Notes under the pieces: generated by a model
Databases searched by the model: none
What the model saw: the letters and a program-made list of their open reading frames with translations, nothing else
What the model was told of the DNA's origin: nothing
Position numbers and translations under genes: made by a program
Part shown: positions 1 through 64,000 of the stretch, in pieces
How positions within the stretch are numbered: position 1 is the first letter of the stretch
How the letters are laid out: every line of letters begins with the position of its first letter
Source of the DNA: Archivesica marissinica
Taxonomy: Eukaryota; Mollusca; Bivalvia; Venerida; Vesicomyidae
Assembly (NCBI GenBank): GCA_014843695.1
Contig: CM026401.1
Coordinates: forward strand, 46,823,477 to 46,887,476
Length of the DNA stretch: 64,000 bases
Reading direction: 5' to 3'

Positions 1-11
1 AGTGTATTAGT

Positions 12-244
12 TTATACAAATTAATTTTAGATCGATTGAGAAACATGGTATTATAACTTATATTAATCACTCTCGAGACCTCATTCCTGATGGAATCCAT
101 CGCCACGAGGGAGAGAGAGAAGAGGCAACATGGAATTTAAATGCCTTGCCTAAGGGCACAATCGTAATGGCCCCAGCGAGGCTCGAACTCTGGACATTTC
201 GTACCTGAAGCGAACGCGCATCCACGGCGCTATCACGACTTCCA
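12..244 (-). mobile_element. SINE family D (tRNA-derived), full length
   Basis: On the minus strand a Pol III A box (GTGATAGCGC then GTGGATG) and B box (GAGTTCGAGCC) are followed by a body with TTTAAATTCCA and a tail ending AGCTCGATTG-like sequence. Same family as the copies at 11387, 21583, 21773, 35634 and 44247. Confidence 0.7.
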
Positions 245-392
245 CAAACATGGAAGTGTAATGAAGTGGTCCCAATTGTAAGTGGAGGCTCCAGAAACGT
301 TTCCTATATACAGTTGCATGATATATATTATTAATATCAATTGTCATATGCTTGTATATGGTGATTAAGAATATAAAGTGTGTTGCATTTTA

Positions 393-690
393 TATGACGA
401 TTGGTGTGTGTTCTACGTTTATTTATCGTCGCTACCGGTTGCCCATATGAGCGACGCCTCCTGAAGAGATTAGTCATTTTAGATTTTTGGAGGATAGTGT
501 AATGATATAGATAGCGACCCATTCCAGAGTCTACTCTAGTTCTTTTACGTACACGGTGTAAAGCACCGACACGATACCTCGGTTTAAAGTCACATCTGAA
601 AGACTGTTAATTCTATTAGGGTCAGACGGGGATCGAACCTGCGCTCCCTGGATTGCCAGTCCAACATGTACCAATGGCGAAATACACTGT
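393..690 (-). mobile_element. SINE family C (tRNA-Thr-like head)
   Basis: Minus-strand tRNA-like head (GTGGTTAACACGCTGGACTG type, here diverged; B box GGTTCGATCCCC) followed by a body with CGAGGTCTCGTGTCGGTGC and a tail GCGACGATAAATAAACG. The anticodon loop of better copies reads CTGGTAA (GGT). Confidence 0.75.
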
Positions 691-1801
691 ACCATTATCT
701 CATATTTAATCAAGGGTAATGTTTGACCTACTTCAAATGTAATATTTGTATTTGCGTTATTTATAGTCGAATAAAACATGGTTTGTCGATCTGAGTGCCG
801 TATTTAACAACCTACGCATATGACCATACTTTGCGTATACAGAATCAACGTCGAGCCATGTAACAGTATACAATATCAACCTCAATAATAATTGCGTAAT
901 AAATGTGGAATAGCAATCAAAAAAGGTATCGTTGTCCGTAACATGTCCCTTTGTCACGAAACGCCACTTGCAATTCATGATTTTGTGCAAATCGTTCTGG
1001 ACTTATTATTCTGCCATATTAAAAGTATTCCAGTGTCATATAGAGGTGGTTCATATTTCTATTATGCTTCAGTGTTAGAATGTATAAGATTATCACAGAC
1101 AATGAAGTAGATATCTAGAACATGTATTGGTTATCGCCCATGATATATATATGGGTACGGAACCGGACCTAACTTGTTCCGATCTTTACTCTGCAACCAT
1201 AGCTCCGGAGCTCGTCGGCCAGTGCACCTTTCGAATGCTTTTACTATTTATTCGATCATCAATAACTTCTTGTGACGGTCCAAACCTGATCTGGTCGGGG
1301 CTTATCGCGTTACTCATGTACGGCTTGTGCATCGACATGGCACGAACTGAAAAATGATAGCAGAACATATGCTGTATTCGCTTAGAACTGAACTCGATGG
1401 ATTTTCATATATATTACATAACATATATAATATAATATTGTCCTCTAATATTCGGCTTAAACACCTTTTTCACGGGAAACATAAACCATCCAGCTAATAC
1501 AGTGTCTTTAAGATTGTTTTGAATAAATTTGATAATTACATTAATCAAGTACAAAATAGAACTATTAAATTAAAAGAAGAAGCAGTTTATTTGCATATAA
1601 ACCCACAAATGAGTCATTTTCAAAGCAACAATATAACAAATAATGAAAATAGCGCAGCATGGCATAGATGGTGGGATCGCATGACTTAACACACACATAG
1701 TTATATGTGTATACATACACTTATGCATATATGTATATATAGGCACACACGCACGCACGCACAGTTCTATTTATATATATATGAAAAAGAACACAATTAT
1801 C
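691..1801. other. Intergenic/intronic, no gene recognised
   Basis: AT-rich, with short open frames only, an (AC)/(AT)-rich patch near 1690-1790, and a unique-looking stretch at 1130-1360. No splice-bounded exon or known domain seen. If the gene has one more 3' exon it could lie here or further left; I could not identify one. Confidence 0.5.
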
Positions 1802-2101
1802 GTGCCCCTTATCCATCCTGCTTGCGGAAGAACGGTGGTTCTACCCGGGTGCCAGTTCACGTGCCCCTTATCCATCCTGCTTGCGGAAGAACGGTGATTC
1901 TACCCGGGTGCCAGTTCACGTGCCCCTTATCCATCCTGCTTGCGGAAGAACGGTGGTTCTACCCGGGTGCCAGTTCACGTGCCCCTTATCCATCCTGCTT
2001 GCGGAAGAACGGTGGTTCTACCCGGGTGCCAGTTCACGTGCCCCTTATCCATCCTGCTTGCGGAAGAACGGTGGTTCTACCCGGGTGCCAGTTCACGTGC
2101 C
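1802..2101. repeat. 59-bp minisatellite, 5 copies
   Basis: Five nearly identical 59-bp units beginning gtgccccttatccatcctgc. GC-richer than the surroundings. Unit length is not divisible by 3, so all frames stay open; no protein implied. A repeat-family G fragment (ctctaccaatacaagctgg) follows at 2130-2150. Confidence 0.95.
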
Positions 2102-2296
2102 TTAAACACTGATAGGAACACCCGGAGTCTTTCTCTACCAATACAAGCTGGATAGACGCCACAATGCTTAAGCAGTTGGTGCAAATTTACGCCTCCTCCC
2201 CCAACCCACAAAAATGTCCCTCCCCTAACTTTTAAAAATATTCTACAAGTTCATCATATTATTTTGATGAATAGAATGAATAGATTATAGACTTAC

Positions 2297-3409
2297 GGAA
2301 GTTTTTATTCGACATTCTCTGAGTTGCATCTGTCCCAGTCTCCGATGCTGCATACTGTTTTCTCCTTTTCTTGACGACTGGTTTACAAAACAGGCTCCTG
2401 AATTGCTGAATGATGAACTCAAGCAGGTCACCATGCACATCACTTCGGGCTTTAACGACGGTGTCTACGCCGGTGCCAAGAATGGCTAGAAATACGGTCA
2501 TGATTATGAATACAATCACTGTAATGTACACCATGAAGAATATCTTCGCGATGATCGGTTGAGTTTCGTTTATTTCGGTGAATTTGCTTTTTCCTATTAT
2601 AGCTATGAACAGCGTTCCCATGCATTGATATATATTTCTGTACGACTGTAGCTGGTTTCCAAACAAAAGCACGGCTAGAATACAAAATCCCATAAACAGT
2701 TGAACAAATACCATACCGTACCAAAAGAGGTCCTTCCCGCATTGATCAAACACGTCAACAATTGCTCGTACCTTCTTCAAGCCTGCGAACACTTCTAGCA
2801 TACGCATCGTTGCCATGAAAGCCAGTATGCCCAGAATTGATACAAACAGTTGGTCAAGAAGAACAATATGGCTAAAGTTAACGAATAATTTCATGTCACT
2901 TTTAAACGCTTTTATAGTAGAGTACGTCAGTCCTAGGCGAATGGCAAACAGGACGACTGCAGCAATACAAGCTATGAGGATAACCAGTTCGTAGACCTTC
3001 CAAAACATTAAGAAATACCCGCACCGCTGTTGGTAGAACCGTATAGACAGCTTAACAAAGAGCACAATGATATAGATAACGAATATAACTTCACAGATAA
3101 GAGTCAACGTTCCCATTGTGCCTTGGTGGGTGTACACTCGAAGTGGGTAGATGGAGTACGACGTAAATGCCCCGCCCGTTTCCGGGAAATCGACTATGAA
3201 TACATTGTAGATGAATAAGTTTGTTGCTCCGTTATATAGTGTGAACTCAAGCATCACTGCCCTGGTTTGGCGACCAATCCATAGGTGCTCATATAGCTCA
3301 TTGAGCAGATCGATGGAGAAATTTCGGTTTATATCAAAAGATGCTATGTAACCGCCGCCGCCATATGTTGTGTAGAAACCTGTCAGTGGTAACCCCCATA
3401 TATCCAGTG
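2297..3409 (-). CDS. Exon E25: end of polycystin domain, TM7-TM11, pore, C-terminal tail
   Basis: Acceptor TGTCATTGCAG, phase 1 in. Reads ALDIWGLPLTGFYTTYGGGG, the YxxGGY turn, and LWIGRQTRAVMLEFTLYN. Then come TM7 (LICEVIFVIYIIVLFVKLSI), TM8 (YELVILIACIAAVVLFAI), TM9 (LLDQLFVSILGILAFMATMR), TM10 (YGMVFVQLFMGFCILAVLLF), a pore loop (CMGTLFIAIIGKSKFTEINE) and TM11 (IFFMVYITVIVFIIMTVFLA). The pore lacks the L-G-D filter of PKD2. A basic tail follows (KPVVKKRRKQYAASE). A good donor (TTCC|GTAAGT) ends the exon in phase 1 at 2297, implying a further exon to the left. Otherwise the frame stops at 2259, 13 codons later. Confidence 0.92.
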
Positions 3410-6400
3410 CTGCAATGACAAAACACATTTAAATAGTTATATTCAATCATATTTACATCGCTATTGCATTTCCTTCGATTATGTCCCTTTGAATATATAG
3501 GCACCATTAACTTCTGGTGAAACTCATGAACAAAATATCAAATAACAACAAAACAACAACTGTGCAATACGCTTTTAATGGGTGGAATATAAGAAGAGAC
3601 TGATACATATGGAGTGTGTGTTTTACGTTTATTTATCGTCGCTACCGTTGCCCATATGAGCGACGCCTCATGAAGAGATTAGTCATTTTAGATGTTTTGG
3701 AGGATAGTGCAATGATACAGACAGAAACACATTCCACAGTCTCCTCTGGTTCTTATGCGTGCACGGTGTAAAGCACCGACACGAGACCTCGGTTTAATGT
3801 CCCACCTGAAAGACTGTTAATTGTATTAGGGTTAGATGGGGGATCGGACCTGCAATCCCTAGATTACCAGTCCAGTGTATTAACCACTGTAATACAGACC
3901 CGTCTGTAATATCGATACATATCGAGGAGGATACCGTGCATGAAAACTTGATAGTAACACTTCGTTTAACGGTTATGACGGTTATGACTTATACTATTAT
4001 TCTACTGAAATTTACAAACAGATAGTTGTTTATAATTGGGTGGTGGTATATTTAGGTTCATTTGCGCTAACGTGTTATGCACACATATTTCTCTATATGT
4101 GGGCTATATTTTTAGGTTTTTACACAGGGATCAGTTTAGAGGGCGATGTGGGCGAAAGTGTCGCCCTAGGGACCCTGACTTCGCCCTCTGGGGGCCCCAT
4201 TTCTCCCTAAAAAAATTAAATATTTTTTGTTTTTTACGATTTTCAAACAAAACTTTGTCTAGTAAGATACACTGGCCCATTATAAAGCACTCCTTCTATT
4301 CAAATGTTGTATTTAATGGTTGTACTGTGCATTTTAGCATTTTAACCCTATTTTGCAGACGTATATTAAAGAACACCATTTAAGGAAGCGATCACGCGCT
4401 TTCTCACTTCTCCCACAAATTCTGACCTAGAATGAACCCTGGGTTTAGCTGTATGAACCTAGAATGAACCCTGGGTTTAGCTGTATGAACCTAGAATGAA
4501 CCCTGGGTTTAGCTGTATGAACCTAGAATGAACCCTGGGTTTAGCTGTATGAACCTAGAATGAACCCTGGGTTTAGCTGTATGTCTATGAGTTGCTGTAT
4601 GTTTCACATATGGTTTTACATCCACCTCCAACAAAAATATTTTAAAATATCAAAACATATATTATGATAAAGCATACCCACAATGAGAGACATATAATCA
4701 ATGTATTGCTTAGTAATTAACTCGTTGCATGCTGGGTAAAAATATGTGTTTCTTATTTGTAACGGACATCTCTGGAAAATCTGTCATTGAATTTCATTAG
4801 AATTGTATAGATACGAAATTGCATGACATAAGTGACTGTTGTTTTCATCGCTATGGTGCAGAAAGTTAAAATCATATATAGAACTAAAATAGAATAACGT
4901 ATGTGAAATTAAAAATATTTATAGACATAAAATAGAATATGGTACGTGAAGTTAAAATAATATATAGAACTAAAATAGAATAAGGTATGTGAAATAAAAA
5001 ATATTTATAGACATAAAATAGAATATGGTACGTGAAATTAAAATTATTTATAGACAAAATAGAATATGGTACGTGAAATTAAAATTATTTATAGACATAA
5101 AATAGAATAAGGTACCTGAAATTAAAATTATTTATAGACATAAAATAGAATATGGTACGTGAAATTAAAATTATTTATAGACATAAATAGAATATGGTAC
5201 GTGAAATAAAAAATATTTATAGACATAAAATAGAATATGATACGTGAAATTAAAAATATTTATAGACATAAAATAGAATATGGTACGTGAAATTAAAATT
5301 ATTTATAGACATAAAATAGAATATGGTACGTGAAATTAAAAATATTTATAGACATAAAATAGAATATGGTACGTGAAATTAAAATTATTTATAGACATAA
5401 AATAGAATAAGGTACGTGAAATTAAAATTATTTATAGACATAAAATAGAATATGGTACGTGAAATTAAATTTATTTATAGACATAAAATAGAATATGGTA
5501 CGTGAAATTAAAATTATTTATAGACATAAAATAGAATAAGGTACCTGAAATTAAAAAAATATAGAGAACTAATATAGAATAAGGTATTTGAAGTTAAGCT
5601 CAGTTATAGACATGGAATGGCCATGATTAGGATACCTGAGGTGAATTTCCAAGCATCCGTTGATGCATATTTAATGTTCTCAGTTAGTGAACAAGGTGGT
5701 TCCTTCCAGCCGACGCAGAAATCTGTCTTTTCCTCGTCTAGAATATCGTAAGTGCCGTAACACAATGTGTTACCGATATATGGAATGTTGCATGTACCTG
5801 AAAATGATCCGATATATTTACTATTAAAGCTTAAAGCGACACTACATCAGTGAAAACACAAATTTCTACGGAATGTATTTTCTCTATTATATGGTATAAT
5901 TTTGTTCCAAATATTTGCCTCAAATACTGAGTATTTCAACTAATAAACAACCGTCGTATACGCGGTTTGTTGACATAACACAATAATGTAAACATCCATG
6001 CGTAATACAACTAGTGTATCCTGAATAATACGATTTATGGTACTGATTTACCGTTATATCTACTATTTGTGCCTATTTATTTGTAGACTATTCTTAGTTC
6101 ACTTATTTCAAAACGACATTATCTCGCGCTTAGCATTGATTCCGATGACAAACAAACGTCAAGGAGCATGGATCACCGTTATATGAAATCCTACTTTAAA
6201 TCCACAAAATCACTGTTTATTGATTCAATGTTAGTGTTCGAATGTATTCGGAAGAATTTGTAGTAGCAATGCATTTATACGTGAACAATGTATTGTATTT
6301 GCTTTTTGCGATGTAATGTCGCTTTAAAACATTATTTATTTCAGTGTTTTACATGTACATAAGAGAATTGACATTTTACATATAAATTAACAGCAATAGA

Positions 6401-9400
6401 CTGAAATGGATTAGAACGAAAGAAAACTTGCATAGTTCTTCTCCCTCAGTCTTTCTATTTCAAGAGAATAGCGCTAACCATGTACCTTTACTCGCCCTTA
6501 ACTGGCGAAGCCTCGGAGGACCAAGTCGAAGATCTGTGTGTCCGGCCATAAATTCTCTGGTTGACCAATGAAGTGGCAAGCCATTCGAGTGTGTTTCGGG
6601 GAATAACGTTGGAATCACCGTAATATTGATCCATTGATAGAACCCACTAGAATTAGTTATCTGTAATAATCAAACGTTCTATCTATTATACGAAGTCTCC
6701 GTGGCCTAGAGGTTAAGGCGTCCGCCTAACGGAGCTGGAGGTCGAAGGTTCGAATCTCGTCAGGGGATCGTTCTGATATGGCTGGTTGTGAGCCGTCATC
6801 TAGTTAAATAATGGTTACCTTTATTTATTTAATCATATTTTATTGCACATCAATACACAACCGCACAACCACTTCTGTTAGTGTGAACGCCCGTAATAAG
6901 AAATAGTTCGGGTATAATTTTCAAGTTAGTTTCTGTTTGCTGTTAAAATTAAAAACTACAGACAAAACAAATTCGTTACAATATATTACTTTATAATTAA
7001 CGTTTTTAAAACTGTATTTATTTTACAACGATTGTGAAGCAAGTTTTAACAACTTATATTAATCACTCTCGTTGGCGCCGATGAAAGCGTAAATGTGGTC
7101 ATTCGTGTAGGAGGAAACCGGAGTACCCGGAGAAAACCCACCTGTCCGATCTGGCGACCATCATACCATCTCACATACTTCCCGGTCCGAATAATAATTA
7201 ACTGTTCATGATTGTCACAACATAGCTGATATACAAAATTACATCCAACCGCGGAGGAATACGAAACTCAGTTACGCAGACAATGCCATCTTCCACTGTT
7301 AAAGAACATTTCAATGCTACCATTGATACACGAAAATATGTGATGGCTGTCTTCGGCATCCGTCAGTCTTGTCAGACTATGGAGTTAGCGCCCATTGAGT
7401 CTACAGATGAGCACCGTCTGCTGTGGCTGTACAGTCCGATGCGTGACCTGCAGTGGCAGCCCTCGCACGTGAAGACAGAGTCACTGGAAGGCGATGCAGT
7501 TGGTGGCGGCTCATACTGTTTGGCTTTCCTCTTCCTGCGTTTGTCGTCAGAGGCTGCTTGCAGAGCGCGTTCTCCCCTCTTTAAGCCAGTTGACAGCTGT
7601 TGTCTCCACGCTATTCTGTTTGCTGCGAGATATTCCCAGTTGGTGGTGTTTATCCCCAGTGCTTTCATATCTCGTTTGCAGACATCCTTGAAGCGAAGTT
7701 AGGGTCGACCTTTGTCTCTGTGCCCTGCGTCCAGTTCACCATACAACAGATATTTTGGAATGCGACCGTCGTCCATCCGGCGTACGTGTCCGAGCCAGCG
7801 TAGAATGCGTTGGCGGAGTAATGTGTACATAGATGGGATGCCGGCTCTGCTGAGGACCTCGTTGTTGGTGACCTTGTCGGGCCAGGATATGCATAGGACG
7901 CGTCGCAGACAACGGAGATGGAACACTTGCAGTTTTCGCGCTCTTAAATGGCGTATGTTGTTCATAACTGATGTCTGTATTACACTGAGTACAAGCAAGT
8001 GCAAGTATGTGATACAAGATATACATCAATCAAACGTGGTGCAATAGTATTCGTTAACTCAGACGTACCTTGCTGAAATGTGGCATTTGCCATGGTTCCA
8101 CAATAGAATTGACGATGTTGGAATGATGGAAATACGATCTGTCGTCGCGGTTGGAGCTACATATGACCAATACAATGATCAGGAAAGCCATGTTTAGTAG
8201 CAGGTCCTTCAGAATATCCATCAAGTCGTGCTGTCGACGATTGTTGGACGACGCGTTTTCCAAATCATCACCGTCTATGGGTGGGGCTACGGTCCTTGGA
8301 ATAGCTGTAAGTAAGTATGTAAACCTTCACACATTTAGTTTAAACTTTATTTGTTTTACAACGATTGCGAAGCAAGTTCTTATAATAACTTATATAAAGT
8401 AGAGTAAAGTGCTTGTTTATTATAGTGTCATCCCTATTTAAAGGGCCAGTCATTCTTGACTTATGAGACACCTCTTTATTTGAACATCAGTACTTCCCGA
8501 ATCCTACCAGCTTGTGTGCAAGGCTGGTAGGCAATCGGTAACCATTATTTAACTAGCTGGCGGCTCACCAACCGGCCATATCAGAACGAACCCCTGATGA
8601 GATTCGAACCTTCGACCTTCCGCTCCGTAGGCGGACGCCTTAACCACTAGGCCACGGAGACGGTATATATAATTAAACACTCTCGTTGGCGCGCGGATGA
8701 AAGTATATGTTTTGAACTATTCTTGGTTTTTGTAATCACATACGTGTCATGCTGTTCAATGTCTGGGTATGTAAATGTGTGCATTGGATTGTCCGATTAG
8801 CGCAGTGGTTAGCGCGCTCGCTTCTCACAAATGCAACCCGAGGTCGATCCTCGGATCGGGTAGTATGTGAGATGGTACGGTGGTCGCCAGATCGGACAGG
8901 TGGGGTTTTCTCCGGGTACTCCGGTTTCCTACCACACTAAAAACCACATATACGGTGTCATCCGCGCCAACGAGAGTGATTAATATAAGTTGTTAGAACT
9001 TGCTTTGCAATCGTTGTAAAAATAAATAAAGTTTTGAATATAATTCGACAATTCGCTGAAACAAACAAATATTCTTTTGATCAAAATTGCGTTTTATGAC
9101 AGAAAATGGTGGTACGGTGCAACGGTGCGCTAAATGGCGCTAGAAAGTCGTGGTTAGACCACCATAAATTACCAAATGAAATACATCATTAATGACACCC
9201 CTGTCAGCTTGAGCCCGAGCACGTCCGCGTTAACAGCATTTCAACATGCATCGGCTAGGTACCACACGTGCATATCAGTGAGAAATAAAACGTGTTCTTC
9301 CACTGGTTTCAACCACAGGCACAAGACACAACATGTTGCCCTATGTTTATGTATGACCATAGGGCAAACAAAACTAATTTGTGTCTTGTGACAGTGGTTT

Positions 9401-12400
9401 CAACCGTTGGAATAACGCGTGTTATTTCACAGACAATTGTCTATAATTATTTCATTGGAAAGTATAAAATAAGTTTCCAAATTGCATGGGAAAGCATTTA
9501 TTAAAATTATTATTAAATTAATTTACTTACAAAGGTATGATTTATATTCTTTTACCAATGATTTCAATATGTCCACGCTAGACGAGACTGTGTCTGTAAA
9601 TGAAAGATATATTTCTGAACAATAATGCGAACAATATTTCTGAACAATAATGCAACACACAACGTACGAATAATAATAATGTACATAATAAAAGAGCGTG
9701 ATAGCGCCTTCGCTTCAGGTGCAAAATGCCTGGAGTTCGATACCCGATGGAGCCGTTACGATATTTCTGAACAATAATGCAACACTATTTCTGAACAATA
9801 ATGCAACACTATTTCTGAACAATAATGCTAACACTATTTCTGAACAATAATGCAACACTATTTCTGAACAATAATGCAACACTATTTCTGAACAATAAAG
9901 CAACACTATTACTGAACAATAATGCAACACTATTACTGAACAATAATGCAACACTATTTCTGAACAATAATTCAACACTATTACTGAACAATAATGCAAC
10001 ACTATTACTGAACAATAATGCAACACTATTACTGAACAATAATGCAACACTATTACTGAACAATAATGCAACACTATTTCTGAACAATAATGCTAACACT
10101 ATTACTGAACAATAATGCAACACTATTTCTGAACAATAATGCAACACTATTACTGAACAATAATGCTAACAATATTTCTGAACAATAATGCAACACTATT
10201 TCTGAACAATAATGCTAACACTATTTCTGAACAATAATTCAACACTATTTCTGAACAATAATGCTAACAATATTTCTGAACAATAATGCAACACACAACG
10301 TACGAATAATCATAATAGACATTAAAAGAGCGTGATAGCGCGTTCGCTTCAGGTGCAAAAGGCCTGGAGTTCGAGCCCCGCTGGAGCCGTTACGATAGTG
10401 TCCTTGGGCAAGGCATTTAAATTCCACGTTGCCTCTTCTCTCCCCCTCGTGGCGATGTGGAGTGCATCTGCATCGAATGTAGTCCCAATAACTAATATAG
10501 TTCATTTTTCTTTTTGATAAACATGCATTTTCATGACAGAAAGTATGTGACTTGAGAATACTTCAGACTAGTTGATGTGTAGAAAAGATGTGGTATAATA
10601 ATTCAGGCCATTGCAAACTGAAGGTCGGTATAATGTAATATTTGGCGTAGGAATACAGTGTGTAAACACAGTGACGTTATTCACAGGTGAGCACTGGTTA
10701 TTTCAAACATTCAATTTGAAATATTCTTGGTGTGTTTCAGGCTGATTTGAATACCTCTTCACAGTGGATGTGGTATCAGAAGAAATGAAAGATTGGAAAT
10801 ATAAATGAACAGACTGTATGTTTTTTTTACTATGTATTTAATAGGCAATTTATTTGTTGTTTTACAACCATCACGCTACCTGTGAACATAGGACGTAACG
10901 TAAGCTAAGTAACTCAGCGAGATTGTAACACAATTCAACCGCACGGCTTTCATTGGTATCTGAGCGAGGGAATTCTGTATGGTAGAGATTTAGCGTTATT
11001 AATAAAGGGGGTTTCCAATAAATATCTAATAATAGCTTGACTTTGCGAATGTTAATTAGGAATTTTACAACCATAAAGTGAGGGATACAGAAAACCACAT
11101 AGTAAGTACGAATTTGAAGGCTTATTTTAGTAGCGGTTTGTTTGGGTTTAACGTAGCAACAACAGCGTACGACATACGGCGGCTCTCCTTCTTTCTATCA
11201 TTGGTGGAGGAATAACCCGGGTGCCCCTCCGAGCAATTTTTCAGTCGTGGACGGGTACCCTGGTAGAACCACTGATACAATTCCGACACCAACAGTGGGA
11301 TTCGAGCGAGTGACTTGAAGTCAACGACCATAATTTTGGAACGGGAACTATTTTTCATGAATGCATGTACACTACTGCATAGTGGAAGTCGTGATAGCGC
11401 AGTGGATGAGCATTCGCTTCAGGTCCGTAGTTCGTTACGATTGTGCCCTTAGTCAAGGCCGTTGAATTCCACGTTGCCTCTTCTCTCCCCCTCGTGGCGA
11501 TGGATTCCACCAGGAATGAGGTCTAGATAGTGATTAATATAAGTTGTAAGAATTTGTTTCACAATCGAGCTCAAATAAATGTGTACAGAAAACTACTGAA
11601 CTTCACCTTGGTCCCTGCCGAGTGAACGCCTGTAGTTGGCGATGATGCTGTCCACGTCACAGTTTACGTCATCATTAGTTGAGCGCATCAACAGAGCAAA
11701 TATGAAGGCCATACAGATAACCTGTAAAACCAATGTTAGAATAATAATGATATAATAATAATAATAATAAAGACTTTATTTAACGAGAGTACTCATTTAA
11801 CAAAAGTTAATCTACCATGAGGCCCTCAACATATATACAATCAAATGCAATCAAAAGATAGCACTATAAGTGAGAACTGCACTAAGTACGCGATTAGTTT
11901 GAATTGTTATAGTTTCACCTTAAGTAGAGAACTTTGAACTGTTGGATAGTTGGAGCATTTTGAACTGAGTGAGGCAATGAATTCCAAATAGATGATCCTG
12001 AAAATTCAAATGTATTACGAAATAATTCTTGGTGTGTATAATTGATATTCTGAGGTTGATCTAAGAATTCTAGGATGTATATCAGAAGTAAAAGTGAAGG
12101 ACGATTTTAAATAGTCTGGAGCAGCTCCATGTAACATTTGTATAGCCTTCTGATATATGACTCGTTCTGGAAAGGTCATCCATTTTAGTTGGGAGAATAA
12201 TAATTGCGATGGAGTGTCAAAGTCCTGATCTAGAATTAGTCTAGCTGCTCTCTTTTGTAACCGAACTATTTTATCTTCTAAAGATGAGTTGCAGTTATCC
12301 CAAATCACACAACAAAAGTCTAAGTGAGGCAATATGTAAGCATTGTAGAAGAGGTTGCGATTGGGAATAGAGAGATACCTTTTTATACGAGACAATAAAT

Positions 12401-15400
12401 ATAAATAAGAGTTACATTTTTTGAGAACATTGTCAGTATGCTTATCCCAGGATAGTGTGTTGTCAATCATAACTCCGAGTAGTCGTTCAGCAGAACTCGG
12501 ACGTATGACGGTGTTGTTCACTTTCACTTCAAGAGCAGACTCACTGATACTATGAGCTTTTGATTTAGAGGAAATATACATGATTTTGGTCTTAGAAATA
12601 TTGAGAATCATACGATTGTCTAAACACTACTGTTGAACATTTATCAAATCAGTAGATAAAGAAGTAGTAAGAGTGTCAAGAGATTGATCGGAGGCAGATA
12701 TAGTTGTATCGTCAGAAAATATGTCTGCAACTGTGCTGGTAAGAGTCATAGGTAAGTCATTGATGTAAATTATAAAGAGAATGGGACCTAAGACAGACCC
12801 CTGAGGAACACCAGAAACAACAGGTCCAGCATCAGAACGAGCACCAGAAACATTCGTTTGTTGGAACCTGTCAGCTAAGTACGGATATAGATATATGATA
12901 TGGTTTGTATCGAACCCGATTCGATATGGCGACATCGCCTAGTAATTATAAATATAGTCTACATCCGTTATGTCGAATTTCGTCGGACCGAACAAAATGC
13001 TTCGACATAACCGACGTTTGACTTAACGTAATTAGATATAAACGGAGCCAGTTATATGTAAAATGAAACGCGACTTGATCATATTTCCAGATAACCGCAG
13101 AATTTGACATATGTATGTTCAATTAATGTCAAACCCCTTGCGGGGACCTATACATATTTTCCTGGGCAGGCTTAGCCGACCTAAGTGGTTAACCAGTACT
13201 AAGCAATGTGTGTGAGGTGCCTTGCTTAATGACACTACATACATGGCCTGGCCGAGTATCGAACCGGGACCGTTCGATTCCACTGGACCACGGACGCCAC
13301 ACAAATAACCGGACATAACCGATTTGACATTATAACGGCTACAGTCTGTATATCAGCTTTACCACTAGGTCATTGCAGCAACCTCAACCAAAGTTCTGCA
13401 TATAACGTGTGTGTTTTAGGTTTATTTATCGTCGCTACCGGATGTACATATGAGCGACGCCTCCTGAAGAGAATAGTCATTTTATATTGTTGGAGGATAG
13501 TACAATGATACAGACAGAGACCCATTCCAGAATCTTCCCTGATAGTTTTACGCGCACGATGTAAAGCACCGACACGAGACCTCGGTTTAAAGTCCCATCT
13601 GAAAGACTGTTAACTTTATTAGGGTCAGACGGTGGATCGAACCTGCGATCTCTGGAGTTCCTGTCCACCGTGTTAATAAGATGATACATGAACGTATGAA
13701 TAGTAATACTATATGGTTATTATAGTTTGCTCCAAATACTGTAAACATCAGGGGACCGATTAGGGATTTTGTTGAGTGTATATAGGTGAGCAGCAACACT
13801 GTAACATCATTGCGTATATTCTTTTATTCTTTATAATTATGCTAACGAACATTTGGCTTTTAAGTTTAGTTTAAGCTTTATTTATTTTACAAACGATTGC
13901 GAAACAAGTTTTAACAACTTATATTAATCACTATCGTTGGCGCGGGTGAAAGCGTATGTGGTCATTCATGTGGGAGGAAACCGGAGTACCCTGAGAAAAC
14001 CCACCTGTCCGATCTGGCGACCACCGTACCATCTCACATACTTCCCGGTCCGAGGAGAAGCGAGCGCGCTAACCACCGCGCTAATCGGACAGCCTAAACA
14101 GTTGGCTGCATTGAAAGAACTCTTTCTCCCCGCTACATGTACACTACTTTCAACTGATATATTAAACAATAGTTCATCTTACCATTAGAGGGTCAATTAA
14201 CAGCATGGATTCGAACAAGGACATCAGCAATGTGGTCAGCCATTCCTCGGACTTCTGTTTTCCCCACTCCATGCTGTATAGCAGTATGAAGAACGCAGGC
14301 ACCAAAGTTCCAATGAGGACGATCATCCATGCGATGTAAATACACCTGGCAAAATTACTCAATATATTAAAGCGACACTACATCGGTGTAAACGCAAATG
14401 ACTGCAGAATGTAATTTGCTATTATGTGGTATAAATGTTTTCCAAATATTTGCCTAAAAAACTGAGTATTTCAACAAATAAACAAACGTCTTATATGCGG
14501 TTTGTTGATATAACAAAATAATGTAAATAGGGTCGACATTCGTGCGTAATACAACTCGTGTATCCTGAATAACACGAAGTATGGTACATATTTACCGTGA
14601 TATCTAACATGTGTGCCTATACATATTTATTTGTAGACTAATCTTAGTTAAATTATCTCTTATCGAAAGTATCGCGTGTGTAGTATTGACTCCAATAACA
14701 AACAAACGTCATGCGGTGCGGATGACCGTTATATGAAATCCTACGTTCACTTTTGAAAGTTTGTATACCACAACAAAAACACTGTTTATTGACTCAATGT
14801 TAGTGTTCGAATGTATTCAGAAGAATGTGTAGTAGCTATGCATTCATAGGCGAACAAATGCAGTTTATTTGCTTTTTGAAATGTAATGTCGCTTTAATAT
14901 TTCTAACATTATTATTAATCAATATTTTTTGTTCATAATTTCTACATATTTATATACTAGACGACATAGAAAACGCACACTTCGGGTAAGTGTGTTTTTA
15001 CATGAAAACACAATAACTACAGTAAAACCTGTGTTAGTGGTCACCTCCATTTAACAGCCAACCTGTATTAAGCAGCCAGTTTCTAAATTCCCACTATGCT
15101 GTTTTACTACACATTTCACCTCTATTAAGCAGCCACCTGTGCTAAGCAGCCACTTTCCGGGATTCCCTTGGCTGGCTGCTTAAGACAGGTTTCACTGTAT
15201 TTACCAATCAGCACTACAATATATGATTGAATCATTGACAATCCATGTCTCTGGATTTAATAACATTTATTTCCGTAAAATGCTATTTCGTTTAACTCTT
15301 TCACCGCTAATGTCGCATAAAAGCGACTTTGTAAAAAAGTAGAAAACCCGATTAGACAAAACAGAACATGCCGTCTGATCAGGCTATATGCTGATTGCTC

Positions 15401-18400
15401 TTCAGATAGTGGAGCTGAAGCACTGTCCGAATAGCAAACAACATAGATCCTGATCAGACGCGGCGTTACGCCGCGGCTGATCTGGATCTATGTTGTTTGC
15501 ACATCCTCTGAATTTATTCGGCGCTGAAATTCATACTTATCTAATCGCATTTATTTTACAAAACCTAATATTACCTTATCTGAACTTACCTTACACATCT
15601 TACATTTTATTTTACCGACCCTAATAATTTATTACCTTATCTTAACTTACCCAATATTACATTATCTTACCTAATTTACATTACCTTATTTTACCTTGCC
15701 TTATAGTACCATAATATGTTACCTTGCATTAGTTTTAACTTTCAGCGCCGAATGAATTCAGAGCATGTGCAAACAACACAGACCCAGATCAGCCGCGGCA
15801 TAATGCCGCGTCTAAGCTCCACTATCTGAAGATAAATCAGCATATTGCATGATCAGACGGCACGTTCTGTTCTGTCTGATCGGGTTCTCTGCATGTTTGC
15901 AAAGTCGCTTTTATGAGACATTGGTGGTGAAAGAGTTAAGGATCAGTTAACTAGTGAATATAGCTTGAATAACAATATGCATTGTTGGTGTTGATTCTGT
16001 GTTTCTTTTTAACCCTTTCCTGCATAGAGATTTAGGTTAATATACTATTATATCTCCATACAAACGACAGCCATTTAACCCTTTCCTGCATAGAGATTTA
16101 GGTTAATATACTATTATATCTGCATACAAACGACAGGCATTTAACCCTTTCCTGCATAGAGATTTAGGTTAATATACTATTATATCTGCATACAAACGAC
16201 AGCCATTTAACTCTTTCCTGCATAGAGATTTAGGTTAATATACTATTATATCTCCATACAAACGACAGCCATTTAACCCTTTCCTGCATAGAGATTTAGG
16301 TTAATATACTATTATATCTGCATACAAACGACAGCCATTTAACCCTTTCCTGCATAGAGATTTAGGTTAATATACTATTATATCTGCATACAAACGACAG
16401 CCATTTAGCTATCATGCAGTGGATAAGTAGTCGCCATATCTATCCCACCTCCATATATATTACTGGGACTACATGAGATTCTGGCCTTTATTATAAGCAT
16501 TGATTTGGCTACTACATTGTCAATGTATGTCGTATTGGTAATGGCGTCAAGAGGTGCTTCTATGAGGGAAATGGTTTATGATCATTGGTTTGGCTGCTAC
16601 ATTGTCAATGTATGTCGTATTGGTAATGGCGTCAAGAGGTGCTTCTATGAGGGAAAGGGTTTATGAACATTGGTTTGGCTGCTACATTGTCAATGTATGT
16701 CGTATTGGTAATGGCGTCAAGAGGTGCTTCTATGAGGGAAAGGGTTTATGAACATTGGTTTGGCTGCTACATTGTCAATGTATGTCGTATTGGTAATGGC
16801 GTCAAGAGGTGCTTCTATGAGGGAAAGGGTTTATGAACATTGGTTTGGCTGCTACATTGTCAATGTATGTCGTATTGGTAATGGCGTCAAGAGGTGCTTC
16901 TATGCGGGAAAGGGTTAATTATCGTAGTATTTACCAATGCGGAAGGTTGAAGCCACTGTTGAAGTCTGGTACATCTGGAGAGATAACATTGGCTCTCAAT
17001 GCTTCCTCATACTCGCTCTCGCCTCTTATACAATGGCTCTTAAAGACGTTGCAACACACGCACCTACTAATGCAGCGATTACAACATGCACTCCTTGGCA
17101 CGTCTGTTCGACGCTTGGTCCGTTTGAAGAGGAATATAAGCAGCATGGTTGGAGGAGCCGTTAACAGGGCGCATATGAAGGAAACATATATCTGTGGTAT
17201 GAAATGTTTATTATTTAGTAAATATCTTGATATGTAATATTTGACTAACAAACGGAACATAATTTAACTCTTTCAGCGCCGAATAAATTCAGAGGATGTG
17301 CAAACAACATAGATCCAGATCAGCCGCGGCGTAACGCCGCGTCTGATCAGGATCTATGTTGTTTGCTATTCGGACATGTGCTTCAGCTCCACTGTCTGAA
17401 GAGCAATCAGCATATAGCCTGATCAGACGGCATGTTCTGTTCTGTCTGATCGGGTTCTCTACTTTTTTTACAAAGTCGCTTTTATGCGACATTGGCGGTG
17501 AAAGAGTTAAAGAACATACATAACTATGCTGACGTGTATCTGGTTTTCTTGTTAATTAATTGATTGAAGATCCCGTTTCATATGGTATTTGTAACCATGT
17601 TTTATTGTTTTTTTGTTTTGTTTTTAAACTTTATTTATTTTACAACGATTGTGAAGCAAGTTTTAACAACTTATATTAACCACTCTCGTTGGCGCGGATG
17701 AAAGCGTATATGTGGTCATTCGTGTGGGAGGAAACCGGAATACCCGGAGCAAACCACCTGTTCGATATGGCGACCACCGTGACATCTCATATACGATTAT
17801 CGGAACACGGGTTGCATTGGTGAGAAGCGAGCGCGCTAACCACTGCGCTAAATCGGACAGCCATTTTTATGGAAAGGGTTGCCTTGATCCTAGCTGTGCA
17901 AAAGCCATGTAGGAAAGCGGTAACCAATCAAGATGCATTCGTGGCCTAGTGGTTAAGACATCCGCCTACGGAGCGGAAGGTCGAAAGTTCGAACCTTGCC
18001 AGGGATTCGTTCTGATATGGCCGGTTGGTGTCTTTATGGAAATGGTAGTCTTTATCCTAGTTGTGCGAAAGGTTGTAACAAAGCCACGTAGGAAAATGGT
18101 AACCATACAAGACGTATCATTGGCCTAGTAAGACACCCGCCTACGGAGCCGAACGTCGAAGGTTCGAACCTTGTCAGGGGTTCATTTTAATATCGCCGGT
18201 TGGTGAGCCACCAGTTAGTTAACTCTTTACACGATAGAAAATACCAGTCAAATATATCGTAACATTGCATTATCCTCCAAATATGGCGTAACATTGCATT
18301 ATCCTCCAAATATGTCGTAACATTGCATTATCCTCCAAATATCTTAAATCACCAATCTGTTCAGGTGGCGTCTCTCATACGGGCAACCGGTAGCGACGAT

Positions 18401-21400
18401 AAATAAACGTAAAGCACACACACAAGCAGTCATTAGTGGTAGAGTGGCAAACCGCTCAGCAAAAGTGGCTAAACTAGGGCTGTACATAGTAGGGGAGGTT
18501 ATTCCAAAGACGTAGTATTCGGGGGTGGAGGTGGAATAATTGATATGGTACTGGGCACAGGACTGTAGAAATAAGTAATTCATGGTTCCTTGCAGATGTT
18601 AGATGGTTGTAGTCGACGCATACCAAGTTATTTATGACAAAAACATGCAGCCATTACCTGACGAGCACTAAAGCGTAACGGCCCAATTTGAATCAACGCT
18701 GGAGATTGGTAATCCGGCTCGGGGTTAAAATACATGGCATTGGATACCATGGTTATCATTATGTACACAAGAGCACACGAAGCCCTTTGTACACGGGTAA
18801 ATGAACTCTGATGTGGCCGGTAGAGCACAGATAACCACATGTGACTCTCAGAAAGTCGGTCTCTCGTATGGTTGAAGAACCGCGACTGGAACTGCAATGG
18901 TTTATCGCTGCGATTGGATGACACACGTGCCGCTACTCCAGTATCTACCGACAACCAACGCTCAACAACAAATGAATGCCTGTAATAATATAGCTTAGTT
19001 TATACAAATTTAGTTTAGCTCGATTGCGAAACAAGTTATTTCAACTTATATTAATCACTCTCGAGACCACATTCCTGGTGGAATCCATTGCCAGGAAGGA
19101 GAGAGAAGAGGCATGCGATAATTGCAATAATATAGTAAAGTATATCTTAATGTAGACAACTATATAATTATAACCGCTGTTTTGGTAAATGACACAGTGA
19201 TAACAAAAACAAGTCTAATTGTTGCTATGGTGAAACGTTATTTTTAAAATGATAGTTTTGGTGGGGAAGGGGGTTTAGATGAATGTTTCCTGGTAAGATA
19301 CGCTGCGCCCAATTATTTAATATTTACATTGTTATTGCATTTCATTCGATGAACGCATATGAGGGTTCTCAACTAATGATATTCAGCTGACATGCGCAAT
19401 CGAAGTTACGGGCATGCGCAGTCGCAGTGATAGGCAACGTTCCTCACGAGAAAAGGCGTGTCTTTAAGCTGTTTCAAGGTTCGGGCACACGGTAAATTTA
19501 AATGCAAAGTGTGCTATATATGCGTGTCATTGAAACGAATAATTAATGTAAATATAAGTAATGAATCGCCGGTTAATAATTTCCATCGGTGTATGAACTA
19601 CATTGGCGAGTTTAAAATTAGCCTGGGTGCCTTCAGCCTCCACACACTTTAAACACGCCCGATGTAGTTCATACCCCGATGGAAACAATTAACCCGCGAT
19701 TCATTCCTTAATTGTATTTGGAGAGACGCTTTCACTATGTCAACAACTAAACAATATACATATGAAATGAAGGGTATTGAACACAGCATACACATCAACG
19801 TGACCCTACAAGCATCATCTGACTATCATGAAAGGTAAAGTCAATGGTCCCATCACTACCTACTATGATTTCCTCCGAAACCACATTATGTATACCACTG
19901 TAACCTATCATCTAAGTCATGCCATTGACAAAACAAAAATACTCGCTTCTCTGTCGACCCCAAGCAGTACAACTGCAACCTAGCATCATTGGATGGTAAC
20001 GGGTTCGAGCGCCGCTCAGTGTAACATAGCATCACTGTATGGTCACGGGTTCGAGCGCCGCTCAGTGTAGCATAGCATCACTGTATGGTCACGGGTTCGA
20101 GCGCCGCTCAGTGTAACATAGCATCACTGGATGGTCACGGGTTCGAGCGCCGCTCAGTGTAGCATAGCATCACTGGATGGTCACGGGTTCGAGCGCCGCT
20201 CAGTGTAACATAGCATCACTGTATGGTCACGGGTTCGAGCGCCGCTCAGGCCGTGTCTCATTTATATGAAAAGTACGGCAGTTTCTTATGGAGGTTGGTG
20301 CATCAAATAATGGAAATGTTAATTCTATACGATATAGTGTTTCTTTAAAGATTAGATTGATTTGATTATTAACATCAAAAATACTGCAATCAACCAACGA
20401 CGCACTGTACTATTTAACAAGAAGCGCACAACTACATGTGTACAGTCCGCCTCCGTGGTCGAGTGGTTAAGGTCACTGACCACTGTAACCTATCATCATT
20501 GATCGTCACGGGTTCGAGCCCCGCTCAGACCGTGTCTCTTTATATGAAAACGTTGGTAGTTTATTACGGCAGTTGGTGCACGATGTGCTGGTCAACCACT
20601 GTAGCCTGCCTAAGAAAGGTGTTGTTATGTAAACTGCCCGTCGCTCGATCAAATGGGCAACCTGGTAGCGACGTTAAATAAAAAAATATACACGTGTATA
20701 TACACTTACGTTTTGCGCCGATTGACATCGTATACATCTACTTGATTGAGATACCACGACGCGTAGTCACCCTCCCCACTGTTGTCATGCCAGATATGGA
20801 TGTTCTGTAAGTCTCCAAGATCGGACTCCGTTGCCATAAGAAATGTTAACACGCTTCCTGTACCGAATTCCTTTAGAAAATACATTTACTGTAAACATCC
20901 TAGAGGACATAGAAAACTCACACTTCCGATACTATTATTATTATTATACCAGATTTCTTGAGCGCCCTTTTCATGTAAAAATACACGTTCAAGGGCGCTA
21001 ATACGTGTGTGTTTTACATGAAAAACAATAGCTATATAAATACATAGTTTTAAACATTTTGGAATATTTTTAGTTGTTCAGTTTGTGTTTTGTAATAAAG
21101 ATGTGATATATCTTTGATGGAATCCTTCGTATTTCGTTTTCATGTAATAATAATCATATAATGTAGGTATGCGTTTTCTATGTCCTCTAGTATATGTAAT
21201 AATAATCATATAATGTAGGTGTGCGTTTTCTATGTCCTCTAGTATATGTAATAATAATCATATAATGTAGGTGTGCGTTTTCTATGTCCTCTAGTATATG
21301 CAATAATAATCATATAATGTAGGTGTGCGTTTTCTATGTCCTCTAGTATATAATGTAGGTATGCGTTTCTATGTCCTCTAGTATATGTAATAATAATCAT

Positions 21401-24400
21401 ATAATGTAGGTATGCGTTTTATATGTTCCATGGCTAAATGTTATACCTAGACGGTTCTAACGTCGACTTCCATGTAATACTTAAATAGTCTTGGGTTAAT
21501 ACCACTAAATCTTGTAAGGAAGACCACAATAACATATACCTCATACTATTCACCCGGAGACAGGGCTCGTTGTGGTGATTTCAACGCAAATACAAATTTA
21601 TGTTCACTCGATTGCGAAACAAGTTCTTACAACTTATATTATTCACTCTCGAGACGCCATTCGTGGTGGAATCCATCGCCACGAGGGAGAGAGAAGAGGC
21701 AATGTGGTAGTTCAATACACTGCCCAAGGACACACTCGTAACGGCTACAGCTAGGCGTGAACACCGGGCTTTAAGTTTATACAAATTTATTTTCGCTCGA
21801 TTACGAAACAAGTTCTTACAATTGATATTAATCACTCGCGAGACCGCATTCCTGATCGAATCGATCGCCACGAGGGAGAGAGAAGAGGCAATGTGGTATT
21901 TAAATGCTTTGTCTAAGGGCACAATCGTGACAGCTCCAGCTCGGTTCGAACTCCATGCATTTCGCATCTGAAGCGAATGCGCTATCACGATTTGTGTTCT
22001 ATTTGGGTCCGACTGTCCGACTATCGCAGTGGTTAGCAATCTAGATTCTCACCAATGCAACCCGGGTTCTATCCCTGGAATGTGTGGTATGTGAGATTAC
22101 TATTACTATTCTCCCACACCTCTGACAAACATAATAATACGCTTTCATCTGTGCCAACGAGAGTGATTAATATAAGCTGTTAAAGCTTGTGTTACAATCG
22201 GTGTAAAATAAATAAAGTGTATACTTTTATTTGAGTCAATATGTTTTAAGCCCCTAAGTCACCAGTACCTCTCTGACACCATCAAACAATTCTCGTGGTC
22301 CTGTATCCTCGTATTCCCCCATCAGCACAAAGGCAACTCGAGACCGAGTACAAGCGTCACGTCTCATTCCCGTCAGTACCTTGATGATATAGTATTCTCT
22401 GTCCACTATTAAGTTGTCACGAAGTGGCGTAATGCCCCACTGAAATAGCAGTCACGTGAATAACACATGCATGGTAGGTGATCGATAGGTCATTCATTGC
22501 ATCATCGATGACCTATCACTGTTCTCATCGTGAAATAATGTGTGATTGGTAGGGGTGTATATCACAGTGTACATGTATGTGAGAGGCCGACGAGATCTGT
22601 AGTCCAGTGATAACACGCTGGACTGGTAATCCAGGGATCGCAGGTTCGATCCCCCGTCTCAGTATATACAAATATTTCAGATGGGACATTAAACCGAGGT
22701 CTCGTGTCGGTGTTTTACACCGTGTACGTAAAAGAACCAGAGGAGATTCTGGAATTGGTCTATGTCTGTATCATTGCACTATCCTCCAACAATCTAAAAT
22801 GACTAATCTCTTCAGGAGGCGTCGCACATATGGGCAACGGTAGCGACGATAAATAAACGTAAAACACACAGTGTACAGGTATGTGAGAGGTGAAGATGTT
22901 AGGGTCTCTAACTTAAAATCACTTGCCCATTCACCGCTAGTGTGTCGAATTGTTTCATGTGCGGAAGCTGTAGGTCTGTGTTTCTATCCGTGTGTTCGTA
23001 CGTGCCTGCAATATTGCTATGAGGGGTGTCCGGGGTCTTCCTCCACCAGTAATAGCTGGAGAGTCGCCATATGATCTAATCTGTTGTTCTGACTTAAACC
23101 TCAAATACAAGCAAGCAGACAGGTCTGCGGGAGCATTGCATAATGAATTGTTATAGATGGACCTGTAGTCCAGTAGTTAACACGTTGGACTGGTAATCCA
23201 GGTAACGCAGGTTCGATCCCCCGCCTGACCCTAATAAAATTAACAGTCTTTCAACTGGGACTTTAAAACCGAGGTCTCGTGTCGGTGCTCTACACCGTGC
23301 ACGTAAAAGAACAAGAGGAGACTCTGGAATGGGTCTCTCTCTGTATCATTGCACAATCCTTCAAAAATCTAAAATGACTAATCTCTTCAGGAGGCATCGC
23401 TCATATGGGCAACCGGTAGCGACGATAAATAAACGTAAAGCACACACAAATGTAGCACAACCCACTTGGTTGTTTTCGATTAAGTTGTTTAATGATATGA
23501 AACTAATCTCGACAACACATTGTCCAAACTGCTCTCCATGTATTTAATAGCACGTATGCTTGTAATGTAATGAATGAAAAACATATTATAATATATTAGA
23601 TAAAACAACATTTTAATGACCTGGATGCGTTAAAATAAATAGAGCAAGAAACCTTCAATAGATCCATTCTGTCCCGTCCAGCAAGGTAGATGACCGCAAT
23701 GACATAGATGAGAAAAATAGCACAGAATGTGCCCATGACAGCAGCTTGGCTCAGCGGAGAGAACTTCAAGAATACGGTTGAAAAATCAATGGAGTTTGGT
23801 GCAATAAAGAAAGAATTGGAAAACACCATGTCTGTGATATCATAACAGTGACATGATATCTTGTTCTCCCGTGACTTCCACTCAAGCTGAAAGGAGGAAA
23901 GTCTTACAATTACCATGAATAAAAGTATTAACTAAAATATAAAAATTGATAAAATCACTCCTAGTACTAGCCGTTTGTAATACACTAGCAAGAGACGGTT
24001 CTGTATTCCAGTGGTAACACACTGGACTGGCAATCCAGGGATCGCAGGTTCGGCCGCCGTCTGACCGTAATAAAATTAACAGTTTTTCAGATGGGGACAT
24101 TAAACCGAGGTCTAGTGCCGGTGCTGTACATCGTGCACGTAAAAGAACCAGATGAGTCTCTGGAATGGGTCTCTGTCTGTATCATTGCACTATCCTCCAA
24201 TTATCTAAAATGACAAATCTCTTCAGGAGGCGTCGCTCAAATTGGGCAACCGGTGTAGACGATAAATAAATGTAAAACACACACATAAACTAGCATAGGA
24301 AATATCCGTTAATACATAAGGTCATTTCAAATACAAACTCTTAAATTCGCTGCACTGCACCCCTTTGAGAAACACATTTTCTTACATTTATTAAATCCAA

Positions 24401-27400
24401 TCACACCGACATCGCATGTACTGTACCCACCTCACATGTACCGTACCCACCTCACATGTACCGTACTCAACCCCCATGTACCGTACCCACCTCCCATGTA
24501 CCGTACTCACCTCCCATGTACCGTACCCACCTCCCATGTACCGTACTCACCTCACATGTACTGTACCCACCTCACATGTACCGTACTCACCTCACATGTA
24601 CCGTACCCACCTCCCATGTACCGTACTCACCTCACATGAACCGTACTCACCTCACATGTACCATACTCACCTCACATGTACCGTACTCACATCCCATGTA
24701 CCGTACCCACCTCCCATGTACCGTACCCACCTCCCATGTACCGTACTCACCTCCCATGTACCGTACCCACCTCCCATGTACCGTACTCACCTCCCATGTA
24801 CCGTACTCACCTCACCTCACATGTACCGTACCCACCTCCCATGTACCGTACTCACCTCACCTCACATGTACCGTACTCACCTCACATGTACCGTACTCAC
24901 CTCACCTCACATGTACCGTACTCACCTCACCTCACATGTACCGTACTCACCTCACATGTACCGTACTCACCTCACCTCACATGTACCGTACTCACCTCAC
25001 CTCACATGTACTGTACTCACCTCACATGTACAGTACTCACCTCACATGTACCGTACTCACCTCACCTCACATGTACCGTACCCACCTCCCATGTACAGTA
25101 CTCACCTCCCATGTACAGTACTCACCTCCCATGTACCGTACCCACCTCACACGTACCATACTCACCTCCCATGTACCGTACCCAGCTCACACGTACCATA
25201 CTCACCTCCCATGTATCGTACCCACCTCACATGTACCATACCCACCTCACATGTACCGTACTCACCTCACATGTACCGTACTCACCTCACATGTACCGTA
25301 CTCACCTCACATGTACCGTACTCACCTCACATGTACCGTACTCACCTCACATGTACCGTACCCACCTCACATGTACCGTACCCAACTCACATGTACCGTA
25401 CCACCTCACATTTACCGTACCCACCTCCCATGTACCGTACCACCTCACATGTACCGTACTCACCTCACATGTACCGTACTCACCTCACATGTACCGTACT
25501 CACCTCACATGTACCGTACTCACCTCACATGTACCGTACTCACCTCACATGTACCGTACCCACCTCACATGTACCGTACCCAACTCACATGTACCGTACT
25601 CACCTCACATGTACCGTACCCACCTCACATGTACCGTACTCACCTCACATGTACCGTACCACCTCACATGTACCGTACTCACCTCACATGTACCGTACCC
25701 ACCTCCCATATACCGTACTCACCTCCCATGTACCGTACTCACCTCACATGTACCGTACTCACCTCACATGTACCGTACTCACCTCACATGTACCGTACCC
25801 ACCTCCCATATACCGTACTCACCTCCCATGTACCGTACTCACCTCACATGTACCGTACTCACCTCACATGTACCGTACTCACCTCACATGTACCGTACTC
25901 ACCTCCCATGTACCATACCCACCTCCCATGTACCGTACCCACCTCACATTTCCGTACTCACCTCCCATGTACCGTACTCACCTCCCATGTACCGTACTCA
26001 CCTCACATATACCGTACCCACCTCCCATGTACCGTACCCACCTCACCTCCCATGTACCGTACCCACCTCACCTCACATGTACTGTACTCACCTCACATGT
26101 ACCGTACTCACCCCACATGTACCGTACTCACCTCACATGTACCGTACTCACCTCACATGTACCGTACTCACCTCACATGTACCATACCCACCTCACATGT
26201 ACCGTACTCACCTCACATGTACTTTACTCACCTCACATGTACCGTACTCACCTCACATGTACCATACCCACCTCACATGTACCTTACCCACCTCGCATGT
26301 ACAGTAACCACCTCACATGTACTATACCCACCTCACATGTACCGTACCCACCTCCCATGTACCGTACTCACCTCACATGTACCGTACCCACCTCACATGT
26401 ACCGTACCCACCTCACATGTACCGTACTCACCTCACATGTACCGTACTCACCTCCCATGTACCGTACTCACCTCACCTCACATGTACCGTACCCACCTCC
26501 CATGTACCGTACTCACCTCACATGTACCGTACTCACCTCCCATGTACCGTACTCACCTCCCATGTACCGTACTCACCTCACATGTACCGTATCACCTCAC
26601 ATGTACCGTACTCACCTCACATATACCTTACCCACCTCCCATGTACCGTATCACCTCACATGTACAGTACCCACCTCACATGTACCGTACCCACCTCACA
26701 TGTACCGTACTCACCTCACATGTATCGTACCCACCTCACATGTACCGTACTCACCTCACCTCCCATGTACCGTACTCACCTCACATGTACCGTACCCACC
26801 TCACATGTACCGTACTCCCTCCCATGTACCATACCCACCTCCCATGTACCGTACTCACCTCACATGTACCGTACTCACCTCACATGTACCGTACCCACCT
26901 CACATGTACCATACCTACCTCACATGTACAGTACCCACCTCACATGTACCATACTCAACTCACATGTACCGTACCCACCTCACATGTACAGTACCCACCT
27001 CACATGTACCGTACTCACCTCACATGTACCGTACTCACCTCACCTCACATGTACCGTACCCACCTCCCATGTACCGTACTCATCTCCCATGTACCGTACT
27101 CACCTCACCTCACATGTACCGTACCCATTTCCCATGTACCGTACTCATCTCCCATGTACCGTACTCACATCACATGTACCGTACTCACCTCCAATGTACN
27201 NNNNNNNNNNNNNNNNNNNNNNNNNNNNNNNNNNNNNNNNNNNNNNNNNNNNNNNNNNNNNNNNNNNNNNNNNNNNNNNNNNNNNNNNNNNNNNNNNNNN
27301 NNNNNNNNNNNNNNNNNNNNNNNNNNNNNNNNNNNNNNNNNNNNNNNNNNNNNNNNNNNNNNNNNNNNNNNNNNNNNNNNNNNNNNNNNNNNNNNNNNNN

Positions 27401-30400
27401 NNNNNNNNNNNNNNNNNNNNNNNNNNNNNNNNNNNNNNNNNNNNNNNNNNNNNNNNNNNNNNNNNNNNNNNNNNNNNNNNNNNNNNNNNNNNNNNNNNNN
27501 NNNNNNNNNNNNNNNNNNNNNNNNNNNNNNNNNNNNNNNNNNNNNNNNNNNNNNNNNNNNNNNNNNNNNNNNNNNNNNNNNNNNNNNNNNNNNNNNNNNN
27601 NNNNNNNNNNNNNNNNNNNNNNNNNNNNNNNNNNNNNNNNNNNNNNNNNNNNNNNNNNNNNNNNNNNNNNNNNNNNNNNNNNNNNNNNNNNNNNNNNNNN
27701 NNNNNNNNNNNNNNNNNNNNNNNNNNNNNNNNNNNNNNNNNNNNNNNNNNNNNNNNNNNNNNNNNNNNNNNNNNNNNNNNNNNNNNNNNNNNNNNNNNNN
27801 NNNNNNNNNNNNNNNNNNNNNNNNNNNNNNNNNNNNNNNNNNNNNNNNNNNNNNNNNNNNNNNNNNNNNNNNNNNNNNNNNNNNNNNNNNNNNNNNNNNN
27901 NNNNNNNNNNNNNNNNNNNNNNNNNNNNNNNNNNNNNNNNNNNNNNNNNNNNNNNNNNNNNNNNNNNNNNNNNNNNNNNNNNNNNNNNNNNNNNNNNNNN
28001 NNNNNNNNNNNNNNNNNNNNNNNNNNNNNNNNNNNNNNNNNNNNNNNNNNNNNNNNNNNNNNNNNNNNNNNNNNNNNNNNNNNNNNNNNNNNNNNNNNNN
28101 NNNNNNNNNNNNNNNNNNNNNNNNNNNNNNNNNNNNNNNNNNNNNNNNNNNNNNNNNNNNNNNNNNNNNNNNNNNNNNNNNNNNNNNNNNNNNNNNNNNT
28201 CACCTCACATGTACCGTACCCACCTCCCATGTACAGTACTCACCTCCCATGTACAGTACTCACCTCCCATGTACCGTACCCACCTCACACGTACCATACT
28301 CACCTCCCATGTACCGTACCCAGCTCACACGTACCATACTCACCTCCCATGTATCGTACCCACCTCACATGTACCATACCCACCTCACATGTACCGTACT
28401 CACCTCACATGTACCGTACACCTCACATGTACCGTACTCACCTTACATGTACCGTACCCACCTCACATGTACCGTACCCACCTCACATGTACCGCACTCA
28501 CCTCACATGTACCATACCCACCTCACATGTACCTTACCGACATCGCATGTACTGTACCCACCTCACATGTACCGTACCCACCTCACATGTACCGTACTCA
28601 ACCCCCATGTACCGTACCCACCTCCCATGTACCGTACTCACCTCCCATGTACCGTACCCACCTCCCATGTACCGTACTCACCTCACATGTACTGTACCCA
28701 CCTCACATGTACCGTACTCACCTCACATGTACCGTACCCACCTCACATGTACCGTACCCACCTCACATGTACCGTACTCACCTCACATGTACCGTCTCAC
28801 CTCCCATGTACCGTACTCAACTCACCTCACATGTACGTACCAACTCACATGTACCGTACCCACCTCCATGTACCGTACTCACCTCACATGTACCGTACTC
28901 ACCTCCATGTACCGTACTCACCTCACATGTACCGTACTCACCTCACATGTACCGTACTCACCTCACATGTACCGTACTCACCTCACATGTACCGTACTCA
29001 CCTCACATGTACCGTACTCACCTTACATGTACTGTGCCCACCTCACATGTACCGTACCCACCTCACATGTACCGTACTCAACCCCCATGTACCGTACCCA
29101 CCTCCCATGTACCGTACTCACCTCACATGTACCGTACCCACTTCACATGTACTGTACCCACCTCACATGTACCGTACTCACCTCACATGTACCGTACCCA
29201 CCTCCCATGTACCGTACTCACCTCACATGAACCGTACTCACCTCACATGTACCATACTCACCTCACATGTACCGTACTCACATCCCATGTACCGTACTCA
29301 CCTCCCATGTACCATACCCACCTCCCATGTACCGTACCCACCTCACATTTACCGTACTCACCTCCCATGTACCGTACTCACCTCCCATGTACCGTACTCA
29401 CCTCACATATACCGTACCCACCTCCCATGTACCGTACCCACCTCACCTCCCATGTACCGTACCCACCTCACCTCACATGTACTGTACTCACCTCACATGT
29501 ACCGTACTCACCCCACATGTACCGTACTCACCTCACATGTACCGTACTCACCTCACATGTACCGTACTCACCTCACATGTACCATACCCACCTCACATGT
29601 ACCGTACTCACCTCACATGTACTTTACTCACCTCACATGTACCGTACTCACCTCACATGTACCATACCCACCTCACATGTACCTTACCCACCTCGCATGT
29701 ACAGTAACCACCTCACATGTACTATACCCACCTCACATGTACCGTACCCACCTCCCATGTACCGTACTCACCTCACATGTACAGTACCCACCTCACATGT
29801 ACCGTACCCACCTCACATGTACCGTACTCACCTCACATGTACCGTACTCACCTCCCATGTACCGTACTCACCTCACATGTACCGTACTCACCTCACCTCA
29901 CATGTACCGTACCCAACTCACATGTACCGTACCCACCTCCCATGTACCGTACTCACCTCACATGTACCGTACTCACCTCCCATGTACCGTACTCACCTCC
30001 CATGTACCGTACTCACCTCACATGTACCGTATTCACCTCACATGTACCGTACTCACCTCACATATACCTTACCCACCTCCCATGTACCGTACTCACCTCA
30101 CATGTACAGTACCCACCTCACATGTACCGTACCCACCTCACATGTACCGTACTCACCTCACATGTATCGTACCCACCTCACATGTACCGTACTCACCTCA
30201 CCTCCCATGTACCGTACTCACCTCACATGTACCGTACCCACCTCACATGTACCGTACTCACCTCCCATGTACCATACCCACCTCCCATGTACCGTACTCA
30301 CCTCAATGTACCGTACTCACCTCACATGTACCGTACCCACCTCACATGTACCATACCTACCTCACATGTACAGTACCCACCTCACATGTACCATACTCAA

Positions 30401-33400
30401 CTCACATGTACCGTACCCACCTCACATGTACAGTACCCACCTCACATGTACCGTACTCACCTCACATGTACCGTACTCACCTCACCTCACATGTACCGTA
30501 CCCACCTCCCATGTACCGTACTCATCTCCCATGTACCGTACTCACCTCACCTCACATGTACCGTACCCATTTCCCATGTACCGTACTCATCTCCCATGTA
30601 CCGTACTCACATCACATGTACCGTACTCACCTCCAATGTACCATACCCACCTCCCATGTACCGTACTCACCTCCCATGTACCATACCCACCTCCCATGTA
30701 CCATAACCACCTCCCATGTACCGTACTCACCTCACATGTACCGTACTCACCTCCCATGTACCGTACTCACCTCCCATGTACCATACCCACCTCCCATGTA
30801 CCGTACCCACCTCACATGTACCGTACTCACCTCCCACGTACCGTACTCACCTCCCATGTACCGTACTCACCTCAAATGTACAGTACCCACCTCCCATGTA
30901 CCGTACCCACCTCACCTCCCATGTACCGTACCCACCTCACCTCACATGTACCGTACTCACCTCACATGTACCGTACTCACCTCACATGTACCGTACTCAC
31001 CTCACATTACCGTACTCACCTCACATGTACCGTACCCACCTCACATGTACCGTACCCACCTCCCATGTACCGTACTCACCTCACATGTACCGTACTCACC
31101 TCAAAATGTACCGTACCCACCTCACATGTACCGTACTCACCTCACATGTACCGTACTCACCTCACATGTACAGTACTCACCTCCCATGTACCGTACCCAC
31201 CTCCCATGTACCGTACCCACCTCCCATGTACCGTACTCACCTCCCATGTACCGTACTCACCTCACCTCACATGTACCGTACCCACCTCACATGTACCGTG
31301 CTCACCTCACCTCACATGTACCGTACTCACCTCACATGTACCGTACTCACCTCCCATGTACCGTACTCACCTCCAATGTACCGTACTCACCTCACATGTA
31401 CCGTACCCACCTCACATGTACAGTACCCACCTCACATGTACCGTGCCCACCTCACATGTACAGTACCCACCTCACATGTACAGTACCCACCTCACATGTA
31501 CCGTGCCCACCTCACATGTACAGTACCCACCTCGCATGTACAGTACCCACCTCACATTTACCGTACTCACCTCGCATGTACCGTATCCACCTCACATGTA
31601 CCGTACTCACCTCACATGTACCGTACCCACCTCACATGTACCGTAAACACCTCACATGTACCGTACTCACCTCACATGTAACGTACTCACCTCCCACGTA
31701 CAGTACCCACCTCACATGTACCGTACTCACCTCACATGTACCGTACTCACCTCCCATGTACCGTACTCACCTCACCTCACATGTACCGTACCCACCTCCC
31801 ATGTACCGTACTCACCTCCCATGTACCGTACTCACCTCACCTCACATGTACCGTACCCACCTCCCATGTACCGTACTCACCTCCATGTACCGTACTCACC
31901 TCACCTCACATGTACCGTACTCACCTCCCATGTACCATACCACCTCCCATGTACCGTACTCACCTCCCATGTACCATACCCACATCCCATGTACCATACC
32001 CACCTCCCATGTACCGTACTCACCTCCCATGTACCATACCCACATCCCATGTACCATACCCACCTCCCATGTACCGTACTCACCTCACATGTACCGTACT
32101 CACCTCCCATGTACCGTACTCACCTCCCATGTACCATACCCACCTCCCATGTACCGTACCCACCTCACATGTACCGTACTCACCTCCCATGTACCGTACT
32201 CACCTCCCATGTACCGTACTCACCTCACATGTACCGTACCCATCTCCCATGTACCGTACCCACCGCACCTCCCATGTACCGTACCCACCTCACCTCACAT
32301 GTACCGTACTCACCTCACATGTACCGTACTCACCTCACATGTACCGTACTCACCTCACATGTACCGTACTCACCTCACATGCACCGTACTCACCTCACAT
32401 GTACCATACCCACCTCACATGTACCGTACTCACCTCACATGTACCGTACTCACCTCACATGTACCGTACTCACCTCACATGTACCGTACTCACCTCACAT
32501 GTACCGTACTCACCTCACATGTACCGTACTCACCTCACATGTACCGTACTCACCTCACATGTACCGTACCCACCTCACATGTACCGTACTCACCTCACAT
32601 GTACCGTACTCACCTCACATGTACCATACCCACCTCCCATGTACCGTACTCACCTCACATGTACAGTACCCACCTCACATATACCGTACCCACTTCACAT
32701 GTACCGTACTCACCTCACATGTACCGTACCCACCTCCCATGTACCGTACTCACCTCACATGTACCGTACTCACCTCACATGTACCGTACCCACCTCACAT
32801 GTACCGTACCCACCTCACATGTACAGTACCCACCTCACATGTACAGTACCCACCTCACATGTACTGTACTCACCTCACATGTACCGTACCCACCTTGTTC
32901 GGTGTTTGATTTCAATAGCTTTTTCGTCCCGTAATTGCCTCATATTGTTCGGTGTATCATTTCAATAGCTTTTCCTCCCGTACTTACCGCGCATTGTTCG
33001 GTGTTTCATTTCAATAGCTTTTTCGTCCCGTACTTACCTCACATTGTTCGGTGTTTCATTTCAATAGCTTTTTCGTCCCGTACTTACCTCATATTGTTCG
33101 GTGTTTCATTTCAATAGCTTTTTCGTCCCGTACTTATCTCACATTGTTCGCTGTTTCATTTCGATAGCTTTTTCGTCCCGTACTTACCTCACATTGTTCG
33201 CTGTTTCATTTCAATAGCTTTTTCGTCCCGTACTTACCTCACATTGTTCGGTGTTTCATTCAATAGCTTTTTCGTCCGTACTTACCTCTTTGTTCGGTGT
33301 TTCATTTCAATAGCTTTTTCGTCCCGTACTTATCTCACATTGTTCGCTGTTTCATTTCGATAGCTTTTTCGTCCCGTACTTACCTCACATTGTTCGCTGT

Positions 33401-36400
33401 TTCATTTCAATAGCTTTTTCGTCCCGTACTTACCTCACATTGTTCGGTGTTTCATTTCAATAGCTTTTTCGTCCCGTACTTACCTCATATTGTTCGGTGT
33501 TTCATTTCAATAGCTTTTTCGTCCCGTACTTATCTCACTTTGTTCGGTGTTTCATTTCAATAGCTTTTTCGTCCCGTACTTACCTCACATTGTTCGCTGT
33601 TTCATTTCGATAGCTTTTTCGTCCCGTACTTACCTCATATTGCTCGGTGTTTCATTTCGATAGCTTTTTCGTCCCGTACTTACCTCACATTGTTCGGTGT
33701 TTCATTTCAATAGATTTATGGCCCGTACTTACCTAGTATTGTTCGGTGTTTCATTTCGATAGCTTTTTCAAAGTGAACTTACCTCACATCTGTCTGTATG
33801 CCATTTGGTTGCTTCTTCTTCCCAAGTAAGACATCCCATCGTAGCAATGGTCAGATTATACTGAAAAGTTTTCTCTGAAAAGGTCATCGCAAGTTCATGT
33901 TCAAATGAAATACCTACAGTATGTGCAATGGGTACTTATTTGTAAAACAATGCTATCAGTTAATTAACACGATTTTGATAATTCACATTTATCATACCGC
34001 AACATATGGTTAGGGAACAACAGTAAAAACAAAGGATTCTAACTAAAAGGACCTATTCACATTTTGTAATAAATCAGACTTTATCTGCCAAGGGAGGTAA
34101 TAGAAAATTGAATGGATTAATATACTCACTGGATCCCGGTAAATGAACGGCCATGTATGTGAGTCCGGAATGGCCTGCCAGTTGAATCGGATGCACGCAT
34201 GTTTCCCAGAATTCATCCTGATGAAGATTTACCGTCAGATCGAAGTCAATAATAGATGGCGGTCCTGAGAATTTAATATACACCAAATATTCGGAAAAGA
34301 TAATGTCACCAATGGGTGTGACAATTAAACAGACGTTGTCCGTGCTTGTCTTGTACAGAAACTTGTGATACATGAACTCTGACGCATCTTCCTCGTCTAC
34401 AGAAGGTATTACTAATTCGGCTTCTGGCGTAACGACAGTTTGTTCGAAGGTCATAGATCGCGGAGTAATACGTTTCTTCTCCACTGTTTGTACGTCGATA
34501 TAAAGAACCGGAGACGTTACAGTGCTTGAGGTTCCGTCCGCGTCATAGCTAAAGACGTTCTTCTCAAATTCCAAACCCTGAATTAAAAAGAGCTATGTGA
34601 TAGTTTAAACTTTATTTATTTTAAAACGATTGCGAAACAAGCTTTAACAACTTATATTAATCACTCTTGTTGGCGCCGATGAAAGCGTAAATGTGGTCAT
34701 TCGTGTGGTAGGAAACCGGAGTACCCGGAGAAAACCCACCTGTCCGATCTGGTGATCTCCGTACCATCTCACATTCTTTCCGGTCCGAGGATCGAATCCG
34801 GTTGCATAGGTGAGAAGCGAGCGAGCTAACCACTGCGCTAATCGGACAGGTATCCCAGCAAACATTTGACGTTGTATAGACGTTGCATAGACGTCAGACC
34901 CCAACGTTGGATAGACGTTAGATAGTGGTTGTTTTTGCAAACTGGATATACGTCAGAATACCAACGTTTATCCAACGTCAGAGATCCAACTACTTTCCAA
35001 CGTTGGATTTACGTTGGATATTGGTCACCAAAATCATGACCAAATCCCAACGTTGATCCAACGTCGTAACAACGTTGTAACCTGACGTTGTATGGATGTC
35101 GGGGGTCCGACGTTGGATATACGTTGGATAATGGTCACCGACGTCGCGATCAAATTCCAACGTTGACCCAACGTCCATAAGTACGTTCTAGTCTGACGTT
35201 GTATGGATTTCGGGAATCCGACGTTGGATAATGGTCACCAAAATCACAACCAAATTCCAACGTTGATCCAACCTCGTAACAACGTTGTAACCTGACGTTG
35301 TATGGATGTCGGGAATCCGACGTTGGATAGACGTTGGATAATGGTCACCAAAATCACGACCAAATCCCAAAGTTGATCCAACGTCGTAACAACGTTGTAA
35401 CCTGACGTTGTATGGATGTCGGGGGTCCGACGTTGGATAGACGTTGGATAATGGTCACCGACGTCGCGACCAAATTCCAACGTTGATCCAACGTTGGTAT
35501 GACGTCAGGTGTTTGTTGGGTATGTGAGAGTAATTTGATGTTTGAACGCATAAATATTATCCAATCGGCATGCTATGACAATTGTTCTCGGAATTATTGT
35601 ATTGATGTAATAGATTGTTATATTTAGCTTATACAAATTTATATTAGCTCGATTGTGAAACAAGTTATTACAACTTATATTAATCACTATCGACACCTCA
35701 TCCCTGATGGAATCCATCGCTACGATGGAGAGAAAAGAGGCAACGTGGAATCTAAATACATAAGGGCACACTCGTAACAGCTCCAGTGGGGCTCGAACAT
35801 CGGGACTTTCGCAAAGAAGCAAACGCGCTATAACTGCGCTATCACGACTTCCACTAAGTGTGATATTTACTACGAACACATGTACTGACTTGCTTGTGGA
35901 ATGTGGTTCTATATGGATGCTATCAAGTGCATGGAGGACTGAGAGGTTGGGGGGGGGGGTCATCCAGAGTGTATACGACCGTGCTCGTACAATGAATGTC
36001 CATGTCCTTGCAGAATATATTATCTCCGCATTTCTTGTATATCATATTCGAACTCAACAGGAAAAGCTTAAAACAATATATTAAATATTTGAGTCAATAA
36101 ATGCCCGTTTTTCAATAACTCAGGCAGGGCTCATTCTAGGTCAGATGTTTTGGGAGCAGTGAGAAAGCACGCGCGCGATTGCGTCCATACATAATGATAT
36201 TTAATAAATGTCTGCAAAATAGGGTTAAAATACACAGTATGACCATTAAATACAACATTTGAATAGAAGTACTTTATAATGGGCCAATGTATCTTACTAG
36301 GAACATTTTGTATGTAAATTGTAAAAAAAGACATTTTTATTTTAGGGAGAAGTGGGGTTCCAAGGGGGGCGAAGTCAGGGTTCATAGGGCGACTATTTCG

Positions 36401-39400
36401 CCCAAGTCGCATTCGTGAATGAGCTCTGGCTTAATATATATCTGTTAATGTAATGACTGAGGACTGCAAAGACAACCTTATTTTCGAAACATACGTTTAA
36501 AGTACAATACTATAAAGTACAGAGTATAGAGATTGACGTCACCTAGATATTGACGTAACCATCGACACAGTTACTATGACACTACCACTTGAAACTTTTA
36601 TTTATTTTACAACAATTGCGAAGTAAGTTCTAACAACTTATATTAATCACTCTCGTTGGCGCGGATGAAAGCGTATATGTCATTCGTGTGGGAGGAAACC
36701 GGAGTACCCGGATAAAACCCATATGTCCGATCTGGCGACCACCGTACCATCTCACATGCTTCCCGGTCCGAGGATTGAACTCGGGTTGCATTGGTTAGAA
36801 GCGAGCGCGCTAACCACTGCGCTAATCGAACAGCCTACCACTTTCTTCTCACATATACTAGAGGACATAGAAAACGCACACCTACATTATATACTTATTA
36901 TTACATGAAAACGAAATACGAAGGATTCCATCAAAGATATATCACAAGTTTATTACAAAACACAAACTGAACAACTAAAAATATTCCAAAATGTTTAAAA
37001 CTATGTATTTATATAGTTATTGTTTTTCATGTAAAAACACAGTTATCCGAAGTGTGCGTTTTCTATGTCCTCTAGTATAGGTTCGAATCCCATTGACTGT
37101 GTCGTATTATTGCACGAGAAGAAGCTATCCAAGTTTGAGGAATGTCGGTGACTCTGTGCGTTTTCTATGTCCTCTAGTATAGGTTCGAATCGCATTGACC
37201 GTGTCGTATTATTGCAAGAGAAGAAAGCTATCCAGGTTTGAGGAATGTCGGTGGCTCTGCCGGTATACGCTTCCGTGTCATGGATTTCGTTATACTTACG
37301 GATATGGACAATTTTGTGTCACTGCTATCATTTCCAATGGCATCCATCACACCGTCCAATGTAAACTGAGAATTCTCAGTCTTAGACATTTCCTTGGCGA
37401 GCACGGACGCTTTGTTGTTCCTTAACAGTTGTTGTGTGCTTTTGTCGTGTTCATTACTACATGTACTGCATAGTTTAACTTTTTTCCGGACACTTTCTGC
37501 AATAGCTATCGTATTTTTGGCTGCCGTTCGTACCTAAAACAAAGAATTATAATGCTACCGTATTTTTGGCTGCCGTTCGTACCTAAAACAAAGAATTATA
37601 ATGCTACCGTATTTTTGGCTGCCGTTCGTACCTAAAACAAGGAATTATAATGATATTTATTAGAGAATAGCCCATTCCCACATAAAAGCGCATCTGAACG
37701 TCATTACCAATACCACATGCATGTACATATTGACACATACTGACACAGCCAGTGGCGTATTTTCCGATAGGCGTTGTAGATACGTGCCCTTTCATGAACA
37801 ACGAAAACTACGATAATAATGAAGGGTAATGTGTATGATGCCATGCGAAACAAATCGAATACGAAAATAAATCGATATACACCTATGATTACATATTTAT
37901 TGATACAAGATTTTCACACCTGTACATGCTCCTAATTTCTAGGTAACACTTTTCTGGAAATGCCCCAGAATGCAACTACGGCGAAACAGACTTTCAAAAT
38001 ATTCAAGGTGAGACACCCCGGCCCCTATCCTAATGCACTACTGTTGTTCCCTGGTCAGATGTTGCGGTATGATAAGTGTGATTCAAATCTTAATTGCTAA
38101 CATATCTTTACAGTGGCGTTTCCATTTGGTATGCTGTAGGATTGCTGTCGAGCTATAGTACTTTGATACTTAAAAGATGAGAAAGTGGATAATAATTGAT
38201 AACGCGTTGTGCAATTAAACAACGATAAAAACAGAGAAAACCACTTTACTTTTAGGGAGTATTCAGGAGCAGTAACCGACCGATGTCTCTTATTAAATAG
38301 TATATATTATATGCAACTGAAATTCTAACGGCTTCGTCTTTCTATGGCAGTATCCCGAAGTTCTTCTGGAAACGTTGGTGCATCTCTACACGAGCTCGGA
38401 TAAATACTTCATGCACGAAGACGGAATGCTGATCTTGTAAAAGGACCGTACATTTACCGACCGTGGAGATATGTCTATGTTGTGATTATAAAATGTTCTA
38501 TAAATCCTATTGTTACAGTCATAAATAATTGGTCACTGAACATGTTTTATTATCATTTTTTATTATCATTATTATTATTTATGTTTATTTATCGTCGCTA
38601 CCGGTTGCCCATTTGAGCGACAGGCAGTTTACCTTACAACACCTTTCCTGGATAGGCTCCGGCGGTTAACCAGTACTTGGTGCACAAACCTCCGTAAGAA
38701 ACTGCCAACTATTTCATATAAAGAGACACGGTCAGAGCGGGGCTCAAACCCGTGACAATCAGTGAACTTAGGTTAGAGTGGTATACAAGTCAGTGAAATT
38801 ATGATAAGTGAGAAAGTTGTTAGTCGCTAATGGAGGTTGGAGAATAGAGTACTGGTTTCTACCCAGAAAATGCAGGTGACCATGATTGGTGTTAGGTTAC
38901 AGTTGTATACAAGTCAGCGACCGTAACCACTCGACCACGGAGGCGGACTACTGAATACGTTTTTCAAAATTATTATTATATAGTTATCGTCTAAGATATA
39001 CAGTGTATAAAATGGCGGTTCGGGACCTGGATTGGTCCGCGGGCAAGACACACAAAGTAGTATCTATCCAAATCGTGTGTGGGTGGTCGGTGGAGCCGTG
39101 TCTGTAATGTCTGGGAAGAACACACATTGTCTTCCTCTACCAGTAGCTGGTGAATCGCCATGGACATTACCTAAGCTACAATGTATGCTATTACTTTAGA
39201 CCCTCCAAAACATAAAAAACAAGAAAAACTATTACATATAAATATGTAATAGAAGGACGATTGAAAACTAACTCTGCAGAATACACACTCGGATAGTGTA
39301 TTGAGTGAATGTATATAAATATGTAATAGAAGGACGATTGAAAACTCACTCTGCATAATACACACTCGGATAGTGTATATAGATTTAAAAAATGCATAAA

Positions 39401-42400
39401 TGCTTAAATGTTGACAATAACATGAATCCCTGCCCAACATAATAGTATATACCACATCCCTGCTGGTTTATCCGAGAATCATATTGGAACCAAATATTGT
39501 TGCAGAATTCCAACTACGTAAATAGATTGACCTGGTGGCCATTTCTTGAGTCCAGCTCAAGTCTGTATTTCTATGCGCACACCAGTGAAAGTATGGAACT
39601 AGTTCCATGAACACAATTGGACCATTTTAATACCTATAATACGAATACATAGATGATTACATTTCTCTTCACTTTTTGTGTATGGGACCAGAGTACCCCT
39701 TGCATGTTCTGGTACAGATATGCCCTCTCTACTGGAGACAACATAGAGTTTTCGAGATTGATGTGTTGACCAACCACAGCCAATATGTTCGATATCTGAA
39801 ATAAATAAACATGGTGCAAGTAGAGAGGATCGGCTTGTGTGCTGCTAATAACACAACATATACTAGTGGACATAGAACACGCACACCTACATGATATACT
39901 AAAGGACATAGGAAACGCACAGCTACATTATATACCAGAGGACATAGAAAACGCACACCTACATTATATGATTATTATTACATATACCAGAGGACATAGA
40001 AAACGCACACATACATTATATACTAGAGGACATAGAAAACGCACACCTACATTATATACTAGAGGACATAGAAAACGCACACCTACATTATATACTAGAG
40101 GACATAGATAACGCACACCTACATTATATACTAGAGGACATAGAAAACGCACAGCTACATTATATACTAGAGGACATAGAAAACGCACGCATACATTATA
40201 TACTAGAGGACATAGAAAACGCACGCATACATTATATACTAGAGGACATAGAAAACGCACGCATACATTATATACTAGAGGACAAAGAAAACGCACACCT
40301 ACATTATATGATTATTAGTACATATACTAGAGGACATAGAAAACGCATACATACATTATATGATTATTATTACATATACTAGAGGACATAGAAAACGCAC
40401 ACCTACATTATATACTAGAGGACATAGAAAACGCACACCTACATTATATGATTATTATTACATGAAAACGAAATACGAAGGATTCCATCAAAGATATATC
40501 ACATCTTTATTACAAAACACAAACTGAACAACTAAAACTATTCCAAAATGTTTAAAACTATGTATTTATATAGTTATTGTTTTTCATGTAAAAACACACT
40601 TACCCGAAGTGTGCGTTTTCCATGTCCTCTAGTATAGCATATTATAGTACAGTTTATTCTCATTTATCCTACCTTCATGCGAAATAACGTACAAAAACGC
40701 CCTGCATAATACATTTTTATGACCCAGATTACGGTTTGTAAATAAACAAAGCGTCTGTGGTCACATTGTGTTGTCTGCTGAGTTTGGAAAATGTCCCAAG
40801 AAGAAAGTCGTGTACAGGCAAACTTTCAGGTTGTTTGGGTTGAATTAACTGCACTCGATGAGACCCCTCTGGAAACTACTGTTGTCAGAGAAATGTCATT
40901 TATCATTTATCTATAAATAGAAATATCAATGCACAACATATTACCAAGTGCGTAGCGAGTTTGTAAGCTGTCGTGGCTAGTTTGTTTGTTTTTGTGTCGG
41001 GTGCACACTCAGAATGTAGGATAAATAGAATATTAGGTTACTGTCTTATAAATTTTAATTTATTAGGCTCGTCTCCGAAAAAATACAAGGCTCGGCAGAG
41101 CCTCGCCTTGTATTTTTTCTCCGACTCGCCTAATAAATTAAAATTTATAAGACAGTAACCTAATATTCTCTATATATTATTGCACGTAGCATGGCTTAAT
41201 ATACAAACACACGGCTTTAGCTAACGTAGAGGTCTAATAGGCTTCAGTTATCTCAATAACAGTAGACATACTATGTACGATATCTTCTGTGTTTTCATCA
41301 AACTTTCGCCTCACATATTTGTATGCATTACGTTGATTTGTAGTAAATTTGTGCGTTTTGTTTTTAGGGATATTTTGTTTGCAGCCGTGATAACTGTCGC
41401 CTCACACATATACATTGTTTTGTAGTAAATGTGTGCGTTTTGTTTTTAGGGATATTTTGTTTGCAGCCGTGATAACTGTCGCCTCACATATATACGTTGA
41501 TTTGTAGTAAATTTGTGCGTTTTGTTTTTAGGGATATTTTGTTTGCAGCCGTGATAACTGTCGCCTCACATATATACGTTGATTTGTAGTTAGTTTGTGC
41601 GTTTTGTTTTTCGGGATGTTCTGTTTGCAGCCGTGATAACTGTCGCCTCACATATATACGTTGATTTGTAGTACGTTTGTGCGTTTTGTTTTTCGGGATG
41701 TTCTGTTTGCAGCCATGATAACTGCCACTTTCCCGACATTAAATGTATGGATAACGATATAACAAGATGACCTCCACGATACTTGCCACTACGACGCTGC
41801 CACCATGACGCTGCAAGATCTAGATCTATATTATTTGCACATTTTATTCAGCAGGTTAATTGTTCAGAATTAACGGTCAACATTGTATGCATTTAACTCT
41901 TTGCATGCTGGGTAAAATAAAAGGCTATAAATAGTTCAAATAATTGTAGCAGATGACAATTCATTTAATGTGTTTTTCTTATTTGTAGTTGGAAAAAAAA
42001 ATTTGATACACAATTTGTCCACATTGTAGCTGAAAACACAAATTCTATAACACAATTCTAATAAAATTGCTTGGACATATATGACCGTTATTTTCATTGC
42101 CTAATATTCTCTATATATAACGCCCATATAGCCAATAATGCAATAATTGAGAACATAGCCTTCATATTAATAATTCTTACTATTTACACAATGCTCGCAT
42201 AAATATGTATGTGCTAGATAGATATGGTTCAAGTGAAAACGCCATGTTCACAGACGGATCGGTAGTCCAGTGGTAACACGCTGGACTGGTAATCCATGGA
42301 TCGCAGGTTTGAACCCCCGTCTGACCCTAATAAAATTAACAGTCTTTCAGATGGGACGTTAAACCGTGCACGTAAAAGAACCAGAGGAGGCTCTGAAATG

Positions 42401-45400
42401 GGTCTCTGTCTGTATCATTGCACTATCCCCAAACATGTAAAATGACTATCTTCAGGAGGCGTCGCTCATATGGGTAACCGGTAGCGACGATAAATAAACG
42501 TAAAACACGTATGAACTACATTGGGCGTGGTTAAAGTGTGCTGAGGAGAGGACAGTCATAAGCTATGCAGCTTCCTGTCCAATTCCTTATATCAGTTATT
42601 GTAAATAATCATGTATTGACAGAAAAAAAATATATTTAAACTGAAGTGTGCTGAGGCCGATGGATGTGAGCTTGAATTCCACAAGAACCATTAAAAAGAA
42701 GTTTAAACTTTATTTATTTTACAACGATTGCAAAGAAAGTTTTAACAACTTATTTGGGGAGGACCAATCACTAATTTTGTTAGAACTTATGCCCCAACTC
42801 ATTTGCCAAATTTCTATTTATACAACGCTTGTTATTGTTATAGACATGTATATAGAGCAATACAATATTATCCAATCAGCAACTCATATTAATCACTCTC
42901 GTTGGCGCGGGTGAAAGCGTAAATGTGGTCATTCGTGTGAGAGGAAACCGGAGTACGCGGAGAAAACCCACCTGTCCGACCTGGCGACCACCGTATCATT
43001 TCACATACTTCCCGGTCCGAGGATCGAAACTGCTTTGCATTGGTGAGAAGCGGGCGCGCTAACCACTGCGCTAGAATCATTGTAGTGATGAGGCTAGACA
43101 AGATACTTAACCAGATCCATATGGCAGTGTTCTCCTTCATGGCAGTGTTCATCCATCATGAATGCTATAATTCGAATGTTTCAGGGGAATAGTTCCTCCT
43201 TTGGGAGAATAGTTTGAGCTATTGACCTGAAGAGAAGTGGATAATTATAGCGTATACGATGCTAACCTGCTGTCTTGCAGACTTGAGATTAGCAACTGGT
43301 CGGTAATTTCCCAAATCGGCCAGAACAGCTGTATTTGATATCTCTCTGGACATGTTGTACACCTCTGAAATAATAAAATGATTGTAGGATATCACTAGTT
43401 TATAAACTTTATACTAATTTATTTTAGCTCGATTGCGAAACAAGTTCCTACAACTTATATTAATCACATTGCATTATTGTTCAGAAATAGTGTTAGCATT
43501 ATTGTTCAGAAATATATCTTTCATTTACAGAATCCATCGCCACGCGGGAGAGAGAAGATGCATGCGGAATTTAAATGCCTTGCCTAAGGACACACTCGTA
43601 ACGGTAGGATATCTAGTGTGCTGTACTTTTGATTGACCCCTTCCCAGTGATATTATGTTATGGAATTGTAGAATCAGTTCTACATTTACGTGACTTTAAT
43701 AAGTTCGCTGACGTAATAAAGCGAGTTATTCGGTCAAGCTGTGTGCCCCGCAGTGCTGGTTTCCCCAATACACACACTAGAAAAACGTTGATACAGATCA
43801 TGAAGTCGCAGGAGACAATGTTTCATGATTATGTATGCGATTGTATGGGACATTAAACTTGTATACGGTAATGCTAATTGATTAATCCAGGGATCGCACG
43901 TCTGACCCTAATACAATTAACAGTCTTTCAGAGTGGGACGTTAAACCGTGGTCTCGTATTTGATTATTTATCCAGGGATCGCCCCGTCTGACCATAATAC
44001 AATTAACAGTCTTTCAGAGTGGGACGTTAAACCGTGGTCTCGTGTCTCGTATTTGATTACTGTATTTACTGTATGCCACGGAAGCTCAGGTCACGTTTCC
44101 GATATATGTCTGCACAAAACTAGTAAATGTGCCATAAACAACAGTGTACGCTCTATAGTATGTATATACTTATGTCAATCGTGTGGACGGAGCTAGGGCG
44201 TCACAACAAATGCTTTGCTCCGACGTCACAACAAGTAGGCATTACTTTATACAAATTAATTTTAGCTCGATTGCGAAACAAGTTATTTCAACTTATATTA
44301 ATCACTCTCGAGACCTCATTCCTGATGGAATCCATCGCCACGAGGGAGAAGAGGCAACGTGGAATTTAAATGCCTTGTCTAAGGACACGATCGTAACGGC
44401 TCCAGCGGGGCTCGAACTCCGAACATTTCGCACCTGAAGCGAACGCGCATCTACTGCGCTATCACGACTTCTACAAGTAGGTATTGACCAAGTCGGTAAT
44501 AAAGTGCAACATTCTAAAACCGACCATTTGCACAACTTTTAACACAGTTTTACGTTAGAGTTGCTACGGATATGGATATGACTGCTGGTGAGTTCAGCGA
44601 TTGGGCAGGATTTGTTGTGATAATAACACGTCGTGCAGGATTTGTTGTGATAATAACACGTCGTGCAGGATTTGTTGTGATAATAACACGTCGTGCAGGA
44701 TTTGTTGTGATAATAACACGTCGTGCAGGATTTGTTGTGATAATAACACGTCGTGCAGGATTTGTTGTGATAATAACACGTCGTGCAGAATTTGTTGTGA
44801 TAATAACACGTCGTGCAGGATTTGTTGTGATAATAACACGTCGTGCAGGATTTGTTGTGATAATAACACGTCGTGCAGGATTTGTTGTGATAATAACACG
44901 TCGTGCAGGATTTGTTGTGATAATAACACGTCGTGCAGAATTTGTTGTGATAATAACACGTCGTGCAGGATTTGTTGTGATAATAACACGTCGTGCAGGA
45001 TTTAGTGTTTATAGCTAGATCATGACTTTCATGCATACATACGGTGCTCATTTGCATATAGTTATTGCACTAGTGAAATACGAACTATATTTAATGACGT
45101 TATTATTCGTCTACAGCGCATATTATGCTATTAATGAATGTATGTATGCTCCTTTAATGTCAAACCCCTTGCGGGGACGTACACATGTTTTCCTGGGCAG
45201 GCTTAGCCGACCTAAGTGGTTAACCAGTACTAAGCAACGTGTGTGAGGTGCCTTGCTCAATGCCACTACATACGTGGCCTGACCGAGTATCGAACCCGGG
45301 ACCGTTCGATTCCAAGTTCGACGCTCTACCACTGGACCACGGACGCCATACATACTAGGGATGGCAACGCATAACGATTAAACAATTTGAATATTCGGTT

Positions 45401-48400
45401 GGGAAGGTTTTCGGAATATTCGAATATTTGATAGAATTCTATCAAAACCTCAAAATCACTTAAACTCTTATAGGAATTGTCAAACTAACCTAATTTCTGT
45501 TTTACCCATACACGTCATCTTCTTCAAATGCTTATTCAGGTTGATATTGTACCCGAATATGTTAAATCCAATTTGCATAGATTACACCTAGCAGTTTTCT
45601 TATTCTCAGAGCGAGTCAAGCATTTCCAAACGTGTGACTGAGCGGGTGGCATTTTTGAGGAAAATATAATATTTGTTTCAGAATATTCGAATACTGGAAT
45701 AGTATTCGGATATTCGGACGTTCCAGCGAATATTCCAATATTCGAATATTCGTTGCTATCCCTAATAAATACACACATATATATAATTAAACACAGCTTA
45801 ATTAATGACCAAAGCCATCCCTCATTCTATATCGATGATATTAAAGCGACATTACATCGCAAAAAGCAAATTAAATGCTTTTTTTTCACGTATTAATGCG
45901 TTGCTACTACAAATTCTTTCGAATACATTCGAACACTAACATTGAATCAATCAACAGTGTTTTAGTGATCTACAAACTTTCAAAATTGAAAGTAGGATTT
46001 CATATAACGATCATCCACGCTCCTGCATTGACGTTTGTTTGTCATCGGAGTCAATACTAAACGCGTGATAATGTCGTTGAAAGATAATTTAGTCTACAAA
46101 TAAATATGCATAGGCACACATGTGCGATATAACGGTAAATCTGTACAATAAATCGAGTTATTCAGGATACACGAGTTGTATTACGCATGAATGTCGACCC
46201 TATTTACAATATTTCGTTATGTCAATAAACCGCGAATACGACGTTTGCTTATTAATTGAAATACTCAGTATTTGAGGCAAATATTAGAGAAAAAATGGTT
46301 ACCATATAATAGGAAAATACATTCTGTAGAAATATGCGTTTTCACTGATGTAGTGTCGCTTTAATGCAAATATTAACAATGTATAAAACACACTATTGTT
46401 GTCATAGTGATTTACCAAACATTTAATAAATATATCTATCTTTAGCATGTACCTCCTGACGCCGACCCAGCTTCTATCTGGTCGTCAGTCCCCATGGCGT
46501 CAATTCCAGCCGTCCTCGACATAATAAGAATATCCAGCTATGCATGAAAATATACAGTGCATATAATTATATCAGTCATATGCACATCATGATCTGTGCA
46601 GCATTTGATTAAAAACAATTGGAGTTAGCGCTTGCACCTAAAATGTATCAGGTTGTATATACATAAATAGGCAGAAGTGCATCCGCGGTCGAATGTAGTT
46701 CCAATAACTAATATAGTTCATTTTTCGTTTTGGTAAAAATGCATTTTTATGACAGGCAGTGTATAGTTTTTGTGGGGTTTTTTGGAGAAATTATGTGACT
46801 TGAGAAGACTTCAGACTAGTTGATGTGTAGAAAAGATGTGGTATAAGAATGCAGGCCATTGCAAACTGAAGGTTGGTATACTGCATTATTTGGCGGAGGA
46901 ATACAGTGTGTACACACAGTGACGTTATTAACAGGTGGTCACTGGCTATGGGAAACATTATAATTGGAAGAGTTTTGCTCTGTGTCACGCTTAGTGTGAC
47001 AATATGACGTCACACAAGTTTATCAGCCATTACTAGTTTATTATGCATGTTGTGTTTCTCATTATTTGCACCCACATTTTAATCCGTATTAACTCTTTCA
47101 CCGCCAATGTCGCATAAAAGCGACTTTGTAAAAAAAGTAGAGAACCCGATCGGACAGAACAGAACATGCCGTCTGATCAGGCTATATGCTGATTGCTCTT
47201 CAGACAGTGGAGCTGAAGCACCTGTCCGAATAGCAAACAACTGCTGATCTGGATCTATGGTGTTTGCACATGCTCTGAATTTATTCGGCGCTGAAAGAGT
47301 TAAATACGTGAAAATTGTGCGAACTTGTCATTGTTTTGACGTCATGGCAACGTATTACACATAAATTACGACAAATAAATCCATAGTATATATTTGATTC
47401 AGAACCATTTTCAATTTAATATTTGAACCAAACAATAACGCGCACTAGACAAGAAGAAGTTTATTGTAGTAGACCACATAATTATATAGACCGAGTATCG
47501 AACCTGGGATCAGCGATTACAACTCTTATGCTCGATCACTACACCGATGAAGAGCATAATGAAATAACAACGTTCTTAGAAATTGTGACACTGATTTGTT
47601 GGAGCTATCCTTTGTCGGCAACTAGAACCAAGTACCAATGCGATTGCATATAACTTCTAGTTGATTAGAGACATTTCCCATACTAGTGTATACTAGTCCT
47701 ACGTTTATTATTTCATTTAGTCAATTACATATGTAAACATATACTATAAATTACAGTTATTTTACAATACTTTATAGATACTACATACTAATATAATATA
47801 TATACATAATGCATTAATTAATGTTTATGTAGAGAGAAGGAATTAGGTTTGAAAGTAAGATAGCAGGAGAAGAGATGAAAACTTCCGATCCAGAATGTAT
47901 CTTTAGATCTTACCATAGATTGGTTATTAAGAAAGTGAGGTTTGGCTGCAAGATTGGTCAGTGCATTGGTTATAAGCGTGTTTAGGGTACTGTCCTTCTC
48001 TGTACTATTTTCCACGATGTCACGAATCACAATCGTCATGTTAGCCATTAACTGCAAAAATACAAAAATTCAAATTTTAAAACGAACTGGGAATCTTCGT
48101 ATTAAAGGAGGTACATGTACTTTGCAAGCATAGAATATGGTCACCATTTCTTGAACGCACCTTGAATCCAAATATTAAACAATATATATGTATAATGAGA
48201 TACAATCACTTAGTCAAAATAAAAGCGTGTTTCACTATATCTTAGTGTAGTGGTATCGTCCTCAATATCGCGTTGCATTTATATCATAGACCTACTTTAC
48301 TGTTTACCACACCATATAAATGTAAACAACGCCAATCGTAAATGTGGATATGTAGTCCAGTGGTTAACACGCTGGACTGGTAATACAGGGAACGCAGGTT

Positions 48401-51400
48401 CGATCCCACGTCTGACCCTAATAAAATTAGAAGTCTTTCAGATGGGACTTTATACCGAGGTCTCGTGTCGGTGCTTTACACCATGCACGTAAAAGAACCA
48501 GAGGAGATTCTGGAATGGACCTCTGTCTGCATCATTGCACTATCCTAAATGGATTGGTACATGAAACAAACTGCATTTTATTTGTTTTTTGCGATGTGAT
48601 GTCGCTTTAAAGTGATTTAAAATATTTATGACTTACATCCTGCACAGCTAGTGTAGCTGGGTCTACTGTGTCATTATTTGCGTCTTCCAGAACAGAATTT
48701 AACTGGCCGATATCAGTGTTACCGTCTGGACTTAAATCTAGTATAGCACCATTTGTGTTCAAACGGAAGGGAACTGGTGGATCCTTTGCCGGCAGCTAGA
48801 ACAAGTATTAAGGCAATTGCATATAACGTATAGTTGTTTAGAGATAGTTCCCATACTACTACTAGTCCTTCGTTATTCCAACGGAGAAACGGATGGAAAC
48901 TGGCGGATCCTTCGTCGTTATTCCAACGGAGGAACGCAGGGAAACTGGCGGATCCTTCGCCGGTGGCAGCTAGAACAAGTACCAATACAATTGCATATAA
49001 CTTGGAGACATTTCCCATAGTAGTGTATACTAGTCCTTCGTTATTCCAACGGAGGAAAGGGTGGAAACTGGCGGATCCTTCGTCGTTATTCCAACGGAGG
49101 AACGCAGGGAAACTGGCGGATCCTTTGCCGACAGCTAGAACAAGTATCAATATAATTGCATATAACTTATAGTAGATTAGAGATGTTTCCCATACTAGTG
49201 TATAATAGTCCTTCGTTATTCCAAACGGAGGGGAACTGGAGGTGCATTGTTTGTCTCTTGGTTAACTATCAAGCTTACTACACACCTGCTAGATATACCT
49301 ATGAGGCTTTTCCCAGTGTAGTTACCCAGTGCTTCAAATCTAGAATAGCCCAACAAACTCTTACCTATTACCCTGGTTAGATCAGGTTTCAAATACAAAT
49401 ATGTCAACCCCAATTATTAAAGCAGAGGTGAAACACATAAGACATACTGCACATGAAAGCTGTGCTAGATAGTTCAATTATTGAACTCGTAGCCGAGTGA
49501 ATGTTATCGCTAATTTCATATAATTTACCTTTCGCTACTGTATGTTCGAATCCTTTACGGGGTGCCGAATATTTTTATGTCCCTATGGTACCTGGGTTTA
49601 CATCAAAGAATAACAGCTGTGGAGAGCTACACGATGGCATTTGCTGTTGGTGGAATCACAGCTGTGGAGAGCTACACGATGGCATTTGTTGTTGGTGGAA
49701 CCACAGCTGTGGAGAGCTACACGATGGCATTTGCTGTTGGTGGAACCACAGCTGTGGAGAGCTACACGATGGCATTTGCTGTTGGTGGAACCACAGCTGT
49801 GGAGAGCTACACGATGGCATTTGCTGTTGGTGGAACCACAGCTGTGTAGAGCTACACGATGACATTTGCTGTTGGTGGAACCACAGCTGTGGAGAGCTAC
49901 ACGATTACATTTACTGTTGGTGGAACCACAGCTGTGGAGAGCTGCACGATGACATTTGCTGTTGGTTGAACCACAGCTGTGGAGAGCTACACGACTACAT
50001 TTGCTGTTGGTGGAACCACAGCCTTGGAGAACTACACGATTACATTTGCTGTTGGTGGAACCACAGCTGTGGAGAGCTACACGATTACATTTGCTGTTGG
50101 TGGAACCACAGCTGTAGAGAGCTACACGATTACATTTGCTGTTGGTGGAATCACAGCTGTGGAGAGCTACACGATTACATTTGCTGTTGGTGGAACCACA
50201 GCTGTGGAGAGCTACACGATTACATTTGCTGTTGGTGGAACCACAGCTGTGGAGAGCTACACGATTACATTTGCTGTTGGTGGAACCACAGTTGTGGAGA
50301 GCTACACGATGACATTTGCTGCTGGTGGAACCACAGCTGTGGAGAGCTACACGATGGCATTTGCTGTTGGTGGAACCACAGCTGTGGAGAGCTACACGAT
50401 GACATTTGCTGTTGGTGGAACCACAGCTGTGGAGAGCTACACGACTACATTTGCTGTTGGTGGAACCACAGCCTTGGAGAGCTAGACGATTACATTTGCT
50501 GTTGGTGGAACCACAGCCTTGGAGAGCTAGACGATTACATTTGCTGTTGGTGGAACCACAGCTGTGGAGAGCTACACGATTACATTTGCTGTTGGTGGAA
50601 CCACATGTGGAGAGCTACACGATGCCATTTGCTGTTGGTAGAACCACAGCTGTGGAGAGCTACACGATGCCATTTGCTGTTGGTGGAACCACAGCTGTGG
50701 AGAGCTACACGATGGCATTTGCTGTTGGTGGAACCACAGCTGTGGAGAGCTACACGATGGAATTTGCTGTTGGTGGATCCACAGCTGTGGAGAGCTACAC
50801 GATGGCATTTGCTGTTGGTGGAACCACAGCTGTGGAGAGCTACACGATGGAATTTGCTGTTGGTGGAACCACAGCTGTGGAGAGCTACACGATGGCATTT
50901 ACTGTTGGTGGAACCACAGCTGTGGAGAGCTACACGATGGCACTTGCTGTTGGTGGAACCACAGCTGTGGAGAGCTACACGATGGCATTTGCTGTTGGTG
51001 GAACCACAGCTGTTGAGAGCTACACGATGACATTTGCTGTTGGTGGAACCACAGCTGTGGAGAGCTACACGATGGCATTTGCTGTTGGTGGAACCACAGC
51101 TGTTGAGAGCTACACGATGACATTTGCTGTTGGTGGAACCACAGCTGTGGAGAGCTACACGATTACATTTGCTGTTGGTGGAACCACAGCTGTGGAGAGC
51201 TACACGATGACATTTGCTGTTGGTGGAACCACAGCTGTGGAGAGCTACACGATTACATTTGCTGTTGGTGGAACCACAGCTGTGGAGAGCTACATGATGG
51301 CATTTGCTGTTGGTGGAACCACAGCTGTGGAGAGCTACACGATGACATTTGCTGTTGGTGGAACCACAGCTGTGGAGAGCTACACGATGGCACTTGCTGT

Positions 51401-54400
51401 TGGTGGAACCACAGCTGTGGAGAGCTACACGATGGCATTTGCTGTTGGTGGAACCACAGCTGTTGAGAGCTACACGATGACATTTGCTGTTGGTGGAACC
51501 ACAGCTGTGGAGAGCTACACGATTACATTTGCTGTTGGTGGAACCACAGCTGTGGAGAGCTACACGATTACATTTGCTGTTGGTGGAACCCAGGAACAGG
51601 ATACAGATGACTTACACATAGATGATATAACGTTACTTCACACAGCCGATATGGAATCTATGATTTTTGTCACGCGGCTATTCGTGACCAAGTGGTTAAT
51701 GTTGACGTCAAATTACTTGTCTCTAATCGGTGTAGATACGAATCAAACTTGGAGGTGGCGTGTTATTTCACGCAGAATTCGTTCAGAATTCACTGCAAGT
51801 TTAAGACATTAGTTTAAATTTTATTTATTTCAGTATATTTACATGTAATCAAGAAATGAACATTTTATATATAATTTAACACCAGTACACTGAAAGGGTA
51901 GCCTGGGAACAGCAGTCGATATAGTTTGCCTGGTCAGTCAAATAAATATATTTTAACACCGAGACTATTAATTGGGCCGTATTGAGTTTCTGATCATAGA
52001 ACAGAACAGAACAGATGTTTATTTTAAGACTTGTACATGGTACATCGTCGTAAACATACAAATATACAATTACATATTTGTCACGTAATACAATATATTT
52101 TACATTCATATATTCACATAAATCGATTGACATGTAGTATTATAATAATGATGATTCAATTTACGGAATAGAGGATGAACATAATTAATTGTTAGCAGTT
52201 ACAATAGTACTTCTTAGTACAATGGCTTCTTTTATATATTTCGCCAAGTTTAATATATCGACTTTTTTGATCGAGGTTACCAGTTCAATAAATTTGAACA
52301 TAGAGGGACGATACTGATGGTATCTTTTGATATATTTCTTTCTTATATCTTCAAAGCATGGACATATTAAAATGAAATGGTACTCGTCTTCAATATCCAA
52401 AGTGTTACAACATAAACAATATCTCTCATTACGTGGTATTCTGTTTTGACCATACTCTAATTCTAGTAATGAAAAACCTCAAATTATTAGGCAATAAATC
52501 TAGATAACTTTCATATGCAAGTGTTGTTTTACAATTTCTATAAAGGTCCAAGATCATATCAACGTCATTTTGCCAGAAGTTAAAAAGTGAAAAATCGAGA
52601 GACTGAAACCCAGGCTACTGAAAGGGATTAATACGAAAGAAAACGTATATAGTTATTCTCCCTATCAATTGATTGATATACAATAGGCAGGAAAATAATA
52701 TAATATTATATATATATAACAATGAAAATACGTGAACTATGTTCTAGGTATATGCTAAAGAATTTCATAAGTTATTGTATTAGTGAGTCAATAGTTTTGG
52801 ATGTTAAAAAGAAAATGGTTAATATTTAAATGAATCTTTGAAGAAAGCATATATCCCCTGCGCTAATCGGACAGAAAATGAATTTAACGGGAAATTGATA
52901 CAAACTAAGTTGGTTTAACCATATTTATTCCACTATATACATTCAAAAAACAATACATGTGCACAAAATCAAAGAATAGGAAAGGATTAAAACGGAAGCA
53001 GAGCTTATATAGTGTCTCTCCTTGATATAAACTAAGTTATTACATAAAAATGATAAAAGAGTTAAGCTAATTTAGAACACTGCTTGATTAGTTTATCTGT
53101 TTTATTCTACTTACATGTAAATAAACTATGTTGGTGAAGCTAGCAGTGAGCAGTGTACTGCCAGTGTACTGCTGTACTGCTAGCAGTGAGCAGTGAGTAG
53201 TGTACTGCTGTACTGCTAGCAGTGAGTAGTGTAATCCAGCAGTGAGTTATGTATTCTAGTAGTGAATGATGTGTATATGCCAAATTTCGAAATAAATAAA
53301 TAAAAATAATAAAATAAAATATTTATATTTTCCCGTGCTTGCTTTTTCTGGCAGTGAGCAGTGGGGAATGTACGAGTAGTATGTATTATGTAATATTATT
53401 TATTATTTTCGAAATTTGGAATATACACATCATTCACTACTAGAATACATAACTCACTGCTGAATTACACTACTCACTGCTCCGTGCTCACTGCTAACTT
53501 CACCCACATAAATAAACTTCATACAAACTATTAAGCATATCTTCCGTGATGCCCCAAAATTGAATGTCATGTTTCTCTATTTTGAGAAAGATTTCTCTAT
53601 CTTGAGAATAATCTATGAGAGAAGGTATGGACATGGTTTGTGGTAGGACGATGGTTCACTGGCACCTGCCTGCACTAATGCTATGGGACACGTGGGATCT
53701 TCTTCAACCAATAACAGCTGTCCGATTAGCGCAGTGGTTATCGCGCTCGCTTCTCACAAATGCAATCCGGGTTCAATCCTCGGACCGGGAAGTATGTGAG
53801 ATGGTACGGTGGTCGCCAGATCGGACAGATGGGTTTTTTCTGGGTACTCCGGTTTCCTACCACACGAATGAACACATATTCGCTTTCATCCGCGCCAAAG
53901 AGAGTGATTAATATAAGTTGTTAAAACTTGCTTCGCAATCGTTGTAAAATAAATAAAGTTTAAAAAAACAAAACTGAAGAGTAATAGAAACTAAGCTGTC
54001 CACGGGACTAAATGAACAAGGAAAACAAAGGAATGACTTACGTCTAAGAGATGTACGTTACTGCAGACAGCCGATATGTAAGACACAATCTTGTTTATAT
54101 TTCCGATGTTTTGAACGGTTTCCAGTCCAACTGCGTAGTCATTCTCCATGTATGCATACACGATGTTAGCTCCCTCCTCCGACTTAGTTACGCCCTCAAA
54201 CACGGGTTTTGACTAAAATATGTGTTTAAAGTATCATGTTTCTCATAATGACAAACAATGTTTTATCGGCCAATATAACAGAAAGAAAAATGTTATTTCG
54301 ATTCTACTTAACATGACCATTTATTGTGTAATTTTAGAGTGCGGAAATGAAAGACACATTGCTGAGCCATGTTAGAATTATATATTTAGCAATGTTTACA

Positions 54401-57400
54401 AGATGTTACTTTGGAAATGTTATTGGTGATGTTTATTGTCAAGCAGATATTTTCAGATGGCAATACTTGTTTATACATTTTCCCCCTTCGGGCCCCAACA
54501 AAGGGGAACCCCATTTATTTGCTCCATCCAGTGACTAATAGGGGTCAGAGCACACCCACTAGTAGCCTTACATGCTTCATATAAAGTTATCAACATACTA
54601 TGTATGAAAGGTATAGTTATTATGGTTCATCAATGTTCTGACATTTATATATTGATAACATATATATAGTCTACATCTGTTATGTCAAAGTCGGTTATGC
54701 CGAATTATCCGGTTATCTCGAAGTCGGATTAAAGTCCCGTTTCAGTCAACCTTCGGTTATGTCGAAGAATGTTGTTCGGTCCGACATAATTCGACATAAC
54801 GGATGTAGACTGTATAATAATTATATTATATATAATTGTTTATACTTGCCACAATATCAGTAATTATAAATTCGTCATAGTTCTTAAATATGTCGACTGC
54901 ACGGATTTGTAATGACGTCTTGTAACCATTATTGGGATCTCCCGCTTTCAGCATCATATTAAACGTTCGATCTCCTACAAAGTAAATGCTAAATATGTAT
55001 TCGTATGTACCTGGATCTATCTCCACAAATGAGAGCCAGAGAGCCGCAATATGACCTAAGCTGTTGGCGCGACTTTAAACCCACAACACAAACGAAGCGA
55101 ATGCATCTATTACCGGGGTAACATGTGAATGGTGCCCAGTAAAGCAAGATTACTAATACGATTAAAAGGCGTTACCAATGACAACAACTAGTGGGTCTTT
55201 GAATATCATTAAATAAGCGGAAAAACAGAGCTCATTGCATGATATTGAAAAGAACGATGAATCCACTGCAGACACATTGCATGTGTTTTACGTTTATTAA
55301 TCGTCGCTACCGGTTGCCCATATGAGCGACGCCTCCTGAAGAGATTAGTAATTTTATATTTTACCAGTGGTAACACGCTGGACTGATAATCCAGGGATCG
55401 CAGGTTCGATCCCTCGTCTGACCCTAATACAATTAACAGTCTTTCAGATGGGACGTTAAACCGAGGTCTCATGTCGGTGCTTTACACCGTGCACGTAAAA
55501 GAACCAGAGGAGACTCTGTAATGGGTCTCTGTCTGTATCATTGCACTATCCTCCAAAATCTAAAATGACTAATTTCGGTAGGAGGCGTCGCTCATATGGG
55601 TAACCGGTAGCGACGATCAATAAACGTAAAAAAAACAAACACACACACACACCACTCTTTCAAGACATATATCTGTTCGTGCTTAGTTGTACAGTATGGT
55701 AAGCAAGATCGATGAAAAGTAGTTATTAATTTGCAATAAACCGGAATTAAGCAGCCGTCTGTGCTAAGCAGCCACTTTCTGCGAGTCCCTTATGTCAGGT
55801 TTGAACTGTATATCTTATATACATACGTGATTCTATGACTGGTTCATCATATACCACTGCTCCTGTCGTATGCTGCCTCACAACGAACGATAGTAGGGGA
55901 TTAGCGTCTGCCTCCGGGTCCCTTACTTTCCTATTGTCATTTCCCAGCCATGTCATACAAGTAACTGATAGCCATTCTTTTGCAGAAATGACTGAAAATA
56001 TGTGTTTGTATGTAGCGTCAAAAGTAAGAAATACTCACTGAAAGAGACTGGCGTCAAAACGTTAGAATGATATAGAATACCATTGACTTTCAAATCGTAG
56101 TCAATTTGTATAAAATCGCATTCGAAAATTGGACATTGTGTGAATTTTAATTAATTTAAGACTGAGATATTGAGAACTATAACACAATTTCATGAACTCC
56201 TGAACATATACTGGTGAACTATTAACGTGGAAGTCGTGATAGCCCTGTGATCTCTCTCTTTATAGAGATATAGTTAATTGCTACAAGGAATATATATATA
56301 TATATCTACGTTATGGAGAACAGACATTTCTATTTCCATACCCGTATCCATGGCAGCGTTGCAGTCATCGTCATCAGTGATATAGTTCACTGCTACATGG
56401 AATATATATATCTACGTTATGGAGAACAAACATTTATATTTCCATACCCGTATCCATGGCAGCGCTGCAGTCATCGTCATCAGTGATATAGTTCACTGCT
56501 ACATGGAATATATATATCTACGTTATGGAGAACAGACATTTCTATTTCCATACCCGTATCCATGGCAGCGCTGCAATCATCGTCATCAGTGATATAGTTC
56601 ACTGCTACATGGAATATATGTATCTACGTTATGGAGAACAGACATTTCTATTTCCATACCCGTATACATGACAGCGTTGCAGTCATCTTCACCAGGGATA
56701 CAGTTAACTGCTACAAGGAATATATATATATATATCTACGTTATGGAGAACAGACATTTCTATTTCCATACCCGTATACATGACAGCGTTGCAGTCATCG
56801 TCATCAGTGATATAGTTCACTGCTACATGTAATATATATATATATATATCTACGTTATGGAGAACAAACATTTCTATTTCCATACCCGTATCCATGGCAG
56901 CGTTGCAGTCACCATCATAAGGGATACAGTTCACTGCTACATGGAATATATGTATCTACGTTATGGAGAACAGACATTTCTATTTCCATACCCGTATCCA
57001 TGGCAGCGCTGCAGTCATCTTCACCAGGGCTATAGTTCACTGCTACATGGAATATATGTATCTACGTTATGGAGAACACACATTTCTATTTCCATACCCG
57101 TATCCATGGCAGCGTTGCAGTCATCTTCACCAGGGATACAGTTAACTGCTACAAGTAATATGTGTATCTACGTTATTGAGAACACACATTTCTATTTCCA
57201 TACCCGTATCCATGGCAGCGTTGCAGTCACCATCATAAGGGATAAAGTTCACGGTTCGAACAATATCCGCCTGTGACGTAGTGTATTCGGGAACAGAAAC
57301 TTGTACAATGATTCGGTAAGTATAACCTTGGTTCACGGAGGACTTGGGTATTATGATCGTAGACTGGTTGTACCCTAAAATGAGAATCATCCACAGACTA

Positions 57401-60400
57401 CACATGAATACAGTTTGATTGTGTAATATAATAATTATTTACATGTTAATTAATCTATGCAATTAGAATTAATAATATTGTTTCTAATTATGCTTTGAGT
57501 CATTAATTTCAGTGAGTTAATTAGCATATGTTCTATACTATAGTAGCGCAATATGTTAATTAGCATATATTCTATACTATAGTAGTGCAATATGTTAATT
57601 AGCATATATTCTATACCATAGTAGTGCAATATGTTAATTAGCATATGTCCTATACTATAGTAGTGCAATATGTGAATTGGCATATGTTCTATACTATAGT
57701 AGTGCAATATGTTAATTAGCATATGGTCTATACTATAGTAGCGCAATATGTTAATTAGCATATGTTCTATACTACAGTAGTGCAATATGTTAATTATCAT
57801 ATGTTCTATACAATAGTAGTGCAATATGTTCATTAGCATATGTTCTATACTATAGTAGTGCAATATGTTAATTAGCATATGTCCTATACTATAGTAGTGC
57901 AATATGTTAATTAGCATATGTCCTATACTATAGTAGTGCAATATGTGAATTAGCATATGTCCTATACTATAGTAGTGCAATATGTTAATTAGCATATGTC
58001 CTATACTATAGTAGTGCAATATGTTAATTAGCATATGTTCTATACTATAGTAGTGCAATATGTTAATTAGCATATATTCTATACAATAGTAGTGCAATAT
58101 GTTAATTAGCATATGTTCTATAGTATAGTAGTGCAATATGTTAATTAGCATATGTCCTATACTATAGTAGTGCAATATGTTAATTAGCATATGTTCTATA
58201 CTATAGTAGTTCAATATGTTAATTAGCGTATGTTCTATACTATGGTAGTGCAATATGTTAATTAGCATATGGTCTATACTATAGTAGTGCAATATGTTAA
58301 TTAGCATATGTTCTATACAATAGTAGTGCAATATGTTAATTAACATATGTTCTATAATATAGTAGTGCAATATGTTAATTAGCATATGTCCTATACTATA
58401 GTAGTGTACTATGTTAATTAGCATATATTCTATACTATAGTAGTGCAATATGTTAATTAGTATATGTTCTATACTATAGTAGTGCAATATGTTAATTAGC
58501 ATATATTCTATACTATAGTAGTGCAATATGTTAATTAGCATATGTTCTATACTATAGTAGTGCAATATGTTAATTAGCATATATTCTATACAATAGTAGT
58601 GCAATATGTTAATTAGCATATGTTCTATACTATAGTAGTGCAATATGTTAATTAGCATATGTTCTATACTATAGTAGTGCAATATGTTAATTAGTATATG
58701 TTCTATACTATAGTAGTGCAATATGTTAATTAGCATATATTCTATACAATAGTAGTGCAATATGTTAATTAGCATATGTTCTATACAATAGTAGTGCAAT
58801 ATGTTAATTAGCATATGTTCTATACTATAGTAGTGCAATATGTTAATTAGTATATGTTCTATACTATAGTAGTTCAATATGTTAATTAGCATATGGTCTA
58901 TACTATAGTAGTTCAATATGTTAATTAGCATATGTCCTATACTATAGTAGTGCAATATGTTAATTAGCATATGGTCTATGCTATAGTAGTTCAATATGTT
59001 AATTAGCATATGGTCTATACGATAGTAGTGCAATATGTTAATTAGCATATGTTCTATACTATAGTAGTGCAATATGTTAATTAGCATATGTTCTATACAA
59101 TAGTAGTGCAATATGTTAATTAGCATATGTTCTATAATATAGTAGTGCAATATGTTAATTAGCATATAGTATATACAATAGTAGTGCAATATGTTAATTA
59201 GCATATGTTCTATAATATAGTAGTGCAATATGTTAATTAGCATATGTCCTATACTATAGTAGTGCAATATGTTAATTAGCATATGGTCTATACTATAGTA
59301 GTGTAATATGTTAATTAGCATATGTCCTATACTATAGTAGTGCAATATGTTAATTAGCGTATGTTCTATACTATAGTAGTGCAATATGTTAATTAGCGTA
59401 TGTTCTATACAATAGTAGTGCAATATGTTAATTAGCATATGTTCTATACTATAGTAGTGCAATATGTTAATTAGCGTATGTTCTATACTATAGTAGTGCA
59501 ATATGTTAATTAGCATATGTCCTATACTATAGTAGTGCAATATGTTAATTAGCGTATGTTCTATACTATAGTAGTGCAATATGTTAATTAGCGTATGTTC
59601 TATACTATAGTAGTGTAATATGTTATAGATGACTGATGAGTCTCAGACCAATGTGGCATACATGTACATATAAATAAATATGGCGACAGCAAATCACTAT
59701 GTCAATATATATAATTAAGTATGTAACACTAAAGCAAATATTTATATGTGATAATATGTGATAAGAAGAAGAATGCTTTAATAACATATGCATGCCATGT
59801 TAACTTATTTTAAAATGCTTTTATTTTTATAACACACCAAACATCTTTTATGCAATTATTAAGAATGTATTAAGTTAATATTAAATTTATTAGTAATATA
59901 TAAGTGTGTGTTTTTCGTTTATTTATCGTCGCTACCGGTTGCCCATATGAGCGACGCCTCCTGAAGAGATTATATATTTTAGATGTTGGAGGATAGTGCA
60001 TGATACAGACAGAGACCAATTCCAGAGTCTCCTCTGGTTCTTTTACGTGCACGGTGTAAAGAACCGACACGAGACATCGGTTTAACGTCCCATCTGAAAG
60101 ACTGTTTATTTGTCAGACGCGGGATCGAACCTGCGATCCCTGTATTACCAGTCTAGTGTTTTACAACTGGGCTACAGATCCGTCTGCATTAGATTTTGGT
60201 CACCAACATATTTATATATTTACGCTGGTACTGAATAGAACTGAGTTTCAGTATCCAATCCATTGCCGCTGAAGTACTATTGACTATCCGTCTGTATATA
60301 ATATATAAATTTAAAAACATTATTATATAAATTAATTAAATATTCTGAAAACTAAAACAGATAACCAATGACTATAGATGACTGATGTATAGATACAAAG

Positions 60401-63400
60401 TCGCTTGTAACTCTGAATTGAGTGACAATGTACTTTTAATATGTAAACTACACTCAGCCAAATTCCTATTCGGTCACCGGGTGTTTTATAATAGTTGGAC
60501 CAATTAATAATCATACAATATTGTCTATTAGTGCATTTTAATCCCGAATGATTATATATCGGTTCCTTGTTTAACGATATATAATACAATGTAGCAAATA
60601 AGATTATATTTATAATATAATAATATTTATATTATTATTATTATAGCGTTATTAGATTGTAAAACACAAGGTGACCGATTAGGAATTGTGTTGCGTATAT
60701 ATTTCGTGTTTGTTATATGCTGTTTAGTTTAATCATATTTTATTGAATTTATCATACATGTACAGTAGCAGCAATACGTAATACAACATTAAGTAATAAC
60801 AAGTACAAAGCATGATAAAATAAGAGGGTTGGACCACAAGTTTTTCCAACATTAGTTAAACGGCCCGTCCCTAACGTCAGAATAATGTTTGATTAAACTA
60901 AATGACGGTTTTTATTGTAAATAATTACAAGATAATGATTTTAAAAAATCCTGATTTGAAAAAAAAAATTGAAAATAAAAAACTAAAAAAAAACTTGAGA
61001 CTTCATCCCCCAAACCCAACCGCTGCTACCCCATGCCACCCAAGATAATGATGTACATGAGCCTCTCTCGATAAATATTTTATTGTACAATATGTGATAT
61101 ATAGGTGGGGTTATATGTACATTGATGAGACTGAAATAAAGAATAGAATATTCTAACATATCGTGATATTTTGTTTCTATAAACAAGGAACAAATCTACG
61201 ATTAACGGACGGTGGTGCTAGGCACGTATAATTAACCATCTTGGAACGCTCGCAAATATGGCTCGTCGGAGGCAACGTAATGGCAGTTTTCTGAAATAAC
61301 CATTTTCATTTTGGAGTTGAAGACTTGTTTCATGGAATCACTGTATGACCAAATACCTGTTTCAGTGAATAATTCTGCTGTCACAAATGCTGTACCATTC
61401 CATACCATTACCCTCCACAAATATTCAGCATTTAACGTATTTATACTATCGGGTAGCGTGACTTCCAAGATAATCTGGTCATATGTAAATAGTTTATCCA
61501 CACCGTCCAGGCATTTATACAAACACCTGAAATAGTTTAAAACCTCGCTTGCAAACATATCCAATAATCCTCTTATTACCTCCATATACACGAAGAGCAC
61601 AAGTGAACATACATAATATACAATTACACGTTTTACATGGACACATATAAACATACATATATACAAAGTAGTACAAGTTTACAATAAGGGTCATAAGAAC
61701 TGACATAACCATGTAGCTATTAATGAGTGTATACCGATCATCATAACGTGCCGAAACGAAATGCAAGGGAAAGAGATGATGGTAGCGCACACAAAAGCTG
61801 ATACAGTGTTTATAACCGGAACACCATTCTTCAATAGAGAAACTTGTTCGTACCTCCACACCGTGCACGTCGGGAACAAGGCACAGCTCACAGCAGGAAA
61901 TTGGATCACCTGTTCCGAAGTGACCAATCCACGCCGCTGACGCATACAGACGAGGACCCGCGTGGACTCGTTGTGAGTGTCTTACACTTACCTAGATCAA
62001 CGACAGCTAACACAGATCAACGACAGCTAACACTGGGGCGTTGAAGAGGCGACGATTGACTGGGTAGGAGAAGACGACAGTCGTTTCGCGTGGATGGCGC
62101 ACTCGTCGCCTCGAACTCTTTTATCTGTCTCCAATCTCAGGCGAGCTGTTGGAGACGGAGGGATGCGACCTCGACCCCGGATGCGTCAACGGGGTGGACA
62201 ACGACGGAACAACAGAACCATTGTGCTGCTGTGAGCCGACTAATCGTGGAGGATGTGGCCCTAAAAAGGATCGCACACAGACCAGGACGTGTCACCCTGG
62301 CACAGAAAGAAGGAAGGAGCCATCTGAGGATGTCACCATAAGCATCACAGAGAATAATCATCTTAGAACGCTCGCCCATATGGTTTACCGGTGGCGAGGA
62401 TAAATAAACGTACATCATCATCAGTAGAGAAAACGGTTCAGGTACCTAAAAGCAACACAATAGTATGTAAAAAGAAGCAAACATGTTTAGATTACTGATT
62501 TACCACAACCTTAAGTTTGGAGCATTTGCCAGAATGCCCTAAAACACATTATCATAAGTGTTTCGCTTGCGGTGTCTGGAAGTTCATGTGTCTCCAGTCC
62601 TGCAAGCATATCATATATCTGTGTCTCGGGTGGACAAATGTAATAATTTTGCTTTCTATGTTTTGGAGGGTCTAAAGTAATAGCATACATTGTAGCTTAG
62701 GTAATGTCCATGGCGATTCCCCAGCTACTGGTAGAGGAAGACAATGTGTGTTCTTCCCAGACATTACAGACACGGCTCCACTGACCACCCACACACGATT
62801 TGGATAGATACTACTTTGTATATCTTGCCCGCGGACCATTTAGAGCTCCAATCCAGGTCCCGAACCGCCATTTTATACACTTTATATTTTAGACGATAAC
62901 TATATAATACTAATTTTGAAAAACGTATTCAGTAGTCCGCCTCCCGTTTTTATATATAACAGAAATATCATGTTAAATATTTTGCTACTTACTCTATGTT
63001 CAACGGCAATGCATTTTCTACAAACTTGATGACTTGAAATGTAGATGAAGTAGCGGTTCCCTGTGATAGCGTAAAGATTGCTACGCCATGTGTATCAGCT
63101 GGAAACACTTTATTCACTTCAAGAATGTATTCAGTCCCACTCTGAATAGAATATGCGGTGGATGTGGACGCGACTGGGGCGGTGTTCTGTGGGAATTCTT
63201 CCATGTAGTATTGAAGTTCCTGATCTGTCAAAGGACTTTCGATGTGCACAAACGTCCAAGTTGCAATTAAAGTAGTAACTGCAACAGCTAGCGCTGGATC
63301 GTGTGAATATGTAGCATTTATATAGAGAAGTTCGCCGACAGGTGAATACAGAAAGTCAGAACCCGCAATATGAGCTACAAGGGTCGGTAAAATAAGATGC

Positions 63401-63636: not shown

Positions 63637-64000
63637 CTGAAATAAAATCATGAAAATTACAAAAAAATGAAAATATTACAAATCTCTGTACCCATATTGT
63701 TCAAAACATGATTTGTCGTATGTTTTCATGTGAGGGGGTTGTCCAGCTGGTTTATGAATAGTATGTGGTTCTACCTTGGTACACATCCGTGTCTTCCTCT
63801 ACCAATAATAGCTGGATAGTCGCCACATGACACGAGCTGCTGGTGCGATTTAAAAAAACAAAACAAACATCAACTTATTTAACCCCCCAAAAACATAATT
63901 GGCGTTTATAACACATATACAGTAGTAGTAGTTTTTATTTCAACAAACACAAACAAACACTATAACATATGAAGTAAGTCAAAAAATAATAATACATATC

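Follow-up and report, generated by a model that had tools for sequence, protein, structure and literature searches.

A donor-rich minisatellite in intron 14 of a clam polycystin-1-like gene, very probably born at the exon-intron junction

Introduction

What gives rise to an intron in which a single exon is followed by hundreds of consensus-like 5' splice sites, and do these sites serve the gene? The question is raised by a polycystin-1-like gene of the bivalve Archivesica marissinica, which lies on the minus strand of a 64,000-nucleotide stretch of contig CM026401.1 (assembly GCA_014843695.1), referred to here as the window.

Repeats across exon-intron junctions have been described before. In the 'mirages' of the Branchiostoma genes Adh3, globin, troponin C, and PGBD5, minisatellite units span the exon-intron boundary and carry splice signals; according to excerpts of PMC3087553 and PMC3902484, 5' and 3' boundaries can both be duplicated, and regular splicing was reported or suggested. 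The excerpt of PMC3087553 lists haplotypes of the amphioxus globin BflGb6 with 6 and 3 units. The human ABCA7 gene carries a VNTR in intron 18, at the donor of exon 18, with a 25-bp unit that opens with the donor GT. The section of PMC5954066 on this repeat gives ~12 to ~427 units, up to 10.7 kb, and an isoform that retains a single unit (~2%, independent of length) and is frameshifted. Furthermore, tandem duplication at AGGT-type exon borders can create or multiply splice sites, as stated in passages of PMC2812944 (a potato RdRp gene) and PMC4974935 (human internal tandem repeats). The intronic minisatellites of C. elegans (excerpt of PMC4039745) and intron gain by repeat expansion in Cryptococcus (excerpt of PMC2395259) were considered as comparisons and set aside. 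Among the open-licence PMC papers listed by literature searches, we met junction repeats of this type in lancelet and human genes and none in a mollusc.

The host gene and the anatomy of the array

Exon 14 (E14; 33783..33874, minus strand, with a putative 5' boundary) encodes the first half of a GPS motif and ends in KWHTDRCE. The Pfam GPS match on E14 (E 0.0021, 19 bits) scores below the curated cut-off of 22.5; the exon is supported also by a paralogue exon and by homologous proteins of Mya, Dreissena, and Ruditapes that are contiguous here. Protein matches to these three genera show 54-59% identity and cover 57% of the query. Its 3' end is ACAGATGTGAG|GTAAGTTCAC, with intron base 1 at 33782, so that the junction reads ATGTGAG|GTAAGT on the minus strand. 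Exon 15 (E15; 23653..23886, minus strand) comprises 234 bp or 78 codons, is in phase 0 at both ends, and encodes the second half of the GPS motif and the first transmembrane stretch. Its loss by skipping would be in frame, and its own donor, GTTTCT, looks weak. The intron between the two exons measures 9896 bp down to the E15 start at 23886, the 1000 N at 27200-28199 included. Since the Mya, Dreissena, and Ruditapes proteins span E14-E15 without insertion, the two exons are presumably joined at 33782. As judged from this contiguity, the coding exon is unchanged and the extra junction copies are all intronic.

The array runs from 33782 down to 24415. It begins with 18 units of ~50 bp (32895..33789, minus strand; placed at 33787-32897 by wrap-around alignment), which repeat the exon end and the donor as ATGTGAG|GTAAGTACGGG. 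The GT is gone in 4 of the 18, owing to loss of +1G in three and of +2T in one. The junction itself forms the first repeat unit. This unit takes in 7 exonic bases, and the GPS cysteine that they encode is conserved among the bivalve homologues. At ~32895 the array switches, in register, to 20-bp units of the form GTGAG|GTGAGTACGGTACAT, with ~231 units in a proximal block (28200..32894) and ~137 in a distal block (24415..27199), both on the minus strand. Between the blocks lies an assembly gap of 1000 N (27200..28199). The sequence-only reading of the window had put the array at 18 units of ~50 bp and about 370 of 20 bp, and the alignment, with 18 plus 368 (231 + 137), bears this out as a minimum count because the gap interrupts the array. 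The gap and the units devoid of GT are additions to that reading. Many scattered substitutions and length variants distinguish the units. When the 20-bp unit was compared with the 50-bp unit, 14 of 15 positions were identical, a match that none of 2000 shuffles equalled; the shorter unit looks like the longer one with an internal deletion of 30 bp. A coding role of the array was rejected, as its long plus-strand reading frames are those expected from a 20-bp period that is stop-free in all three frames, and they run antisense to the gene.

Donor motifs and U1 pairing

On its sense strand, the intron contains 349 GTRRGT motifs, namely the true donor and 348 downstream. The longer motif AGGTRAGT has 203 sense copies and no antisense copy, compared with two minus-strand copies and one plus-strand copy in the rest of the window. 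A U1 pairing energy of -12 kcal/mol or better was reached by 224 sense GT sites of the array and by 8, 12, and 15 GT sites in three first-order Markov shuffles of it, whereas none of the antisense GT sites of the array attained even -6 kcal/mol. Motifs, U1 pairing, and shuffles thus agree with the initial description of a consensus-like donor array behind E14 on the gene strand, and the donor match lies beyond chance.

The true 5' splice site, GTAAGT (GAG|GTAAGTTCAC; 33777..33782, minus strand), pairs with U1 at -10.7 kcal/mol. Pairing is at least as good in 333 of the 348 downstream GTRRGT and stronger in 332, so strength alone would not choose the true donor. It is, however, the sole one of the 349 that keeps the E14-E15 frame open. 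Use of any of the others would lead into a stop and truncate the protein.

Origin at the junction

To place the array in its genomic context, pieces of both units were matched to the 1.54-Gb genome. All 13 matches of a 35-mer from the 50-bp unit (two mismatches or fewer) fell at this locus, and all 77 exact matches of a 26-mer from the 20-bp unit fell in this array; neither piece had a dispersed match. A dispersed satellite, introner, or transposon was therefore rejected as the source. Intron 14 is common to two paralogues. In the paralogue at 2.1 Mb on C16, the equivalent intron has no array at its donor. In the C8 paralogue, it holds an unrelated 69-bp array that starts 28 bp after the donor; a junction origin was rejected for that array because of this offset and because the exon end is missing from its unit. 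Because the intron is shared and the paralogues have no array or an unrelated one, we conclude that the array grew at this locus from the junction. Given the C16 paralogue without an array at the donor, the array is probably more recent than the intron. That paralogue is a duplicate gene rather than an orthologue of a related species, and it may have lost an array.

These data leave it very probable that the array is a minisatellite born at the exon 14/intron 14 junction and tolerated there, with the upstream donor in use. According to this model, ~7 bases from the end of the exon, together with the 5' splice site and ~43 bases of intron, would have been duplicated in tandem to ~18 copies. An internal deletion would then have removed 30 bp from one ~50-bp unit, and the shortened 20-bp form would have multiplied, through slippage or unequal exchange, to 368 copies or more. 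Most copies carry a consensus-like donor. The order, 50 bp before 20 bp, is suggested by the similarity and position of the units rather than by an outgroup. The spliceosome would pair E14 with the first, upstream donor and remove everything downstream as intron, which would leave the protein intact. As any copy chosen would bring in a premature stop, the array has in all likelihood been tolerated and not selected. Like the human ABCA7 array, it may nevertheless leak, with rare use of a copy and occasional loss of exon 15, which is in frame, by skipping. Of the sequence-only interpretation, the origin from the exon-intron border was upheld by the junction-bearing first unit with its 7 exonic bases, the confinement of matches to the locus, and the 14/15 unit match; its functional part was not.

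Alternative explanations

In one functional reading, the donors would form a selected platform, with hundreds of sites binding U1 snRNP to suppress premature cleavage and polyadenylation (telescripting) or to mark the long intron for processing. The U1 pairing confined to the sense strand would fit such a role, which is nonetheless very unlikely. Column conservation, averaged over the 50-bp part and the proximal 20-bp block, was not higher at the donor: 0.958 for donor columns versus 0.948 for the others in the 50-bp part, and 0.929 versus 0.944 in the proximal block (0.979 versus 0.969 when two bimodal columns were omitted). The loss of +1G or +2T from some 50-bp units and the lack of an array in the C16 paralogue point in the same direction. 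Moreover, the intron contains one AATAAA and no ATTAAA, where ~12 and ~5 would be expected from the window density with the 1000 N counted as sequence, so there is little premature polyadenylation to suppress. With donor columns no more conserved and poly(A) signals nearly absent, we discarded both the U1 sponge and the proposed suppression of polyadenylation. A side effect of the array on splicing is another matter. By lengthening the E14-E15 distance and tying up splicing factors, the array might cause E15 to be skipped in proportion to array length, as in ABCA7, where the section of PMC5954066 on the repeat reports a 3-4 fold rise in exon 19 skipping with array length. The phases, the 234-bp length, and the weak-looking donor of E15 would permit this. 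Skipping would, however, remove conserved GPS and membrane sequence, and ABCA7 is another gene in another lineage; by analogy, the effect is possible, though we rather doubt it.

Could an unrelated satellite or mobile element have landed beside the donor, with the donor-like motif a coincidence? The window is rich in minisatellites (51 TRF rows), and in the C8 paralogue an unrelated array lies close to the equivalent donor. Yet the confinement of both unit pieces to this locus and a homology that takes in exonic bases, in register with the junction, already contradict such an event, and we consider it quite improbable. Alternatively, the AG|GT copies might act as dual-specific or recursive splice sites for stepwise intron removal or micro-exon isoforms. 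Copies of AG|GTRAGT are plentiful (the 203 counted above), and AGGT in tandem repeats can work as a 5' or 3' site, as a passage of PMC10809524 states. The sense unit is, however, purine-rich (GTACATGTGAG|GT) and has no pyrimidine tract ahead of the AG, and the stops met on extending E14 to any copy argue likewise, which renders this use of the copies highly improbable. Finally, the gap within the array raises the suspicion that the assembly is false or grossly mis-sized here. The scattered substitutions and length variants are unlike a looped assembly, and the same anatomy recurs at a different C16 site as well as on C8 and C10; an artefact is thus extremely unlikely. The junction-born, tolerated minisatellite remains our preferred explanation.

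Relation to known junction repeats

The clam array is of a kind already in print, represented by the amphioxus mirages and the human ABCA7 donor VNTR, and is not singular. Like the mirages, it consists of tandem units that span the boundary and hold real exonic bases (ATGTGAG|GTAAGT from 33782 onward), it carries splice signals in the form of the 349 sense GTRRGT, and it leaves the coding exon unchanged. It differs from them in phylum, in its at least 386 units as opposed to the few in the part of the amphioxus globin report considered here, and in its second-stage 20-bp unit. The resemblance to the ABCA7 VNTR lies in an array that adjoins the exon and whose first unit holds what frame and homologues indicate to be the working donor. 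The ABCA7 unit, as described in the excerpt, starts at the GT, whereas the clam unit takes in 7 exonic bases; a splicing effect has been measured for ABCA7, according to the same excerpt. The gene and the unit length argue against common descent, and the two are analogous only. As in the AGGT border duplications associated with intron gain, the clam locus underwent tandem duplication at an exon border. In contrast to these, it acquired no new intron: the intron is common to the paralogues, and the extra copies all lie inside it.

Junction minisatellites can now be placed in a mollusc, where they recur across genes. With hundreds of near-identical strong donors below one true donor, the locus is a natural test of upstream-site choice. 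It also tests how heavy a burden of decoys an intron can bear.

Recurrence at other junctions

Junction-spanning arrays with exonic bases were found elsewhere: this gene has a second one at a different exon, the two paralogues have one such exon each, and a further case lies in a dynein gene. The array in the same gene (56267..57252, minus strand; donor 57203) holds GATACGG|GTATGG in 9 copies; its ~106-bp units take in ~49 nt from the end of a REJ-region exon, and its donor phase matches the paralogue. In the C16 paralogue, CATTCG|GTGAGT is repeated in a 40-bp unit ~71 times, with a 12-mer in 61 exact copies. The C8 paralogue repeats the exon end GGTGTAAGGGAG (26 bp, ~8 copies), and the GT is mostly lost from the copies. 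The dynein array reads CATACAG|GTAAGC and has a 64-bp unit.

Are exon-intron junctions, and 5' splice sites above all, recurrent birth sites of minisatellites in this bivalve lineage, with polycystin intron 14 as an extreme product? We regard the matter as evenly balanced. Such recurrence would follow if donor-side duplications were tolerated, because the first donor wins, or if they were made more often. Of 25 array-bearing introns in three polycystin genes, 9 had the start of their first array (at least 2.5 copies and at least 60 bp) within 30 bp of the donor, compared with 1.06 expected, a value that would be somewhat too low if exons were missed; on the acceptor side, the count was 2. The 39 exons of this set stem mostly from homology search, reading frame and Pfam were the basis for the window exons 5803-5636 and 3428-2262, and some donors are uncertain (e.g., window 48610, 39658, 18780, 6532, and 2262).

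Dynein genes provided a second sample. An array lay within 60 bp of 7 of 59 donors, one of the seven being donor-spanning, which corresponds to an excess with P 0.0044 for an array density borrowed from the window (36 arrays in 64 kb, under a looser filter). Within the dynein stretches themselves, 7 array starts at 0-60 bp compare with 2 at 60-120 bp, a weak contrast. The donors of the 59 stretches were chosen by hand from 99 matches, and the first 40, mostly with a clean match frame, were picked before the sequence was seen. A few donors lie off the match end, and that of L083 is uncertain. The low-complexity L085 was left out of the seven, and L081 (acceptor side), picked for its repeated matches, stands outside the sample.

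Across the genome, spaced AGGTRAGT triplets numbered 20,455 versus 17,521 in a reversed control. This is a 1.17-fold difference with overlapping matches counted. By so crude a measure, no clear surplus of strong-donor arrays in general emerges, and the little excess speaks against general donor-side birth. If a donor-side bias did hold genome-wide, it would bear on the origin of long introns and new splice sites and provide an animal parallel to the ABCA7 repeat, which is linked to disease. Two further minus-strand arrays in the window are donor-adjacent and not donor-derived: a 43-bp unit repeated ~17.6 times (4861..5613) starts 22 bp into the intron that follows the exon with its 3' end at 5636, and an 85-bp unit repeated 5 times (16491..16916) starts 18 bp into the intron that follows the exon with its 3' end at 16935.

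A junction array in intron 14 of a polycystin-1-like gene

The window is part of contig 16 in the 1.54-Gb genome, and Pfam domain matches place a polycystin-1-like gene on its minus strand. Polycystin_dom and PKD_channel gave strong matches (3428-2262, minus strand). A REJ match (63675-62992, minus strand; E 4.1e-5, 22.8 bits) was weak, slightly below the curated 25, as was a minus-strand GPS match over exons 14 and 15 (E 0.0021, below cut-off). The nearest proteins are those of the bivalves Mya arenaria, Dreissena polymorpha, and Ruditapes philippinarum, with 54-59% identity and 57% of the query covered. In homologues from these three species, the end of exon 14 (KWHTDRCE) joins the start of exon 15 (LEWKS; 234 bp, in frame) without insertion. 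Because the homologues are continuous over this junction, position 33782 is taken as the donor, and the acceptor is placed before 23886.

Outward from this donor, 18 units of ~50 bp are followed by 20-bp units, 231 and 137 of which flank a gap of 1000 N. These counts bear out the sequence-only reading, which had described 18 units of ~50 bp and then ~370 of 20 bp. The real junction is itself the first unit. Among the 50-bp units, copies 1, 2, and the last are the most divergent, as in edge copies, and the inner ones are near consensus. That reading had also proposed aligning both unit types to the exon 14 junction. The 20-bp consensus GTGAGGTGAGTACGGTACAT agrees with the beginning of the 50-bp unit in 14 of 15 positions, which none of 2000 shuffles equalled, and the transition from the last 50-bp to the first 20-bp copy is in register. 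Part of the 20-bp units reach 25 bp through an additional TGAGG. All exact genome matches of a 26-mer from the 20-bp unit (77/77) and all matches of a 35-mer from the 50-bp unit (13/13, up to two mismatches allowed) fall inside this locus, a confinement that applies to the searched pieces of both units.

The donor scoring suggested earlier was run as U1 pairing energies, which amounted to -10.7 kcal/mol for the true donor; the 50-bp consensus reached -12.1 kcal/mol and the two main 20-bp types -12.2 and -11.4 kcal/mol. Besides the true donor there are 348 GTRRGT sites, every one within the array; 332 of them pair more strongly than the true donor, one equally, and 15 more weakly. The several hundred consensus-like sense donors claimed beforehand are present, 333 of them with U1 pairing at least as strong as that of the true donor. 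GT sites pairing at -12 kcal/mol or below numbered 224 on the sense and 0 on the antisense strand (8, 12, and 15 in three Markov shuffles). Among the 349 GTRRGT donors, the exon 14-exon 15 frame stays open from the first only, because an in-frame TGA comes a few codons past the junction.

The array copies showed no sign of selection. Mean conservation of donor versus other columns was 0.958 versus 0.948 in the 50-bp part and 0.929 versus 0.944 in the proximal 20-bp block (0.979 versus 0.969 without two bimodal columns), and GT is missing from 4 of the 18 50-bp units. The sense strand of intron 14 contains one AATAAA and no ATTAAA; window density would predict ~12 and ~5, values that are slightly too high since the 1000 N are treated as sequence. 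The scarcity of these signals and the lack of distinct donor-column conservation argue against the proposed suppression of premature polyadenylation by U1.

Origin and relation to known junction repeats

Intron 14 is common to two paralogues of the same genome. In the paralogue at C16:2.1 Mb it measures ~2.5 kb, has the donor GAA/GTGAGT (slash, exon-intron border), and carries no donor-side array; TRF gave only short small-unit repeats close to the acceptor. In the C8:47.49-Mb paralogue, the intron holds a 69-bp x 157 array of 10.8 kb that begins 28 bp past the donor ACA/GTAAGT and whose unit does not contain the junction. As the intron is shared and the junction array is absent in both paralogues, the window array is probably younger than intron 14.

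The array is a large new case of an already known kind of junction repeat. In amphioxus, tandem repeats across exon-intron borders go under the name "mirages". A study of globin genes (PMC3087553) states that either boundary may undergo duplication and that its own RT-PCR, like the Adh3 data, suggests undisturbed regular splicing; according to a study of PGBD5 (PMC3902484), no aberrant mRNAs arise from the mirages of Adh and troponin C. At the donor of exon 18, the human ABCA7 VNTR (PMC5954066) repeats a 25-bp unit ~12 to ~427 times, with ~2% single-unit retention independent of length and more exon 19 skipping with longer alleles. The window array resembles both by anatomy but differs in phylum and gene and in its additional short-unit stage. 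Most likely, a junction segment was duplicated and expanded, after which its unit shortened to 20 bp and expanded further. Exon 14 probably still uses the first donor, and the surplus copies would therefore be intron. By analogy with ABCA7, exon 15 skipping is predicted as the likeliest side effect.

Recurrence of junction arrays

We set 39 exons of the three polycystin genes, mostly homology-defined, against TRF arrays. Apart from exon 14, donor-border arrays with exonic bases were seen at the window gene's REJ-region exon (56267-57252, minus strand; ~106 bp, 9 donor copies, ~49 exonic nt), at a paralogue exon at C16 ~2.081 Mb (about 2,081,247, L021, minus strand; CATTCG/GTGAGTAGTTAATGCGTGC, 40 bp x ~71), and at C8 ~47.499 Mb (26 bp x ~8, with GATGGTGTAAGGGAG as the exon end). 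The C16 array holds the 12-mer CATTCG/GTGAGT in 61 exact copies, with a strong donor in most units; in the C8 array, the donor GT is mostly gone from the copies. A 90-bp x 7.6 array at C16 ~2.101 Mb restarts at the donor hexamer GTATGG, which is present in 8 copies, and includes no exonic bases. Arrays are present in 25 of 35 introns. The first begins within 30 bp of the donor in nine, against 1.06 expected when arrays are re-placed randomly within their own introns (0/20,000 simulations gave as many); on the acceptor side, two were observed. Four of the nine, including C8 intron 14, are donor-adjacent rather than donor-derived.

Very large arrays surround the C8 paralogue (C8 ~47.45-47.50 Mb; L017-L019, L027-L033), ~34.6 kb of merged arrays stopping ~0.75 kb upstream of exon 14. 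The window also contains a 45-bp x 44 array (49613-51590) with a period divisible by three and several open frames, and minus-strand open segments (12018-12938) resembling a non-LTR reverse transcriptase fragment.

A dynein AAA_6 family search yielded 99 exon matches, and the donor stretches of 59 were examined. An array begins within 60 bp of the donor in seven (L054, L055, L060, L068, L078, L083, L089; the L083 donor is uncertain), against ~2.0 expected with the array density borrowed from the window (P 0.0044). Inside the stretches, seven array starts at 0-60 bp versus two at 60-120 bp form a weak contrast. In one of the seven, at C10:60387364-60388000 (L078, L080), the end of a dynein heavy-chain exon recurs as a full, donor-spanning junction array, KLIDHPTWTLKLIQ/GTAAGC, whose 64-bp unit has 42 exonic nt; four donors fall in the stretch examined. 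From outside the 59-stretch sample come acceptor-side tandem copies of a dynein exon start (C18:64594400-64594860, L081; ~110 bp x 3), with the acceptor-like sequence TTTATTTCAG ahead of the later copies.

The recurrence of junction arrays merits a proper genome-wide test. Across the genome, spaced AGGTRAGT triplets numbered 20,455 versus 17,521 for the reversed motif, overlapping matches included, and this small difference speaks against a broad claim. First among the AGGTRAGT-triplet matches listed is a long array of 21-24 bp units with AGGTAAGT at C1:8078350-8081033 (G000).
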